Shown: positions 1 to 64,000 of the stretch, piece after piece
How positions within the stretch are numbered: the stretch's first letter is position 1
Layout: each line of letters starts with the position of its first letter
Assembly: GCA_029309925.1 (NCBI GenBank)
Contig: JARKND010000001.1
Span: 1,302,001 to 1,366,000, forward strand
Direction of reading: 5' to 3'
Length of the DNA stretch: 64,000 nucleotides
Source of the DNA: Fulvivirgaceae bacterium JP3-4
Lineage (GTDB): Bacteria > Bacteroidota > Bacteroidia > Cytophagales > Cyclobacteriaceae
Made by a program: the position numbers and the translations under genes
Notes under the pieces: generated by a model
The model's input: the letters and a program-made list of their open reading frames with translations, nothing else
Database searches by the model: none
Told to the model about the DNA's origin: nothing

Positions 1-53
1 AACGTAAGGGTCATCAATGCGAGCCAAGTCTCCGCCTTCAGGAAGATTTCCAT
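1..53 (-). CDS. TerC-like integral membrane protein, N-terminal fragment
   Basis: An ATG at 53 (minus strand) opens a frame that runs off the left edge and reads MEIFLKAETWLALMTLT. This matches the usual start of TerC-family membrane proteins, whose first helix begins with a M-E-x-x-L...W-x-x-L-x-T-L-T pattern before the conserved LGIDN motif, which would lie outside the window. TerC proteins are multi-pass inner-membrane proteins linked to metal ion export or tellurite resistance. Only 17 codons are visible, so the assignment is from family knowledge, not from a catalytic motif. A second open frame over the same bases lacks a start codon. Confidence 0.5.
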   Translation of the reverse strand, partial: MEIFLKAETWLALMTLT

Positions 54-246
54 GCGTAGGGTTTAAAGGGTTGTTTGGTGGTTAAAAATAACTGAACTAC
101 GCCTCTCCTCCAAAGAGGGGTGATGGAATAAAATCAGCTTTTTTGGGCCCATAATTATTTGATATAAACCGTAAAATACATGGTTTCTTTCCCAATTCAA
201 ACCTCCCAGATGAATGTGAGATCATCGTGAAGCACGTTGAAACAAT

Positions 247-279
247 CAAAAAAAAGGCTACCAAAACCTGATAGCCTTT
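247..279 (-). terminator. Rho-independent terminator of the giant surface-protein gene
   Basis: On the minus strand, AAAGGCTA and TAGCCTTT (arms 253-260 and 272-279) form an 8-bp stem around an 11-nt loop, followed by a run of eight T. It begins 18 bases after the stop codon of the giant gene and probably ends the six-gene minus-strand block. The remaining 54-246 stretch holds only a short CCTCT/AGAGG hairpin near 102-117 and no gene. Confidence 0.85.
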
Positions 280-296
280 CCCTGAGCAACCGCCCG

Positions 297-3200
297 TTAT
301 CGTTCATGTAATACCATCACCTTCCGTGATAGTATACCTTTTGCCGTTTCAATTTGCATTAGGTAAACTCCGCCTGCGTGTGAACTTGTATCGATCATCT
401 TTTTACGTTCGCCCTTTTCGAACACCATGTGCGTCACCACTTTTCCAACCTGGTCGAACATTCTCAGTTTGGCTCCATCAGTAACACCTGCCGGCAATTC
501 AACGATCATCTCGCGGTCGGCTGGTAGCGGGTAGACATTAAAGCCTTCGGCAAGGTCTTCCACACCCGTGTTTACCGTAGGCTCCGGAATGTTCGAGCTT
601 ACTGCAGCCTGCAGCAGTGATCCGTTCTTCAGCGACTGGACAAATACAACAACTGCCATCTGAGTCTTGTCTGAAATAAAGCGCAGGTCATCTTCTACTG
701 AGAAGGTCTGCGACTGTCCGCTGGTAAGTGCTGTCAACGGCTGGCCCGCAGCGTTAGGCAGTAACTTTCTTAGAACAAATTCTTCCGTTCCCACGGCCCT
801 GTCCACAAGTGCGATGTGGATAAAAGGTTCGAGTGCCGGATCGATCACTGTGTTTCCTTCGACCGTAATTGCTCCCGTCACGCGGAACAGTTGTGTGTCA
901 GGATTTGTACCCGGAGGGTTGATCGTGATCTGCAACGGAGCGACCACCAGCGACTGTTCCCCAAAGATCTCGCTTGCAGTGGTAGACGTATTGAAAGGAC
1001 CGACATATCGCCCATCCACATAGCCTGCAAGGGGTGCGGTTACACCGTAGAAGGCTGCACGGGCATTTGGATCGATGCGGTTCACTTCATTGATCGCATC
1101 TGTTCCACCGATACTTGTATGGTACTGAAGTCGAACAAGCTCGTCACCCGTGAGATCACTTCTGAATGCGCGGAATCCGGTATTGTTCGCAGTGGCTGCC
1201 GGAGCACTCATGTTCGTAAAGTTCTCTACAAGAATGGTGCGATTTCGTGTTTTGATCGAGAAGTCGTCAAACGCAAAGCCGTCAAGTGTCCTGTCGGTCG
1301 GGTTGTCACCGTTGGAACCAAAAACAAAACGGAACATCACTTTCGGATAAGAGCGTATAGCGTCCAGGTTGATTCGTCCCTCAGTCCAGCCTGCCGTATT
1401 GGTTGCAGTTTTCGTATCACCTGTCCATCCGAACTGGTTCAGGTTCTGGCCGATATCAGCGGCTTCAGACAGCCCGATGATACGGTCACCATTGTACCAG
1501 TTTTTGCCGCCTACGAGATTTCCAAGTGGTGTCCAACTAGCTCCATCATCCGTTGAGACTTCCAGGTATGCTCCGTCATTTCTCGAATCGGAATTACTCC
1601 AGTAATTTACACTCAACACGGGGCGGGGAATCATCCTCATGTCCACGCATGGTCCATACACAACCGATCGCTCATTGTTGCGATAACCTGTAGTTGTATT
1701 GGCTCGGGTATACCAGGCCTTGCCTCCACTTGCTGCAGCGTTTATGGTCGGACCCGATGGCGCTCCCCACTGCCAGCTTGTGAAATCGGATTCTCTGTCA
1801 CCCTGAGGGTTTATAATCACACCCTGAGTTACCCATCCATGGCCCTCAATCACTGCATCTTCAAAGTCTTCGCCATACGAATTTCCCTTGTTGTATGGCA
1901 GAATGGACGTCTTGCGCGTAATCTCACCAACGCATCCAAGGTCAGTGGTAACTGTAAGTTTGACATTGTAGCTGTTGACGTCTGTAAATGTATGGGTAAC
2001 ATTCGCGCCAGTCGCAAAATTAGCGCTGGAGGAAGCATCATCACCAAAGGTCCAGTTGTACGAAGCGTTAAATCCAGGCAAGTCGGGTGTTGAACCTGTG
2101 TATACGAATCGCGTCACGTCTTCATAGCAAATTCTGTCAACGGTAAAATCAGGTTCAGGCACTAGTCCGGTTCGTAGCGTTTTCTGAACCGAAGCTTCGC
2201 AATTTTTTGAAGAAACTGCAGTCAGGGTGACTGTATAGTTGCTGACGGCAGAGTACTTGTGAAACGGATTCTGGAATGTATTCTTTGTTTTTTCCTGGTG
2301 AGTTCCATCTGGAATCGGGCCGCTTCCCGGGATCAGTTCATCTGTATCACCGAAGCGCCATCCCCATTTTTCAATCGTCTGACCCGGTGCGATCTGCGAA
2401 GCATCGGTGAAAATCACCCCCTCTCCAACGGTCAGACAGAAGTTGCTCATGGTAAAATTAGGAACTGGTAATGGGTTCACAATCACGGTAGCCTGTGCTG
2501 CCGGAATATTGCTTTCGCAGCTATTCACCACCTGCGTTGCGTAGAACACGCGCTGCGTGGCAGTGGTATTGGAAACGCCTGACGAGAAATCGCTGCCTGT
2601 AGCGCCTGAGCCAATGTTTGTTGTCAATCCTGCATCGCTATACCATCGGATGGTACTGCCTGGAGCACCGTTGGCGACCAGTGGATTAATTGTTCCACCG
2701 ACACAGTATTCCGGCACAGGGCTGATGGTTGGAGAATTTGGAACTGCTTTTACCGTTATACGCACAACATCTGTTCCCGCGGGGCACGGACCGGTTGATC
2801 CGGTTCCGTCAGGATCGTTTGTAGTGAAGATGAGATCAATATCTCCTCCGTTGGGTTCCGTTCCTGATAGGTTGTATTGCGTGGCGAGGTTGTTGGCATT
2901 CGTGAATGCGGATGGTCCTGTTCCTCCTGACCAGCTGCCAGACGAAGCCGAGCCGATGAGCGTGGCTGATATATTGATCGCCTCATCCGCACACAACACC
3001 TGGTCAGGACCGGCATTGACTTCCGGTCTTTGATTGATTGTCACATCAACCTGGTCGGAAGCTGCAAGGCAAGGGCCCGATGGTCCGTCAGGGTCATCAG
3101 AGGTCAATGTCATCGTTACGACCGCACCGGTCGCCAATTCCCCAGGGATAGAATTGTACCGCGCGATGAGCGATGCAGGGTTATCAACGGAGCCTTGACC

Positions 3201-6200
3201 GTTCTCCGTCCAGGTCGTGTTATTTGCAGATCCGCTTCGCGATCCCGACAATTGAATCTGATCACCAGCGCAAACTGTGAAGTCCGCTCCGGCATCTACG
3301 ATTGGACCCGGGTTGATCGTCACCAGCACATCATCGAATTGCGCATCACATGGTCCGGCCGGGTCATCTGTTGTGAGGCGTATGTTGATGGCGCCAAATG
3401 CGATATCTCCTGCAGAAGGAATATACTTGATAGCCGTTCCGAACGCATAATTTGTCGCGTTACCGTTGTCCTGAAAATCTCCGGTTCCGGGACCTGCTGT
3501 CAAACTCCACAAGGCAGAAGATGCCGTTGCACCGAATCCAGCACCAGCGAGATTCGACAGCTGCAGGTTTGCACCTTCACAAATCGTAAAATCTGCACCG
3601 GCACTAACCGTTGGCTTTGGTTGGATAATTAATTGAACATTATCGGATTGCGCAGTGCATGGGCCAACCGGATCATCAGTAGTAAGCGAGAAAACAATAG
3701 TGGCACCTGTTGATAATTCTCCAGCCGTAGGAATATATTCTGTACTTAGAGAAGCTGGCGTGTAAGTGCCACCAACTGTTCCGCCAGATACCTTGTTCCA
3801 TGTTGAGCTCGATGCTCCGCCTGAGGTTGTACCAGACAGGAATATCTTGTCAGAAGCACAGGCCTGGATATCTGGTCCGGCTGATACTACAGGAATCGGA
3901 TTTATTCTCAACGAAATGTTAACAACATCTATCGGACAGTTGTTATTAGCATCCACTGATGAAGGCAATGCAGATGACAGACGCAGGACCACTTCGCCAG
4001 CGTCTTTTTCTGCCTGGCTTGGTACATAGTTCTGAGCAGCACCAAACGCGGTGTTTGGATTACTGTTTACATCAACAAACTGACCAGTGCCAGGTGTTGA
4101 CACGACACTCCATGTACCAGTGGAAACGGCTCCTGTAATTGTCGGGGACAACGAAATGAGCGACAACACATCATTTGAGCAAATGGTAACGCTGGTTATA
4201 GCAGCATTCGCGTCCGCAGGTTGTTTGATTTCAATTGTGACAGCTTCGCCATCACTCTGACAACCGTTAACAACGCGTGTCACAAAAAAGTCACTGATGC
4301 CAACAATATTGTTATTTAGTTCAAGGTTACTTGGCGCATAGTTTACAGAGTTGATTTTTACGGGTGCGGTGAGTGCCGCATCAGAGTACCAGTTGTAGGT
4401 AACGCTTCCCGGAGTAGGAGCAGGTCCTGACACCGTGAAAGCCGTGATCGTGCTGCCCTGGCAGAAATATAAATCCTTGTTCGGAGAAATCGTACCTGCA
4501 GCTATGTATGCACTCGATGAAAGTACTTTAGGGGGTTTCGGATTGATTGTGACCACCTTCGCATATTGATTTGTGCACGAAGTGCCTTCGTCACGGTACT
4601 TGTAGTTGATCTGTATCTGCACCGGATTCACGCTTGCACCGAGTGCACTGGCCGGGTTAAACTCTGATGTCGAGGAGTTAACACCGGGAGCCGGGGTAAG
4701 TGGCGCGCCTACCGCAGAACTGAAGAACTCGTCAAAGCCGTTTGATTTTTTAGCAGGCGATCCGACAAGCGTAAATTGTGCATCGTATCCGCAATATGCG
4801 TCAGCAAGATTTGTGATCGTTGGATTAGGCGGGAAGAACACTCGTGTAAATTCCCAGTTATACGCAGATGCAGTAGGGTTGTCCGCTGCCGCAGCAAGCT
4901 TGATTCTGTACCCAACATACACACCTCCAAAAACACTTACTACAGAACTGAATGATGCCGGATTAAACGTTGTCGTTGTCGGTCCCCCCAGGAAGAACCA
5001 TCCACTGTTCCAGTAAACGAAATCCTGGAGGACATAGCCGGAAGGAATAAATCCTCCTGCAACGCTCAGTGTGCCTGACGCACTTCCGTTCAAACAATAC
5101 TGTGGCGCAAGGCCGATAATGGAAGACTGGTATACTTCAAAAGTTTTTGTGGCTGTACTCTTACAATTCGGAGACGCTGGCGCTGTGTAGGTGTAAGTCA
5201 CTACATAGTTGCTGCCCTGGCCTACGAGGTTAGGATAGAACCGGTAAATATTATCGCTTCCTTTAACAACACCAGGGCCGGAGAATACACCACCGGTGAA
5301 CGAGGCATCAGCCACCAGAATAATTGGTTGTGATGTCGCGCTGAAGCGTGTCTCCGAAGGATCCACCGCAGTTTGACCAGGTGATTCATCCACCGTAAAG
5401 CTGAAGGTTGATGCCTGCACTGCAGAGAGCGTTCCGTGAGGCTCACCATCGGTTTCACTGTTGAGCACCTGTGATGCTGTTCCACCCAGTCTTAGAATCG
5501 GCAGATTGGAGACGGTTGTAAGACCGGTGTATTTTACCTGTAAGCCAGTAATTGTGATCTGATCAAATTCGTTTGTTCCTGTTACGCTGTAGGTAAAGCG
5601 CATGATGTTGGCAGCAGGATAGGAGATCGCTCCGAAGCCCGTGATGTTGTCCGGGTTTGTGCTGGTCTCAGAAATAGTTGGCGTAACTGCAGTGTTGAAT
5701 TCGAAATCACCCGGAAGAATGATCGAGTAGGTAACGTTTGAACCTGCACCAAAGTCAGCCGGGTCAGTTTCGGTCAATACGATATTGGTCAGGGGCTGAT
5801 ACGCGCCCTGGAAGCAAAATGCCTGGTTGGCAGGGCCTGTGATATCCACACCCAGCGATTCTACTATTACTACAAGGTCTTCATCAGGAAGCGAACCTTC
5901 GTGGTTTGCACGGATGGTGTAAGTGCCCGCTGGTGAGAGTGTCACGGTAGACCATGTTACCGCACCGTTGACAAACGATCTTGTATCGGTATCAGCGCCT
6001 GCACTGAATGTACCGCCACCAGCAACACGTGAGATCTGCACTTCAGTTGTACCCGTGGAGTTTACATCGAGGTCAATGTTGCCATTAACGTCTGTGGCAT
6101 TAACGGTAAAACCAAAAGGTGTTGACGGACTTACTGAGGCGGTTACGTTGTTGAACCTCATCTCAGTCGCATCCACATCGATAACGTTCAGTGCTCCGTC

Positions 6201-9200
6201 TGATACAAACGAACTGAACGCTGCCAGCCTGGATTTTGTATTATCGACAGTCACGCCTGTTATCGTTGCCTGAATCGCCACTTTATCAATCACCGTGGCT
6301 TTGAATGTCGTCCGTATTCTGAGGTCTTCAAAAGTATTATCAGTGATTGCAAATGGTCCGCTGAACACAAGGTTCACACTGGCCGCAGCTGCGACTTCGG
6401 CAAGTCTGTTATCGTTGTCATCAAAAATTGCGATGGTCGCAAGACTGGCGAAATGGTTGAGTGTAAGTGTTACACCGGTAACATCCGTGTTCAGGTTATC
6501 TGTATCGTTGTCCGTTATCCGGATTGTGACAATGTTGTCGGTATTGGCGACTGTCAGAGCCGAAGTAGCTGTGTGCGCATTGTATTCTGCGAGATCGTAG
6601 GTTGTCTCTTCACTCGCATTCACCTTTGCCACCGTAGTCGCGGCCGATTGTGAGAAGCTGATATTCCGGTTAATGGAAAGCGCAGTCTTGTTTCCGGAAG
6701 CAAAGACAATGTTTGCATCCGTAGTCGAAATGTTGGCGACTGCCGTAGTCGTTGTGAGGTTGGCAGCAACATCAGCAACGAGGTAATAGTAGTATGTCGT
6801 TCCCGAATTCAGGGTCGCATTTATTCCTGTAAAGCTGGCGGATGCGTTTGTAGCTACCAGTCCACCTACGATGCCTGGTGTTGTTGTAGAAAACAATCTG
6901 AAGTTCGACAATTTCGCGGCTGTCGCGGTCAGCGTGAAAGCGATTGAGTTCAGCGTTTGCGTTCCTGTTGTGTTTACCTGGAAGCCTGCAAGTACTGCGT
7001 TTGTTGATCCGGCCTCCAATGGCAATACCGTAACGGGTGCGCCTGTCACTTCAAGTATTGTTGCGAGGAGTTCGGTAATATCAATGGCATTGCTGAATGA
7101 ACCAAAAGCTTCTTTAAATCCAGGGGTGATGGAGACGTTGGCTGGCAGCATGCTGATGGTAAAATCATTCGCAGAATTAACCGTGCTTCTGATGTCGGCC
7201 TGCAGTGTAAACGTTGTGGCATTCGTCACATCAACTGCAGTAAAACCGGAAACTGTAAGCTGCGTGCCGCCCAGGTTCAGCGTGTACAGTTCAACGCCTG
7301 CTATATTCACACCGTTGACAAGCAGCTCGAAGTTTTCGAGGATGTTCGTAACGTCAGTGCTGAAATTGAAAACGATCGGAGAGCTCAATGACTGCGTTCC
7401 GTTTGAATTTACAGAGAAGGAAAGGAGATCAAGATTGTCCTGGTCTCCGACAGCCGTGGCGGCATCAGCAAGTTGCGTGAAGTCAGCTTCGAGTGCTGTG
7501 ACATCCACACTGTTTGAGAATGTGCCGAATGCCTCGACAAATCCAGCGCTGATCGCAATGCCTGCGGGAGCGATGTTCACCGTGAAGTCACTTGCTGACG
7601 TTGCCGTTGCGCGAATATCTGCGACAAGTGTAATGTCAGTGGAGTTTGTGACGTCAATCGCGGTGAAGCCAGTGACGGTGAGTTGATTTCCCCCGATGTT
7701 CAACGTATATATTTCAACACCCGGAACGTTAACCCCGCCAACCTGAAGATCAAAGTTTTCAAGGATGGCTGAAACGTTTGTATTGAACGTGAAGACCAGC
7801 GGGCTGTTGATACTTTGGGTTCCGTTTGAGTTGACATTGAAAGCAAGGATGTTCACATCATCCTGATCGCCAAGCGCAGTGGTTGTTGCTGCATTTTGAG
7901 TAAAGTCTGCTGAAAGACTTGTGACGTCAACTGTGTTTGAGAACGTGCCGAATGCCTCAGCAACTCCCGGGCTGATTGTTACGCCCGCAGCTGCCAGATT
8001 CACTGTAAAATCATTGGTGGAAAGAACGAGAGGTCTGATGTCTGCATGGAGACTGATATCCGTTGAATTGGTAACATCGATCGCGGTGAAGGCTGATACC
8101 GTCAGGGTCGTGCCGGCACCGGAAAGGTTGTACAGCTCAACGCCCCCAACATTAACGCCATTTACACGGAGATCGAAATTTTCAAGGATATTGGTAACGT
8201 CAGTGTTGAAGGTGAATACAAGCGGAGTGTTAATCGACTGTGTACCATTGGAGTTTACGTTGAAGCTGAGCAGTGTTACTCCACTTTCATCGCCAACCGC
8301 AGTAGCAGCATCTGCATTTTGCGTGAAGTCAGCTTCGAGTGCTGTGACATCCACACTATTGTTGAAAGTAAATGTCTCAACACCACCGGTACTTGGCGTG
8401 ACTCCGGTATTCGCCAGTGTTGCGGTAAAGTCACTTGCCGATGTTGCCGATTCCTTAATGTCGGCCAGCAGGCTGAAGTTCGTAAGGTTAGTCACATCGA
8501 CACCCGTGAAGGCCGCAACGGTAAGTTGTGTACCCGCCCCGTTTAAGGTATAAGTTTCCACGCCACCGATATTTACGCCATTTACCTGCAGGTCGAAGTT
8601 TTCGAGAATGTTAGTAACGTCTGTATTGAAAGTAAATACGAGCGGGGTGTTGATCGATTGCGTTCCATTTGAGTTTGCAGAGAACGAAAGTATAGCAACA
8701 TCGTCATCGCCACCACTCGCAGTTGCTGCCGCAGCCACCTGCGTAAAGTCGATTTCGAGGGCGGTTACGTCAACGGAGTTGCTGAACGTTCCAAACGCTT
8801 CGACCGTTCCGACATCCACCGCTACACCACCTGCAGCGAGATTGATCGTAAAATCGTTGGCGGAGGTTGCACCTGCCTTGATATCCGCCAGGAGCGAGAA
8901 GTCTGTTGAGTTCGTTACATCAACAGCTGTGAAAGCCGCGATTGTCAATTGTGTTCCCGCGCCATTCAGCGTGTAGGTTTCGCTGCCTGCGATGTTTACC
9001 CCATTGACGCGCAGGTCAAAATTTTCAAGGATATTAGTAACGTCAACGTTGAATGTCAGCACGAGCGGGGTGCTGATCGACTGAATGCCATTCGAGTTTA
9101 CATTGAACGCCAGAAGGTTTACATCTTGCGTGGTGGCAGCTGCTACTCCATCATCAGCGCTTTGGGTAAAATCAGCAGTAGAAGCTGATACGTCAACACT

Positions 9201-11030
9201 GTTTGAAAAAGTTCCGAACGCTTCTACAGTTCCAGGAGATACGGTAGCGCCAGCTGCAGCCAGGTTGATAGTAAAATCATTTGCTGATGTAACACCAGGT
9301 TTTATGTTTGCCAGCAACGAAAAATTGGTGGCATTTGTGACATCGACATCTGTAAAGGCGGAGATCGTTAATTGTGTACCCGCACCGTTGAGTGTATATA
9401 TTTCACTTCCCGCGATATTAACTCCACCGACACGCAGGTCAAATCCCTCCAGTATCGCTGTCACATCCGTAGAGAAAGTAAAGACAAGGTTAGGCGTGAG
9501 GTTCTGAACGCCATTGGAGTTAACGGAGAAGGAGAGAAGATTGACGCCAGCCTGTGCCGCAAGGCCTGTAGCATCATCGGCTGCCTGTGTAAAATCAGCT
9601 TCTGGCGCTACGACATCAACGCTGTTTGTGAACGCAGCAAATGCTTCGACATCTCCGCCATTGGTCGCGATTCCTGATGGTGCGAGTGAAACAATAAAGT
9701 CATTCGCGGAGGTGGCAGTGCCCTTCACTCCGGCTAACAAACTAAAATCCGTTGAGTTTGTGACATCTGTTGCAGAGAATCCTGTGATGGTAAGTTGTGT
9801 ACCCGCACCGTTGAGTGTATAAACCGGGCTTCCCGCGATCGGTGAACCACCTACCTGAAGGGCAAAATTCTCCAGGATGGCCGTAACATCAGTGTTAAAG
9901 GTAAACACCATTGGCGACACGATCGATTGTATGCCGTTTGAGTTGACGTTGAACGCAAGAATATTATTGCCAGTAGATCCCGTGACTGCAGTTCCCGCAT
10001 CAGCACTCTGGGTGAAGTCGGCCATGAAGCCAGTCACGTTCAGGTTGTTGGTATATGTAGTAAATGATTCGACATACCCTGCACTTACAGTTGCGCCAGC
10101 AGGTGCAAGTGAAATGGTGAAATCATCGCTTGATCTCGCGAGCGCACGAATATCACCCTGCAAAACAAAATTTGTTGCCGCGGTAACATCAATAGGGTCG
10201 AAGCCTGTGATGGTCAGTTGAGTGCCTGCGCCATTCAGGGTATAGATCTCAGTACCTGGAACATTTGAACCGCCTACCCTGAAATCGAAGTTTTCGAGAA
10301 TATTGGTTACGTCAACGTTGAAGGTTACTACGAGGGGAGAAATAAGATTTTGCGAACCGTTTGAATTAACACTCCACGCCAGCAGGTTCAGGTCGTTCTG
10401 ATCAGCTGTTCCAGCGCCATCATCGGCTGCCTGTGTGAAATCTGCTTCAAGTGGTGTAAAAGAATATGCTTCGCTGGCAATTGTTGCGCCCGAATACGTT
10501 ACAGTAGCAACGTTAGGAGCAATCGGGCTTCCTGCGATTCCGGAGGAAGCCAGAGACGCGGTAATCGAGGGCGTGCTTGCAGTTACTGTGGTTGCAATGT
10601 CAACCACGATATAGAATTCGCGGTCAGTGGTACCAGTGCTTCCGCCAAAATTTGTGAGGTAGGCACCATTGCCTGTATCCGTATTATTGATTGGTGTAAA
10701 AACGATGTTCGTTGTGCTGATTGTCCCATTCGATACAAGGGTCGGAGTTCCGCTGATGACGCGATACAACCTGGCCGCGCTGAACCTGACTGACGGATCG
10801 GTGTTAAAGGTGAAGGTCAACGCATCAAGCTCCGTTTCAGCACCGGTTTTCCTGAGTTCGACACCCATCAGCACAACATCGGTTTGCCCACCCTGCACGG
10901 GAGAAGCAGTGACACCTGAGGTCAACTCATTTCGGATGTCGATATTCGACTGAGCGGATAGCATCATCGTTGACGATATCAGGAGACCGAAAAGGAGGAA
11001 CGCTTGTTTAGAAGTAAAGAGGAATTTCAT
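297..11030 (-). CDS. Giant T9SS-secreted repetitive surface protein (3577 aa)
   Basis: A very large predicted cell-surface protein. Seen in order: an N-terminal signal peptide ending near LSAQ; about 170 residues of beta-rich sequence; eight tandem ~140-residue repeats, each starting with a xDFTQ motif (residues ~195-1320); a diverged repeat-like and Ig-like region; about five ~85-residue PKD-like modules with a 'V-x-A-G-x-D...C' start (about 2250-2700); two PKD domains with W-x-F-G-D signatures; a MAM-like jelly-roll segment opening with SYGEDFED; and a C-terminal type-A T9SS sorting domain (about 3495-3577) starting NVYPLPA and containing GGVYLMQI. Family knowledge says such proteins are carried across the outer membrane by the type IX system and anchored or released. 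A role in adhesion or matrix building is inference. It begins 27 bases after the lipoprotein gene and is the last gene of the block. Confidence 0.9.
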   Translation of the reverse strand: MKFLFTSKQAFLLFGLLISSTMMLSAQSNIDIRNELTSGVTASPVQGGQTDVVLMGVELRKTGAETELDALTFTFNTDPSVRFSAARLYRVISGTPTLVSNGTISTTNIVFTPINNTDTGNGAYLTNFGGSTGTTDREFYIVVDIATTVTASTPSITASLASSGIAGSPIAPNVATVTYSGATIASEAYSFTPLEADFTQAADDGAGTADQNDLNLLAWSVNSNGSQNLISPLVVTFNVDVTNILENFDFRVGGSNVPGTEIYTLNGAGTQLTITGFDPIDVTAATNFVLQGDIRALARSSDDFTISLAPAGATVSAGYVESFTTYTNNLNVTGFMADFTQSADAGTAVTGSTGNNILAFNVNSNGIQSIVSPMVFTFNTDVTAILENFALQVGGSPIAGSPVYTLNGAGTQLTITGFSATDVTNSTDFSLLAGVKGTATSANDFIVSLAPSGIATNGGDVEAFAAFTNSVDVVAPEADFTQAADDATGLAAQAGVNLLSFSVNSNGVQNLTPNLVFTFSTDVTAILEGFDLRVGGVNIAGSEIYTLNGAGTQLTISAFTDVDVTNATNFSLLANIKPGVTSANDFTINLAAAGATVSPGTVEAFGTFSNSVDVSASTADFTQSADDGVAAATTQDVNLLAFNVNSNGIQSISTPLVLTFNVDVTNILENFDLRVNGVNIAGSETYTLNGAGTQLTIAAFTAVDVTNSTDFSLLADIKAGATSANDFTINLAAGGVAVDVGTVEAFGTFSNSVDVTALEIDFTQVAAAATASGGDDDVAILSFSANSNGTQSINTPLVFTFNTDVTNILENFDLQVNGVNIGGVETYTLNGAGTQLTVAAFTGVDVTNLTNFSLLADIKESATSASDFTATLANTGVTPSTGGVETFTFNNSVDVTALEADFTQNADAATAVGDESGVTLLSFNVNSNGTQSINTPLVFTFNTDVTNILENFDLRVNGVNVGGVELYNLSGAGTTLTVSAFTAIDVTNSTDISLHADIRPLVLSTNDFTVNLAAAGVTISPGVAEAFGTFSNTVDVTSLSADFTQNAATTTALGDQDDVNILAFNVNSNGTQSINSPLVFTFNTNVSAILENFDLQVGGVNVPGVEIYTLNIGGNQLTVTGFTAIDVTNSTDITLVADIRATATSASDFTVNIAPAGIAISAGFVEAFGTFSNSVDVTALEADFTQLADAATAVGDQDNLDLLSFSVNSNGTQSLSSPIVFNFSTDVTNILENFELLVNGVNIAGVELYTLNLGGTQLTVSGFTAVDVTNATTFTLQADIRSTVNSANDFTISMLPANVSITPGFKEAFGSFSNAIDITELLATILEVTGAPVTVLPLEAGSTNAVLAGFQVNTTGTQTLNSIAFTLTATAAKLSNFRLFSTTTPGIVGGLVATNASASFTGINATLNSGTTYYYYLVADVAANLTTTTAVANISTTDANIVFASGNKTALSINRNISFSQSAATTVAKVNASEETTYDLAEYNAHTATSALTVANTDNIVTIRITDNDTDNLNTDVTGVTLTLNHFASLATIAIFDDNDNRLAEVAAAASVNLVFSGPFAITDNTFEDLRIRTTFKATVIDKVAIQATITGVTVDNTKSRLAAFSSFVSDGALNVIDVDATEMRFNNVTASVSPSTPFGFTVNATDVNGNIDLDVNSTGTTEVQISRVAGGGTFSAGADTDTRSFVNGAVTWSTVTLSPAGTYTIRANHEGSLPDEDLVVIVESLGVDITGPANQAFCFQGAYQPLTNIVLTETDPADFGAGSNVTYSIILPGDFEFNTAVTPTISETSTNPDNITGFGAISYPAANIMRFTYSVTGTNEFDQITITGLQVKYTGLTTVSNLPILRLGGTASQVLNSETDGEPHGTLSAVQASTFSFTVDESPGQTAVDPSETRFSATSQPIILVADASFTGGVFSGPGVVKGSDNIYRFYPNLVGQGSNYVVTYTYTAPASPNCKSTATKTFEVYQSSIIGLAPQYCLNGSASGTLSVAGGFIPSGYVLQDFVYWNSGWFFLGGPTTTTFNPASFSSVVSVFGGVYVGYRIKLAAAADNPTASAYNWEFTRVFFPPNPTITNLADAYCGYDAQFTLVGSPAKKSNGFDEFFSSAVGAPLTPAPGVNSSTSEFNPASALGASVNPVQIQINYKYRDEGTSCTNQYAKVVTINPKPPKVLSSSAYIAAGTISPNKDLYFCQGSTITAFTVSGPAPTPGSVTYNWYSDAALTAPVKINSVNYAPSNLELNNNIVGISDFFVTRVVNGCQSDGEAVTIEIKQPADANAAITSVTICSNDVLSLISLSPTITGAVSTGTWSVVSTPGTGQFVDVNSNPNTAFGAAQNYVPSQAEKDAGEVVLRLSSALPSSVDANNNCPIDVVNISLRINPIPVVSAGPDIQACASDKIFLSGTTSGGASSSTWNKVSGGTVGGTYTPASLSTEYIPTAGELSTGATIVFSLTTDDPVGPCTAQSDNVQLIIQPKPTVSAGADFTICEGANLQLSNLAGAGFGATASSALWSLTAGPGTGDFQDNGNATNYAFGTAIKYIPSAGDIAFGAINIRLTTDDPAGPCDAQFDDVLVTINPGPIVDAGADFTVCAGDQIQLSGSRSGSANNTTWTENGQGSVDNPASLIARYNSIPGELATGAVVTMTLTSDDPDGPSGPCLAASDQVDVTINQRPEVNAGPDQVLCADEAINISATLIGSASSGSWSGGTGPSAFTNANNLATQYNLSGTEPNGGDIDLIFTTNDPDGTGSTGPCPAGTDVVRITVKAVPNSPTISPVPEYCVGGTINPLVANGAPGSTIRWYSDAGLTTNIGSGATGSDFSSGVSNTTATQRVFYATQVVNSCESNIPAAQATVIVNPLPVPNFTMSNFCLTVGEGVIFTDASQIAPGQTIEKWGWRFGDTDELIPGSGPIPDGTHQEKTKNTFQNPFHKYSAVSNYTVTLTAVSSKNCEASVQKTLRTGLVPEPDFTVDRICYEDVTRFVYTGSTPDLPGFNASYNWTFGDDASSSANFATGANVTHTFTDVNSYNVKLTVTTDLGCVGEITRKTSILPYNKGNSYGEDFEDAVIEGHGWVTQGVIINPQGDRESDFTSWQWGAPSGPTINAAASGGKAWYTRANTTTGYRNNERSVVYGPCVDMRMIPRPVLSVNYWSNSDSRNDGAYLEVSTDDGASWTPLGNLVGGKNWYNGDRIIGLSEAADIGQNLNQFGWTGDTKTATNTAGWTEGRINLDAIRSYPKVMFRFVFGSNGDNPTDRTLDGFAFDDFSIKTRNRTILVENFTNMSAPAATANNTGFRAFRSDLTGDELVRLQYHTSIGGTDAINEVNRIDPNARAAFYGVTAPLAGYVDGRYVGPFNTSTTASEIFGEQSLVVAPLQITINPPGTNPDTQLFRVTGAITVEGNTVIDPALEPFIHIALVDRAVGTEEFVLRKLLPNAAGQPLTALTSGQSQTFSVEDDLRFISDKTQMAVVVFVQSLKNGSLLQAAVSSNIPEPTVNTGVEDLAEGFNVYPLPADREMIVELPAGVTDGAKLRMFDQVGKVVTHMVFEKGERKKMIDTSSHAGGVYLMQIETAKGILSRKVMVLHER
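7075..10450 (-). repeat. Eight in-frame ~420-bp tandem repeats inside the giant gene
   Basis: The xDFTQ-coding segment recurs at about 10446, 10026, 9603, 9182, 8757, 8337, 7917 and 7497, a period of close to 420 bp (140 codons). Each unit carries the same order of motifs: NVNSNG, LVFTFNTDV, ILENFDL, YTLNGAGTQLT, DVTNxT, ANDFT and FSNSVDVT. Third-codon positions differ a lot between units, so this is an old array under protein-level selection rather than a fresh duplication. It could still allow recombination between units. Confidence 0.9.
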
Positions 11031-11057
11031 ATCAACAATAAAAAGAATACAACGATT

Positions 11058-12344
11058 TTATTTCAATTCGCCATTCGAATCGGTTTTGACAAGCATGACC
11101 GATGAAAGGCCAGCGATCGTGTTGGTTCCGCATATGAGGAAGCCACCATCTTTTGTTAACCTGATCGAGGATGCAGTTTCATCACCCGTTCCGCCAATGC
11201 GCTTCGACCAGGTAACATCACCTGCATTGTTCACTTTGATCAAAAGAATATCAAGGCCACCAAATCCCGATTCCACTGTGCTGGCAGATGATCCGGCAAT
11301 CACAAACGCACCTTCAAGGGCGCTTGTAATTGCATCGCCTGTGTCATTTGTTCTCGAGCCATCCTCTGCAGCATCGTCAATGTCACCCAGTGCGATACCG
11401 TCAAAATATCTTTCGCTTCCGCGGATAATCGCTCCGTTGTTGTCGACCCGTACAAAGTAGATGTTGGATTTTGATCCGTCTTCATCGGCACTTGTTCCGA
11501 CAACGCCAAATCCAACGGGCGATTTCTGGATGTCGCTTGGGGAGTGGTTGCGGGTGGAGTTTTCACCGAACAAATCGTTGTTGGCGAATGTTGAATTGCG
11601 TTCCACAAATGCAACGCTTAAGTACTGATCAGACCTGGTTTGATCTGCCTGGAATGTCTTGCTTGCCCACACCAGCTTGGAAGATGGCGAAAGAAATAAC
11701 GAATTACAGTTGATGTAGTCACGGTCCTGCAGCCGATAATACTGCGTCCATTGATGTGAGAAGTCAGAGGCGTTTACGCTGGTCACGTAGGCACGTTCAT
11801 TCTGGCCACGGGCTTTGCGCGATCCGAGGATGAGGATCTCGTTGGAGTTTGGCAGCAGTCCATTGCCGTGAAAGTCAATTTCAATCTGATTACCGCTCCC
11901 GTCATCCTCTGCCTCTTCCTGGATCAGATATTGTTGCACCTCACCTTGGGTATCGAGCCGCATAAGGAGGGTTTGCGTGTTCACAAACTGGGTCGGATCG
12001 TTCGAATTAGGGTTTATTTTTATACTATCTCCTAAAACTAAGTAACCCGATTCCAGGGGTTTAATTGACCTCAGTTTAGTATTTTCATATAGGCGTTCCC
12101 ACATCTGAAAACCCTTGGCATCAGTCTTAATGACCAGGGAGTGAAAGTTGTCATCCTCTTGTGGGATATTCGCGAGAAGGATAAAACCACCATCTGTATC
12201 CAATTCTGCAACAGCTCCCTGAAAGTTACTGCCACTACTATAAAACTGAATAAACGAGTCACGCTCGGTCAGTTCCGCATCATCAAATTTGGTACATGCG
12301 CCAATTACTGCAGCAAGACAAAAGAAAGTAAAACTCGTTCTCAT
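11058..12344 (-). CDS. Secreted lipoprotein with propeller-like repeats
   Basis: 428 residues. The N-terminus is a lipoprotein signal with lipobox VIGAC (Cys17), so the mature protein is predicted to be acylated and anchored in a membrane, probably the outer one. The body has several 'DGGFILLAN / LLMRLDTQGE / DGGFLICGT / MLVKTDSNGE' segments of the kind that form beta-propeller blades in Bacteroidota surface proteins. No enzyme motif was recognised. It starts 1 base after the stop of the barrel protein gene and ends 27 bases before the giant T9SS cargo gene, so the three are very likely co-transcribed. A role as partner or anchor for the giant protein is inference. Confidence 0.8.
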   Translation of the reverse strand: MRTSFTFFCLAAVIGACTKFDDAELTERDSFIQFYSSGSNFQGAVAELDTDGGFILLANIPQEDDNFHSLVIKTDAKGFQMWERLYENTKLRSIKPLESGYLVLGDSIKINPNSNDPTQFVNTQTLLMRLDTQGEVQQYLIQEEAEDDGSGNQIEIDFHGNGLLPNSNEILILGSRKARGQNERAYVTSVNASDFSHQWTQYYRLQDRDYINCNSLFLSPSSKLVWASKTFQADQTRSDQYLSVAFVERNSTFANNDLFGENSTRNHSPSDIQKSPVGFGVVGTSADEDGSKSNIYFVRVDNNGAIIRGSERYFDGIALGDIDDAAEDGSRTNDTGDAITSALEGAFVIAGSSASTVESGFGGLDILLIKVNNAGDVTWSKRIGGTGDETASSIRLTKDGGFLICGTNTIAGLSSVMLVKTDSNGELK

Positions 12345-12345
12345 G

Positions 12346-13380
12346 TTATCGGGTAAGTTTCTTTGGGTTATAGCGGTTCAACACATATCCGACTGAGAAC
12401 GAGAGCGTGTTCAGCCGATAGACTCCATCCACTGACTTGTAGTCGATAATAGATTCGGGGTGCGCGTAAACATCTTCGCTGTCCAGAGACGGAAGAATAT
12501 TGTACTGATACCGGAGTTCGATGATCAGGTAGCCTTTCGATATTTTCTTTTTAATACCTGCGGACGCAAGGAGGCCCACATTGAACTTATTGCGGGCATC
12601 ATCTACACTTAACTGGCGTTCTTCTACCGGAGAGAAACCTGTGCGCTCTGACAGCATCTTCTTGTTTACAGTCATCAGAAATTCCGGGGCAACGCCTGCG
12701 GCTGCAAAAACTTTGAATGTTTCACCTTTTGAGAAAACATCGTGCTGCAGAGAGATCGGCACTGATATCCAGTTCTGCGTTTCGGTTGTTGAAGTAGTGC
12801 GAACTGTATCACCTTTGCTGTTGCTGCCGTTGAAGGTTCGGTTCTGAAACGAAAGTTCAGGGTTAAGGACGAACTTCTTCAAGAGTCCTTTCAGAGGAAT
12901 TTCACCTGCAACGGCTACTGTAAAGCCAAATCCATATTTGTATTCGGTTGAACCTGAATTGACGTAATCAGCGCTGATTACACTGGGTTGTGTAATGATC
13001 GTGCCGGCCTTAAGTCCCAGCCTGTAGACAGGCCATGTTCTGAATGTATTGTACAATGCTACAAATTCTGCCGGATCAACAGCGTCATTGGGACGGAACT
13101 CATTGTTCGTCTGCAGAAGGAAAAGCATTTGCTCATCTGCTTTTGCAGGCTCTTCGAGATAAATGTAGGTTAATGCCAAAAGCTTATGAGCGTTGACCTT
13201 TTCCTGATCTGTGAAGCCTGTTCGCAAACAGCTTTCAAGCAGACTGGGAAGTTCCTGAAGTCGACCTTGCTCGTAGACTGACTGTGCCAGTCGGAGCGTC
13301 TGCGCACAGGTTGACTGGGCACGCGCAGAGAATTGGTGGCAAAATATTGCCACAAGGAAAAATGGTAAAACTTTCCTCAT
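12346..13380 (-). CDS. Outer-membrane beta-barrel protein with N-terminal helical (TPR-like) domain
   Basis: 344 residues from the ATG at 13380; the open frame extends 10 codons further up, but MRKVLPFFLVAIF is the natural start because it begins the signal peptide (cleavage near ARAQ). Residues about 25-110 are helical and TPR-like (YEQGRLQELP, LLALTYIYLEEPAKAD). From about residue 120 the sequence alternates as in a PorT/OmpA-type outer-membrane barrel and ends with SFSVGYVLNRYNPKKLTR. It lacks the PorP/SprF hallmark N-terminus. It lies 27 bases after the hairpin that separates it from the ATPase gene and is followed after 1 base by the lipoprotein gene. It may help place or export the giant cargo; that is inference. 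Confidence 0.75.
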   Translation of the reverse strand: MRKVLPFFLVAIFCHQFSARAQSTCAQTLRLAQSVYEQGRLQELPSLLESCLRTGFTDQEKVNAHKLLALTYIYLEEPAKADEQMLFLLQTNNEFRPNDAVDPAEFVALYNTFRTWPVYRLGLKAGTIITQPSVISADYVNSGSTEYKYGFGFTVAVAGEIPLKGLLKKFVLNPELSFQNRTFNGSNSKGDTVRTTSTTETQNWISVPISLQHDVFSKGETFKVFAAAGVAPEFLMTVNKKMLSERTGFSPVEERQLSVDDARNKFNVGLLASAGIKKKISKGYLIIELRYQYNILPSLDSEDVYAHPESIIDYKSVDGVYRLNTLSFSVGYVLNRYNPKKLTR

Positions 13381-13406
13381 ACAGGTATAGTAGATAAATA
13401 AAGTTG

Positions 13407-13430
13407 GCACCCGGAAAATCTTCCGGGTGC
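13407..13430 (-). terminator. Strong intra-block hairpin (terminator or attenuator)
   Basis: A perfect 10-bp stem, GCACCCGGAA / TTCCGGGTGC, closes a 4-nt loop; on the minus strand it is followed by CCAACTTTATTTA. It lies 12 bases after the stop of the STAND ATPase gene and 27 bases before the start of the barrel protein gene. The downstream T-run is weak, so partial read-through is plausible, lowering expression of the three surface genes. It could also simply end the upstream trio. Confidence 0.75.
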
Positions 13431-13441
13431 TGATTTAAAAA

Positions 13442-16400
13442 TTACTTGTCGTTCAGCGGCAGGTTGTCACACGTCTTTTCTTGTGGAAGGTCTTTTGCAA
13501 TGTAAAGCTGCCACTCTTCCAAAGTCATATTGCGTTTCAGATACTCTCCGCAGAGAATGCCAGCCATCGTTTTAAAGTGAGTAGGCCAGGCGTGAATTGT
13601 CTGATCTACCTGTCCGACTTTTGTCTCTTTAACACTTTGAATCCCCGCCATAAGCTGTTCATCGTCAGATGTAAAGGCTAGGTTCCAAACCCAGTCGTGG
13701 TCGCTCAGCACGATAGGAGGCTGTGCGAGCTCCTTGTAATTCCACAGACGTATGGTAGCGTCTTTGCTTGCCGTGGCCATGAAGGTACCTGCGTAATTGA
13801 ATTTGATATTTTCAATAGTGGCAGTGTGCCCTGACAACGGATTGCCTACGCGCCCATCCATCTCAACGATACGGATCTGGCCAGACTCACTTCCAACCAC
13901 CATACGACCATCCGGTGCAAATGCTACGGCAGTCAACGGAGAATTGCCAACCCTGGTTTTAGTCTCTTTGTAACTATTTTTGATATCCCAGATGTACAGG
14001 AATCCATCCACACCCGCACCTGCAAGCTTTGTCCCTTCATTGTTGATCTGCAAGCTTGAGATCCTCGTATTAGCAGCGATAACTTCCCTTGCAGTTGACA
14101 AGTCTGAATACTTTATGCTCTGACCGGAATTGTCGCGGGCATAGAAACCATTGCCGTCAGGTGTAAAGTGGATGTCACCAATATCTGATTTGTATCCATA
14201 GATCTTCTTAGGTGCTTCGGCTGGCTTACGCAGATCGTAAAGCTCGACATAGTTTGCATCGCGGTTTGCAGGGAATAATCCGCCTGCAGCGAGGAAATTC
14301 TCATCCGGACTGATATCCAGCGTATATACCAGGTAATCATTGGCCGGATTACTATCATGGATACGGTCACCAACGATTTCATTCGGCTTCCACTCGTTGT
14401 TTTTGCCACCGGTCCACTGGATGATCTTGCCATCGCTACCACCAGAATAAATGTGATTATTATTCCTGCGGGTATCCAATGCTCGTGCTCCACCCTTGAC
14501 GTGTCCCTCAAGACTCTTCGTCAGGCCGTGACTGCGTGTCTTCAATGCAGTAAATAACCCGTTGTAGATGTCGTTGTCATATGGATAACCCTCATACTTG
14601 TCATTGAATATGTAAGCCTGCTGCGCCAACAGTGATTGCTGGTCAGGATCATTGCCAAGTTCTTTCGACTTGACAGCGATAGCTTTCGCGATCGACAAGT
14701 ATCTGCGCGTGTCAGCAAGTGCCTTCGCTGCGATAGCTTCTTTTTCATTCTTTTGCGCTATTACCCGGGCGTCTATTGCATCCTTCTCATTCTTGAGTGC
14801 CAGCTTTTCGTTTTCCTCTGCGCGTTTCTTTTCAAGAAGGGCTATTTGCTCCTGCTCACGCGCGATTCGTGCATTGGAATCGGATTCAGCCTTCGCAGCA
14901 ATCGCAGCCTGACGCTGGATCTCTGCAGCCTCACGCTGCTGATTGGCAATTACTGTTTGCTGCTTTGCAATACCCTCCTGCCGTTTTGCCTCTTCGGCAT
15001 TGGCCACAGCTTGTTCCCTTGCCGTATCTGCCGCAGCCTTCTGCACAAATGCAAACACAAGGAATATTAAGGATACAATTGTAGCCGTTGCCAGAATCAG
15101 CGCAACAATACGCGCGCGCTGAAGCTTACGCTTCTGTTCGAGTTCCTTGATCCGTTGTTCGGTCTCCCATTCCTTCTTCGAATACTCGAGGAAGATCATG
15201 GTGCGCTCAAATGCTGGATGATATCGCTGGCCCCAAACCAGTGTCGGCTTATGTTTCACCTGCCAGTTCAGCGCAAGCTGCAGATCCGGTGGTCTCCAGA
15301 GACCTGCTTTTCCGACCTGATACATCGATGCGGCTTCGGCCAGACGTGTATACATCTGTACGGCATCCGCCTCATCATCAACCCAGTTCTTCAGTCGCAC
15401 CCAGATGCGCATCAGACTTTCATGAGAGAGATCGACAATAGCCTTTCCGCCAAGTGGTGTTCCGAATGCAGGCGTCAGCAAAGATCTGCCTGGCTCTCTG
15501 AACTTTTCGATTACCTCCGCCACATCGTTTTCAGAAACGTCAGCAATTGCCGCGATCTCCTGAAGTTTTGTCGGTCTTCTGATTCCAAAGTTCTCACCGC
15601 GTTTCTCTGTAATCGCCTTAAATAGAATTTCGCAAATACGCTTTTGCTCTTCTGTCAGTTCGTCAAAGGCTTCGTTGGCGTGCATAGACAACGCTTCAGC
15701 CATAGTTCCGATCGCCTCATAGTGTTTGAGGTCGACTGGTTCGTCATCATAATCTTTATAACGCGTCCAATAACTCCAGGTACGCATTAGCGCGTGCTGC
15801 AGAATCGGAAGCTGATCAGGATTGTCACCCAGATCGTTCAACAACTGCTGCGTCAGGCGCGGGGTTACCTTGGCACCTCCAACGGCTACTGGCCCTTCAA
15901 TCGCCCTGCGCTTCTGATCACGAGTAAGTTGTGGAATGAGGTAGTGGCTATCGTTGATCTTTCGTGTGAGGTCCGGGAATTGCGCACAGTCACCGATGAA
16001 ATCGGAGCGCATGGTAATGGCGACATAGATTGGCGCATCCGGGTAGTTAACTGCTTCGATGAGAAGGTTAACAAAAGCCAACGTTTCATTTACAGAATTT
16101 GCATCCTGGCTGTCTTTGAAACGAAAGAGTTCTTCAAACTGGTCGACCAGTACCAGGTAGTTGACATCTTTCTTTCTGCGGCCCTGTTCAATAGCTTCGA
16201 CCAGACCCAGCGAGCTACTTTTCAGCAATGTTGAAAAGATCGTGCGTTTGATTTTCTTCTCTTCAATATCCGCAGCCTGGTACTCAGGATTATTCTTCAG
16301 CAGGGATTCTGCAAGGTTATCGATCGGACCGGCACCCGGTCTCGTGACGATTACCTCCCAGTCGGGACTGGCATCAGTGAGAAATCCTCCGTAAAGGATC

Positions 16401-16606
16401 GGCATTACACCACAATAGATGAAGGATGACTTACCACTTCCTGAGGGACCGATGACGGCTACAAATCGGCTCTTTGAAAGTTTGAGTAGAACCTCATCAC
16501 TTTGTCCTTCACGTCCGAAGAACAGGTGTGACTCTTCAATTTTAAACGGTCGCAAACCCGGGAACGGGTTAGCCGTAGAAACCTGCTGGTCGATTATCTG
16601 GTTCAT
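13442..16606 (-). CDS. Membrane-anchored nSTAND ATPase with WD40 propeller
   Basis: 1054 residues. The start NPFPGLRPF...HLFFGRE is the signature of the novel STAND NTPase 1 (nSTAND1) family. Walker A GPSGSGKS is at residues 53-60 and Walker B LVLVDQFEE at 151-159. A winged-helix-like region follows, then 'DLSHESLMRIW' (392-402), typical of these proteins. One transmembrane helix (about 500-521) is followed by an Ala/Glu/Gln/Lys-rich coiled coil (about 525-645) and seven WD40-type repeats (about 690-1010, for example ATASKDATIRLWN). STAND ATPases act as signal-gated switches that oligomerise; relatives are often misnamed 'high-affinity carbon uptake protein Hat/HatR'. The ATPase side is predicted cytosolic; topology of the propeller is uncertain. 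It starts 3 bases after the TIR-like gene stops. Confidence 0.88.
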   Translation of the reverse strand: MNQIIDQQVSTANPFPGLRPFKIEESHLFFGREGQSDEVLLKLSKSRFVAVIGPSGSGKSSFIYCGVMPILYGGFLTDASPDWEVIVTRPGAGPIDNLAESLLKNNPEYQAADIEEKKIKRTIFSTLLKSSSLGLVEAIEQGRRKKDVNYLVLVDQFEELFRFKDSQDANSVNETLAFVNLLIEAVNYPDAPIYVAITMRSDFIGDCAQFPDLTRKINDSHYLIPQLTRDQKRRAIEGPVAVGGAKVTPRLTQQLLNDLGDNPDQLPILQHALMRTWSYWTRYKDYDDEPVDLKHYEAIGTMAEALSMHANEAFDELTEEQKRICEILFKAITEKRGENFGIRRPTKLQEIAAIADVSENDVAEVIEKFREPGRSLLTPAFGTPLGGKAIVDLSHESLMRIWVRLKNWVDDEADAVQMYTRLAEAASMYQVGKAGLWRPPDLQLALNWQVKHKPTLVWGQRYHPAFERTMIFLEYSKKEWETEQRIKELEQKRKLQRARIVALILATATIVSLIFLVFAFVQKAAADTAREQAVANAEEAKRQEGIAKQQTVIANQQREAAEIQRQAAIAAKAESDSNARIAREQEQIALLEKKRAEENEKLALKNEKDAIDARVIAQKNEKEAIAAKALADTRRYLSIAKAIAVKSKELGNDPDQQSLLAQQAYIFNDKYEGYPYDNDIYNGLFTALKTRSHGLTKSLEGHVKGGARALDTRRNNNHIYSGGSDGKIIQWTGGKNNEWKPNEIVGDRIHDSNPANDYLVYTLDISPDENFLAAGGLFPANRDANYVELYDLRKPAEAPKKIYGYKSDIGDIHFTPDGNGFYARDNSGQSIKYSDLSTAREVIAANTRISSLQINNEGTKLAGAGVDGFLYIWDIKNSYKETKTRVGNSPLTAVAFAPDGRMVVGSESGQIRIVEMDGRVGNPLSGHTATIENIKFNYAGTFMATASKDATIRLWNYKELAQPPIVLSDHDWVWNLAFTSDDEQLMAGIQSVKETKVGQVDQTIHAWPTHFKTMAGILCGEYLKRNMTLEEWQLYIAKDLPQEKTCDNLPLNDK

Positions 16607-16609
16607 GGC

Positions 16610-18055
16610 TTAAGCGTTAAATTCTTTTAGCAACGATTTTATTGGCTCTGATGAATGCTGCGGGTCGGTATGAATGACGCGCAGGTTCTGACTTTTGAAA
16701 CTCTCAACATTCAATGTTGAACCTGGGGTCGTGACAATAGCCTTTCCGATGATCGGTTTTTTTCTTCCGAAGCCAGGTGCCTTGAGCAGATCCAGCGCTT
16801 TCATCCGCACCCACTGCTCGTTCACCTTTCCCTTGTAAATAATGGCGGCATCGAATGACCTCAGATTGTCAATGTGCTTCTTTCTTACTTCAAGCAATTC
16901 GCCTTCAAACTGAGGGATCAGCACACGATAGCCCGATTTCTCCAGCACTTCGCGGATCGGTTTTACATCAGCCACATCCACACGATCGTGCATGAGGTAG
17001 ATCGAGCGTCCTGAATTCTCTTCGGCAGGCTTTTTCTCACCGGCATCGACAAGTTCTTCACGCATGATATTCTTAAAGTCCTCGAGTGGTGTCTGCAGAA
17101 TTTCGGCACCTTCCTGTGCCTCTACATCACGCTTGATATTTTCAATAAACCCTTTTTGTTTTTCACTGGCATTGTTCAGGATAGGGGAGATCCAGATGAG
17201 TCGCATAAACTCTTCTCCGGATTGTCTCGCGCGAACACTTTTTTCTGCTGCAATCTTATTCTGAATATCAACCACCGAACGATCGGAGCCTACAGGGATT
17301 TCTCCATACGCACTGCCGATGAGGTGAATCGAAAGCTGGCTTTCATGGATATCGTGCTGAACCATTTTCTCCAGTTCGGCAAATGTTCCGGGCAAAGTCT
17401 GGTTGGGTAACACGATATAGCCGTGACGTTGCAACTCACGTTTAATAATATTGCGTTGCACGGAGAGGTCGTGACCGGTCTCTGCCAGGTAGATCGTTTT
17501 ACGTTTGTAGAAATTCTTCACTTCGGCTTTGGCGCTGCTATCGCGAAGTTGCATGAGTGTATCAAAGATGTCATACGCCAGATCCACCATCTTCATCCAG
17601 TACTGGCGCTCAGCCTCGGTGCTGAAGTAGTCAGTGTATTCGCGCACTTCGCCAGAGTCCGAATCGAGCTGGTACATGTCGTAGCCGATCAGGTCTCTCA
17701 ACTTAGGTGGTTGTTCCTGTGCCCCAAGCGGTGACTTGAAAACTTTGAAGATGCGGTTTCTGCCCTTGGATGACTCCGTGTTTTTGATGAACATCTCAAC
17801 GTGGTCGAGGCACGATCCGGATTGGATGAACTCCTTCGAGAGGATCGGAACAATAACTCCTACGTTGTCGAGTTTTGGTGAAACCATATTGTCATACTCA
17901 GCCTTGAGCATGATGTTGGATTTTTCACCAAGAACCTGGTTCAGCATCAGCTCCAGGAAGCGCTTAAACTGGGAAACCCATCCCGGCTCCTTTTTCTCAT
18001 TCTCTTCGTTGTCCTTCTCTGCGAAGACGATCAATACATCGATATCAAATCCCAT
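16610..18055 (-). CDS. Protein with three tandem TIR-like domains
   Basis: 481 residues from ATG 18055; a GTG at 18061 directly abutting the upstream stop is the alternative. Three Rossmann-like TIR-type units are visible: residues 1-160, starting GFDIDVLIVFAEKD and with the 'S-x-x-C-x-x-x-x-E' position (SGSCLDHVE, Glu 87) where TIR NADases carry their catalytic Glu; about 180-335, starting KTIYLAETGHDLSVQR (closest to DUF4062/TIR-like); and about 365-481, starting SIYLMHDRVDVADV with AAIIYKGKVNEQWVRMK and GRKKPIIG, the form found beside nSTAND ATPases. No signal peptide or membrane helix, so cytosolic. TIR domains either scaffold signalling or cleave NAD; which applies here cannot be told. 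It sits between the transporter-like gene (zero gap) and the STAND ATPase (3 bases), implying one complex. Confidence 0.8.
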   Translation of the reverse strand: MGFDIDVLIVFAEKDNEENEKKEPGWVSQFKRFLELMLNQVLGEKSNIMLKAEYDNMVSPKLDNVGVIVPILSKEFIQSGSCLDHVEMFIKNTESSKGRNRIFKVFKSPLGAQEQPPKLRDLIGYDMYQLDSDSGEVREYTDYFSTEAERQYWMKMVDLAYDIFDTLMQLRDSSAKAEVKNFYKRKTIYLAETGHDLSVQRNIIKRELQRHGYIVLPNQTLPGTFAELEKMVQHDIHESQLSIHLIGSAYGEIPVGSDRSVVDIQNKIAAEKSVRARQSGEEFMRLIWISPILNNASEKQKGFIENIKRDVEAQEGAEILQTPLEDFKNIMREELVDAGEKKPAEENSGRSIYLMHDRVDVADVKPIREVLEKSGYRVLIPQFEGELLEVRKKHIDNLRSFDAAIIYKGKVNEQWVRMKALDLLKAPGFGRKKPIIGKAIVTTPGSTLNVESFKSQNLRVIHTDPQHSSEPIKSLLKEFNA

Positions 18056-18061
18056 GTGCAC

Positions 18062-21000
18062 TTATGGATTAGGTTGTGAATACTGTAGGTTGTGTTCCGT
18101 AATGTTCCTGATCAGGCCCTGAACAAGGTCATGATGGTTAGCCATTACGAAATAGAAGTCGATAAGGTTTATCTTGAATATTACTGTCCTTTCTCTTGCT
18201 TCCAGCAGATTCGCCTCTGGGGCAGGTCCGTTCTGAAACAGGTCACCGTAGACACTTCCCCTGCGAAGGATGCCAAGCATCTGATCGTTGTTTTTGAGCG
18301 CTACCTCACCATGCGCTACGATAAAGATCGGGCTCTGAAGGTCGTCATTGGAGAATTTCACTTTCTCGCCCGGCTGAATCTCCAGCGGAACTACTTTGTC
18401 GCTGAGGTCAGCAAGCAATGCACCATGAATGCCTTTGAACACCGGTAATGTCTTGAAGAACATCACCATTTCGATTCCAAGGAAGAATCCGTCATCGAGA
18501 CCTTCCAGCAGTTCGTTATTTTCGATTGACGAATCGATAAACTTCTTATCACGCAACGGGAGGCGCTCGCGAACCAGCTGGTATGCCTTCGCATCTTTAT
18601 TGTGCATCACCCATGCTGATGTCTCCTGTAGCAGACGATCATTGTTAAATACCTGCGCAATCAGGCCACGGCTGACCCTGAACTCCGGCAGATACGCTGC
18701 AGCGTGAATGGCACACGCCTTTGTCCAGCGATTCGTCTGATTGAAGTCGCGATTCAATACGTAGTTGATTACCTGGATCGGATTGTAGCTTTCACGCGGG
18801 AAGAACAACTGCAACGCGTGGAGTTTATCTTCGGTGGAGCTGTCATCGAGCAACGGGAATAACTTCGGCTTCAATTCCTGATCCACGAACAAGTCCAGAA
18901 GTTCCATCGCGAAAGCAAGATTATCCGGGTCACCGGATTCAATATTGTCCCTCACGAGCTGTATGGACTGCGGATCATAAAGAATTGACAGCAGGATTCC
19001 GATCTGGTCGAAATTCTGTTCAACTTCTTCCTTCAGGGCTTCACGCAGGAACTTAAAGAATTCGTTGTCGGGAAGTTCCTTGATGGCAGCCATGTTCCAG
19101 ATTGCCTTGCTGATCTCGGTATCGAGCAATTCAAATACTTCACGTCTTTCCCGGTCCTCAGCCTGGTAGTTGATATAGCGAAGAGAATAGAAGATCTGTC
19201 TTACAATTTTTTTGTTCGGATAATCCGCTTTTTTCCACAGCAGTTTTAACGCTTCAGGCCCGCCTATGCGGCCCATGATCTGAACAATCCTCAGCATGAC
19301 GAGGTCCGTCTGTCCGGACTTATGAAAGGCGGCTTCGAGCGTTGGTAGCACAACTTCCCCAGCTTCTTTCAGCGCTGCAGCCGCATGATGGCCGAACATC
19401 GGTGATGACAACATTTCGATCAATACTGGCCATGCTTCCTGGCGTTTTGTTTTGCGCGCAGTGAGCAAGGCTTCGAAACGAACTTTAGCATCGACATCGC
19501 GGAGCAATTCCAGCAAAATGAAAATTGTACGCTGGCTCACCATCTTGCGCAGAAGTTTTGCGGCAAGGATTCTGTCATTGGTCTTGATCGACTTGCTGAG
19601 TTTCATCAGGTTATCGACAGAAATTGAGAGCAGATCACTGTCTTCAATAGATCCGAGTGCCTGTTGCGCCAGTACCTTGATGTCTGTCTTTGACGCGTCC
19701 TTGTCGATGCCCATGGCGCGCATTTTTTCCTCGGCAAATTTCCGAAGGCTGCGATTTTCGCTGTCCACCATCTGAATGAGCGCGTTTTCAAAGAGTGCAG
19801 GCTCAAGCTTTTCCATCAGCTTCATCCCGTAGATTACCTTGTCTTCAATCGAGCTTGTGATTTCTTTTTCCAGTACACTCATAATCGTGTACTCTTTCAC
19901 CACCTTCACATCGCTCTTCGCTTTGTTCGTGACAAGCGTTTCCTGCAATGTCTTACGGTAGTTACGATGCATCCGGTTCACCGCGAGGTACCATAGGCCG
20001 AGGAACGGGATGGTAAAAATGGTTACATAGATCAGGTTGAAGACCTGGAACTGCGTGAGCACGAAAATGAGTCCACCGGCAACCGCAGTTGCGAAAGCAG
20101 TAACGATACCTTCGATTTTTGTTTGAACGTCAATGCGAATATTTGACTGAATCGGCAGCAGGTAAAGTTTGAATGTTGGGTTGTCAAGGGCTTCTTTCAA
20201 GGATCGCACCAGCAGCTTGCTGAGGGAGATCGAGAGGAAGAAAAACAGGAAATACGTATCTGCTTTTGAATAACCGAAGAAGATTCCCAAGCCGAGGGCC
20301 GCGCCAGTGAAAAGCATCAGCAACACCGGGCTTATCAGCAATGACACGCGCATTCCATATTGTTTGTTGATCGAGTCAGAGGCGAAAACGTCCACCAGGA
20401 AACTGAAGATCACAATGGTTACCTCGAAGAGAGAAAGGAAAGTTGCAAGTTCTTCAGGGTTGTCCTGATATTGCAAAGTCACAACGTTCAGAAATGAGAA
20501 GTCAACGAAGTTGATCGCGCACATCGAAAAGATGATGAACAGTGACATGTAAAGGATGTAACGGTTTGCAATAAAGTCGGTCACCTTCAACTTTGAGTAC
20601 GCGGCCTTCTCTTGTTTAAACGTGGTGATCTTATTTAACTGGCCCAACGCCAGCCATACGAACATCACGAGGAAGCCCACAATACTTACCAGCCCGAGCG
20701 TATAAAGGTCTACCAGGTCCAGGCCTCCGTATGTCAATATCAGCGGAATCGAAAAGAATGAAATGAAAGTAGCGAACATGGCACCCATGTCCACAGATCC
20801 TACGAGGCGCTTGGCCTGGCGAAGGTTAAATAGACGTCCGAACGAACCCCAGAACACCAGGTAAGTAAGAAACGAGAAAGGTAAAATCTGCGTGAAGCCG
20901 AATTCGAACATTCCGTTCGGGTCAGCAAAATATCCATCTGCAAATTCAATGAAAGCTGTAGTTGCTGTTACATATATGAGGGAAAGTGCAGCAAGAAGGG

Positions 21001-21244
21001 GAAAGGGGATTCTGTTTTGAAGGAAATTATATACAATGGTAGCGATCAATCCATACAAACCCGACTTGAAAAGGGCATAGGGCAGGTCTTTGATTTCGCT
21101 AAAGTGCTGTAGGTAGAGCGACTGCGAGGCAACGCTGGTAGTTGCGATAAACAGTGCCATGAAAATGCCCATAACGAATAGCAAACCCACACGGCCTGCC
21201 TCATCTGGCTCAACATCCAGCATACGTAACAGTCTATCCTTCAT
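18062..21244 (-). CDS. Nucleotide-transporter-like membrane protein fused to HEAT repeats and a cNMP-binding-like domain
   Basis: 1060 residues. Residues about 15-430 contain around twelve hydrophobic helices and resemble the Npt1/Npt2 (ATP/ADP translocase-like, MFS-fold) family, including the 'LVGSVDMGAMFATFIS' segment. Residues about 440-880 are alpha-helical HEAT-type repeats (VRFEALLTARKTKRQEAWPV, LKLLWKKADYPNKKIVR). Residues about 915-1045 form a cyclic-nucleotide-binding fold (LPVFKGIHGALLADLSDKV, IFIVAHGEVAL, GSVYGDLF), but the phosphate-binding cassette lacks the usual Arg after GE, so cAMP binding is doubtful. First gene of the minus-strand block; its stop codon abuts the start region of the TIR-like gene. 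The transported substrate, if any, is unknown; it may act as a receptor rather than a pump. Confidence 0.82.
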   Translation of the reverse strand: MKDRLLRMLDVEPDEAGRVGLLFVMGIFMALFIATTSVASQSLYLQHFSEIKDLPYALFKSGLYGLIATIVYNFLQNRIPFPLLAALSLIYVTATTAFIEFADGYFADPNGMFEFGFTQILPFSFLTYLVFWGSFGRLFNLRQAKRLVGSVDMGAMFATFISFFSIPLILTYGGLDLVDLYTLGLVSIVGFLVMFVWLALGQLNKITTFKQEKAAYSKLKVTDFIANRYILYMSLFIIFSMCAINFVDFSFLNVVTLQYQDNPEELATFLSLFEVTIVIFSFLVDVFASDSINKQYGMRVSLLISPVLLMLFTGAALGLGIFFGYSKADTYFLFFFLSISLSKLLVRSLKEALDNPTFKLYLLPIQSNIRIDVQTKIEGIVTAFATAVAGGLIFVLTQFQVFNLIYVTIFTIPFLGLWYLAVNRMHRNYRKTLQETLVTNKAKSDVKVVKEYTIMSVLEKEITSSIEDKVIYGMKLMEKLEPALFENALIQMVDSENRSLRKFAEEKMRAMGIDKDASKTDIKVLAQQALGSIEDSDLLSISVDNLMKLSKSIKTNDRILAAKLLRKMVSQRTIFILLELLRDVDAKVRFEALLTARKTKRQEAWPVLIEMLSSPMFGHHAAAALKEAGEVVLPTLEAAFHKSGQTDLVMLRIVQIMGRIGGPEALKLLWKKADYPNKKIVRQIFYSLRYINYQAEDRERREVFELLDTEISKAIWNMAAIKELPDNEFFKFLREALKEEVEQNFDQIGILLSILYDPQSIQLVRDNIESGDPDNLAFAMELLDLFVDQELKPKLFPLLDDSSTEDKLHALQLFFPRESYNPIQVINYVLNRDFNQTNRWTKACAIHAAAYLPEFRVSRGLIAQVFNNDRLLQETSAWVMHNKDAKAYQLVRERLPLRDKKFIDSSIENNELLEGLDDGFFLGIEMVMFFKTLPVFKGIHGALLADLSDKVVPLEIQPGEKVKFSNDDLQSPIFIVAHGEVALKNNDQMLGILRRGSVYGDLFQNGPAPEANLLEARERTVIFKINLIDFYFVMANHHDLVQGLIRNITEHNLQYSQPNP

Positions 21245-21448
21245 AGTTTTCGCCTAATCACCCTAAAAATCGGTATATCTCTACAATAATCCTATGAGAA
21301 AGGTGTTACACTACCCATTTTATAGTATAAGATGGTGGAATACAGAACCTTAAATTGATTCTGCTGAAAAACCTTATAAACAGCCGTTTGACCCCTGTTA
21401 TTGTAAGATTAACCGTCAAATCGCAGAATGCAAGCGGTAGAAAGTTTG

Positions 21449-21456
21449 TAGGTTTG
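21449..21456 (+). promoter_or_regulatory. Candidate -7 box before the PorE-like gene
   Basis: TAGGTTTG fits the Bacteroidetes -7 element TAnnTTTG, but no clear TTTG lies about 19 bases upstream and the leader to the ATG at 21474 would be only about 10 bases. The 229-base divergent gap (21245-21473) must hold promoters for both this gene and the minus-strand block; no convincing one was found for the latter. Confidence 0.3.
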
Positions 21457-21473
21457 GTGAAATTTTTAATCCC

Positions 21474-23789
21474 ATGAAAGCAGCTTTTTACCTGTTTGTC
21501 TTCGTTTTTGCGCTCCAATCCCCACTTTTTGCGCAGGGAAATAAAAAAGCACTGGCTGAAGCCGAGCGTTTTTACGGCATTAAGGCCTATGACCAGGCGC
21601 TACCACTTTTTCTAGAAGCGATCCAGGCGGGCGAAAAGGACCCTCTGGTCCACTACAAAACGGGGATGGCCTATCAAAAATCGACTGACCCGAATGAGCA
21701 GGTAAAAGCAATAAAATACCTCGAGTATGCTGCAAAAAGTGGTAGCAACATCCCACTGGCAGTGCACTACGACCTTGGCGAATTGTACCTCCGCGATGAA
21801 AATCTCCATCAAGCCACGGCCAGCTTTACAAAATATAAAGAGCTTTCAAAAGCTGATAAGGCTGCGGTCGCAAAAGCAGACAAAGCCCTGGAAGTTTGTC
21901 ACACGGCTACTGCGCTTATGTCTGTGCCTCGCGATATCAAAGTGCACAACTTTGGCGAAGTAATTAATTCGAAACTCATTGAATACAATCCTGTTGTTTC
22001 CGCTGATGAAAGTGTGATGGCATTTACAGCACTGCGCCCGAACACGGGGAAGACACGTTCTGGTGATAAATTTATCGAGGAGGTTTATATCTCGTACAAC
22101 CAGAATGGTACGTGGTCTGAACCGAAGGTGATCTCCATTGCCTCGGAATACAACGTGGGGTCTGCAGGTATTTCGCCTGACGGCCAGAAGATGCTGATCT
22201 TCATGGGAACAACTACGGATCCGGGAAGCCTTTTTATGATCAATAAAACCGCTGAGACTTGGTCCAAGCCTGCCATCATTGCGCCTACGATCAACCATCC
22301 AAAATATCTCGAGTCGACAGCAAGCATCACGCCTGATGGAAAGACCATTTACTTCGCCAGCGATCGTGTTGGCGGACAGGGCGGAATGGATATCTGGAAA
22401 ACGCAGCAACAGGCTAACGGAAGCTGGAGTACGCCTGTCAACCTTGGCCCGGAGATCAACTCCAAAGCAAACGAAGATGCCCCGTTCATTCACCCCGACC
22501 AGAAGACCTTGTTCTTTACTTCCGATGGCCACACCACGATGGGAGGCCGCGATATTTTTGTTTCGAAGTTTGTGAACTCAAAGTGGACTTCGCCCGAGAA
22601 CATGGGATACCCGGTAAATACCACTGCCAATGACAACTACTTCACGTTGATCGCAGATGGTACGCGCGGTTATTTTTCCTCCGACAGAAAAGGAGGAATG
22701 GGCTCACAGGATATCTATTACCTCGACATGCCGGCTAACGCTGCTAACATTCCGTTGACGATGATCAAAGGGAAGATCCTCAACGCAGAAACCGGTAAGC
22801 CAATGCCGACCAAGATTTATCTCGTAGACAATGAGACCAACAAGAAACTCGACTTCGTGTACGATCCGGATCCGGCAACGGGCAATTACCTCATCATTCT
22901 CCCTCCGGCAAAGAATTACGACATGATCATTGAATCAGAAGGTTTTTTGCCGTACACGCTGAACATCAACGTTCCGAATCAGGACTACTTTTACGAATTG
23001 TACCAGATGATCTACCTGAAAACGATCAAGCAGTTTGATGTGGTGGTAGGACAGGAAGTTCAGGTGAAGAACGCCTTTTACGATACAGATCAGGATGTCA
23101 AGGCAGACCTCAGGAAGAGTCATGAGGCAAAGCTGGTGCAGAGTGGCAATGTCGATGTGTATGACATGATGCTCGACCTGATTGCCGCACAGGACCAGGA
23201 AGGTATCGACTACCTGGTTGGTTTGCTGAACCATACGGATCCGATCGAAAGTGTAAATTTCGATGAAACGAAAAACTCTAAGATCGAAGTAGCTACCCGA
23301 ACCTATTACTACGATGAAAGTGACGAAAGTAAATTCGAGCAGAAAGATGTTGGAGGCAAAACCATTTTCTCGCTTCCGACAATGAAAGTATCTGAGGAAG
23401 TGAAGAAGCAAAAGGACAAGCCGGCTGCGAAGAAATCAAACGCTGACGCTGCCGCACTTTCAAAGAATGCTAAAATCTATTTTGACGCAGGCAAGAGCGA
23501 TCTGAAACCGCAGCACAACACTGAGCTGGACAATCTGCTCGCTGTATTGAATAAGTATCCGGAGCTCGGAATTGAGATTTCTGGATTCGCTTCCGCGGAA
23601 GGCTCCGAAGAACTGAATCGCGAACTTTCAAACAAGCGCGCGATAGCCGTGCTCGATTACCTCAACCATAAAGGAATTGTGCGCAGAAGGATTGTTGCAA
23701 AAGGTTACGGTGCATCCAAAGATCAGGCCGGCTCTAAAGAAGAGGGAAGAAGGGTGGAAGTGAAGATCGTTGAGCTTACCGAAAAGTAA
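21474..23789 (+). CDS. PorE-like OmpA-family protein (TPR, PD40 propeller, CRD, OmpA)
   Basis: 771 residues. Signal peptide ends near LFAQ. TPR repeats occupy about 22-145 (AERFYGIKAYDQALPLFLEA). Four or more PD40/WD40-like blades follow at about 160-420 (SITPDGKTIYFASDR, FIHPDQKTLFFTSDG, GYFSSDRKGGMGSQDIYY). A carboxypeptidase-regulatory-like domain spans about 430-515 (MIKGKILNAETGKPMPTKI). The C-terminus (about 660-771) is an OmpA peptidoglycan-binding domain (IYFDAGKSDLKPQ ... NRELSNKRAIAVLDYL). This domain order is that of PorE, a T9SS component tethering the machine to peptidoglycan; several paralogues with this order exist in Bacteroidota, so the exact identity is not certain. Periplasmic or outer-membrane associated. 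It is divergently arranged with the block encoding the T9SS cargo. Confidence 0.8.
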   Translation: MKAAFYLFVFVFALQSPLFAQGNKKALAEAERFYGIKAYDQALPLFLEAIQAGEKDPLVHYKTGMAYQKSTDPNEQVKAIKYLEYAAKSGSNIPLAVHYDLGELYLRDENLHQATASFTKYKELSKADKAAVAKADKALEVCHTATALMSVPRDIKVHNFGEVINSKLIEYNPVVSADESVMAFTALRPNTGKTRSGDKFIEEVYISYNQNGTWSEPKVISIASEYNVGSAGISPDGQKMLIFMGTTTDPGSLFMINKTAETWSKPAIIAPTINHPKYLESTASITPDGKTIYFASDRVGGQGGMDIWKTQQQANGSWSTPVNLGPEINSKANEDAPFIHPDQKTLFFTSDGHTTMGGRDIFVSKFVNSKWTSPENMGYPVNTTANDNYFTLIADGTRGYFSSDRKGGMGSQDIYYLDMPANAANIPLTMIKGKILNAETGKPMPTKIYLVDNETNKKLDFVYDPDPATGNYLIILPPAKNYDMIIESEGFLPYTLNINVPNQDYFYELYQMIYLKTIKQFDVVVGQEVQVKNAFYDTDQDVKADLRKSHEAKLVQSGNVDVYDMMLDLIAAQDQEGIDYLVGLLNHTDPIESVNFDETKNSKIEVATRTYYYDESDESKFEQKDVGGKTIFSLPTMKVSEEVKKQKDKPAAKKSNADAAALSKNAKIYFDAGKSDLKPQHNTELDNLLAVLNKYPELGIEISGFASAEGSEELNRELSNKRAIAVLDYLNHKGIVRRRIVAKGYGASKDQAGSKEEGRRVEVKIVELTEK

Positions 23790-23823
23790 GCCTGCGTTTC
23801 ACAGATAATCAGCGTTCAGGCTT
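23788..23823. terminator. Bidirectional terminator overlapping two convergent gene ends
   Basis: AAGCCTG (23788-23794) pairs with CAGGCTT (23817-23823), with a partial inner CG pairing. One arm covers the base just before and just after the stop of the PorE-like gene and the other overlaps the stop of queA, so the short convergent gap is used as a shared hairpin. No long T-run, so strength is uncertain. Confidence 0.5.
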
Positions 23824-25009
23824 TAAGGTCCGGCAGCAGCAACGAGCTGTCGCCAAAACTCAGGAAACGGTAATTGTTTTCGAGTGCCGACTCGTATATT
23901 TTTTTCCAGTCCCTTCCGACAAATGCTGCAACTAATAGCATGAGCGTTGAGCCCGGTTGGTGGAAATTGGTTATTAGTCCACGACAAATTCTAAACTCAT
24001 ATCCTGGTTTGATGAAGATGGATGTCTTTCCTCCAATCGCATCGAGCCCTTTCGTATCCAGCATCTTCAGCACTGCACGCAGAGCTTCGTCACGTGATGG
24101 CAGCGAAGGATAAGTCTCATATGGATCGTTCTGGCCGATGTCAAAGATACCGTCACTGTTCATCAGTAACTTTACGCCAAACCAGTACAGACTCTCCAGC
24201 GTGCGCATTGACGTTGTTCCCACTGGGATGACAAATCGTTTTTCCTCCAGGAGATTTTCGAGGTTTTTTCGCGACACTACGATCTGCTCACTGTGCATCA
24301 CATGATCGCGTACATCGTCTGCTTTCACGGGCTGGAATGTTCCGGCACTCACGTGGAGTGTGAGGAAATCGTGATGAATGCCCTTCTCGTTCAGCGACTG
24401 AAAGACAGCCTCAGAAAAATGCAGGCCGGCAGTTGGCGCGGCAACCGCACCTTCATAATGTGAGTAAATGGTTTGATAACGCTCCCGGTCGCTGCTCTCT
24501 GCTTTTCTTTTCAGGTAGGGTGGAAGCGGAGTTTCACCCGCCATTGAGATAACTTCAGCGAATGACGCGTTACCATTCCATCGAAAACGCACATCTCCGC
24601 TCTCACGATCAACGAGTTCGGCAGTGAGTATCGACTCGCCTATGCTTTTTTGCAGGACTGTATTTTCTTTCCACCGTTTGAGGTTTCCGATGGTGCAGGT
24701 CCAGGTCGTTTCGCTTGTTGATGACATGGCCTGAGATACAACCGTTGACGGCAACAATGGTGAAAGCAGGAATATTTCAATCTCCGCACCGGTGTTTTTC
24801 GTAAAATGAATTCGGGCAGGGATTACTTTGGTGTCGTTGAAAAACATGAAACTGTTGTCGGGCAAGAAGTCAACGACCTTGTTGAAAACTGAATGATGCA
24901 ACTCCCCACCGCGATATATAAGCAATTTTGACCTGTCGCGCTCAGCAAGCGGATAGAGCGCGATCCGATCGTCTGGCAGATCGTAGCGGTAATCATTGAT
25001 GTTGATCAT
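23816..25009 (-). CDS. queA: tRNA preQ1(34) S-adenosylmethionine ribosyltransferase-isomerase
   Basis: 397 residues from ATG 25009. The frame stays open to 25297, but that part overlaps the divergent menC gene and has no family similarity, while MININDYRYDLPDDRIALYPL is the standard QueA start (Y-x-L-P-x-x-x-I-A-x-x-P). Further hallmarks: FNDTKVIPAR, HYEGAVAAPTAGLHFSE, LHVSAGTFQPVK, GTTSMRTLES and LITNFHQPGSTLMLLVAAF. QueA moves the ribosyl part of SAM onto preQ1 at the wobble base of GUN tRNAs, the penultimate step of queuosine synthesis, in the cytosol. Usual family length is about 350; the extra length is in an internal insertion near residues 100-150. No other queuosine gene is adjacent. 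Confidence 0.95.
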   Translation of the reverse strand: MININDYRYDLPDDRIALYPLAERDRSKLLIYRGGELHHSVFNKVVDFLPDNSFMFFNDTKVIPARIHFTKNTGAEIEIFLLSPLLPSTVVSQAMSSTSETTWTCTIGNLKRWKENTVLQKSIGESILTAELVDRESGDVRFRWNGNASFAEVISMAGETPLPPYLKRKAESSDRERYQTIYSHYEGAVAAPTAGLHFSEAVFQSLNEKGIHHDFLTLHVSAGTFQPVKADDVRDHVMHSEQIVVSRKNLENLLEEKRFVIPVGTTSMRTLESLYWFGVKLLMNSDGIFDIGQNDPYETYPSLPSRDEALRAVLKMLDTKGLDAIGGKTSIFIKPGYEFRICRGLITNFHQPGSTLMLLVAAFVGRDWKKIYESALENNYRFLSFGDSSLLLPDLKA

Positions 25010-25019
25010 GCGATTTTTT

Positions 25020-25056
25020 TGCAAAGTGCAAATGTAAATAGTTCTGGTACTTTGCA
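25020..25056. promoter_or_regulatory. Divergent queA/menC promoter region with inverted repeat
   Basis: In the 64-base divergent gap, TGCAAAGT (25020-25027) and ACTTTGCA (25049-25056) form an 8-bp inverted repeat. The minus strand of 25029-25036 reads TACATTTG, a full match to the -7 element for queA; the plus strand around 25048-25055 reads TACTTTGC, a near match for menC. The symmetry means each arm supplies a TTTG box for one direction. No preQ1 riboswitch was recognised in the 20-base queA leader. Confidence 0.4.
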
Positions 25057-25073
25057 CTATTTTAGCCCCAACT

Positions 25074-26165
25074 ATGTCACTTCGCGCCACGTATTTCAAG
25101 CGTGTATTTGAATTCAATTTTAAGGCGAGAACGTCCCGCGGTCTTATGCGCGACAAAACTTCATGGTTTATTAAGGTGTCAAGGGAGAACACGAACATCT
25201 TTGGGATCGGGGAGGCCGGACCATTGGCCGGTCTGAGTGTAGATGCAGGTCCCGACTTCGAAGAAAAACTCTCTGGCGTTGTCGACAGCTTCAACACTGC
25301 GAATTATGAAAACTTGTCATGGGAAAATGTTCGCTCTTTTGTTCCCTCCAGCCTTCCATCGATAATCTTTGCGTTCGAAACAGCGTTGCTCGATCTTGCG
25401 AACGGGGGCAGACGAGTGTTGTTTGACAACGATTTTGTGAAGGGTAAGCCGATCCCGATCAACGGGCTAATCTGGATGGGCGATATGGATTTTATGATGG
25501 GCCAGATCAGCATCAAGATTTCGGATGGATTCAGGTGCATCAAACTGAAAGTTGGCGGCCTTGACTTCGATCGGGAATGCGATGTTCTGAATTACATCCG
25601 CAAGCGTTATTTCCGCGACAACATTGTAATCCGACTTGACGCAAACGGAGCATTCAAACCGGATGATGCGCTCTATAAGCTTGAGCAGCTGAGCCGCTTT
25701 GGGGTCCATTCTATCGAGCAGCCCATTAAGCCCGGAAGTCCGCATCTTGAAGAGCTGTGCAGGAAATCGCCCATACCCATTGCGTTGGATGAAGAGCTGA
25801 TCGGAAAATACGAGACATCAGAGATGGCCGGCCTTCTCGATCGTGCGAAGCCCCGGTTCATTGTGCTGAAGCCTATGCTGCACGGTGGCATAAAGCATTG
25901 CCAGGAATGGATCCGGCTTGCTGAAGACCGCAACATCGGATGGTGGCTTACGTCATCGCTCGAATCCAGTATCGGTTTGAATGCTATCGCGCAACTTACT
26001 GGCAACTATAACATCACCATTCCTCAAGGCCTGGGCACAGGCAAGATCTACGAAAACAATTTTGAGTCACCGCTGGAGGTTTCGAATGGAGAATTGTTCT
26101 ACTTCTCAAAATATCCGTGGGATCCGCTGGTTTCTGAACCGGATATCAATTTACCATTGTCCTGA
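25074..26165 (+). CDS. menC: o-Succinylbenzoate synthase (enolase superfamily)
   Basis: 363 residues. The enolase-superfamily pattern is visible: the K-x-K base motif in CIKLKVG, metal ligands in RLDANG, SIEQPI and ALDEEL, and the second catalytic Lys in FIVLKPML. The 'PINGLIWMGD' segment and N-terminus FKRVFEFNFKARTSRG fit the Bacteroidota MenC branch rather than dipeptide epimerases, which are the close alternative. It dehydrates SHCHC to o-succinylbenzoate in menaquinone synthesis, in the cytosol. Divergent from queA; no other men genes adjoin it. The 90-base gap after it (26166-26255) shows no clear terminator. Confidence 0.85.
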   Translation: MSLRATYFKRVFEFNFKARTSRGLMRDKTSWFIKVSRENTNIFGIGEAGPLAGLSVDAGPDFEEKLSGVVDSFNTANYENLSWENVRSFVPSSLPSIIFAFETALLDLANGGRRVLFDNDFVKGKPIPINGLIWMGDMDFMMGQISIKISDGFRCIKLKVGGLDFDRECDVLNYIRKRYFRDNIVIRLDANGAFKPDDALYKLEQLSRFGVHSIEQPIKPGSPHLEELCRKSPIPIALDEELIGKYETSEMAGLLDRAKPRFIVLKPMLHGGIKHCQEWIRLAEDRNIGWWLTSSLESSIGLNAIAQLTGNYNITIPQGLGTGKIYENNFESPLEVSNGELFYFSKYPWDPLVSEPDINLPLS

Positions 26166-26255
26166 GCACTACAGCGTGCAGGTTAATTGATATTTACCTT
26201 GCAGTTCGATGAAAAGACATTGAGACAATCCGCGAGGAGGGTGACTCTGGATAAT

Positions 26256-27701
26256 TCAATTCTGCTGCTCTGGATTCAATCTGCATCTGCGCTTAAAATA
26301 CCAATACAACGGAAGGCCCATGGCCGTGAGCAGAACACCCAGCAGTGAATTGATCAGCATCGTCTTTCCGGCCTGGTATTGTTGGATGTCGCTGACAAGT
26401 GTGGCAATCAGAAATGAAAAAGTAAACACAACAAAGACGGCCGGCACCACCGGGTAGCCCCAGACTTTGTAAGGCCTTTCGCGATCCGGCATTTTATACC
26501 TGAGAATAAAAACGCCCAGTGAGCTCATGCCGTAGAAAAACCAGCTGACGAAAATAAGCATATCTGTGAGCATGTCAAACGATCCGCTGAGCACCAGCAA
26601 CGAGGTCCAGACACCCTGGAGCAACAAAGCATTTCCCGGTGTGTTGAAACGCGGATGCACTTTGCCTGCGAAGTCGAAGAAGCGCCTGTCACGTGCCATG
26701 GCAAACGTCACTCGCGCAGTAGCCAGCACGTTGGCGTTCGTTGTGCCGAACGTAGAGATGATCACCATCAGCGCGATTGCCCCGCCCCCTGCTGCGCCCA
26801 GCACCATCGTTGCAGCATCCGCAGCCACCATCGATGATCCCGCAATCTTGTCGATTGGCAGCACAAGCTCATAGGCGACAGTGATGAGCGCGTATGTGAG
26901 AATACAGATCAGCAAACCCGCCAGCAGACTCCGGGGAATATTCCGCTGAGGGTTTTTGATTTCCCCGGCAACGAAAGTGATGTTGTTCCAGCCGTCATAA
27001 CCCCAGAAGGCACCGGACAAGGCAGCAACAAATGCGGCCAGCAACGCCCAGCCTTCGGGCCGGATGGCAACAGAATCGCTGAAAAGATTTGCCACTTTTC
27101 CCTCTGAAGAAAACGTGAGCGTAACGACTATCATTGCCATGGCAAGAATTTTCAATGCCGTGAAAATTACCTGGAGATCGCCTCCTGAACGTGTGCTCCG
27201 GTAGTTGATCAGTGTTAATCCGATCACCACAAGTATCGTTACAGCCTTCACGCCAAAGTTTTGCAGGGGGAAGATCTTTCCGATGAAGGGAATGCTGAAG
27301 CTCACTTTTTCAACAAGACCGGCATCGAACTGGGGCAACGCGATAAAATACTCGGTATATGTTCCCAGTACGTATGCAATCGATGCGTTTCCAGCAGTGT
27401 TGAAGACTGCAAATGCAGCCCAACCGTATAGGAAGGAAAAGAAGTCGCCATACATCGCTTTGAAAAAAACAAATTGACCGCCCGTCTCCGGGATCATGGC
27501 CGCGACTTCCGCATTGCTGAGCGCACCGAACAATGTGATAATCCCAGCGCCAACCCACACTACCAGCAACAACTCGGGAGAGCCGAGCTGACTGGCCATA
27601 CTGGCGGGCTTCATAAAAATTCCGGAGCCGATGATACCACCCACTACGATCGAAACGCAGGTCCACAGGCCGAGCGTGGGTGTTAGTTTACCGTTTGACA
27701 T
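26256..27701 (-). CDS. APC-family amino-acid permease
   Basis: 481 residues with about twelve hydrophobic helices. The first helix carries the APC substrate-binding signature 'VGGIIGSGIFMKPASMA', followed by 'ETGGQFVFFKAMYGDFFSFLYGW', as in SLC7/LAT-like permeases. Inner-membrane transporter of amino acids, substrate not determinable. Its ATG overlaps the stop of the Rieske oxygenase gene by one base (TGATG), which suggests translational coupling and a joint role, for example import and oxidation of the same nitrogen compound; that link is inference. Confidence 0.88.
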   Translation of the reverse strand: MSNGKLTPTLGLWTCVSIVVGGIIGSGIFMKPASMASQLGSPELLLVVWVGAGIITLFGALSNAEVAAMIPETGGQFVFFKAMYGDFFSFLYGWAAFAVFNTAGNASIAYVLGTYTEYFIALPQFDAGLVEKVSFSIPFIGKIFPLQNFGVKAVTILVVIGLTLINYRSTRSGGDLQVIFTALKILAMAMIVVTLTFSSEGKVANLFSDSVAIRPEGWALLAAFVAALSGAFWGYDGWNNITFVAGEIKNPQRNIPRSLLAGLLICILTYALITVAYELVLPIDKIAGSSMVAADAATMVLGAAGGGAIALMVIISTFGTTNANVLATARVTFAMARDRRFFDFAGKVHPRFNTPGNALLLQGVWTSLLVLSGSFDMLTDMLIFVSWFFYGMSSLGVFILRYKMPDRERPYKVWGYPVVPAVFVVFTFSFLIATLVSDIQQYQAGKTMLINSLLGVLLTAMGLPLYWYFKRRCRLNPEQQN

Positions 27702-28786
27702 CAGCGGTTAAGAAATGTTGAAAGCAGGCGATGAAAGTGGTGCGTCCCTGTTTCACGTGTCACCGAGTATCGCCCGTGTTTGTAGAATCTTGACCGAATT
27801 CCTTTTTGCACATTCTGAACAACATCTTCGTCTTCCATTTCCACCTGGTGGAGATTGGCCCCGGCTCCCTGGCGTAATTTGTTTTCATCCCAGACGTAAG
27901 AGATGAATGATACCTTCGTCTGAGAAATACCGATGGGCTGAACGTAGTTGATGGAAAGTCCCCAAGGGTAAAAGTTGAACATCATGTTCGGAAACACAAA
28001 AAAATAATAACCTGCTATTTTCTTTCCAAAATCGACCGAAGTAGAGGGAAGCTCAAAAGCAAATTCATCGTCCTTCGAATAACCGATTTGCAGGACTGAG
28101 TTTTCGTACAGCTCAGTCGTGTAATTTCCGTAGTCAATGATGGCGTTGAGGCCCGCGTGAACGAAGGGAATGTGAAAACCTTCAAGGTAATTTTCACAGT
28201 ACAATGCCCAGTTTGCATTGATCAGGTAATCGCGCGAGAATTCGGGACGATAGGTAAACTTTTCAAAAGGCATCCATCCTACGCGAGCGGCCATCTCTTT
28301 AAAAAATGGCTGTGCGCTGATACCTTCCGAGAGCGATGTAAAAATCCATTTGCCCCATTGAAAGATCGGGAGATTGGTAAGGTCATCGTCAGCAGAGGGA
28401 AAGTTGGCAACTTCTTTGAATTCGGGCATTGACTGGAAGGAACCATTCAGGTTGAATCGTCTGCCGTGATACTTGCATCGGATGTCATTGAGCTTGCAGG
28501 GCTTTTCCACAAGCAGGTTTCCACGATGTGTGCAAACATTGGAAAGGCAGTGGATGTCGCCAGCTTTGTCACGTGATAAAACAAGTGGTTCGCTGATATA
28601 GCCGTCAAGTAAACTAACCGGAGTTACCCATCCCGGCTCTTTCACATGATCGATGTCGCCAACAAATTGCCAGGTCCTCGCAAAGATTTTTTCCTTAGCA
28701 AGTTGAAAATACGATGGGTCGAGATAGATGTCAGTGGAGATGGTCTTGGCCTTCGAAATATCCGGGTCAACTTCGAGTTTATTCAT
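27701..28786 (-). CDS. Rieske-type ring-hydroxylating/N-demethylating oxygenase alpha subunit
   Basis: 361 residues from ATG 28786; a TTG nine bases earlier is the only upstream alternative. The Rieske [2Fe-2S] motif is complete: C85-T-H87 and C104-K-Y-H107 with 16 residues between. The catalytic domain shows ENYLEGFHIPFVH (mononuclear iron ligands H205 and H210) and a late acidic 'EDEDVVQNVQKG' stretch containing the third ligand. Such enzymes take electrons from a separate reductase, which is not encoded nearby. The family includes aromatic dioxygenases and oxygenases of choline, carnitine and glycine betaine; the substrate cannot be read from sequence. Coupled to the amino-acid permease gene. 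Confidence 0.85.
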   Translation of the reverse strand: MNKLEVDPDISKAKTISTDIYLDPSYFQLAKEKIFARTWQFVGDIDHVKEPGWVTPVSLLDGYISEPLVLSRDKAGDIHCLSNVCTHRGNLLVEKPCKLNDIRCKYHGRRFNLNGSFQSMPEFKEVANFPSADDDLTNLPIFQWGKWIFTSLSEGISAQPFFKEMAARVGWMPFEKFTYRPEFSRDYLINANWALYCENYLEGFHIPFVHAGLNAIIDYGNYTTELYENSVLQIGYSKDDEFAFELPSTSVDFGKKIAGYYFFVFPNMMFNFYPWGLSINYVQPIGISQTKVSFISYVWDENKLRQGAGANLHQVEMEDEDVVQNVQKGIRSRFYKHGRYSVTRETGTHHFHRLLSTFLNR

Positions 28787-28835
28787 GCTTGTCAAATTAA
28801 CACAAATAATCTAAACCCGTTTCGACTTACTCAGA

Positions 28836-29600
28836 CTAGTTGCTGAGTTGCTTCAAGGTAGCTTCCAGTTCGGGCGCAAGGTCCGTCTGGTTCGAAAGCG
28901 TTCCCTTCAATCCTTCGATCATGAAATTAGGTACCTTTTCCTGGCGCTGCACTTTCTTTTTAATTTCTGTGATCATATCCAGCGCGTCAGACTTCCCGGG
29001 GAATTCCGCTTTGCCCTTTACCTTCTGTTCCAGTGCATCAAGCGGAGTGAGTTTTTGATTTTCAACTGCTGCCGCAGTCGTGTTCTTAGTGACGCAAGCA
29101 TTATATTGGTCTACGATCAACTCGATGTCCCGCTTCCCTAATTCTCCTGCGTCAACTTTATCTGCCACTGCCGGACAATCCGCAAGAAATCTTGAAATCG
29201 ATTTTTTGAAAGTCAGGTTCGGAACTTCCATGCCCTGACCATCCCTGCGGGAAAGGAATCTTCCATCATAACTGGTTTGGTTCGCGGGTTGAAAGCCGTA
29301 CAAGGAGAGATATCCCTCGCGAAGCATTTTCATAAATACATAGCCATCCAGACCTTTTACAGGATGATAGACTTCATCTTTATACCGGAAGGATCTTACC
29401 TCGGTAACCCCAAATGATTTTTTCTTTCCGTCTTCTGGCGTGATCTGAACGCGTTGCGTAATACCCATACCTGTCGGTCGCACGGCACCCTTAATGGTAT
29501 CACCGCGAACAGGCACAACAAAATCCTGAGCGTGCGAACAGTGGTACACAACCAACATGAGAATGAACAACAGAATGTGGATGAAAGAAAATTGCTTCAT
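28836..29600 (-). CDS. Secreted protein of unknown function
   Basis: 254 residues with a signal peptide (FIHILLFILMLVVYHCSHAQ). The first half is beta-rich (DFVVPVRGDTIKGAVRP, VRSFRYKDEVYHPVKG), a form seen in Bacteroidota proteins that sense or bind surface material. The second half is helical and Lys/Glu-rich. Two cysteines at about 147 and 170 could pair. No known domain was recognised. It sits on the same strand 33 bases downstream of the SPFH operon and could be part of it. Confidence 0.65.
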   Translation of the reverse strand: MKQFSFIHILLFILMLVVYHCSHAQDFVVPVRGDTIKGAVRPTGMGITQRVQITPEDGKKKSFGVTEVRSFRYKDEVYHPVKGLDGYVFMKMLREGYLSLYGFQPANQTSYDGRFLSRRDGQGMEVPNLTFKKSISRFLADCPAVADKVDAGELGKRDIELIVDQYNACVTKNTTAAAVENQKLTPLDALEQKVKGKAEFPGKSDALDMITEIKKKVQRQEKVPNFMIEGLKGTLSNQTDLAPELEATLKQLSN

Positions 29601-29633
29601 AGGAATGCGAAAATAATCTTATTCGTTCAAATT

Positions 29634-29801
29634 TTATTCTGGTTTGCCTTTAGATTTTATCCGCCCGCTGTCTTTCAGTGCTTTGTGAATTATCCATTCA
29701 AGCTGTCCATTGGAACTTCTGAACTCGTCAGCTGCCCACTTTTCAATCGCCTTCAGCACTTCCGGATCCAGACGAAGGACAAAAGGTTTTTTCTGCGCCA
29801 T
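29634..29801 (-). CDS. Arc-type ribbon-helix-helix DNA-binding protein
   Basis: 55 residues from ATG 29801 (two bases after the stop of the upstream gene); the frame continues 12 codons further, but those overlap that gene. The sequence AQKKPFVLRLDPEVLKAIEKW then NGQLEWIIHKAL is the beta strand plus two helices of the Arc/MetJ fold, with the strand residues F-V-L-R-L expected to read DNA bases. Last gene of the SPFH operon. It is a good candidate for binding the three GATATTA repeats before the operon's first gene (31200-31228); that link is inference. Confidence 0.8.
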   Translation of the reverse strand: MAQKKPFVLRLDPEVLKAIEKWAADEFRSSNGQLEWIIHKALKDSGRIKSKGKPE

Positions 29802-29803
29802 TG

Positions 29804-30337
29804 TCAGTTGGTTTTCATCAGTTTCCGCATAGCCCACTCCATGCCGCCCCGGTCCTGGGTACCCAGTAACAACCGGTGTCCGTCATTCAGCGTGAGCGTC
29901 ATATGCTTGCCTCCAAAGATCCTGAATGAACGTGTATTTTTTAGGATGTTCCGGTGATGCCCGATCCCGCCACTTTCAAAAAGCTTATAGCGGTCCGCAA
30001 AAGTATACGATGATATCTGGGAAGGGGTAACAATACGCCATTTACCCTTGACGGGAACCATACGATAATGAACGCCTTCATCATCGATGAAAACCTCGAG
30101 TCGCAGGCTCATCATCACAAATACCATGATGATCAGCGCAGTAAAAACAAAAATGGTCATTACAATGAGCTCACTGTCTTTCATTGGTTCATTACCCCAC
30201 TGTACACCTTTGACGACCTGCCAGTACAAGCCATAGATCAAGGGGAGCATGGCACCGAGTGCAATCACAAAGATCAACAGCAATATCCACCGGTTGTCGC
30301 GCAAACGCTGAACTTCTTGAAAATATGGAGTAGCCAT
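29804..30337 (-). CDS. Two-helix membrane protein with PH-like domain
   Basis: 177 residues. Two transmembrane helices (about 18-40 and 57-77) precede a beta-rich cytosolic or periplasmic part (LEVFIDDEGVHYRMVPVKG, WRIVTPSQISSYTFADRY, LNDGHRLLLGTQDRGGMEWAM) that resembles the bacterial PH-like domains found in small membrane proteins. Gap of 4 bases from the SPFH gene and 2 bases to the ribbon-helix-helix gene, so a tight operon. Function unknown. Confidence 0.75.
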   Translation of the reverse strand: MATPYFQEVQRLRDNRWILLLIFVIALGAMLPLIYGLYWQVVKGVQWGNEPMKDSELIVMTIFVFTALIIMVFVMMSLRLEVFIDDEGVHYRMVPVKGKWRIVTPSQISSYTFADRYKLFESGGIGHHRNILKNTRSFRIFGGKHMTLTLNDGHRLLLGTQDRGGMEWAMRKLMKTN

Positions 30338-30341
30338 ATCG

Positions 30342-31193
30342 TTAGTGATTCAAAGTTCCTGTGTTGACTATAGGTGCAACATCCTTGTCGGAGCAAAGCA
30401 CCACCATGAGGTTACTCACCATCGCAGCTTTACGCTCCTCATCGAGATCAATGATGTTTTGTTTGGCCAGGTGATCAAGTGCCATTTGCACCATGCTCAC
30501 CGCACCCTCTACAATTTTGAAACGCGCAGAAACAACTGCTGCAGCCTGCTGTCTCCGAAGCATCGCACCTGCGATCTCAGGAGCATACGCCAGGTGGCCG
30601 ATCCGCGCCTCAATTACCTGGATGCCAGCCATGTCAAGACGGTTTCTCAGGTTTTCTTCAAGTGCGTGATTGACTTCTTCATTTCCCGATCGTAGGGTGA
30701 CCTCCTGGTCGTTGTCAAAATTGTCGTAAGCATACTGCCCGGCAAGCAATCTCACTGCAGAATCGGTTTGAAGCTTCACGAAAGTTTCGTAATTGTCAAC
30801 ATCAAACGCGGCCTTGAAGGTGTTACTCACCTGCCACACAAGAATTACCCCGATCTGAATCGGATTTCCGACTTTGTCGTTGACTTTGATCTTCTCGCTG
30901 TCGAAGTTCCTGGCACGCAGGGAAATACTTTTTTTCATAAAGAATGGGTTCACCCAGTAAAATCCGTTCTCTTTCACGGTGCCCCTGTAGTCACCGAAAA
31001 GGACCAGAACCATCGAGTTGTTTGGGTTTACGAAAAAGAAGCCTGGCATAAGGATCAGGGATGCCACTAGCGGTAAAACCAGCAACGCGTTTCGCAAAAC
31101 GATTAGTCCCCAGATACTTCCAATAAACAAAATAGCCACGATCAATAGCATGACATAGCCTGATACCGGAGAATGCGCCTTTTCCTTGTTCAT
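30342..31193 (-). CDS. SPFH (stomatin/prohibitin) domain membrane protein
   Basis: 283 residues. An N-terminal hydrophobic hairpin (about 13-52) anchors it in the membrane. The SPFH domain follows: VLVLFGDYRGTVKENGFYWVNPF, LRARNFDSEKIKVNDKVGNPIQI, VIEARIGHLAYAPEIAGAMLRRQQAAA, the last being the typical helical 'A-x-x-M-x-x-R-Q-x-A' segment. SPFH proteins build large membrane rings or microdomains and regulate proteases or membrane order. First gene of the operon with the PH-like and ribbon-helix-helix proteins, a combination seen in other bacteria. Confidence 0.88.
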   Translation of the reverse strand: MNKEKAHSPVSGYVMLLIVAILFIGSIWGLIVLRNALLVLPLVASLILMPGFFFVNPNNSMVLVLFGDYRGTVKENGFYWVNPFFMKKSISLRARNFDSEKIKVNDKVGNPIQIGVILVWQVSNTFKAAFDVDNYETFVKLQTDSAVRLLAGQYAYDNFDNDQEVTLRSGNEEVNHALEENLRNRLDMAGIQVIEARIGHLAYAPEIAGAMLRRQQAAAVVSARFKIVEGAVSMVQMALDHLAKQNIIDLDEERKAAMVSNLMVVLCSDKDVAPIVNTGTLNH

Positions 31194-31199
31194 AAAAGT

Positions 31200-31228
31200 G
31201 ATATTAAAATGATATTATAAAGATATTA
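31200..31228 (-). promoter_or_regulatory. Three GATATTA repeats at 11-bp spacing: likely operator
   Basis: GATATTA occurs at 31200, 31211 and 31222, so three copies on the same face of the helix, ending 6 bases before the SPFH start codon. The minus-strand TATCTTTA within this stretch (31221-31228) is one mismatch from the -7 element, with a TTG about 20 bases upstream, so the repeats would overlap the promoter. Ribbon-helix-helix repressors typically bind tandem short sites at one-turn spacing, and such a protein is the last gene of this operon. Confidence 0.5.
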
Positions 31229-31314
31229 TACTGAATTTAAACGGGCAAGTGCCTGCAAAGGTTTTCGTTGGAAAAGTTTAATTCTTCGCGTTATTTAGGG
31301 CGCTCAAATTTTTT

Positions 31315-32193
31315 ATGGTTAAATACAACCCAAAGACCTGGTTTAGCTTGATCTTCCATTCCTACAGCAGGCAGGTCATGAAAACGCTTACGCCTACGCT
31401 ATTATTCATGGTAGTATACAGCGCAGCGGTATGTTACGTGATGCTCGATTATTTTAAACTTCATGAGAGCGATTTTCAGCCAACCATTGCCATGCACTCA
31501 CTACTGGGTATCGTGTTGGGTTTGTTCCTTGTCTTTCGCACCAACACAGCCTATGATCGCTGGTGGGAAGGACGCAAACTCTGGGGAGGGCTGGTGAACA
31601 GCACACGCAATTTTGCTTTGAAGCTCAATGCGTATATCACCACGGAAAATCACGAAGACCGCGACTGGTTTGCTAAAATGATCCCGAACTTCGTTTATGC
31701 AATGAAGGAACATCTTCGCAATGGCGTGCAGTTTAACGAATTGGAGCCGGTGAGCGATGACTTCAGCGAGAGCCTGAAAAAGTATAAGCACAAGCCGAAC
31801 CGGATTTCCGCAATGCTGTATGCGAAAGTGAACGAGTTATACCGGAAGGGCACCATCACCGGAGACCAGCTCATTAACCTTGATAAAGAGCTGAAGGATT
31901 TTATCGATGTCATTGGCGCTTGTGAACGAATCAAGAACACTCCGATTCCCTATTCCTATATGATGTATGTGAAGAAATTTATTTTCATCTACATTATCAC
32001 ATTGCCTTTTGCATTTGTGACACAATCGGGTTACATCACGGTGCTCATCGTGGTGCTCATCACATTCGTGCTCATGAGTGTTGAGTTGATTGCAGAGGAA
32101 ATTGAAGATCCGTTCGGCCGTGACCTCAACGACCTTCCGACCGATGAACTTGCAGGCAAGATCAAGGATAACGTCAGGGAGACGCTGCTGTGA
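31315..32193 (+). CDS. Bestrophin-family (UPF0187) anion channel
   Basis: 292 residues. The bestrophin hallmark FRTNTAYDRWWEGRKLWG (about 79-96) is intact, with GGLVNSTRNFAL after it, and further helices at about 217-255. The C-terminal 'EEIEDPFGRDLNDLPTDEL' is the usual conserved acidic segment. Bacterial homologues form pentameric inner-membrane channels passing chloride or other small ions. Stand-alone gene; an alternative start at Met 22 is possible but would remove the conserved first helix region. Confidence 0.9.
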   Translation: MVKYNPKTWFSLIFHSYSRQVMKTLTPTLLFMVVYSAAVCYVMLDYFKLHESDFQPTIAMHSLLGIVLGLFLVFRTNTAYDRWWEGRKLWGGLVNSTRNFALKLNAYITTENHEDRDWFAKMIPNFVYAMKEHLRNGVQFNELEPVSDDFSESLKKYKHKPNRISAMLYAKVNELYRKGTITGDQLINLDKELKDFIDVIGACERIKNTPIPYSYMMYVKKFIFIYIITLPFAFVTQSGYITVLIVVLITFVLMSVELIAEEIEDPFGRDLNDLPTDELAGKIKDNVRETLL

Positions 32194-32224
32194 GACGTTA
32201 AAAACTAAAAAGCAGGCTCCAAAG

Positions 32225-32288
32225 TTGGAATTTGGAATTTGGCTTTTAGGATCTTGGATTTTGGATCTTGGATTTTGGCACTTGGGAT
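32225..32288. repeat. Degenerate heptamer tandem repeat (TTGGAWY)
   Basis: Nine consecutive units starting TTGG or TTAG: TTGGAAT, TTGGAAT, TTGGCTT, an 8-mer, TTGGATT, TTGGATC, TTGGATT, TTGGCAC and TTGGGAT. Eight of nine are exactly 7 bp. It begins 31 bases after the bestrophin stop, and its last unit runs into a small TGGGA-T-TCCCA hairpin that may terminate that gene. Confidence 0.85.
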
Positions 32289-32307
32289 TTTTTCCCAGCC
32301 AGCGCCC

Positions 32308-32430
32308 CTAAACTACCATGCTCACAATAAAATAGATCACGATCAAAAGTATCAGCACTAGATACATCACCAGATCTACCCGCACATAAGGCTTATACTC
32401 ACTGTAGAGCTCTTTCAAACGTTTGAACAT
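32308..32430 (-). CDS. Small single-helix membrane protein (40 aa)
   Basis: An ATG at 32430 opens a 40-codon frame ending in TAG: a charged N-terminus (MFKRLKELYSEYKPYVRVD) followed by one strongly hydrophobic helix of about 20 residues to the C-terminus. Positive residues before the helix predict N-in topology. A full -7 match (TACCTTTG on the minus strand) lies 36 bases upstream of the ATG, which supports expression. No family recognised. Similar in size and plan to the 43871-43993 protein but not similar in sequence. Confidence 0.6.
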   Translation of the reverse strand: MFKRLKELYSEYKPYVRVDLVMYLVLILLIVIYFIVSMVV

Positions 32431-32465
32431 CGTCTCGTGGAAATATTAGCAATCATTGTCATCTG

Positions 32466-32473
32466 CAAAGGTA
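32466..32473 (-). promoter_or_regulatory. Candidate -7 box for the 40-aa membrane protein
   Basis: On the minus strand the bases read TACCTTTG, matching TAnnTTTG. The -33 position about 19 bases upstream (CTGAC) is a poor TTTG match, so this is a weak promoter at best. Predicted start of transcription is near 32459, giving a leader of about 29 bases. Confidence 0.4.
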
Positions 32474-32582
32474 ACTATTTGGCTGTTTTTCCGTCAGATC
32501 ACATGTGCACCAAAAAAGATCCTTGAGCCATAGGGGTAAAAAAGGGTCTGGGTGTCACAACAACGACTAGAACCCTACAACA

Positions 32583-34928
32583 ATGCATCGCTTTTTACTA
32601 CTTGCAGTTTTTTTCTTTTTGTCGTTTGCTTCCTGGTCTCAAAAGTTCACCCTCAACGGCTACGTGCGCGATGCCGATAATGGTGAAGAGCTCCTGGGAG
32701 TTACGGTATACGTTCCGCAGCTGAAAGCCGGAACAGTCACAAACGACTACGGCTTTTATGCCATCACGCTCCCCAAAGGCACCTACGAGGTGCAATTCAC
32801 TTACGTTGGCTTCGATACTAGAACATTGACGATCGATCTTTCAAAAGACGTTTCTCAAAATATTGAGATGGCGTCTGAGGCGTCAGTCATCCAGGAAGTG
32901 GTGATCGAAGAAAAGGCCATTGATGAAAATGTTATCTCTGTTCAAATGAGCAAGAACACGCTCAACATGAACCAGGTGCGCAAGCTTCCGGCCCTTTTTG
33001 GTGAAGTTGACATCATTAAAAACATCCAGCTTCTTCCGGGCGTTGTATCGGCAGGCGAGGGAACGTCTGCTTTCTTCGTGCGCGGAGGAAGCGCAGACCA
33101 GAACCTCATCCTCATTGACGAAGCCCCCGTATACGACCCTTCACATTTATTTGGATTGTTCTCCGTCTTCAATGCGGACGTCATCAAGGACTCTGAACTG
33201 TACAAAGGGGGAATTCCTGCAAGATTCGGAGGCAGGCTTTCTTCGATCCTCGATGTTCGCACCAAGGATGGAAACAACAAAACCTTCGGTGCCGCGGGGG
33301 GTATTGGTTTGCTCGCGAGCCGCCTCGCTATTGAAGCACCGATTGTAAAAGACAAAAGTTCTTTTATCATTTCCGGAAGACGTTCATATGTCGATGGTTT
33401 TCTGAAAGTCGCTGGCGAAGATAATCTCGTGCATTTCTACGATATCAATGCCAAGTTCAATTTCCGGCACAACAACAAAAACAGATTTTTTCTGGCCTTC
33501 TATGCAGGTCGTGATGTGTTTAACTTCGGTGACGACTTTGCTTTCGCCTGGGGAAACAAAACAGGAACATTTCGCTGGAATCACCTGTTCAACGAACGCC
33601 TGTTTCTGAATACGTCCTTCATTGCAAGTCAGTTCGACTACAAGCTGGGCCTCGATGACGTGTCAAGTGGTTTTGAATGGACTTCCGATCTGCAGGAGAT
33701 GTCGCTGAAAAACGATCTTTCATATTCACTGAACGAAGCCAATGAGATCACGTTTGGTTATCACCTTACGGGAAGGAGATTTTCTCCTGGAGAAATTACA
33801 CCGACAAGTCCTGAGTCGCTGTTCACTACGCTCAAACAGCAGCACATGTATGCGCTTGATCACGGCATCTACCTCAGCAATCAGCAAAAGCTTACAGACC
33901 AGTTGCTCGTGGATTATGGTGTGCGCCTCTCCATTTTTCAGAATGTAGGTCGTGGAAACGTATACCTGTATTCTGACCCGCGCGAAAACGTCAAGATCGA
34001 ACGCATCGACACACTCTATTATGATAAGGGAGAAGTTATCAAGTCATACGTAAACCTGGAGCCACGCGTCAGCGTTCGCTACCTGCTGGGCAATGGTCAG
34101 TCACTGAAACTTTCTTATAATAGGATGGTGCAGAACACACACCTGATCTCGTCAGGCACCGTGCCGATCCCGTTCAATACCTGGAACCCGAGCAACTACT
34201 ACCTGAAGCCTCAGATCGCTGACCAGATTGCCGGTGGTTATTTCAGAAACTTCAAAGACAACCTTTACGAGTTTTCCGTGGAGGCGTTTTACAAGGACGT
34301 ACAAAACGTAACGGACTTTGCGGACAACGCCCAGTTGTTCTTCAATGAAAATCTTTCTGTGGAATACAGGCAGGGTAAAGCATGGTCATACGGAACGGAG
34401 TGGATGGTGAATAAAACATCCGGTAAACTGACGGGCATGGTGAGTTACACCTGGTCGAAAAGCATGCGCAAGATCGATGGTGTGAACAAAGGCAAAGAGT
34501 TTGTGGCTAACCACGATCGGAGAAATGTATTCAATGCACAGGCGACTTACGACCTCAATGAGAAATGGTCATTTGGCGCTGTGTTCACCTACAGTACCGG
34601 ACGTCCGATTTCTCTTTCCGAAGGGAGCTACGAATACGGATCTTACCGACCTGACATCCTCAGCGAACGCAACGGATATCGGTTGAAAGATTTTCACCGA
34701 TTGGACTTGTCAGCAACGCTCAATCCACGCAAAAATCTTTCAAGACGCTGGAAGGGACAATGGGTGTTTTCAATTTACAATGCTTACTACCGAAAGAATC
34801 CTTTCACAATTTATACACGCGCCCTTCAGGATGAAGACGGCAACGTAATCGACAAAGACAAAAAAGAAGCGCGACTGATCTACCTGTTCCCTGTGCTTCC
34901 GTCTGTTACATACAACTTCAAATTCTAG
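32583..34928 (+). CDS. TonB-dependent outer-membrane receptor
   Basis: 781 residues. Signal peptide ends near SWSQ. Residues about 22-105 are a carboxypeptidase-regulatory-like domain (FTLNGYVRDADNGEELLGVTVY, GTYEVQFTYVGFD), typical of Bacteroidota receptors. The plug (about 120-225) contains LLPGVVSAGEGTSAFFVRGG, NLILIDEAPVYDPSHLFG and IPARFGGRLSSILDV. The rest is a beta barrel ending with PSVTYNFKF, a terminal aromatic as required for outer-membrane insertion. It imports an unknown ligand using TonB energy. The DUF4249 lipoprotein follows after 2 bases and is the usual partner for this subclass, which is distinct from SusC/SusD pairs. Confidence 0.92.
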   Translation: MHRFLLLAVFFFLSFASWSQKFTLNGYVRDADNGEELLGVTVYVPQLKAGTVTNDYGFYAITLPKGTYEVQFTYVGFDTRTLTIDLSKDVSQNIEMASEASVIQEVVIEEKAIDENVISVQMSKNTLNMNQVRKLPALFGEVDIIKNIQLLPGVVSAGEGTSAFFVRGGSADQNLILIDEAPVYDPSHLFGLFSVFNADVIKDSELYKGGIPARFGGRLSSILDVRTKDGNNKTFGAAGGIGLLASRLAIEAPIVKDKSSFIISGRRSYVDGFLKVAGEDNLVHFYDINAKFNFRHNNKNRFFLAFYAGRDVFNFGDDFAFAWGNKTGTFRWNHLFNERLFLNTSFIASQFDYKLGLDDVSSGFEWTSDLQEMSLKNDLSYSLNEANEITFGYHLTGRRFSPGEITPTSPESLFTTLKQQHMYALDHGIYLSNQQKLTDQLLVDYGVRLSIFQNVGRGNVYLYSDPRENVKIERIDTLYYDKGEVIKSYVNLEPRVSVRYLLGNGQSLKLSYNRMVQNTHLISSGTVPIPFNTWNPSNYYLKPQIADQIAGGYFRNFKDNLYEFSVEAFYKDVQNVTDFADNAQLFFNENLSVEYRQGKAWSYGTEWMVNKTSGKLTGMVSYTWSKSMRKIDGVNKGKEFVANHDRRNVFNAQATYDLNEKWSFGAVFTYSTGRPISLSEGSYEYGSYRPDILSERNGYRLKDFHRLDLSATLNPRKNLSRRWKGQWVFSIYNAYYRKNPFTIYTRALQDEDGNVIDKDKKEARLIYLFPVLPSVTYNFKF

Positions 34929-34930
34929 AA

Positions 34931-35770
34931 ATGATCATGAGAACGCTAACAATATTTCTTTTTGCAATTGTGCTACTGGCTGCGTGTGATGAGCCCATCG
35001 AGCTGGATATTAACCAGGTGGACCCGAAGATCGTGATCGAAGGACTGGTAACCGACAAGCCAGGCTATCAGATGGTGAAAGTGTCACGCTCTGTTGGGTT
35101 TTATACGGAAGGAAAAACTCCGCGAATCACAAACGCAGTTGTGACAGTGGAAGACGATCTCGGTGAAGTTGTTTCCTTCACACACAATCCGCGCAACCAC
35201 CCTGACTCCGCTGGCATCTACCTGCCTCCTTCAGGATTTGTCGGAAAGATCGGCCGTACTTATACACTTCACGTGAATGCCGATGGCAAGGACTTCGAGG
35301 CTACCGATCAGTTACTTCCTGTGATCTCCATGGACTCACTCAAATACCGTGTCAGTGAATTTCAGGTGGAAGATCCCCGCGAAGATGGAAAGATCTATGA
35401 GTTGCTGATGTATGCCCGCGAACCTCAGCACGAAAAGAATTTTTATCTTTTTAAATTCTATCGAAACGATTCTCTTACATATTTTAATGAGACCGATATT
35501 TACTTCAGCGATGACGAGCTGCTTGCGGAAAATATCAACGGAGCTACTTCTCCGGTTTATTATGGAATAGATGATCAAGCTGTCGTGGAGGTTTATAGTA
35601 TGAGCAGGGTAGGGTATGTATACTACAGCGACTTGTTTTCGATACTCAACAACGATGGCGGAGGAATGTTCGGCCCGATCCCGGCATCACCCCGAACAAA
35701 CCTGAGCAACGATGCGATCGGCTTTTTCCAGGTCAGTGCCATTAATATCAGCGCTGTGAAGATCGAATAG
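34931..35770 (+). CDS. DUF4249 lipoprotein, partner of the TonB receptor
   Basis: 279 residues with lipobox LLAAC (Cys about 19) after a short hydrophobic signal. The mature start 'DEPIELDINQVDPKIVIEGLVTDKPG' is the DUF4249 signature. Such lipoproteins sit at the cell surface or outer membrane and probably cap or feed the receptor. ATGs at 34931 and 34937 are both usable starts. Total length is slightly below the common 300-400 residues but the reading frame is intact. Confidence 0.88.
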   Translation: MIMRTLTIFLFAIVLLAACDEPIELDINQVDPKIVIEGLVTDKPGYQMVKVSRSVGFYTEGKTPRITNAVVTVEDDLGEVVSFTHNPRNHPDSAGIYLPPSGFVGKIGRTYTLHVNADGKDFEATDQLLPVISMDSLKYRVSEFQVEDPREDGKIYELLMYAREPQHEKNFYLFKFYRNDSLTYFNETDIYFSDDELLAENINGATSPVYYGIDDQAVVEVYSMSRVGYVYYSDLFSILNNDGGGMFGPIPASPRTNLSNDAIGFFQVSAINISAVKIE

Positions 35771-35821
35771 TTTAACAAAGCTGTTTGGTTTTCAAGAAAG
35801 GGAGTTATCTTTCATTTTGGA

Positions 35822-38788
35822 ATGTTCAAGATGAAGAAATCGCTCCCTTTCTTTTTTGCCCTTCTGTCTTCTATAACCCTTTTCGCACAAACTGTCCTCG
35901 AGAACAACCCGCCATCCGTAAAATGGCGCCAGGTAAACACACCGCATTTTCGGGTGATTTTCCCGAAAGGATATGAGGAGCAGGGGCAGCGCGTTGCCAA
36001 TACACTCGAACACATACACGAAGAGGAATCTCAATCACTGGGAAGCAGACCCCGGAAGATTTCAATCATACTTCAAAATCAGTCAGCAATTGCAAATGGT
36101 TTCGTCAGTATGTTCCCAAGGCGTTCCGAGTTTTACGGTATGCCCCCGCAGGATTATAACTACCTCGGCAACAACGACTGGATGAATTTACTGGCCGCCC
36201 ATGAGTATCGACACATCGTTCAGTATCAGCATGCGATGCGTGGATTCAACAAGGCAATTTATTATCTGGTTGGCTCGCTTGGATTTGCCGGCATGGCACA
36301 GGCTGCAGCACCGATGTGGTTTTGGGAAGGCGATGCTGTGGTAACAGAAACTGCATTCACCGCTACCGGGCGCGGTCGCATTCCGGCATTCTCGCGCGTG
36401 TTCACAACCAACCTGCTTGAAGGAAGGACATTCAACTATCACAAACAATATCTTCGCTCGTACAAGCACAATATCCCGGACCACTACGTGCTGGGCTATC
36501 ACATGGTGAGCTATCTCCGCAAGCGAACAAATGATCCGGAGATCTGGGGAAAAATAACCAATCGCGCGTGGAGCGTTCCTTTTATTCCTTTTGCATTTTC
36601 AAACGCGATTAAAAAGGAAACGGGTCTTCATGTAACCACACTCTACAACGAGATGGCTGCTGATTTCAGGAAGACATGGAAAGCAGATCTCGACAAAATT
36701 GAGTTGACTCCACTCGAGCAGGTCTCGCACCGGAATTCGAAGGCTTATACTGACTACATGTATCCGCAAGCACTTGATGACGGAACTGTTATTGTGATGA
36801 AGAGCGGTATCGGAGACATCCAGACTTTCATCACGCTGAAAGATGGCCGTGAGAAAAAAATATTCCGTCCGGGAATCTTTAATGATGCGGGGATGCTTTC
36901 GCTTGGAGCGGATCAACTCGTATGGACTGAATATGGCTATGATCCGCGGTTCCAGGTAAAGAATTTTTCGCTTATCAAATCGGTCAACATCAAAAGCGGA
37001 AAGCGCAAAGTTATCGGAAGCCGAAAAGGGAGGTTTGGAAGTGCAGCAATCTCACCCGATGGCAAGACGGTCGCGGCCGTTGAGACCACGGTGGACTACA
37101 AAACCACTGTTCTCTTTATTAACACCGAGTCTGGTAATATTGAAAAGCGTATTGATAATCCTGAGAACTTTTTTTACTCCATGCCGCGCTGGTCACCGGA
37201 TGGAGGCCAACTTGTGGTTTTGAAAGGGAAAGATGGAAAGAAAACCATTACAATCATTGATCGCGCGAGCGGAGATCAGACCGATCTTTTCACACCTACC
37301 GCTGAAAACTTCGGACATCCGGTTTTGTTCGGAGAATACGTGTTATACAACTCGCCCTTGAGCGGGATCGACAATGTCTACGCGCTGAAAATTTCCAGCG
37401 GAGAGAAATTCCAGATTACGAGTAGCCGCTATGGGGCGTACAATCCATCGGTGCCTGCGGCCGGGAAATACATCTATTATAATGAGCAGTCGAAAGATGG
37501 AATGGATGTCGTGCGCGTGCCGTTTGACCCATCAACGTGGATTCCGCTGCAACCGCGCCCGGCTGTGGGCGTTCAGTATGCAAACATGCTGACTGAGCAG
37601 GAAGGTCATCCGGATTTTCTTGCACAGGCTGAGATGAAGCCATTGCCAGTTACGAAATTTTCAAAGGTCAGGGGAATCATCAATCCATACTCGTGGGGCC
37701 TGAATGTGGCGACAGACCTGACAGAAGCTACGGTGGGAATTCAGTCGCGCGATATTTTAAGCACAACTGAAGTCAATGTTGGATATGTTGTCGATATCTC
37801 CGAAAGAACAGGAAGCTGGCGTGCTGATTTCAGCTACCAGGGGTTCTATCCGATCATCGATATTTCCGCAAGGTATGCGAACCGTGATGTACTTCAGGGT
37901 AACCACGACTACGCACGCATCATCGGTGGCGATACCGTGCTTTTTGAAAGGCCTCTGCGGTTCACCTACACAGAAGCAACATTACAAGCCGGATTGCGCG
38001 TGCCACTGGTGCTGACACGCTCGAAATATTTTTCTGAAGTTTCGATTGCGTCCAATATCGGATATACGCGCGTTACCGATTTTAGAAACAGCATCACCGG
38101 AGGCGGGCGTTTACTCCCCGCAGAAAACATTGGCGACTCATCGATCTACTTCGGTTACATCGATAATGGAAATCTCATCTATAATCATGTTGAATTGTCT
38201 GTAACACATTTGCTCAAGCAAAGCAGAAGAGATATCAACAGCAGGTGGGGCCAGATGTTGTTCGTTAATGCATACGCTACGCCACTGTCCGAGGATTTTA
38301 CAGGCACACAGCTTTCCGCATACGCAGTGCTTTATTTTCCCGGGCTGTTCAAGCACCATTCGCTTTGGGGATATGGCGGATATCAGTATACTGCGCTGAA
38401 CCTGAATCGGAATTCAAAAGGCGAGCTTGAGAATTACACTTTCCGCACACGGATCCCATCTCCTCGTGGCCTTGGCGCATTACCACGCCTTGAAAATGTT
38501 TACACCTCGGCAGTGAACTACACGTTGCCGATCTGGTATCCCGACATTGCTATCGGGCCTTTGTTGAACATTCAGCGTTTTCGTCTGAACGGCTTCGTTG
38601 ATTACGCTTATGTTCAAAGTGACATTCAGCGCTATGCGACTTACTATTCAACGGCAGGTCTTGAGTTCCGTGCTGACCTGAACATCCTGCGCTTCTTTCC
38701 ACAGCTGGATCTGGGCGTGCGTGTCACTACCGGTTTAAAGCCAACCTTCACACAATTTGAAATGCTGATCGGAACCTTCAACTTCTAG
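35822..38788 (+). CDS. Zinc-metallopeptidase / PD40 propeller / outer-membrane barrel fusion
   Basis: 988 residues, signal peptide ending near LFAQ. Residues about 35-290 resemble gluzincin peptidases: H127-E-Y-R-H131 (AAHEYRHIVQ) with a downstream Glu in WFWEGDAVVTE (E169) as likely third zinc ligand. Residues about 320-600 are PD40 propeller blades (AAISPDGKTVAAVE, PRWSPDGGQLVVLKG). From about 640 the chain becomes an outer-membrane barrel (GIINPYSWGLNVATDLTEATVGI ... FEMLIGTFNF, terminal Phe), like the C-terminal surface-antigen barrels. The protein would thus present a peptidase and propeller at or under the outer membrane. All motifs are seen; activity and substrate are inference. ATG at 35831 is an alternative start. 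Confidence 0.78.
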   Translation: MFKMKKSLPFFFALLSSITLFAQTVLENNPPSVKWRQVNTPHFRVIFPKGYEEQGQRVANTLEHIHEEESQSLGSRPRKISIILQNQSAIANGFVSMFPRRSEFYGMPPQDYNYLGNNDWMNLLAAHEYRHIVQYQHAMRGFNKAIYYLVGSLGFAGMAQAAAPMWFWEGDAVVTETAFTATGRGRIPAFSRVFTTNLLEGRTFNYHKQYLRSYKHNIPDHYVLGYHMVSYLRKRTNDPEIWGKITNRAWSVPFIPFAFSNAIKKETGLHVTTLYNEMAADFRKTWKADLDKIELTPLEQVSHRNSKAYTDYMYPQALDDGTVIVMKSGIGDIQTFITLKDGREKKIFRPGIFNDAGMLSLGADQLVWTEYGYDPRFQVKNFSLIKSVNIKSGKRKVIGSRKGRFGSAAISPDGKTVAAVETTVDYKTTVLFINTESGNIEKRIDNPENFFYSMPRWSPDGGQLVVLKGKDGKKTITIIDRASGDQTDLFTPTAENFGHPVLFGEYVLYNSPLSGIDNVYALKISSGEKFQITSSRYGAYNPSVPAAGKYIYYNEQSKDGMDVVRVPFDPSTWIPLQPRPAVGVQYANMLTEQEGHPDFLAQAEMKPLPVTKFSKVRGIINPYSWGLNVATDLTEATVGIQSRDILSTTEVNVGYVVDISERTGSWRADFSYQGFYPIIDISARYANRDVLQGNHDYARIIGGDTVLFERPLRFTYTEATLQAGLRVPLVLTRSKYFSEVSIASNIGYTRVTDFRNSITGGGRLLPAENIGDSSIYFGYIDNGNLIYNHVELSVTHLLKQSRRDINSRWGQMLFVNAYATPLSEDFTGTQLSAYAVLYFPGLFKHHSLWGYGGYQYTALNLNRNSKGELENYTFRTRIPSPRGLGALPRLENVYTSAVNYTLPIWYPDIAIGPLLNIQRFRLNGFVDYAYVQSDIQRYATYYSTAGLEFRADLNILRFFPQLDLGVRVTTGLKPTFTQFEMLIGTFNF

Positions 38789-38808
38789 GAAAGGCACTCT
38801 AAATTTTT

Positions 38809-38839
38809 CTTGAAAATCACCATTTATACCCTATTTTTG
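38809..38839 (+). promoter_or_regulatory. Bacteroidetes-type promoter of the pyruvate dehydrogenase E2 gene
   Basis: CTTG (38809-38812), 19 bases, then TATTTTTG (38832-38839): the -33/-7 arrangement of the Bacteroidetes primary sigma factor. It leaves a leader of roughly 90 bases before the ATG at 38936 and starts 20 bases after the upstream gene's stop. Confidence 0.65.
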
Positions 38840-38935
38840 AACGCTTAAAGCGGTTGCTGACGTTACTTTATACAAGGCGGGTTCAGCACTGCTTTTATCT
38901 TTCTAATTAATTGATATTAAATCATTTAGTAAACA

Positions 38936-40564
38936 ATGGCAGAAATCGTACGGATGCCGAAAATGAGCGATACCATGACCGAAGGCGTTATCGCGAAGTG
39001 GCATAAAAAAGTAGGCGATACAGTGAAGTCCGGGGAGTTAATGGCGGAAATCGAAACCGACAAGGCAACTATGGACTACGAGTCTTTCAACGAAGGGACT
39101 GTATTATACCTTGGCGCTCAGGAAGGACAGGCAGTGAAAATCAATGATGTGCTTGCCATTGTTGGAAAGAAGGGTGAGGACTATTCTTCGTTGCTGGCAG
39201 GTGCCGGTAATGCTGCCGCGACTGGCGGAAAGGCCGAAGAGAAATCGGGCGGTGAGTCGAAGCCTCAGCAAACCTCTGCCCCCGCAGTACAGGCGATAGA
39301 TACGTCAGGCATCAAAGCCGAAATCGTGTATATGCCGAAGATGAGCGACACCATGACAGAAGGTGTGATCGCTGCGTGGCACAAGAAAGTGGGTGATCCA
39401 GTGAAGACAGGAGAACTGCTTGCGGAGATCGAGACTGACAAGGCAACAATGGAATATGAGTCGTACAACGCTGGTACGCTGTTATACATTGGTGCCGAGC
39501 CAGGAAAATCAGTTCCGGTCAACGGTGTTCTTGCAATCATCGGTGAAAAAGGAGCGGACTTTCAAACGCTGTTGAAAGCGAATGAAGCAAAGTCTGCCGG
39601 TGGTAGCGCGCAAGCTGCACCAAAGCAGGAAGCACCTGCTGCATCAGCACAGCCTGCAGAGAGTCATGCTGAGCCTTCATCAAACGGAAGAATTAAAGCA
39701 TCGCCACTGGCGAAGAAACTTGCTAAAGACAAAGGAGTAGACATCAGCAAGGTGCAGGGCACGGGTGACCAGGGAAGAATCACCAAGCGCGATGTAGAAG
39801 GCTACAAACCATCACAGGCTGCAGCACCAGCAAAGGCTGGTCAGGCCGCAGCTCCCGTGCAGTTACCAAAGATTGTAGGACAGGAGAGCTTCGAAGAGGT
39901 CCCTGTTTCTCAAATGCGCAAGACCATCGCGAAGAGACTTGCCGAAAGCAAATTCTCTGCGCCACACTTCTACCTCACCATGGAGATCAACATGGACAAG
40001 GCAGTCGAAGCGCGCAAGAGCATCAACGAGATCAGCCCGTTGAAAATCTCGTTCAACGACATGGTTCTGAAAGCTACCGCTGCAGCGTTGCGCCAGCATC
40101 CTGATGTGAACGTATCGTGGCTTGGTGATAAGATGAGAAAGAACCATCACATTCATATCGGAGTTGCCGTGGCCGTGAAAGACGGTTTGCTGGTTCCTGT
40201 AGTTCGCTTTGCCGACAATAAATCGTTGTCCCACATTGCAACGGAAGTGAAAGAGCTTGCCCAGAAAGCACACGATAAGAAATTGCAACCTGCCGACTGG
40301 GAGGGAAGCACGTTCACCATTTCAAACCTTGGTATGTTTGGTATCGAGGAGTTCACCGCGATCATCAACCCGCCAGATGCGTGTATTCTGGCCGTTGGTG
40401 GAATCAAGGAGACTCCGATCGTGAAGAACGGCCAGATCGTTCCTGGCAATATCATGAAGGTTACATTGTCGTGCGATCACCGTGCGGTCGATGGAGCGGT
40501 TGGTTCAGCTTTCCTCAAGACGTTGAAGGGATTGCTTGAAGATCCTGTTCGCATCCTGATTTAA
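38936..40564 (+). CDS. pdhC: Pyruvate dehydrogenase complex E2, dihydrolipoamide acetyltransferase
   Basis: 542 residues. Two lipoyl domains at about 1-78 and 128-205, each with the lipoylated Lys in ETDKATM. Ala/Pro/Gly/Lys-rich linkers separate them from a peripheral-subunit-binding domain (ASPLAKKLAKDKGVDISKV, about 255-290) and the catalytic domain (about 325-542) with the DHRAVDG active-site motif. It transfers the acetyl group from lipoate to CoA in the cytosolic complex linking glycolysis to the TCA cycle. E1 and E3 genes are not adjacent. Two lipoyl domains is within the normal range. Confidence 0.95.
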   Translation: MAEIVRMPKMSDTMTEGVIAKWHKKVGDTVKSGELMAEIETDKATMDYESFNEGTVLYLGAQEGQAVKINDVLAIVGKKGEDYSSLLAGAGNAAATGGKAEEKSGGESKPQQTSAPAVQAIDTSGIKAEIVYMPKMSDTMTEGVIAAWHKKVGDPVKTGELLAEIETDKATMEYESYNAGTLLYIGAEPGKSVPVNGVLAIIGEKGADFQTLLKANEAKSAGGSAQAAPKQEAPAASAQPAESHAEPSSNGRIKASPLAKKLAKDKGVDISKVQGTGDQGRITKRDVEGYKPSQAAAPAKAGQAAAPVQLPKIVGQESFEEVPVSQMRKTIAKRLAESKFSAPHFYLTMEINMDKAVEARKSINEISPLKISFNDMVLKATAAALRQHPDVNVSWLGDKMRKNHHIHIGVAVAVKDGLLVPVVRFADNKSLSHIATEVKELAQKAHDKKLQPADWEGSTFTISNLGMFGIEEFTAIINPPDACILAVGGIKETPIVKNGQIVPGNIMKVTLSCDHRAVDGAVGSAFLKTLKGLLEDPVRILI

Positions 40565-40633
40565 AATCTTAAATTTTTTATTTGAAATTGAAAAGAGTTT
40601 AAGTAGCCAGAATAGATTTGAAATCGTTACTAG

Positions 40634-40665
40634 TCCCGGTTGAATGATCGGGATTTTAATTTTTA
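40634..40665 (+). terminator. Hairpin with T-run between pdhC and hslV
   Basis: TCCCGGT (40634-40640) pairs with ATCGGGA (40647-40653), one G-T pair, 6-nt loop, followed by TTTTAATTTTT. It fits a terminator for pdhC. A full -7 match TAGATTTG (40613-40620) lies just upstream, though without a well-placed TTTG; if that promoter is real, the hairpin would sit in the hslV leader and act as an attenuator. Confidence 0.65.
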
Positions 40666-40669
40666 GACT

Positions 40670-41206
40670 ATGGAAAAAATTCACGCAACAACAATATTGG
40701 CGGTTTTGCACAATGGTCAGGTGGCCATTGGTGGCGATGGCCAGGCAACGATGGGTAACTACGTTGCGAAAAGTAATGTGCGCAAGATCAGGAAACTCCA
40801 CGATGGAAAAGTGCTAGCGGGGTTTGCAGGCTCCACTGCTGACGCATTTACGCTGATCGAACGTTTTGAAGAGAAGCTCAATAGTTACGGAGGGAACATG
40901 AAGCGCGCGGCCATTGAGCTTGCAAAAGACTGGCGTATGGATCGCTTCCTTCGCAGACTCGAAGCCATGCTGATCGTGGTGAACAAAGAAGAGCTCCTTG
41001 TTATTTCAGGAACGGGTGATGTTCTTGAACCTGATCATCAGGTTGCCGCCATCGGCTCCGGGTCGATGTACGCCCAGTCAGCTGCACTTGCCCTCAGAAA
41101 GCACGCTCCACATTTATCAGCCGAAGAAATTGTCCGCGAAAGCCTGAACATCGCTGCCGATATCTGTATTTACACCAATCACAATCTGGTGATTGAGAAG
41201 TTGTAA
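40670..41206 (+). CDS. hslV: ATP-dependent protease subunit HslV
   Basis: 178 residues. The short propeptide MEKIHA is followed by TTILAV, whose first Thr (T7) becomes the N-terminal nucleophile. [17 protein letters not shown]-like ([25 protein letters not shown] begins here) and the [16 protein letters not shown] segment are conserved HslV features. It forms the peptidase core of the HslUV (ClpYQ) proteasome-like machine in the cytosol. The ATPase partner hslU is not next to it in this window, which is common in this phylum. Confidence 0.95.
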
Positions 41207-41372
41207 GTTTCTTTCAACGCGAGCCGCGGAGTTGCGGAGTTCGCGAAGAATTGGATCTGAAAAATCAAACTTGAGGGGTCGAATTGGCACCGCTGGTTTT
41301 TGCTTCTCGTGGTGATTGCACACTTCGTGAATGAGTTTGCAGGCTCGAAGTGACGGACGGTTTAGAAACTGA

Positions 41373-41423
41373 GCTTCCTGGCTAACCGGTCCCCTGGCTT
41401 CCCGGCCCCCGGCATCCTGGCTC
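41373..41423. repeat. Degenerate 7-8-bp repeats (RGGAAGCC type)
   Basis: Read on the minus strand, the stretch before the AI-2E-type gene's stop-distal side divides into AGGAGCC, AGGATGCC, GGGGGCC, GGGAAGCC, AGGGGACC, GGTTAGCC and AGGAAGCT. The rest of the 217-base convergent gap (41207-41423) holds nothing recognisable. Confidence 0.6.
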
Positions 41424-42575
41424 CTAATCGACAGGCGGCTTCTTAATCTCATCCATCACTTTCTCCTTCACTTCCTTTTCCTTTACTTCTTCCTTGAGGT
41501 TTTCGACTGGAGGCGTGTGTTCAGTAGGATCTTGTTTTTTCAGTGCGGCATCATCATCTCCAAGAAGAATAACGAATGGTTTCAGGTGACTGGAATAGGA
41601 GAGAAGGATTTTCACGACTCCGATCGCAGGCACCGCGAGGATCATGCCTGCAATACCAAGTATTTTTCCACCGATCAGCAAAGCGATAATGGCTGCGAGT
41701 GCATTAATACTGACCTTCGATCCGGTGATGCGGGGTGTGATGAAGTTTCCCTCGAGAAACTGCACTACGGTAAAGACGATCACTACTCCGATAGCATACC
41801 AGTAACTGTCTTTTGTGATCAGTGCCATCAGTGTCGGGAATAATGCACCGATAAAAATCCCCACATAAGGAATAATTGTCAGGACCCCGGACAGCACTCC
41901 GAAAAAGATTGCGTGGTCAATTCCAAGCGCAAGCAATCCGATGGTGTTTAGTGCCGCAATGATCAGCGTAACCAGCAGTAGCCCGGAGATGTATCCCTGG
42001 ATAACATTCTCAATGTCTTTTTTCCACACCATCTCATCGTCATTGTTTGGAAGAAGTGCCAGGAAGAATTGCTTGAACTTCTCACGGTAGATAAGCAGCA
42101 GAAAAAGATATATAGGAATTTGAATGAGTGTTGACAAGGTGTTGGTTGTCGAAAGCAGAAACGCACCAACATAGACGCTGACACTTTTTGCAAAGTCCTG
42201 GATCATCTTGTTTTGTTCGGTCTTGTCAATGTTGAACTGCTCACTGACAGTGGCGCTGATCTGAATAACGAACGAATTAAATCTGGATTCCAGGTTAGGC
42301 AGGTCATTTGCAAGTTCTACGATCTGATGTACCAGCACCCATCCGAGCAAACCAAGCACGACAATCGTTCCGACAAGCGTGATTGTGACCGCAAGCGTAA
42401 GTCCTGTCTTTTTTTCAATACGTTTGACAACAGGCAACATGACCACGGATAGAAAAGCAGCGAAGGCAAGCGGCACCACAATATCGCGGCACAGCACAAC
42501 CGCAGTAATCGCCAGCGCGATGATGATCATCAATTTATAGATGTACCCGAGCCTGTCAAACTTTCTAATAGTCAT
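41424..42575 (-). CDS. AI-2E family (PerM/YdiK) transporter
   Basis: 383 residues, seven to eight hydrophobic helices. The family pattern is clear: paired N-terminal helices (LMIIIALAITAVVLCRDI, VVPLAFAAFLSVVMLPVV), a long amphipathic middle region, then 'GILTIIPYVGIFIGALFPTL'-like sequence (VLTIIPYVGIFIGALFP) and 'EGNFITPRITGSKVSINALAA'. The last 45 residues are a charged Lys/Glu tail (EEVKEKEVKEKVMDEIKK) predicted disordered. Members export small molecules or act as Na+/H+ antiporters; the name does not establish AI-2 transport. Starts 9 bases after the aminotransferase gene: operon. Confidence 0.88.
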   Translation of the reverse strand: MTIRKFDRLGYIYKLMIIIALAITAVVLCRDIVVPLAFAAFLSVVMLPVVKRIEKKTGLTLAVTITLVGTIVVLGLLGWVLVHQIVELANDLPNLESRFNSFVIQISATVSEQFNIDKTEQNKMIQDFAKSVSVYVGAFLLSTTNTLSTLIQIPIYLFLLLIYREKFKQFFLALLPNNDDEMVWKKDIENVIQGYISGLLLVTLIIAALNTIGLLALGIDHAIFFGVLSGVLTIIPYVGIFIGALFPTLMALITKDSYWYAIGVVIVFTVVQFLEGNFITPRITGSKVSINALAAIIALLIGGKILGIAGMILAVPAIGVVKILLSYSSHLKPFVILLGDDDAALKKQDPTEHTPPVENLKEEVKEKEVKEKVMDEIKKPPVD

Positions 42576-42584
42576 GAACCTAAG

Positions 42585-43769
42585 TTAAGCATTATCGATT
42601 GCGTTCAAAATGATCCTGCATGATTCACGGATTTCATCGTCAGTGATCGTGAGCGGTGGGGCGATACGAAAGCTGTAGGGATGTGATAAAAACCAGTAGC
42701 AGATCAGACCATTCGCTTTGGCGTTATTCACGATGTTCGAAACACGTTCCTCGGAATCGAAATCGATCGCGAAAAGCAGTCCGATCCGCCTGACTTCTTT
42801 GATGGAAGGATGTTTCAATAATTCTTCAAACAATTTTCCTTTCCGTTCAACCTGGGATATAAGGCTTTCTTCTTCCAGTACCTCGAGCGTTGCCAGTGCA
42901 GAGGCGCAGCAGACAGGGTTGCCGCCAAATGTTGTAATGTGACCCAGCATTGGTTCGAAGGTAAAATTGTTCATCATCTCGCGTGACGCCACGAATGCAC
43001 CGATCGGCAATCCTCCACCGAACGCTTTCGCGACTGTAAGGATGTCGGGTGTGATATCAAAATGTTCGAATGCAAAGAATTTCCCGGTCCGGCCCATACC
43101 ACATTGTATCTCATCGAGAATAAGAATCGTGCCGGTGGCTGTACAGCGTTTTCTAACGGCCTGCATGTAGTCGCGCGATGGAATTCTTACTCCCGCATCA
43201 CCCTGGATCGTCTCCATGATGACGCACGCAGTTTTTTCGGTGATCATTTCGAGGTCTTCGATAGCCCCAAAGTTCATGAAGCGCACGTCAGGCAGCAAGG
43301 GCCGGAAGGCTGACTTCTTCATTTCATTTCCAGAAACGCTGAGTGAGCCATGCGTGCTTCCGTGGTAGGACTTGCGGCAAGAGATGATTTCTGTTCTGCC
43401 TGTGACACGCTTTGCCAGTTTCAGCGCACCCTCATTTGCCTCGGTGCCTGAGTTCACAAAGTAACAGCAGTTGAGACTGGGCGGAAGCAGATCAGTGAAT
43501 TTTTTCGCCAGCAGATTGGAGGTCGCCTGAATGTATTCCCCATACACCATCACATGCAGGTGCTTGTCGACCTGAGCCTTGATAGCAGCAACAACTTTCG
43601 GATGACGATGCCCGATCGCACTGACACCGATCCCGGATATCAGGTCGATGTAGCGTTGGCCGTCAGGACCGTAGAGATAAATCCCCTCAGCCCTTTCGAT
43701 GGGAATGAGGAAAGGATTCGGAGAGGTGGGCGCCAGGTGGTTGAGAAAGATCTCGCTGTCAAAATTCAT
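42585..43769 (-). CDS. Class-III PLP-dependent aminotransferase
   Basis: 394 residues. Class-III signature: 'ILILDEIQCGMGRTGKFFAFEHF' (begins at about 220) followed by PLP-binding Lys in VAKAFGGGLPIGAF; earlier NSGTEANEGALKLAKR and YHGSTHGSLSVSG. This group includes acetylornithine, 4-aminobutyrate and ornithine aminotransferases; the substrate is not decided by the sequence and no arginine-pathway gene is adjacent. The start at 43769 gives the normal family length. Cytosolic. Confidence 0.88.
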   Translation of the reverse strand: MNFDSEIFLNHLAPTSPNPFLIPIERAEGIYLYGPDGQRYIDLISGIGVSAIGHRHPKVVAAIKAQVDKHLHVMVYGEYIQATSNLLAKKFTDLLPPSLNCCYFVNSGTEANEGALKLAKRVTGRTEIISCRKSYHGSTHGSLSVSGNEMKKSAFRPLLPDVRFMNFGAIEDLEMITEKTACVIMETIQGDAGVRIPSRDYMQAVRKRCTATGTILILDEIQCGMGRTGKFFAFEHFDITPDILTVAKAFGGGLPIGAFVASREMMNNFTFEPMLGHITTFGGNPVCCASALATLEVLEEESLISQVERKGKLFEELLKHPSIKEVRRIGLLFAIDFDSEERVSNIVNNAKANGLICYWFLSHPYSFRIAPPLTITDDEIRESCRIILNAIDNA

Positions 43770-43805
43770 GGCGTAAAACTACGAAAGTAGCCTTACAGAA
43801 ACAGA

Positions 43806-43835
43806 AAAACCCCGCAGCGTGAGCCGCAGGGTTTT
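43806..43835 (-). terminator. Terminator after the second 40-aa protein gene
   Basis: AAAACCC...GGGTTTT arms with an inner GC pair and one mismatch; on the minus strand the stem is followed by TTTTTCTG. It lies between the small gene ending at 43871 and the aminotransferase start at 43769, so it separates two transcripts. Confidence 0.7.
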
Positions 43836-43870
43836 CACTAGTTAACCTTTAACTTCTTTTCGGTATAGGA

Positions 43871-43993
43871 TCAGGAATTAACTGAGATTGAAATCAGGAT
43901 TCCGATAATGATCGCCAGGATCAAAACAATAAACTGCCGGATTCGTCCGCTGATTCTTGCATTGGCGATATCTTTGTAGTCTAGCCTTTCCAT
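43871..43993 (-). CDS. Small single-helix membrane protein (40 aa)
   Basis: ATG at 43993 (an in-frame ATG also at 44002) opens a 40-codon frame ending in TGA: MERLDYKDIANARISGRIRQ, then one hydrophobic helix rich in Ile and Leu, ending SISVNS. A dedicated terminator follows at 43806-43835, which supports it being a real transcript. Family not recognised. No good promoter match was found upstream; the 44003-44140 stretch holds nothing else. Confidence 0.6.
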   Translation of the reverse strand: MERLDYKDIANARISGRIRQFIVLILAIIIGILISISVNS

Positions 43994-44140
43994 CCTTACC
44001 ATATCATTTTGATTGATGATGTAAAGATGAGTGCACCAGGATCTTTTTTCAGCCGAAACAGGGCTAAAAACCTACATTGGACCTGAAAAAGCGGAATTGG
44101 CCAAAAAGAAAAATGACATTAGTTCGAAAGGAGTAGCTTC

Positions 44141-44611
44141 CTATTTCTTCTGCCGGTTGAAATTTTCGACAAGTGTTATGAAATCCTTAATAGCATCATT
44201 AGGAACCGTAACAGACAGGTGATACTGTTTGATTTTCCACCCACCTGGAGTCTTCATGAGGATACCGGACCCGCGGCAGACGCCCATCCAGGTGGTCAAA
44301 AGTTCTGAAAACCATACATACTTGCCATCGGGTGAAAGATGAACGTCACGATCGTAAGCCTTGAAATCCCACGCCTTTCCCTTGTCAAAATACGGTTTTG
44401 CAAAAGCATAAAATTGAGTTTTGGTCCACCGCTCACCGGCATCTGTCCCAATATAGACGCTCTCTTCATCCATGGCATCAAAGAATGTTTTTGCATCCGC
44501 CTTTGTCGCGGCCAGATGCCAGTTGTCAATAAACGTGGCAACATCAGTATGTTGCGCATGAGAAGTAAGCGAAACGAGGAGTAGTAAAGAAGCAATACGA
44601 AGCATGATCAC
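44141..44611 (-). CDS. Secreted NTF2-like (SnoaL/DUF4440-type) protein
   Basis: 156 residues. A signal peptide (MIMLRIASLLLLVSLTSHAQ) precedes an NTF2-like fold: FIDNWHLAATKADAKTFFDAMDEESVYIGTDAGERW, then VWFSELLTTWMGVCRGSGILMKTPGGWKIKQYHLSV begins the sheet core. Homologues are often annotated 'nuclear transport factor 2 family'; function is usually unknown. Stand-alone gene whose leader contains the TRACGAA heptamer repeats. Confidence 0.8.
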   Translation of the reverse strand: MIMLRIASLLLLVSLTSHAQHTDVATFIDNWHLAATKADAKTFFDAMDEESVYIGTDAGERWTKTQFYAFAKPYFDKGKAWDFKAYDRDVHLSPDGKYVWFSELLTTWMGVCRGSGILMKTPGGWKIKQYHLSVTVPNDAIKDFITLVENFNRQKK

Positions 44612-44614
44612 AAA

Positions 44615-44649
44615 TAACGAATGACGAATGACGAATAACGAATAACGAA
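44615..44649. repeat. Heptamer tandem repeat (TRACGAA x5)
   Basis: TAACGAA, TGACGAA, TGACGAA, TAACGAA, TAACGAA in exact 7-bp register, ending 3 bases before the start codon of the NTF2-like gene on the minus strand. Copy-number change here would alter that gene's leader or promoter spacing. Confidence 0.9.
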
Positions 44650-44675
44650 TAAGGACGATTTTCCCACGACAGGGC

Positions 44676-44717
44676 TAAATCTAAAATCTTAAATCTTAAA
44701 TCTTAAATTTTAAATCT
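44676..44717. repeat. Heptamer tandem repeat (TAAATCT x6)
   Basis: TAAATCT, AAAATCT, TAAATCT, TAAATCT, TAAATTT, TAAATCT in exact 7-bp register, ending 8 bases before the stop of the TerB-like gene (minus strand). Two similar units (TAAAATCT, TAAATTT) also follow the pdhC stop at 40562. Confidence 0.9.
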
Positions 44718-44725
44718 TCTACTGA

Positions 44726-45160
44726 TCAATTGAGGTAGATCTTCATAAAATCCATCACCTCCTGCCGCACGTTGCGTTTTTCTATTTCATCATAATCCGC
44801 GGTAGCGATAGACTTGAATAAGTCGGGAACGGTGGCGGAGTCGAAGCCCAATTGCTGCGCATAGATTGAGGCGACTTCAAGTTCAACATCCTCTACTACC
44901 TTGTCAAGGTAGATCATATAAACCAGGTGGTAGATGGATTCAAGTTTTTCAACCTTGTCATCGGGATGGGCATAGGATATCGCATTGATATCGATGTTGC
45001 CATGCCGCAAGTCCTCAGGGTTGAGGTGAAGCTGCAGCGCCCACTTTAGCAGACAGCGGATGTACCTGCTTTCCGTTTTCTCCTGTCCGAGGAAAAGTCC
45101 CAGGATGTTGAAATAACTTTTTTTGATGGATCGAAGCTGCTCCTTTGTAAGATCTGTCAT
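44726..45160 (-). CDS. TerB-like helical protein of unknown function
   Basis: 144 residues from ATG 45160. The frame extends to a TTG at 45253, but the extra 31 residues lack similarity of any kind and the ATG matches the natural start MTDLTKEQLRSIKKSYFNIL. All-helical, acidic, with 'YHLVYMIYLDKVVEDVELEVASIYAQQLGF', which resembles the TerB/DjlA-type helical fold (acidic helix pairs that bind metal). It lies directly downstream of a J-domain gene (89-base gap), and TerB-like and J domains are often linked, for example in DjlA. Cytosolic. Confidence 0.65.
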   Translation of the reverse strand: MTDLTKEQLRSIKKSYFNILGLFLGQEKTESRYIRCLLKWALQLHLNPEDLRHGNIDINAISYAHPDDKVEKLESIYHLVYMIYLDKVVEDVELEVASIYAQQLGFDSATVPDLFKSIATADYDEIEKRNVRQEVMDFMKIYLN

Positions 45161-45249
45161 GACGAAAAGTTTAGGTTCAAAAAGGTGCATCTCTGTGAAC
45201 TGCAAACGAAGGTAACGGAAATTGATGACTTCGGGAAAAGCCGGGCGAC

Positions 45250-46443
45250 TCAATTATCGCTGCAATATTTGGATTTTGTAGCCGCAGCCTCAGTGTAGCC
45301 GAGGTTTACGGCTTTGTCGATGTCATCACAGATATACTTGAATTTTTTCAGGCGAATATTGGCTGTTGCCCGCATGTGATAAACCTGCCCTTCTTCAGGG
45401 CGCAGGAATATTGCCCAGTTGCAATCTGTAACAGCTTCATTAAAGTTGTTGAGTTTAATGTTGGTAACGGCCCTGGCGTTGAAGATGTGGAAATAAATAT
45501 CCGGTGCGTCTGCCGGGTTCATCACGATTTCAAACGCTTTTCCATACACCTGCCCAAGGTTCTGCTTGAACAACTTTTTGCCGAGCGTGAAATAATGGTA
45601 AGCCTCCTGCGGATTGTCAAGCTTTTCGAGGTTGATGTAGCCGATCTGGTAAATCAGGCTCAGGTTATTAGGCTGCTGGTTATGCAGGTGTTTCAATGCC
45701 TGGATCGATTCCTTAAAATTACCGAGGTAGAACTGACACATCGAAAGATTTTCAAGCGTCTCGGGCCGCACGGGATGCTCGTACTGTTTCAATACCAGGT
45801 AATGCTGAACGGCCTGTGAAAAATTCTTCTCTTCAAACTCCTTGTCCGACTGAATTCTTAACGCATTAACAAGGCTGTCGCGCGCGTAAGTGAAACGATA
45901 TTCAAGCGGATCCTTTTCTTCCAGCACGTGGATCATCGCGAACGCATCGTCAAACCTTCCTTCACCAAAAAGACCGTTAACTTGTTTTAGCAGCTGACGG
46001 TTTGCGCGCTGCTTTTCAAGGTACTGTTGTTCGACATAGTAGTGTGCGGTGTGAATCACACCAAAGCAGAATCCTGCCATGATGAGGAACACGAGGAAAG
46101 CAAGTCCCTGTATCTTAAAATAATTTTTATCGAGGCGATAGTATTCGCGCTCGGTCTGGTGGGTCTTGCGCCACTGCTGATATTTCTGGCGTTTCAGTTC
46201 TTGCCAGTACTGATCTTCATAGTCCTGTTGGATCCAGTGGAAGCGCGAATCGTAACGAAGTTTTTTAGACGGATCAGAAAGTGTATGATAGGCTTCGTTA
46301 ATAAGCTTGAAACTTTCCTCGGCCTGGCGATCACCAGGATTGCGGTCGGGATGGTATTTCATGGCCATGCGCTTAAACGCGGCCTTGATCTCGGCCTGCG
46401 ATGCCTGCCTTCCAATCCCTAATACCTCGTAAAAATCCTGCAT
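45250..46443 (-). CDS. Membrane-anchored J-domain / TPR protein
   Basis: 397 residues. J domain at 1-66 with intact HPD (YHPDRNPGD) that stimulates DnaK ATPase. A transmembrane helix follows at about 115-137 ([20 protein letters not shown]), then TPR-type repeats at about 150-390 ([45 protein letters not shown]). The J domain is predicted cytosolic and the TPR part on the other side of the membrane, unless the helix is a re-entrant anchor. Probably recruits DnaK to a membrane task. Followed by the TerB-like gene. Confidence 0.88.
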
Positions 46444-46536
46444 ACTTTGGCTTTTTACACTATCTACAACAACAAGCGGCTGTAAATCCTTCCATTAATA
46501 ACGTAAAAGCGACAAAAATCTTTATGCCCGGAAACG

Positions 46537-46566
46537 AAAAATGCCGTCTTTCAACGGCATTTTTTT
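46537..46566. terminator. Terminator after gap
   Basis: AAAATGCCGT and ACGGCATTTT arms around a short loop, flanked by A- and T-runs on both sides, so it works in either direction. It lies 20 bases past the gap stop codon and upstream of the J-domain gene on the same strand. Confidence 0.88.
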
Positions 46567-46586
46567 ATGAAACTCAGCTTTTTGGC

Positions 46587-47597
<1,011 letters not shown>

Positions 47598-47641
47598 TTA
47601 AAGTGTAACAGTTGGTCGGACATCTCCGGTTCAACAGGGGC

Positions 47642-47672
47642 CAAAAATAAACGACCTTGGGTCTAAAACCAA
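47642..47672 (-). promoter_or_regulatory. Bacteroidetes-type promoter of gap
   Basis: On the minus strand: TTGG (47669-47672), 19 bases, TATTTTTG (47642-47649). Spacing and -7 box match the phylum's consensus. The leader to the ATG at 47585 is about 50 bases. Confidence 0.7.
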
Positions 47673-47712
47673 TGAAAAAAGATGAGCGCTTTGAAAAAAA
47701 TTACCGCACTGG

Positions 47713-47743
47713 TTTGCAAATCTATGTTGGCGGTCTATATTTG
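47713..47743 (+). promoter_or_regulatory. Consensus Bacteroidetes promoter of tRNA-Glu
   Basis: TTTG (47713-47716), exactly 19 bases, TATATTTG (47736-47743): a perfect match to TTTG-N19-TAnnTTTG. Transcription would begin near 47750, about 10 bases before the tRNA. It is back to back with the gap promoter. Confidence 0.85.
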
Positions 47744-47760
47744 CACCTCCTTTAACAAAC

Positions 47761-47832
47761 GGTCCGTTCGTCTAGGGGTTAGGACACCAGATTTTCATTC
47801 TGGTAACACGGGTTCGATTCCCGTACGGACTA
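47761..47832 (+). tRNA. tRNA-Glu (anticodon TTC)
   Basis: 72 bases folding as a complete cloverleaf: acceptor GGTCCGT/ACGGACT (one G-U pair), D arm GTC..GAC, anticodon arm CCAGA-TTTTCAT-TCTGG with anticodon TTC, T arm ACGGG-TTCGATT-CCCGT, discriminator A. The 3' CCA is encoded (47833-47835). Its own terminator follows at once. Confidence 0.97.
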
Positions 47833-47835
47833 CCA

Positions 47836-47870
47836 AAAGCCTTGAATTCGCAGAAATTCGAGGCTTTTTT
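47836..47870 (+). terminator. Terminator of tRNA-Glu
   Basis: AAAGCCT-T-GAATT and AATTC-G-AGGCTTT form a 13-bp stem with one G-T pair and a 6-nt loop, followed by TTTTATTTT. It begins directly after the encoded CCA. Confidence 0.88.
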
Positions 47871-48204
47871 ATTTTGCAGTTGAACAATCAGTTGAACAAA
47901 TCGGTAAAAATCCCTCCTTCCTAAAGGTGCCGACCGTGTGCTGCCTGAGTGCGACAAATCTCTTTCGACCCTTCTTCCTTTGACATGTGAACCTCAAGCA
48001 ACTTGAACTTAGAGAACTTAATTTGCAGCTCGTTTGCAAGTCTGCAACCGATTCATCCACACCCGCCACCTCATCCTTCTGGATCCCCTTCACCAGCACG
48101 ACAAGCTACTCAGAATCCGAAGTCAGTAACATTGAAGCCTCCCACCAAAACTTTCAACCGCTATCATTTAATTGTGTACCTGCAATCGCCACGATCAAGC
48201 TCAC

Positions 48205-48422
48205 GCTTTTAAAATACCTTGTGACGTCTTGAGTAAATTCTATGAAGTTGCTCGACAACTTGTGATGCATAGTGCCAGCGGCAAGCACTTCGTGACGTAT
48301 GAATTGACCTTGATTTCTACACGGTGGAACATTTCCCAGACTATTCATCATTCGATCCGCTCGCGGATCGTAAACCTCCAGGAATGAGGACAAGGCTCTA
48401 CGCAACCAATACATATGAATGA
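48205..48422 (+). pseudogene. Decayed gene fragment of unknown family
   Basis: Protein-like sequence is spread over two frames. From about 48211 one frame reads KIPCDVLSKFYEVARQLVMH and continues to about 48308; a second frame then reads DFYTVEHFPDYSSFDPLADR, continues KPPGMRTRLYATNTYE and stops at 48420-48422. The second piece has a stop codon just before it and no start. One frameshift near 48300-48312 would join them. I do not recognise the family. The rest of the 47871-48639 stretch shows no convincing gene; the decayed fragment is consistent with an old insertion downstream of the tRNA. Confidence 0.4.
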
Positions 48423-48615
48423 TGCAGCGTTTAATTAATTTTTATGTCGAACATTTTTGCCTTTGCTGCAGCTCCACGGCAGCACGACAACAAGTTGACC
48501 TCGACAGCATCACCCAATGGCTACACGCAGAGCGCTTGTAAGATATATCGCAAACATGCAGAATTTATCGGCTCGTTTTTTGAATCTCTCCCATGCTTGT
48601 TTCCACCCGTTCGCT

Positions 48616-48623
48616 TATCTTTG
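48616..48623 (+). promoter_or_regulatory. Candidate -7 box of the small lipoprotein gene
   Basis: TATCTTTG matches TAnnTTTG and lies 17 bases before the ATG at 48640; a TTG is 16 bases upstream, somewhat short of the ideal 19. Confidence 0.45.
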
Positions 48624-48639
48624 AATCAAACCAAAAAAA

Positions 48640-49068
48640 ATGTTGCAAAGACGCCTGCTGACCCTCGCGGTTGTTATTTTTATTCTGAGTTCTTGTTCGA
48701 AGGATGACCCCGCACCACAGACCACACCTTCGACAAAGGTTCTAACAGAAATCGAAAAAGTCATCTGTGGCAGTAGCTCAAAAACCTGGAAGTTCGTGGC
48801 AATTAACAAGGATGGCGCGAATGTTATCCGTACCTGTGCAATCAATGATGATTGGATCTTTCGTTACAGCGGTATCTTGGAAATTAAGAATAACGGAGTG
48901 TCATGCGATGGCCAGGATGCTTTCCAGGAGCACATGTGGGAAATTTCCTCCGATGAGAAGAATATAATAATCGGAGGCAGTACCTTCCTGATTATTAAGA
49001 TGCAATCCACTGAAATGCAGCTGCAGGAAAAAGTTCTAGGAGATCCCGTGTTCGTATTCCAGCGATGA
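48640..49068 (+). CDS. Small lipoprotein, lipocalin-like
   Basis: 142 residues. Lipobox LSSC (Cys 19) follows a clean signal; the mature start SKDDPAPQTTPSTK is a typical flexible lipoprotein linker. The remainder is beta-rich with a 'SSSKTWKFVAINKDG ... DDWIFRYSGILEIKNNG' pattern common to Bacteroidota lipocalin-like lipoproteins (W near the first strand). Three further Cys may pair. Function unknown. It sits in the islet after tRNA-Glu. Confidence 0.72.
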   Translation: MLQRRLLTLAVVIFILSSCSKDDPAPQTTPSTKVLTEIEKVICGSSSKTWKFVAINKDGANVIRTCAINDDWIFRYSGILEIKNNGVSCDGQDAFQEHMWEISSDEKNIIIGGSTFLIIKMQSTEMQLQEKVLGDPVFVFQR

Positions 49069-49162
49069 AGCTGAATAAGCACCCTTTTTGTTTGCGCAGG
49101 TTTCAAAAGACGCAAGACTCAAGGTGTGATGCTCGTTTCTATCCGGTTGACCACATGCTGAG

Positions 49163-49617
49163 ATGATTAAACTTTATGCATTATCTCTTCTTCTGGCCTT
49201 CACAGACTCCCTGTCTTTGGAGCAAAAGGCATGTGACTATTTTTTTGGAAATATCTTTAAGATTGAATATCCAGACTACAAAGTAATAGAGTTTGACAAC
49301 CACACAGACACAACGAGATATTGGGGCATCGTTCGAAGATGCGAAAACTGGGATGACACCATTAAAGAACAGATAACGTCAGCAAGACCGGACAAGCCGA
49401 CTACCGTAAATGCTACGCTGAGAGGCGTAAGGATAAAAGCCAGGAGAAAATATTCCGGCAGAATGAAAATTGGGGTTTGGTCTAAGGTCAGAGTGGCGAA
49501 AATTATTTTGTTCTCATTGGGACATATAGAAAGCTGAGGTTTGCTGAATACTTTCTGATTGAACTCAACGCGAATGGGCAGGTCATTGAGACGTGTAAAC
49601 AGGGAGAAATAATCTAG
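49163..49617 (+). pseudogene. Frameshifted gene encoding a small secreted protein
   Basis: The first frame opens at 49163 with a signal-like start (MIKLYALSLLLAFTDSLS) and reads well to about residue 90, then turns basic and ends at 49535. In the next frame a clearly protein-like stretch, ENYFVLIGTYRKLRFAEYFL then IELNANGQVIETCKQGEII, runs from 49498 to TAG at 49615-49617, preceded in that frame by TAA at 49483. So at least one frameshift (about 49370-49440) and one in-frame stop separate the two halves. The restored protein would be near 150 residues; family not recognised. Confidence 0.6.
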
Positions 49618-49718
49618 TATTCCAATTTGCGCAAATAAATCCCTGGCGATAACGCTTGATAAGGGTTCGATTTTTATCTTTAACCAGCGCCATGAATTGG
49701 CCCTTGAGGAGTAGAAAG

Positions 49719-50246
49719 ATGAGGCAAGAAAAAATTGAAATTAAATTCAGCAAAACAAAAGTCATATTGACTTTTTTAGGTTGTGTTGCTTTCGTTTTAC
49801 TTTCGCTTTGGCTTGTAAGTATAGGCAACGAACAGGACAGATACGCACCGATCTTTCTGGAAGTTGTTGGTTGGCTTGGAACGGTCTTCTTTGGATTCTG
49901 TGGGATGTATGCATTGTACAAACTGTTTGACACAAGACCTGGACTCATAATCGATGAAAATGGAATTCTGGATAACTCAAGTGCAGCTTCAGGGCACCTA
50001 ATTAAATGGGAAAGAATCATTGGTCTAAGAATGGGGCAAGTTAGATCTACAAAATTCATTCTTCTCGACCTCGTGGACCCTGAGCGGTTTGTTAGCGAGG
50101 TGAGCGGAGTAAAAAAGGCTTTGATGTTAATGACTTACAAGATGTACGGGACACCAGCTTCGATTGCAAGCACGGCACTGGCCTGCAATTTTGATGAGCT
50201 TTACGATTTGATTGAAAAATGCCTGAAATCGAAAATGAAAATTTAA
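49719..50246 (+). CDS. STM3941-like membrane protein
   Basis: 175 residues from ATG 49719, which has an AGGAG site 7 bases upstream; a longer frame starts at 49656 but adds no conserved sequence. The start EKIEIKFSKTKVILTFLGCV matches the STM3941 family: a short beta strand, two transmembrane helices (about 15-35 and 45-70), then a PH-like beta domain (GLIIDENGILDNSS, GHLIKWERIIGLRM). Function unknown. The 225-base gap after it (50247-50471) holds nothing I can identify. Confidence 0.7.
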   Translation: MRQEKIEIKFSKTKVILTFLGCVAFVLLSLWLVSIGNEQDRYAPIFLEVVGWLGTVFFGFCGMYALYKLFDTRPGLIIDENGILDNSSAASGHLIKWERIIGLRMGQVRSTKFILLDLVDPERFVSEVSGVKKALMLMTYKMYGTPASIASTALACNFDELYDLIEKCLKSKMKI

Positions 50247-50471
50247 ACTGTAGTGTCAATAAATCATCACACGAGGATAAGCTTCGTGAACAGTTCTAAA
50301 CGTGACCCAGCAATCATCCACCAAAACGGGGTAGGACCACAGCTCGACAATGTTGCTACCAAATGAATCTACATTCCTTTCTTATTTTCCAGCTTCACAC
50401 TTAAAGAATATGTAACCGTCCAGCTATACGCCAGTATACAAACAGTTAAATTAGAGTAAATCATCCTTTCT

Positions 50472-52847
50472 ATGCTTCGGAATGTACTCATCATCGCTGT
50501 GCGGAATTTTTTTAGAAATCCCGGTACGTCTTTTCTCAATGTATTTGGGTTGGGCGTTGGATTCACCTGTCTTTTGCTGACCGTGATGTGGGTTGCGACC
50601 GAATTCTCCTATAACAGGTTTCATCACGATCCGGACAATCTTTTTAAGGTGATGACACACGTGGAATCTGATGGAAGCTTCAACACGTTTGACGCTGCCT
50701 CTGCAAGCATTGACGTCTCGTCAATTCCGGAGATCGAATCATGCGTTACAGTCGCGTCAGGAAAACGGTGGCCGAATGAGCTATGCTTCAGGAAGGAAGG
50801 GGCGCAGTCAGAGTGTATATATCTCAATGGTATTTTCGCGACACGAAATTTCTTTACGACTTTCGATTTTCCCGTTGTCAAAGGCGCCTCCCAGCCTCTT
50901 TCTCAGTCTGCGTCCATTGCGATATCTGAAAAAATGGCCGGGCTGCTCTATGGAACCGATAGCCCGATTGGAAAGACAATCAACATCGATGATCATTATC
51001 CGGTAACTGTAACGGCAGTTGTTCGTGACGTTCCTTCAAATTCTTCCCTCCAGTTTGATTTTGTGCTTCACATGGATGTCTTCAGCGCGATGCGTGGTCT
51101 TAAGCCGGATTACTATGCAGAACAGTTTTTCCCCACCTACATAAGAACAAACAAGTACATTGAGGCAACCGCACTTACCTCGAAACTAAATGACCCGAGA
51201 GTCCTTTCCGAAAAACTTAAAGCAGACAAACTGAGCTACGAGGCATTTCCACTAAAGAATTGGAGGCTAAGAAGCTCTTTTGAGGACGGCAAAGTCGCAG
51301 GGGGACGCATTGACTACATAAAAATCTTTTTGCTCATTGCCGCGCTTGTGGTCATCCTCGCCATTATCAACTTTGTCAATGTGTCGACAGCACGCTCAAC
51401 TATTCGTGCAAAAGAAATTGGGATCAGGAAAGTCACCGGTGCGCTGCGATCAAACATTGTCAATCAATTTATGGGCGAAGCATTTCTCATTGTACTTCTT
51501 GCTTTACTGGTTGGAGCAGGTATCACACAACTTATCCTGCCATTCTTCAGCAGCCTGATTGACGTTCCGATTACCGTGTCATTGGTAAGTGGCTGGTTTC
51601 CTTTCTTCGTTGCTGCGCTTCTGATAGCGATTGCGCTGCTTGCCGGTTCCTATCCCGCATTCGTCATGGCTGCATTCCAACCAATAACTGTATTGAAAAA
51701 TCAGGTGTCAGGCCAGCATGGTTCCGCGAAATTGAGACGGGTATTGCTGGTGGTTCAGCTGAGTATTTCCCTTGGCATATTGTCATTTGCCGGTGTATTG
51801 TTTCTTCAGATCAAATTTTTGTCTGAGAAGGACTTGGGCATAGACCACAAAAATATAATACATGTTGAACCGACATACAGAATGCTTCAGAAATTTGAGG
51901 CGTTCAAGAATGAGTTATTGAAGGATGGCGCGATATTGAGTACCGCGACCGCTTCGGCAAACCCCGTTGACCTGCAGGGGAAAAACACGGGAGTGAGTTG
52001 GTCAGGTAAATCTGTGGATGAGCGTGTGACATTCCAGGTGATGGGCTGTAGTTATGAATTCGTTCAGACTTTCAACCTAAAATTATTGGAAGGCCGGAAT
52101 TTTGAATCTCAACCGCAGGATACGTTAAATACTGAAGTTATCATTACGCGGGATGCTGCAGAGATTATGGGATTGCATGAACCCGTTGGAGCGATGATTA
52201 AGATCGGGGATGCCTCATGCGTCATTATTGGTGTTGTCGATAATTTTCACACGCGTTCTTTACGGGAACAAAGATTTCCTGTTATCCTGTACCGAAACCA
52301 GTATTTGAATTCCTCGTTCGTCTATGTCAAATATGCTCCCGGAAAAACCGCTGATGCCATGGCCGCAGTTCAACGCGCCTACAAAACGGTTGAGCCTGCA
52401 TTCACGATGAAATATTGGTTTCAGGACGAGCGCTTTGACGAGCAGTATAAGACCGAAAAAGTTGCATCAACCCTTGTATTGTTTTTTGCAACGATCGCAT
52501 TGATTGTGGCTGGAATTGGAATAGTCAGCCTGGCAACGTTTAACGTATTGAGACGCCTGCGCGAGTTGAGTATCCGAAAGGTATTTGGTGCCTCCGGAGT
52601 TCATATCATGTCGTTGTTGACAAAGGAGTTCGGCTGGATTCTACTGATGGCAACGGTGATCGGCACATCGATCGTCTGGTATGCCGCAGACGGTTGGCTG
52701 AATTCATTTGCATTCCATATTGAAATGCCCTGGACGATATTTGCCCTATCCGTTGCCTTCCTCTCATTGACGACTATCCTTATCGTTGTCTTGCAGGGCC
52801 TGAAGGCAATTCTCGCAAATCCTACGACAATACTTCGCAACGATTGA
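50472..52847 (+). CDS. FtsX/MacB-type ABC transporter permease
   Basis: 791 residues. Layout of the large Bacteroidota permeases: N-terminal helix (about 18-42), MacB-type periplasmic domain, FtsX domain 1 (about 280-415, with NFVNVSTARSTIRAKEIGIRKV beginning near 298), a further helix (about 430-450), second periplasmic domain, and FtsX domain 2 (about 675-791, LRRLRELSIRKVFGASG). The paired 'R-x-K-E-I-G-I-R-K-V-x-G-A' motifs contact the ATPase, which is not encoded here. Likely role in export of peptides or antibiotics or in envelope stress. Paralogous to 55109-57526 and the relic at 63307. Confidence 0.92.
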   Translation: MLRNVLIIAVRNFFRNPGTSFLNVFGLGVGFTCLLLTVMWVATEFSYNRFHHDPDNLFKVMTHVESDGSFNTFDAASASIDVSSIPEIESCVTVASGKRWPNELCFRKEGAQSECIYLNGIFATRNFFTTFDFPVVKGASQPLSQSASIAISEKMAGLLYGTDSPIGKTINIDDHYPVTVTAVVRDVPSNSSLQFDFVLHMDVFSAMRGLKPDYYAEQFFPTYIRTNKYIEATALTSKLNDPRVLSEKLKADKLSYEAFPLKNWRLRSSFEDGKVAGGRIDYIKIFLLIAALVVILAIINFVNVSTARSTIRAKEIGIRKVTGALRSNIVNQFMGEAFLIVLLALLVGAGITQLILPFFSSLIDVPITVSLVSGWFPFFVAALLIAIALLAGSYPAFVMAAFQPITVLKNQVSGQHGSAKLRRVLLVVQLSISLGILSFAGVLFLQIKFLSEKDLGIDHKNIIHVEPTYRMLQKFEAFKNELLKDGAILSTATASANPVDLQGKNTGVSWSGKSVDERVTFQVMGCSYEFVQTFNLKLLEGRNFESQPQDTLNTEVIITRDAAEIMGLHEPVGAMIKIGDASCVIIGVVDNFHTRSLREQRFPVILYRNQYLNSSFVYVKYAPGKTADAMAAVQRAYKTVEPAFTMKYWFQDERFDEQYKTEKVASTLVLFFATIALIVAGIGIVSLATFNVLRRLRELSIRKVFGASGVHIMSLLTKEFGWILLMATVIGTSIVWYAADGWLNSFAFHIEMPWTIFALSVAFLSLTTILIVVLQGLKAILANPTTILRND

Positions 52848-52929
52848 AATTCTACAGGTCGATGACTGTCAATTACGGTCGAATAGCAAGGTAAGCGCAA
52901 CTGGCATTTAACGGGCCTGGCTCAGAACA

Positions 52930-54003
52930 CTAAACCTTCCACCCTACGACTTTGAAAAAAGTGTAGCAAAAAGTCCCGCCACCTTCAGCTGTCCGCAGCA
53001 GATCCCTGATCCCTTCATCAAATTCATTTTTGCGAATAATTCCTTTCGACACAGCTTCATCGCCAACGCCCTTGATCATAGCAGTGAAAGTATTCCTTGT
53101 AAACCCTTCGACAAGATCTGGCCGTGAATCGTCAACATAGACCACTCGGGGATTTGCTTTGACATCAGTAAAGCCTGCAGCAGTCAAAAGCGGATAAAGC
53201 TCGCGCCCGATATTGGCGTTGCCGCCATTGCCTTTCTGCAGCTCTACCTGCGCCTGCACAGCTTTTAATGCAGCTGAGCTTTGCGGGTGAAAATAGGTTG
53301 AACCATGGTCGCCTTCGATTACCGTGATCGAGCCGCCAGGTTTGAGAATTCTTTTAAGCTCTTTTAAAGCCGCACTCGGGTCCGCGACATGCTCCAGCAA
53401 GAAGCATACGAACACGTGATCGAAGTGATTGTCTTTAAACGGCAAGCTGAAAACATCGGCAAGCATGAATTCAACATTTTCGAGCCCTAACGCGTCCCGC
53501 ATTTTTGCTGCTTTCTCGAGAGATTTTTCTGAAAGGTCTACGCTTACGAATTTTACGTTCGGATTTTTCTGACTGATAATTTTTGTTTGAGCCCCCACAC
53601 CACACGCTGCTTCCAGCACACAGGCTCCGTCCGGCCACCACGAGTCCCAGTGGAGCAGCTCGGAAATTGAAGTAGCCTGATCATTAAGGCGTTTTGTCTC
53701 TTCTTCAGAGTATCCGTGAATATAATTCTTAAGCTGATCGCGACTGAGTTGCTGAAGGCGCGCCTCCAGCTTCGAAATATGATCGAGAATTTCTTCACTG
53801 GCTTCAAGAAATTCCTTTCCTGCAGCTGTGAAATGCAGTTGATTATTCACACGGTGGAATACCTGGACTCCTAGATTACTTTCCAGCTCTTTCAGCTGAT
53901 GGCTTAGCGCTGACTGAGTGAGGAATAATTTCTCTGCTGCTTTCGTTAGTGAGCCAACTTTCGCAACGGTGTCTACTAGTTTTAGGTGCCGGATTTCGAT
54001 CAT
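52930..54003 (-). CDS. LysR-type HTH fused to a SAM-dependent methyltransferase
   Basis: 357 residues from ATG 54003; the frame runs 16 codons further, but MIEIRHLKLVDTVAKVGSLT aligns with the start of the LysR gene next door. Residues 1-90 are a full LysR winged HTH plus linker helix (KAAEKLFLTQSALSHQLKEL). Instead of a LysR effector domain, residues about 93-357 form a class-I methyltransferase: VLEAACGVGAQT (motif I, 129-140), VSVDLSEKSLEKA, FMLADVFSLPFKDNHFD, LKELKRILKPGGSITVIEGD. One continuous frame, so the fusion is real in this sequence. SAM or a methylation substrate may act as the regulatory signal. Divergence from the neighbour suggests duplication of the HTH. Confidence 0.88.
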   Translation of the reverse strand: MIEIRHLKLVDTVAKVGSLTKAAEKLFLTQSALSHQLKELESNLGVQVFHRVNNQLHFTAAGKEFLEASEEILDHISKLEARLQQLSRDQLKNYIHGYSEEETKRLNDQATSISELLHWDSWWPDGACVLEAACGVGAQTKIISQKNPNVKFVSVDLSEKSLEKAAKMRDALGLENVEFMLADVFSLPFKDNHFDHVFVCFLLEHVADPSAALKELKRILKPGGSITVIEGDHGSTYFHPQSSAALKAVQAQVELQKGNGGNANIGRELYPLLTAAGFTDVKANPRVVYVDDSRPDLVEGFTRNTFTAMIKGVGDEAVSKGIIRKNEFDEGIRDLLRTAEGGGTFCYTFFKVVGWKV

Positions 54004-54111
54004 AGGGCAGTACTTGAGATTTAAAATTACGATCTGCTCACGCGAAAGCAATAATACACAAGCACTGAAAAGAATTAATTGCCGCCATTAGCCCTACTCA
54101 TGACGCCTCGG

Positions 54112-55023
54112 TCAAATTACCGGCAGCCCAACGACACCATGGTGGTGCTGTTTCAGGAACGAAGTGAAATGGCTGATCACAGGGTCATTCTTTTGTTCGT
54201 TCAGCGTGGCAGCATACCATGATCGATGAAAGCCTTTGCTTCCGATTGGGAGGAGCTTGATGCTTTTGTTGTCGCGCAGAAACGGTTTTGCGAGCCATCG
54301 GGATAGAACGGTGATGCCCAAGCCCGCCCTGACGAGCTCTACGCGCGCCTCAGTCAGTTGCATTTTTGTCACCTTTCCGACATGCACACCTTTAGGGATC
54401 AAAACATGTTGCGCAAAGTAGTCGCTGGAAAAATCCTCTTTATACATGATGTAGTGCTGATCCGCGAAATCAGCGGGCTGGATCATCTTCTTCTTTGCCA
54501 GTGGGTGTCTGGCTGGAACGAGAACAACTTGTTCATCATCAAACAACTTCTCGAACCTGATGCCTTTTGTCGGCTTAAAATTGTTAATCACGGCAATGTC
54601 AATTTCTGCTTTGAGAAGAAATTCCATCGGGCGGCTCATCGCCTCCGTTACAATATCAATCTCCGTGTTAGGCGACTTTGTCTGGAATGCCTTGAATAAA
54701 GAAGGTAGCCAGTGATATCCTGTGTAGCATTGTGTAGTAAGCCGAAGCTTTCTCGTTTCTTCTTCCTGTGGCAGCAATGACTTCTCGAGTGCAGATAATC
54801 GGGAGAGGATATCCTTTCCATCCTCGAGCATGCGTTTGCCCGAAGCAGTAAGCACCATCGACTTATTGACTCGTAGAAAAAGTTGCGTTCCGAGCCTTTG
54901 CTCAATCTCCTTGAGCTGATAACTGAGCGAGGGCTGCGTGAGATGAAGGATAACACCCGCTTTCGTTATGTTACCCGTCTGAGCAATGGCCTGGACCAGC
55001 TCGAGATGCTTCACTTCAATCAT
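54112..55023 (-). CDS. LysR-family transcriptional regulator
   Basis: 303 residues. HTH at 1-60 (MIEVKHLELVQAIAQTGNIT, LHLTQPSLSYQLKEIEQRLG) and a standard periplasmic-binding-like effector domain (LRLTTQCYTGYHWLPSLFKA, IDIAVINNFKPTKGIRFEKLF). The N-terminus and 'TQCYTGYHWLP' segment resemble MetR, the methionine-pathway regulator, but the assignment is not firm. It lies 108 bases upstream of the LysR-methyltransferase gene on the same strand and divergent from an ABC permease, which is a typical target position. Confidence 0.88.
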   Translation of the reverse strand: MIEVKHLELVQAIAQTGNITKAGVILHLTQPSLSYQLKEIEQRLGTQLFLRVNKSMVLTASGKRMLEDGKDILSRLSALEKSLLPQEEETRKLRLTTQCYTGYHWLPSLFKAFQTKSPNTEIDIVTEAMSRPMEFLLKAEIDIAVINNFKPTKGIRFEKLFDDEQVVLVPARHPLAKKKMIQPADFADQHYIMYKEDFSSDYFAQHVLIPKGVHVGKVTKMQLTEARVELVRAGLGITVLSRWLAKPFLRDNKSIKLLPIGSKGFHRSWYAATLNEQKNDPVISHFTSFLKQHHHGVVGLPVI

Positions 55024-55040
55024 AGTAATTTTCGATCGTT

Positions 55041-55054
55041 ATTATAAAAATAAT
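55041..55054. promoter_or_regulatory. AT-rich inverted repeat between LysR gene and ABC permease
   Basis: ATTATAAAAATAAT has arms ATTAT/ATAAT around 4 bases, in the 85-base divergent gap, 18 bases from the LysR start. It has the T-N11-A shape of LysR-type sites. Candidate operator for autoregulation and control of the permease; weak evidence. Confidence 0.3.
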
Positions 55055-55108
55055 TCATTTTTTTCATGGATTGGGAAAAGTTAGCTTTAAAATAATAATT
55101 GCTCACCG

Positions 55109-57526
55109 ATGATCACTATGCTAATGAAGTCCTCTTTCCGCCTGATCAGGAAGGAGATCACCCTGTCCGTAGTAAAAATCACAGGCCTTGCCGCTGGAAT
55201 GGCCTGCTTCCTTGTTACAACGCTTTACTGCCTTCATGAATGGAGTTTTGACAAGCAACATCCCGATTCAGAAAGGATTTATCGGTATGTACACCGGGTG
55301 AAATCCGAGGATGAACTGCAGAGTTTTGCATTCACGTCAGCGACAACCGGACCAGCGCTGAAGGAGCGTTTCTCAGAAGTTGAAGACTTTACAAGAATAT
55401 TTAAGTTTGAGATAAGCCTGATGCGTAAAGACTCGGATATCGGCTTCGCTGAAAAGAACTTTGCGTTTGCAGATGGCAATTTCCTTGAATTCTTTTCATT
55501 CCCCGTCAGGGCGACTGACAAATCATCTGTCCTGGATGAACCTTATTCGGTGATCCTTACACCCGCCAGCGCGAAGAAATATTTTGGAGACTCGGACCCG
55601 GTAGGCCAGACACTCGTCTTGAATGGAGCAATCGAACTGGTTGTAAAAGATGTTTTCACGGACGATTTTTCCAGAACTCATTTCAACTTCGATTTTGTTG
55701 CGTCCTTCTCTACCCTGGAGCAAATCAAAAATCATCCCATTGTTTCCAAAGCATTACCTGCGTCTTTAAATCTCGAAACGAAGGGGTTTAATGCGTTTTA
55801 TACTTACCTGCGCCTTACCAGTCCGGAGGCCAGCGCTTCGCTGATCGAGAAGTTTCCTGCTTACATTGAGGAGTTCAGGGGAAAAGGCAGATCCGAACGA
55901 CTGAAACCTACACTGCAAAGCCTCGAGTCAATACACCTTCAATCAGACATGCTCTATGAAATAGACAAGAATGGCTCGCAGGCAATTGTATTTATTTATC
56001 TTATTGTAGGCTCACTCATTCTCATCACAGCGATCATCAATTACATCAATATAAGTACTGCAGAATTTCTTATACGAGTAAAAAATATAGGCTTGAAGAA
56101 AATCTTAGGGATTAACAAGGCCATGCTTGTATTTGGTCATCTGGTTGAAACAATGGTCATCTGCGCACTGGCCATGGCGCTGGCTGCTGTCCTTGCCGCG
56201 ATTGCCATCCCATATTTTAATGACATCATGGACACGCAGCTTCGCATGCTCACGATGGAAGCCATTTTACCATTCGTATTGGTTTATGCACTGACTGTCC
56301 TTCTGTCGGGATTGCTCCCCGCGATGCAGATCCTGCGCCAGGATGCTCTGGTTGCATTCCGAGGTGATCAGAAAACAGGCCGATCTTCACACTATGTACG
56401 CAACAGCCTTGTCTTCCTTCAATTGTTCGTGTCTTTCGTATTGCTTGCAATTGCGCTCCTCATCGTGCGACAGACAGACTATCTCATCAATCGCGATACA
56501 GGCTTTGACACGGATCAGATATTGGTTGTCAATGCATCAGGTATGGCTCCGCGTGAGCGGATTACTCTGCGAAACAAACTGAGTGAGCACCAGTCTGTCG
56601 GGAATGTTTCTATGTGCTCGGTACCACCAGGAGATGCGCTTTTCACATTCGGAGTGACACTGCCTGGAGCCGATGGAGACGAAGACAGGAGGATAACCTT
56701 CTTTCAGATGTTTGTTGATGAAAATCTTTTGCAGGCGCTCGGGTTGACAATCCAGGAAGGCCGTTTTTTTGACGCAGATATACCCGCGGATTCGCTGACT
56801 GCATTTGTCGTAAACCAGACCGGTGCTGCAGCCATTCATGACAGCCTGATGACGCGACAGATTCAGATACCTAACATCTTCACCGGCACTCCATCGAAAA
56901 AAACCGTTGTCGGAGTTATTGAGGATTTCCATTTTGGTTCCTTCCATACTGCAGTGCAGCCCTTGATGCTCGAATACAATCCGAATTACGCACGCTATCT
57001 CCTTGTCCGCTTTAATCCCTCAAATGTCGAGGCTGTTGTCGCTGATGTTAATTCAACATGGAAGGAATATGCACCGCAGCAGCCTTTGGACTATTACTTT
57101 ATGGATGACAAGTTTGCGCAGTATTATGTCACCGAACAGCGTACGAAGCAGATTGTGATGATTGTCTCATGGATGGCAATATTTCTGGCTGCGCTTGGAA
57201 TCTTTGGAACATCGTTGTTTCTCATTCAGCAACGCACAAAAGAAATCGGAGTAAGAAAGCTCCTGGGGTCTGCAACCATTTCATTGTTCATCCTGTTGTT
57301 CCGTCCGATCTTTGTCATCTTTATAATTGCTTGTGCGGTTGCGGTCCCTGTAACACTGTGGCTGGGAGAAGAGTGGCTGAAAGAATATCCATACCGGATC
57401 CACTTTCCAATCAGCATCATGATAGTTTCACTGATCGCGATACTCGCGGTTATCTTGTTAACGGTGAGTTCCTATGTTATACGCATCATGCGTGTGCAGC
57501 CAGCGACAGTACTGAAGAGTCAATAG
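55109..57526 (+). CDS. FtsX/MacB-type ABC transporter permease
   Basis: 805 residues, same plan as 50472-52847 but diverged. N-terminal helix (about 20-42), MacB-type periplasmic domain (ERIYRYVHRVKSEDE, SVILTPASAKKYFGDSDPVG), FtsX domain 1 (about 285-420, EFLIRVKNIGLKKILGINKA), second periplasmic domain, FtsX domain 2 (about 690-805, QQRTKEIGVRKLLGSATISL). ATPase encoded elsewhere. ATG 55109 or the in-frame ATG at 55118 may be the start. Divergent from the LysR regulator. Confidence 0.92.
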   Translation: MITMLMKSSFRLIRKEITLSVVKITGLAAGMACFLVTTLYCLHEWSFDKQHPDSERIYRYVHRVKSEDELQSFAFTSATTGPALKERFSEVEDFTRIFKFEISLMRKDSDIGFAEKNFAFADGNFLEFFSFPVRATDKSSVLDEPYSVILTPASAKKYFGDSDPVGQTLVLNGAIELVVKDVFTDDFSRTHFNFDFVASFSTLEQIKNHPIVSKALPASLNLETKGFNAFYTYLRLTSPEASASLIEKFPAYIEEFRGKGRSERLKPTLQSLESIHLQSDMLYEIDKNGSQAIVFIYLIVGSLILITAIINYINISTAEFLIRVKNIGLKKILGINKAMLVFGHLVETMVICALAMALAAVLAAIAIPYFNDIMDTQLRMLTMEAILPFVLVYALTVLLSGLLPAMQILRQDALVAFRGDQKTGRSSHYVRNSLVFLQLFVSFVLLAIALLIVRQTDYLINRDTGFDTDQILVVNASGMAPRERITLRNKLSEHQSVGNVSMCSVPPGDALFTFGVTLPGADGDEDRRITFFQMFVDENLLQALGLTIQEGRFFDADIPADSLTAFVVNQTGAAAIHDSLMTRQIQIPNIFTGTPSKKTVVGVIEDFHFGSFHTAVQPLMLEYNPNYARYLLVRFNPSNVEAVVADVNSTWKEYAPQQPLDYYFMDDKFAQYYVTEQRTKQIVMIVSWMAIFLAALGIFGTSLFLIQQRTKEIGVRKLLGSATISLFILLFRPIFVIFIIACAVAVPVTLWLGEEWLKEYPYRIHFPISIMIVSLIAILAVILLTVSSYVIRIMRVQPATVLKSQ

Positions 57527-57544
57527 TCTTCATAATCTCGGCAA

Positions 57545-57820
57545 TCAGTTTCCTAACACGCCTTCAACTTTGTTGACCCACGCGTAATCATAACGATTAA
57601 AAGCCGATGAGAGATTAGGCGCACTGATGGTCAATTTGTTATTCACACTTGAATATTTGATCTGAGTATCGAGGCCAAGCATTGTTGCAATCGTTGCCTT
57701 TTGCGATAGGAACTTGAATGCTGCCTTGCTGTGTCTGACAATTATATAAAGGTCTTTTTCTTTGGTCGTGAGATAGATCGATGCCTGAAATCGCCATAAA
57801 AAAAACTTTCGGCTTGGTCT
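57545..57820 (-). pseudogene. C-terminal relic of an alpha-L-fucosidase (GH29)
   Basis: On the minus strand an open frame without a start codon reads ASIYLTTKEKDLYIIVRHSK, then KATIATMLGLDTQIKYSS, NNKLTISAPNLSSAFNRY and DYAWVNKVEGVLGN before TGA at 57545-57547. This is the order and spacing of the beta-sandwich C-terminus of GH29 fucosidases (T-x-K-x-x-x-L-Y, S/T-M-L-G, Y-A-W near the end). Nothing of the catalytic domain remains upstream; 57821-57926 is unrecognisable. So it is a deletion remnant. Confidence 0.5.
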
Positions 57821-58049
57821 TTTGCACGCACTTATTGCTGAATGACGTGTTCGTACGTTACAAAGAAATAAAACTGAAAGCGATTTCCACGCTGAGCCAC
57901 GGTGCTAATGAACTATTTTCCTTTCTCTAAGGCGACTTTTTTTCGCAAGCTTCGATTTTGGATCTTTCAACTTGTGATTTTTTGTTTTTGGCGGCCGGCA
58001 TCGATTCAGTACTGACTTCCTTTCCGATGATTTGTTGCTTTGGCTTTTT

Positions 58050-60398
58050 TCACAAGCGGATTCCGTTTTCGATTGAGTGTTTCCTGGCAGCCAACACTAG
58101 CTCCGTAACATCGTTGGCCAATTTCAAAATCCCGGTGGTCCCTCCGTGTGCATCGCGCATAATTGAATAGCTGCCCTGAATGAAAACAGTACGGCCTGCC
58201 TTCGTTCTTCGTTCATATTGCCCCGGCCTTGCAATTCCGTTGTTAAGGTCTTCCCAGAATCGTTTGTATTCTGTCGAACTGGCCATGACAGGATCAACGA
58301 AAATGCGGTGGTGGCGGCCCCTTATTTCATCAAGCGTATAGCCCATTAGCTTCAAGAAATTTTCATTTGCAGTCATAATGGTGCCATCCGGCTTAAATTC
58401 TATCGAGGCAATTCCGCTTTCATCTATTGCCTTCAATCTGCTTTCAGAATCGCGTGAACGCGAGTTCAAGGTTTCCTGTATCTGCGTCAGGCCTGTTATA
58501 TCATTTGCAAGCTTTAAGATTCGGATCGGCTTTCCGTTCACGTCTCGGATCACCGAATAGCTTCCTTGAATCGTGACTTTTCTTCCCGATTTTGTTACTC
58601 TGTCGTACTGACCTGGTCTTGGAACCCCGTTCGCAAGATCTTCCCAAAACTTCTTGTAATCCGGAGACATCGAAAGCGCAGACGACACAAACATACGATG
58701 GTGTTTGCCAACAATCTCGCCCAGGTTATACTCCATCAACCTGAGAAAATTTTCATTCGCAGCAATGATGGTACCATCCAGGTTGAATTCAATGGAAGCG
58801 ATTCCGCTCTCATCGACTGCCCGAAGCCTGCTTTCTGTCTCATTTGTTTTTCGGACGATCTCCTCCTGGGTTGCCTGAAGTTCTTCCATATTTTGTCGCA
58901 TCTCTTCTTCCTGCGCCCGAAGCTCTTCGGCCTGTTGTTGTGATTGCTCAAGAAGCCTTGTCGTACGATCTGCAGTTTTTGCCGCGCTGATGGTGGATGC
59001 AAGGTTCTCGGACAGTTTGGTTAAGAAATCCCTCTCATGAAGCTCCAGCTCATTGAATGATGCGAGTTCCAGGATACCAAAGACTTGCTGCTCAAGTTTT
59101 AGCGGAACAATGATAATTGACCTGGGATTTGCCGTGCCTAGCCCGGACGTTATCTCGATATAATCGTCAGGGACCTCTTTAAGATAGATCAAATCTTTCT
59201 CCAGCCATGCCTGACCGACCAGACCTTCTCCGGGTGCAATGGTTTTGGTAACGTATTTCTTCTTACTCCATGCGTAGGACGCGATCAGTTGCATGACTTG
59301 ATTATGCTGGTCATCATCGTTGACGATAAATAGACTTCCCTGGTTAGCATTCATGTATCTGACTATTTCAGCGAGGACATTATTACTGAGGGCGATTAGA
59401 TTTTTCTGGTCCGTTCTTAATATATCAGCAAACTTTGCGAGACCCTCGGTCGCCCAATTTCTTTTCTTATCGTCTATCGCCACTTCCTGAAGTTTGGTTC
59501 GCATATTCATGAGCGCCTTACCCAATTCATCGCGATCACTGGCCGGGGTGTACGCAAAGCCAAAATTGCCACGTGCTATCTCGTGAGCGAACGCAACAGC
59601 TTTTTGAATATTATCCGCCAGCTTTCGAAGCCCTTTGTAAGCATTACCGATTTCATCTGATAATTCATTCTTTAGTTCCACCCTGATGTCCCCATCCGCG
59701 ACCTCAGAAATACGCTTGCTTAGACTTGACAATGGTGAGCTGACGTATGTTCTTGTGACCCATATGGCCGCGAGCATTGTTAAAATGGTAATTATTAAAA
59801 GGACTAGAGCGAACGTCAGCAATCTTCGTTGTTGTTTTTCGCCATCGGTCACCAGCGCAGATACCAGGTTGTCAAATTGTGCAACGAGTTCCCGCGTCTC
59901 TTTGTCAAGTGCACTGTGATCAATTATCGGCCTCTGTGTCGCGATTGTCTTACCAGCTTGTGCGGTGTCCGTGGCGATCGTAAGTGTATCCAGGACTGGG
60001 ATAGTTAAGATCCCCTTTATTTTCCTTCTGTAGGCTTGCCATGCGTTTTGACAATCATCGACCAGTATTGAAAGGTGCGGAGGAACGGATGGAATCTCCC
60101 TTTGTGCTCCGTGGTACCTGACGGTGCCGCCATGTTGGAGCACCTTTATTGAATTGTCTAACGTTTGAGTGATTTCGGTCAATTGATCTTTGACAGAAAC
60201 TTCGTCAGCATTTTGCGAGAGGAGCGCAAGCCGTAGCGAAAGCATCCTGTTTCGGTCGGCAACGTCAATGAAAACTGCGGTGTCCTGCTGTGCAGAAATA
60301 AAGTAGATCACAGCAGTAAAATTTATGAAGGCGAATACAGCGATGCAGAAGAGAATAACGCCTAATTTGCCGCCAATAGTGAGGTCTTTAAATTTCAT
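58050..60398 (-). CDS. Membrane sensor: PilJ-like, HAMP, GAF and two PAS domains, no output domain
   Basis: 782 residues. TM1 (about 10-32), periplasmic PilJ/NarX-type helical domain (about 36-185; ADRNRMLSLRLALLSQNAD), TM2 (about 190-212), HAMP (about 212-265) plus a second HAMP-like helix region, GAF (about 330-470; GSLFIVNDDD, APGEGLVGQAWLEKDLIYL), coiled coil (about 480-525; QQQAEELRAQEEEMRQNMEE), then two PAS/PAC units that are close copies (ESGIASIEF...DGTI and QGSYS.MRD at about 535-650 and 660-770). No histidine kinase, MCP, GGDEF or other effector follows. An in-frame tail of 40 codons lies beyond its stop. Divergent from the response regulator and kinase, which may be its partners. 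Confidence 0.88.
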   Translation of the reverse strand: MKFKDLTIGGKLGVILFCIAVFAFINFTAVIYFISAQQDTAVFIDVADRNRMLSLRLALLSQNADEVSVKDQLTEITQTLDNSIKVLQHGGTVRYHGAQREIPSVPPHLSILVDDCQNAWQAYRRKIKGILTIPVLDTLTIATDTAQAGKTIATQRPIIDHSALDKETRELVAQFDNLVSALVTDGEKQQRRLLTFALVLLIITILTMLAAIWVTRTYVSSPLSSLSKRISEVADGDIRVELKNELSDEIGNAYKGLRKLADNIQKAVAFAHEIARGNFGFAYTPASDRDELGKALMNMRTKLQEVAIDDKKRNWATEGLAKFADILRTDQKNLIALSNNVLAEIVRYMNANQGSLFIVNDDDQHNQVMQLIASYAWSKKKYVTKTIAPGEGLVGQAWLEKDLIYLKEVPDDYIEITSGLGTANPRSIIIVPLKLEQQVFGILELASFNELELHERDFLTKLSENLASTISAAKTADRTTRLLEQSQQQAEELRAQEEEMRQNMEELQATQEEIVRKTNETESRLRAVDESGIASIEFNLDGTIIAANENFLRLMEYNLGEIVGKHHRMFVSSALSMSPDYKKFWEDLANGVPRPGQYDRVTKSGRKVTIQGSYSVIRDVNGKPIRILKLANDITGLTQIQETLNSRSRDSESRLKAIDESGIASIEFKPDGTIMTANENFLKLMGYTLDEIRGRHHRIFVDPVMASSTEYKRFWEDLNNGIARPGQYERRTKAGRTVFIQGSYSIMRDAHGGTTGILKLANDVTELVLAARKHSIENGIRL

Positions 60399-60401
60399 AG
60401 T

Positions 60402-60420
60402 GTGGGGTTTGAGTACCCCA
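60402..60420 (-). promoter_or_regulatory. Hairpin directly before the sensor start codon
   Basis: TGGGGT and ACCCCA pair around a 7-base loop only 3 bases from the ATG of the sensor gene (minus strand), where it would mask the ribosome-binding region. Candidate translational control element; it could be chance. Confidence 0.35.
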
Positions 60421-60623
60421 AGAAACTCTAAAACGCTCGCTGGTATCTCTTAAATGCGCGAAAACTCTTACCTCAATCCTCCTCGCGGGTTGATTATAAA
60501 AAAGCCTTTCGAATGTTTTTTTGTACGAGGGTACTTATGCCTAGAGCGCAAGTGAATTTGTACCTAATGCCTTTTTGTAAAACAGTCTATTTTTCAATTC
60601 ACGGGAGACTTAGAAACGGAGGC

Positions 60624-60653
60624 TTTGAGACGACCTTCCAGTTCGTATTTTTG
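60624..60653 (+). promoter_or_regulatory. Bacteroidetes-type promoter upstream of the response regulator
   Basis: TTTG (60624-60627), 18 bases, TATTTTTG (60646-60653). It would give a leader of about 130 bases that contains the hairpin at 60666-60696. The rest of the 393-base divergent gap (60399-60791) holds no gene. Confidence 0.55.
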
Positions 60654-60665
60654 GTCATGAAAAAA

Positions 60666-60696
60666 ATCGTAGCCTGCGCCTTCATTAGGCCACGAT
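60666..60696 (-). terminator. Terminator-like hairpin without an obvious gene
   Basis: ATCGT-A-GCCT and AGGC-C-ACGAT form a 9-bp stem with one A-C mismatch. On the minus strand it is followed by seven T, the form of a Rho-independent terminator, but no minus-strand gene ends here. Read on the plus strand it lies in the response regulator's leader. Confidence 0.5.
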
Positions 60697-60791
60697 TCGG
60701 GAGCGAAATTCAAAACTTTTTCTTACGTGAACTTTCATTGAAAGGTTTTTTCCCGGTGATTAATTTAACAACGTTTGCACCGCAATGAATT

Positions 60792-61412
60792 ATGAACATA
60801 GTTATCGTTGATGACCACAAGTTGTTTAGGATCGGACTAAAGGAAATTTTAAACAAAAGCCGCAGGCATAAAGTGGTCGCAGAGTTTTCTACCGGAATGG
60901 AAATGCTTAAGCATTATGAAGACGCAGAAAATCATCTTGCTTTGGTCGACATCAACCTCGAAACCGAAAATGGAATCGACATAATTGTTTCGCTCAAACA
61001 AAAATACCGACACTTGAAAGCTGCGTTGCTCAGTATGCACAAAGAGCCGTCCATTATTAGACAAGCAGTCAATAAGGGAATCGATGGCTACTTCCATAAA
61101 GACATCGATCCGGAAGAGTTGCTGTTCGGTATTGGCAGAATCCAGGAAGGCGGCAAGTATTATACCTCAGAAATCACAGAGATCATGCTGCGCAGCAACG
61201 ATCTTCATAGGGGACATCACGAACCGCTGAGCGACCGGGAAAAACAGGTACTTCAATTGATTGTCGATGGATACTCGAGCGCTGAGATAGCAAGCAGGAT
61301 GAAAATCAGCAAGCGCACAGTCGATCATCACCGTTCAAATATTCTGATAAAGTTCAGGTTGAGAAACACTGCCCAGCTTATCCGGTTCATTGTTGAGAAA
61401 GGAATCTTCTAG
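60792..61412 (+). CDS. NarL/FixJ-type response regulator
   Basis: 206 residues. Receiver domain 1-120 with acidic pair D7-D8, phospho-acceptor D53 (LVDINLE), Ser/Thr at LLSMH and Lys in YFHKDI. C-terminal LuxR-type HTH (about 143-206): LSDREKQVLQLIVDGYSSAE then ISKRTVDHHRSNILIKF. Binds DNA as a phosphorylation-controlled dimer. Followed after 13 bases by a hybrid histidine kinase gene, its likely partner. Confidence 0.95.
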   Translation: MNIVIVDDHKLFRIGLKEILNKSRRHKVVAEFSTGMEMLKHYEDAENHLALVDINLETENGIDIIVSLKQKYRHLKAALLSMHKEPSIIRQAVNKGIDGYFHKDIDPEELLFGIGRIQEGGKYYTSEITEIMLRSNDLHRGHHEPLSDREKQVLQLIVDGYSSAEIASRMKISKRTVDHHRSNILIKFRLRNTAQLIRFIVEKGIF

Positions 61413-61425
61413 CCTCTGAAGCGCT

Positions 61426-63240
61426 ATGCAAAACACAGACTTTCTGCGGATCATTGCCGATAACACCCGTGATGTCATCTCGATCTTTGATCCAAGGTTC
61501 GAGCGAAAGTACATAAGTCCTAGCGTGATCGATTTGATTGGTTACTCACCTGCGGAAATCTTTTCAATGACCGTGAATGACCCGATCCCTGAGGAAGACG
61601 CGGCATTTGTGGGGCCGATCGTAAGGCGCGCAATTGAAAAAGGCGAAAGCTGTACTGTAGAGCATCGTCTAATTCATAAGAATGGCTCTATCGTGTGGGT
61701 TGAAGTCGTTGTTCGGCCGATTTTTTCCGAGCGGGGAAACCTTACGTGGGTTCTGACAAGTGCCCGAAACATTTCCGACCGGAAGTCTAAAGAACGGGAA
61801 CTGGAGACGGAGCGGAGGCTGAGACAGGAACTCTATAGTATCTCTTCATTGGGCCATGAGATCCGCACGCCATTGGCAATACTTGTGTCGACATTAGAAT
61901 TGCTTCGCGAGAGTGCGCAGGAGCCGGAGCACCTCAAACTGCTTACCACGCTGGATTCTGTTAGCCATACACTTTCAGCACTTGTGAACAATGTTCTCGA
62001 TTATGCAAGGCTCAGGGAAGGTAAATCGCAGGCGAACTACGAAGACTTTGACCTTCATGAGTTATGTGAAAATCTTTACAGCGCTCATACAACCGCTGCG
62101 GCAGATAAGGGGATTCATTTAGGCTTGGCCGTGGATAAGTCTGTGCCGAGAATGATTCGCAGCGATGCGCACAAACTCAGGCAGATATTGACAAATTTGC
62201 TTAATAATGCGATTAAGTTTACTGAATCAGGCACCATTCAATTTACTGTCAACGCACAAGCAGGGAAAATTCGTTTCGAACTCACAGACACGGGAATGGG
62301 AATACCAAACGATTTGCTTGAGGAAATATTTGAGCCATTCGTGCAGCAGCGGGAGACCGTTGCCAAACACAGTGGCTCCGGGCTCGGCCTTTCAATTGTG
62401 AAAAGCCTTCTTTCCTTGCTCGGTGGATCTATTTCCGTTCAAAGTCGCCTCAACGAAGGATCCAAATTCGTGTTCACAATTCCCTGCGTCCCGGCAAGCG
62501 ATGCCACGCCTTCGGCAAGCGGTGGAGATATAAGCGGGATGAAAATTCTTTTTGTCGATGACCTCCTGATAAGCCAGGATTTGCACAGAAGGCTTTTTGA
62601 AAGAGCTGGTGCTCATTGCCAAGTTTGTTCCGATGTCAGACAGGCACTTATGCTTGGGGCAGATCAGGCGTTTGACGCGATCCTGTTAGACGTGCATATG
62701 TCGGATCAGAATGGTCTGACGTTTGTTGCTTCGTTGAAAGCCAAATTTCCTGGCGCTGAAGTCATCATTTATACGGCAGATACATCAGATGATGTAATCA
62801 AGACCGCAAAGGAATCCGGTGCCACCGAGTTTATCGGAAAGCCGGTTGAGTTCAGAATCCTGCTGGATATCATTGGCAGATACAGACGCAAGAGATTGTT
62901 GGATCTATCTATTTACCAGGAATTATATCACACCGATCAGCGTGAATATTTCCGGGCAATTGCGCTTCTCATTGACGACTTTAAACTTTTCCGGACAGAA
63001 TTGAACCGATGTCTCGAAGAGCATGATGTGATGGGCTTGAAGAAAGTAATGCACCGGATAAAACCAATTGCAAAGCAAACAAAATGTGCAACGCTGGTAG
63101 AGTTTCTTTCAGGCGATGACCAGTTCGAATCTCCGCAGCAGTATGAACGATTGGCGAGCCATAGGCGCCAATTGACGGAACTGATAAATTCGATTCTCGC
63201 TGAACTGGCCGTAATCCAGGCACACGGAACAAGTCTCTGA
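61426..63240 (+). CDS. Cytosolic hybrid histidine kinase (PAS-HisKA-HATPase-REC-Hpt-like)
   Basis: 604 residues without membrane helices. PAS/PAC at about 5-120; HisKA with H144 in SLGHEIRTPLA; HATPase with N box (HKLRQILTNLLNNAIKF), DTGMGIPND and GSGLGLSIV; receiver at about 372-485 with phospho-acceptor D422 (ILLDVHM); and a C-terminal four-helix, Hpt-like segment with H543 in VMHRIKP, a diverged form of the usual H-x-L-K-G. Probably relays phosphate H-D-H-D to the response regulator encoded 13 bases upstream. Signal unknown; the PAS domain suggests a cytosolic cue or input from the divergent sensor. Confidence 0.93.
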   Translation: MQNTDFLRIIADNTRDVISIFDPRFERKYISPSVIDLIGYSPAEIFSMTVNDPIPEEDAAFVGPIVRRAIEKGESCTVEHRLIHKNGSIVWVEVVVRPIFSERGNLTWVLTSARNISDRKSKERELETERRLRQELYSISSLGHEIRTPLAILVSTLELLRESAQEPEHLKLLTTLDSVSHTLSALVNNVLDYARLREGKSQANYEDFDLHELCENLYSAHTTAAADKGIHLGLAVDKSVPRMIRSDAHKLRQILTNLLNNAIKFTESGTIQFTVNAQAGKIRFELTDTGMGIPNDLLEEIFEPFVQQRETVAKHSGSGLGLSIVKSLLSLLGGSISVQSRLNEGSKFVFTIPCVPASDATPSASGGDISGMKILFVDDLLISQDLHRRLFERAGAHCQVCSDVRQALMLGADQAFDAILLDVHMSDQNGLTFVASLKAKFPGAEVIIYTADTSDDVIKTAKESGATEFIGKPVEFRILLDIIGRYRRKRLLDLSIYQELYHTDQREYFRAIALLIDDFKLFRTELNRCLEEHDVMGLKKVMHRIKPIAKQTKCATLVEFLSGDDQFESPQQYERLASHRRQLTELINSILAELAVIQAHGTSL

Positions 63241-63306
63241 ACGGTAAACGTTGAACTTCAAACCCGCAGGCCCTTACACGACCGTTGAATTAGTCCTCAT
63301 CGTGAA

Positions 63307-64000
63307 CTATTGTTCCTTCAATGCCTCGGTTGGATTTTGGTGCACTGCCTTAAGTGCTTGCAGACTTACAGTCACAAGGGGAATCAGGACAATCATCAAC
63401 GCTGCCCTGGCAACCAACTGCCAGGTTACGTCAATGTGATAAGCAAAGTTAGAAAGCCATCATCCGCTGCATACAGACTCAACGGTGCCGCAATAGCAAA
63501 TGCGATCGCCATAAGTAGCATATAATTACCGGAAATGTTGAGGATAAGATTCCGCGTCTCAGCACCCAAAACCTTCCGAATAGCAATCTCCTTAAACCGT
63601 TGTGTAGTGCTGTACACACCAGGCCGAAAAGTCCAAGACAGGCTACGATGATTGTGAGGATTGTAAAAAAGGTGAACAATGTCGAAAGCTTGTCCTCTGC
63701 TTTATACATCTGATCGAAGTTGGCGTTCAGGAAACGATAATCGAAAGGCCAACCTGTGCTAAGCGATGTCCAGACTGATTGCAGATGATTAATTGTTGCT
63801 GGCAAATCTTCACCGCGCACGCGTACCGCCATTGTGTTGTTGAATCTCGGGTAAATCCGGAGAACAACTGGAGCGATGTTTTCTTTAAGACTGTTCAGGT
63901 GAAAGTCTTTCACCACACCTACAATTTACCATACTTCAGTGAGTCGCTGTCCCACCTGTCCCGGGACAACGGGTGACCTATTGCTTTGTCAGGGACATCA
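63307..64000 (-). pseudogene. Broken FtsX/MacB-type ABC permease (C-terminal part, runs off the right edge)
   Basis: Permease sequence is spread over several frames. From the right edge: DKAIGHPLSRDRWDSDSLKY; shift near 63921-63930; VGVVKDFHLNSLKENIAPVV through LSTLFTFFTILTIIVACLGL; shift near 63612-63620; YSTTQRFKEIAIRKVLGAE through APLSLYAADD; shift near 63448-63456; NFAYHIDVTWQLVARAALMI through ALKAVHQNPTEALKEQ, ending at TAG 63307-63309. Each piece matches the second periplasmic and FtsX domains of its paralogues at 50472 and 55109. Three frameshifts in 700 bases argue for real decay, though end-of-contig errors cannot be excluded. Confidence 0.8.

Follow-up and report, generated by a model that had tools for sequence, protein, structure and literature searches.

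Genomic locus of the six-gene operon

The window analysed here is a stretch of 64,000 nucleotides from Fulvivirgaceae bacterium JP3-4 (contig JARKND010000001.1). An initial annotation had described three large, tightly spaced genes, and the ORF list places all of them at the coordinates given there, on the minus strand. The operon boundaries had been drawn too narrowly: the same-strand run continues beyond gene 3 with three overlooked genes (gaps of 31, 1 and 27 bases in the ORF list), giving six genes in total. The features of the locus are:

18062..21244, minus strand: gene 1 (NTT); NTT (Npt1/Npt2-type) transporter fold, HEAT repeats and degenerate cNMP-binding domain (cNBD), 1060 aa
16610..18055, minus strand: gene 2 (TIR); TIR, DUF4062 and a further TIR-like domain, 481 aa when read from the ATG
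13442..16606, minus strand: gene 3 (STAND); nSTAND1 NTPase, single TM helix, coiled coil and WD40, 1054 aa
15053..15109, minus strand: gene 3 residues 500-518, TM helix predicted to cross the inner membrane; left cassette border
13445..15052, minus strand: gene 3 half with coiled coil and WD40, predicted to be periplasmic; covaries with the outer-membrane genes
12346..13410, minus strand: gene 4 (OMP); OMP_b-brl_2 beta-barrel, 354 aa
11058..12344, minus strand: gene 5 (LIPO); predicted lipoprotein, all-beta propeller model
297..11030, minus strand: gene 6 (giant); 3577-aa secreted protein with repeats, PKD, Ig_7 and T9SS type A sorting domain
300..536, minus strand: gene 6 residues 3499-3573, C-terminal T9SS sorting domain; right cassette border
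536..15052, minus strand: putative exchangeable extracytoplasmic cassette, deduced from paired relatives
21474..23789, plus strand: divergent PD40 + OmpA gene, PorE-like in these domains; outside the core

The gaps of 0 and 3 bases reported previously hold for the open reading frames. The gene 2 ORF spans 16610-18061, and the alignment of homologues puts its start at the next ATG, 18055, which widens the first gap to 6 bases. A GTG at 18061 is also in frame with gene 2. No description of the six-gene operon was found in the titles, abstracts and passages of the open-licence literature that were searched.

Conservation of gene order and genomic context

The gene order is kept both in the window's clade and order-wide, and the genes do not occur apart in most relatives. 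Among the testable loci of the window's clade, NTT is next in line in 76/77, STAND in 76/77, OMP in 70/71 and LIPO in 67/68; the order-wide values are 30/38, 33/38, 33/37 and 27/36. A large ORF (≥1300 aa, or ≥400 aa when running off the stretch) follows LIPO at 58 of 60 testable loci in the clade and 17 of 23 order-wide. A giant gene whose C-terminal region is homologous to that of the window's gene 6 is present in 19 of 20 downstream stretches, picked mostly for a visible large ORF. Together with this order, the congruent divergence among the genes (r 0.96-0.98 in an 80-locus correlation that retains the duplicate records L123=L020 and L181=L027 of one genome) bears out the earlier proposal that the three large genes belong together. 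The duplicates were left out of the distance, covariation, cassette-tree, pair, paralogue and change-point tests, L079 is absent from the 78-row distance set, and several of the compared genomes are MAGs.

Exceptions are found order-wide, where NTT is not next in line at 8 of 38 loci and the giant is absent after LIPO at 6 of 23; gene 2 occurs on its own in L073, L127, L141 and L148. Paralogous copies lacking the TIR gene keep the order NTT-STAND-OMP-LIPO-giant in L165 and L166, and three genomes from other families have STAND-OMP-LIPO next to a GAF-guanylate cyclase instead.

QueA adjoins the operon at 55 of the 62 testable loci in the window's clade, the divergent PD40 + OmpA gene is a frequent neighbour (35/62), and the ten genes upstream appear to be ordinary ones. 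The initial annotation had held that universal occurrence in the order beside housekeeping genes only would speak against a defence role; housekeeping neighbours were indeed found, but the operon is not universal in the order (53/291 genomes).

Cytoplasmic core: genes 1 to 3

The HEAT repeats (HEAT_2, Pfam) and the NTT fold of the three-part architecture previously assigned to gene 1 were recovered, the transporter domain matching a solved ADP,ATP carrier (E 1.2e-6). The N-terminal 501 residues alone gave no carrier match among PDB sequences. The third part, the cNMP domain, stays below the Pfam cut-off (cNMP_binding, 18.4 vs 27.5 bits) and is cGMP-kinase-like by phmmer (E 3.6e-8). Residue 137 of NTT, a putative nucleotide transporter, is Arg in 99/107 homologues as against Glu in the aligned carrier. 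In this loosely aligned part of the cNBD, the Glu position holds D in 58 and E in 24 of 107 rows and the phosphate-binding Arg is kept in 9/107; judging by the motif, we take both residues to belong to the phosphate-binding cassette. The missing Arg disfavours cAMP input via the cNBD. The three-part architecture is common to gene 1 and the NTT-HEAT-cNBD fusion proteins called functionally unknown by Major et al. 2017 (PMC5381601). The accessible passages of that paper report no TIR, STAND or T9SS partners, and the cNBD here differs in mostly lacking the usual phosphate-binding Arg and in being sub-threshold in Pfam.

Protein 2 matches TIR_2 and DUF4062 (Pfam), and its AlphaFold2 model (mean pLDDT 83, pTM 0.55) contains three Rossmann/TIR-like domains, in agreement with the three stacked TIR-like domains described before. 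Searching PDB folds with the complete model was uninformative: mixed Rossmann folds came out on top, and TIR structures followed only from E ~2e-3. The canonical TIR catalytic position, which we presume from the SxxWCxxE motif, holds His in the window and Glu in 10/71 rows, one of which (L179) is from a pair that is not part of the operon. Glu is present in 9/9 outside homologues, three of them judged by eye, and the operon TIR proteins lie on one side of a branch separating them from these nine (support 89, long branches). The DUF4062 catalytic position, likewise taken from its presumed motif, is acidic in 60/71 (D 43, E 17), with Asp in the window.

Equivalent adjacent proteins are encoded by TIR and nSTAND1 neighbours on the Caballeronia plasmid pSBC2-4 (L211), in L179 and in L160, which has two nSTAND1 genes. 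Their nSTAND1 has one membrane helix, as in gene 3, but they keep the TIR catalytic Glu and have no adjacent surface genes in the stretches examined. DUF4062, the middle domain of gene 2, is an NADase family with antiphage members (Swarozyc) and a stated conserved Glu (PMC13174449, preprint). Compared with the accessible part of that preprint, architecture and partners differ, and Asp replaces the catalytic Glu in the window and 43/71 relatives.

Protein 3 is an nSTAND protein with a membrane helix and WD40, as annotated: nSTAND1 (E 2.8e-95, 320.6 bits vs cut-off 27.1) and WD40 are matched in Pfam, and a single TM helix is predicted at residues 500-518. Walker A and the Walker B pattern are each present in 110/111 STAND homologues, and the charge bias around the helix is N-in in 107/111 (4 ties, 0 reversed); these 111-row counts retain the two duplicate records. 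The N-in bias of a single helix places the WD40 propeller in the periplasm, as a prediction rather than a proof. The signalling proteins with membrane input proposed earlier are supported, but not the transporter as their sensor, which is more likely formed by the periplasmic half of STAND and its outer-membrane partners. STAND conflict systems with nSTAND1 likewise combine a STAND NTPase, TIR-type partners and repeat sensors (PMC7159879, PMC8195603), and PMC7159879 describes a membrane system of two genes, some versions of which carry TM helices together with a periplasmic-binding domain on the extracellular side. A T9SS surface cassette and a periplasmic WD40 half, in contrast, are not described in the accessible passages of these papers.

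Outer-membrane and surface proteins: genes 4 to 6

The gene 4 product matches the OMP_b-brl_2 barrel (Pfam); a signal peptide and a TPR-like N-terminal part were recognised by eye. In gene 5, Cys17 is found in 81 of 82 aligned rows with an acidic residue within the next 8 positions in 75/81, and a stricter lipobox pattern matches 73/105. Its product, modelled as an all-beta propeller (pLDDT 94), is a predicted lipoprotein with putative surface export. Gene 6 has the features of T9SS cargo, a signal peptide (by eye) and a C-terminal sorting domain (Por_Secre_tail and TIGR04183 above cut-off).

Known PorP/SprF-T9SS cargo pairs with PorE (PMC9143113, PMC7192894) likewise have a barrel adjoining a large cargo and a PorE-like PD40 + OmpA gene nearby. 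Here, the barrel is of the OMP_b-brl_2 family and the tail of the cargo is of type A; for genes 1-3, no counterpart appears in the accessible passages of these papers.

A probable exchangeable extracytoplasmic cassette

The outer half of the locus may differ strongly between relatives with nearly identical cores. In the pair L052/L058, NTT is 96%, TIR 97% and the cytoplasmic part of STAND 99% identical, as against 50% for the coiled coil, 49% for WD40, 34% for OMP and 26% for LIPO. The identity change point falls at STAND residues 491-532 in 58/58 pairs, which are non-independent. By itself, a change point at the TM helix could stem from a rate difference. As a full explanation this was rejected, since in ten pairs with a core identity of at least 95% LIPO ranges from 26% to 99% and the periplasmic part of STAND from 49% to 99%; it is because pairs of similar core identity carry such different cassettes that an exchange of the outer half is proposed. 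The right border is testable in two pairs only: homology is lost past STAND codon ~529, and it returns near the end of the giant gene, within the final ~280 bp in one pair and the final ~250 bp in the other. Exchange can be partial, as in L055/L057 (periplasmic part of STAND 92%, OMP 65%, LIPO 54%).

The periplasmic part of STAND covaries with the outer-membrane genes. Given the NTT+TIR distance, the partial correlation with the OMP+LIPO distance is 0.67 for WD40 and 0.68 for the coiled coil (0/1000 permutations as high), but -0.03 for the NTPase (702/1000; n=56); these counts are not strict p-values, as the distances share phylogeny. For NTT and TIR, sliding windows do not exceed 0.29 even at an identity of 0.43-0.5 (n=54). 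On the NTT+TIR tree, the cassette class changes 9 times, with at least 8 changes forced by starred branches. An origin of the second class by gene conversion from the paralogous operon that lacks TIR was rejected, the paralogues being equally distant from both classes (identity ~28-29% for periplasmic STAND, ~24-26% for OMP and ~19-20% for LIPO). From this pattern we infer recombination as its cause. The coincidence of the divergence point with the membrane helix is support for the predicted topology that does not depend on hydropathy. In Porphyromonas gingivalis, also of the Bacteroidota, surface protein variants are shuffled independently of phylogeny by allelic exchange; the accessible passages concern individual surface proteins (PMC5266723), whereas the block here begins within a signalling gene, at the membrane helix.

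Proposed function and alternative explanations

Taken together, the six genes probably encode an envelope-spanning STAND signalling apparatus whose cytoplasmic core is constant and whose extracytoplasmic part is an exchangeable cassette. An outer-membrane or surface complex would be built from the giant T9SS protein, the lipoprotein propeller and the barrel. STAND would span the inner membrane once, with its coiled coil and WD40 reading the state of this complex from the periplasm, and the signal would gate the cytoplasmic nSTAND1 NTPase. Partners of the NTPase may be the membrane-bound NTT-HEAT-cNBD protein and the triple TIR-like protein, the latter serving as a scaffold or binding nucleotides. 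Recombination at conserved borders would swap the extracytoplasmic half between lineages as an allelic cassette. Through cassette exchange, recognition specificity could change without any change in the intracellular output, a pattern that might be expected if the locus encodes a recognition receptor and not simply an anti-virus suicide system. The operon, its order and domains, the charge asymmetry, the Walker motifs, the non-conserved TIR Glu, the cassette borders and the covariation of periplasmic STAND with the outer-membrane genes are visible in the sequences; we infer a physical complex, a signal direction, a ligand and an output, with recognition of self/non-self or of surface state as a conceivable purpose. 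More tentatively, the locus may be a self/non-self receptor: an inside-out, NLR-like STAND whose periplasmic propeller senses a polymorphic surface complex, with recombination in membrane helix and secretion tail swapping the variable half between lineages, and with the constant cytoplasmic half and its catalytically altered TIR as output.

A possible but less likely alternative is the assembly or quality control of a giant T9SS adhesin. STAND would then sense export or attachment and adjust expression or the supply of energy, and the exchange of cassettes would be a response to phages or predators that target the adhesin, without recognition signalling. The single same-strand run with the cargo last and the PorE-like gene divergent in 35/62 fit this reading, as does the binding of T9SS cargo by known PorP-like barrels (PMC9143113). 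Against it stand the three genomes in which STAND-OMP-LIPO lies beside a GAF-guanylate cyclase. The large cytoplasmic modules also argue against it; we know of no T9SS adhesin locus that includes the NTT-HEAT-cNBD and triple TIR modules. That the six genes are mere neighbours kept by slow rearrangement is very improbable: the QueA neighbourhood is likewise kept in the window's clade, but the order survives at 20-46% gene 2 identity in loci without QueA and PD40 in the fetched stretch, and also in the TIR-less paralogous copies.

Bacterial STAND and TIR proteins are usually read as intracellular phage sensors, and the initial annotation had accordingly suggested immunity or programmed death. 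NAD-depleting TIR-STAND antiphage defence by abortive infection would draw on TIR_2, the DUF4062 family with its antiphage members (PMC13174449), nSTAND1 with its Walker A motif, the mostly acidic DUF4062 position and the TIR Glu retained by related TIR and nSTAND1 genes of the Caballeronia plasmid and other Bacteroidota. Nevertheless, it appears unlikely for this operon. The TIR Glu is not conserved in it, the DUF4062 position is mostly Asp, the chromosomal place beside QueA and ordinary neighbours is fixed in the window's clade, and an intracellular suicide system would not be expected to remain coupled to a T9SS surface protein in this conserved manner. PADLOC returned no full-length match for proteins 1-5, short Walker-region matches to mad3/mad8 being confined to the STAND protein, and generic matches only for the ten upstream neighbours.

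The operon supplies a context for NTT-HEAT-cNBD fusions and an example of TIR domains without the usual catalytic residue within a conserved operon. Its STAND protein is apparently wired across the entire envelope to a giant secreted protein. If the receptor reading is true, this would be a bacterial receptor locus with constant and variable halves; the operon makes the existence of such polymorphic loci in bacteria testable.

Domain architecture of the operon

The three genes reported in the initial annotation are found in the window, and the domains assigned to them are upheld by Pfam, PDB-sequence and structure results. The operon is longer than the three genes it was thought to comprise, as three more genes follow on the same strand:

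18062-21244 (-), gene 1 (NTT): ADP,ATP-carrier-like transporter domain (PDB-sequence search), HEAT and weak cNBD (Pfam)
16610-18055 (-), gene 2 (TIR): TIR_2 and DUF4062 (Pfam); domain bounds in the AlphaFold2 model about 5-175, 187-337 and 351-480
13442-16606 (-), gene 3 (STAND): nSTAND1, one TM helix and WD40
12346-13410 (-), gene 4 (OMP): barrel protein, OMP_b-brl_2
11058-12344 (-), gene 5 (LIPO): lipoprotein
297-11030 (-), gene 6 (giant): 3,577-residue T9SS protein

With the transporter domain of gene 1 as sole query, the carrier was not found in the PDB-sequence search. The third domain of gene 2 is TIR-like in the AlphaFold2 model (pLDDT 83). The reported 0-base gap before gene 2 holds for the open reading frame and becomes 6 bases with the start used by homologues. 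The lipoprotein was confidently modeled as an all-beta propeller (pLDDT 94), with CylK and other propellers as top PDB matches in a structure search. By eye, the N-terminal part of gene 6 (window about 7000-11030, minus strand) contains about ten repeats of ~110 residues.

Lys and Arg are more numerous in the 20 residues before the TM helix than in the 20 after it in 107 of 111 STAND homologues (equal in 4, fewer in 0). From this charge bias and the positive-inside rule, the NTPase is predicted to lie in the cytoplasm, with the coiled coil and WD40 domain in the periplasm. Related STAND proteins outside the operon show the same bias, save for ties at two loci (L177, L178). Below, NTT, TIR and cytoplasmic STAND are termed the core, and periplasmic STAND, OMP, LIPO and giant the outer half or cassette.

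Gene order and distribution

The gene order, which the initial annotation proposed to compare across relatives, is kept in most testable loci. Among the named loci, i.e. the 80 best of 92 found with gene 2 (largely from a single clade, at 45-80% identity), the expected neighbor is present in 76/77 (NTT), 76/77 (STAND), 70/71 (OMP) and 67/68 (LIPO) testable loci, L073 being the sole exception for all four. For the 38 order-wide loci, picked from sites in 53 of 291 genomes, the respective counts are 30/38, 33/38, 33/37 and 27/36. In this set, an adjacent NTT is absent in L152-L155 and L157, STAND was not seen in L144 and L158, LIPO is not in line in L147, L149, L156, L161 and L162, and gene 2 stands alone in L127, L141 and L148. 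In L127 and L141, the lone gene lies next to PD40 and QueA genes, the usual site, as if the remainder of the operon had been lost.

A large ORF (at least 1300 aa, or at least 400 when the stretch ends inside it) comes after LIPO in 58/60 testable named and 17/23 testable order-wide loci; exceptions among the latter are L128, L130, L134, L139, L146 and L159. In 19 of 20 fetched downstream stretches, chosen mostly for a visible large ORF, a giant protein of 2,141-5,125 residues is encoded, in some cases truncated by the 5' end of the fetched sequence. These giants match that of the window over at least the C-terminal 500-800 residues (BLAST E no higher than 3e-37); the stretch of L201 has no such protein. 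In none of the 19 does a BLAST match extend into the first 1,300 residues of the window giant. The giants of L040, L086 and L028 do match its N-terminal repeats; that of the nearest relative, L008, is without such a match. The C-terminal module is present in 20/20 named genomes checked and, by coordinates, sits at the end of the operon in 19; in the twentieth (L065), the contig seems to stop within the giant gene.

Gene 2 was found in 5 of 149 genomes of the class (strong matches in only two), gene 1 in 14 of 198 and gene 3 in 9 of 198 (E 1e-60). The two nSTAND1 matches in the window's genome are the operon's own and that of a paralogous set. Two of the 19 giants (L193, L194) belong to such a TIR-less paralogous operon with the order NTT-STAND-OMP-LIPO-giant. 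In the window's genome, the NTT paralogue of this second set lies at G000:C1:2696474-2699587 (L163), and STAND-OMP-LIPO with a large ORF lie on another contig (L164, start of G000:C4); the set forms one run in L165 and L166.

Putative exchange of the outer half

Paired comparisons make a putative exchange of the outer half visible. For L052 and L058, identity is 96% in NTT, 97% in TIR and 99% in cytoplasmic STAND, against 50% in coiled coil, 49% in WD40, 34% in OMP and 26% in LIPO; their STAND DNA, scored per 20 codons, goes from 97% identity down to 72, 70 and 40% over codons 474 to 534. Similarly, the window and L008, an isolate, share 79, 80 and 93% identity in the core and 42, 47, 32 and 26% in the outer parts. 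Core identity is at least 75% in 98 pairs and at least 95% in ten of these, for which identities of 49-99% (periplasmic STAND), 34-99% (OMP) and 26-99% (LIPO) were obtained. For periplasmic STAND/OMP/LIPO, L055 and L057 represent a partial change (92/65/54%), and L039 shares 52/45-48/38-39% with L046/L047 at a core identity of 90%, yet both belong to cassette class S1. Among the pairs with a drop of at least 25 points, which are not independent, the best-fitting single change point is at STAND residues 491-532 in 58/58.

The right border is testable in two pairs only, one of which includes an isolate; the contigs involved measure at least 250 kb in both pairs, and MAG records are among the compared genomes. 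In G747/G748, the genomes of L046 and L039, DNA similarity is 78-80% from upstream of the operon to about STAND codon 529, is then gone for about 10 kb except for one 689-bp stretch (66%), and reappears within the final ~280 bp of the giant gene (80%) and on downstream (74-81%). Between the window and the L008 genome, similarity in the last 3.6 kb of the giant gene is confined to the final ~250 bp (65%), and the genes downstream of it show 69-75% similarity. By these border positions, the exchanged block corresponds to the predicted outside of the inner membrane minus the secretion tail.

Pairwise identities across the 80 loci, two of them duplicates, correlate at 0.96-0.98 among NTT, TIR and STAND, at 0.90 between OMP and LIPO and at 0.53-0.83 between core and outer genes. 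The STAND NTPase tracks NTT+TIR, its partial correlation with OMP+LIPO being -0.03 (702/1000 permutations as high; n=56); coiled coil and WD40 have partial correlations with OMP+LIPO of 0.68 and 0.67 (0/1000 permutations; n=56). The values for NTPase, coiled coil and WD40 are -0.17, 0.66 and 0.66 with 78 rows and 0.00, 0.68 and 0.71 with 54 rows. For WD40, some partial correlation with the core remains as well (0.42-0.79). A scan of STAND in 60-residue windows (n=54) gives an outer-gene signal of no more than 0.20 through residue 510, 0.14 at 481-540, 0.35 at 511-570 and 0.36-0.62 later; in NTT and TIR it never exceeds 0.29, poorly conserved windows included (n=54). The OMP of 78 rows group into S1 (36), S2 (19) and small clusters (23 rows), and S1 and S2 have no LIPO cluster in common. 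On a quick NTT+TIR tree (LG+G4; 54 labelled rows), the cassette class switches 9 times, at least 8 of these being forced by starred branches.

Conservation of the TIR protein

The gene 2 protein is unlikely to be a standard NADase, as judged from its aligned residues. At the positions that we take, by sequence motif, to be catalytic, the TIR Glu is present in 10 of 71 aligned proteins, including the outside pair L179, and the remaining rows carry N, H, A, T, L or further residues (His in the window); the DUF4062 position is D in 43/71 and E in 17/71. The TIR Glu is kept in 9/9 divergent homologues from about five lineages (six scored in the aligned column, three by motif reading). In the tree, a branch separates the operon TIR proteins from these nine (support 89; many long branches). 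In the three neighborhoods read (L160, L179, L211), TIR lies with one or two nSTAND1 genes, and there are no surface genes. In L160, from the window's family, a TIR-DUF4062 gene is followed by two tandem nSTAND1 genes, and outer-membrane genes were not seen.

Mean column conservation is lowest in the TIR1 domain (0.50 vs 0.61 and 0.52), which has 4 columns at 90% conservation vs 18 and 13 in the other two. In the third domain, W415, K419, D422, K425, G428, G430 and R431 are kept in 64-71 of 71 proteins, which indicates strong constraint, whatever its role. A conserved Glu is required by DUF4062 enzymes, according to PMC13174449.

Genomic neighborhood and proposed function

No full-length PADLOC match was found for five operon proteins. 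The ten upstream neighbors gave generic matches only (OmpA region of the PD40 gene to ZorB, amino-acid permease to C3a194). By Pfam, they comprise PD40-OmpA, QueA, an enolase-superfamily enzyme, the amino-acid permease, a Rieske oxygenase, Band 7, bestrophin and a TonB-plug protein; two were without a match. The PD40 and OmpA protein (window 21474-23789, plus strand) is divergent to the operon, occurs in 35/62 testable loci and is T9SS PorE-like in those two domains; TPR and CRD parts were seen by eye. In one relative (L167, 4423-6465), a HAMP-SpoIIE phosphatase gene lies between NTT and TIR. In three genomes of other Bacteroidota families (L176-L178), STAND, two barrel proteins and LIPO-like proteins adjoin a GAF-guanylate/adenylate cyclase. 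The phosphatase and cyclase neighbors point to signalling.

A description of the operon was not found in the part of the literature searched; each single domain is already known. What this wholly computational analysis shows is the set of genes, their order and domains, the bias in charge, the borders of the exchange and the co-variation. In the proposed mechanism, giant, lipoprotein and barrel would form a surface complex that is read by the periplasmic STAND propeller, leading to switching of the NTPase. The TIR protein could act as adaptor or nucleotide binder, and NTT-HEAT-cNBD could be a platform in the membrane or a partner linked to nucleotides.

Exchange of the cassette suggests that diversifying or frequency-dependent selection acts on the outer side. 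Self/non-self recognition and escape from phages or predators are not told apart by sequence alone, and such selection would fit either of them.
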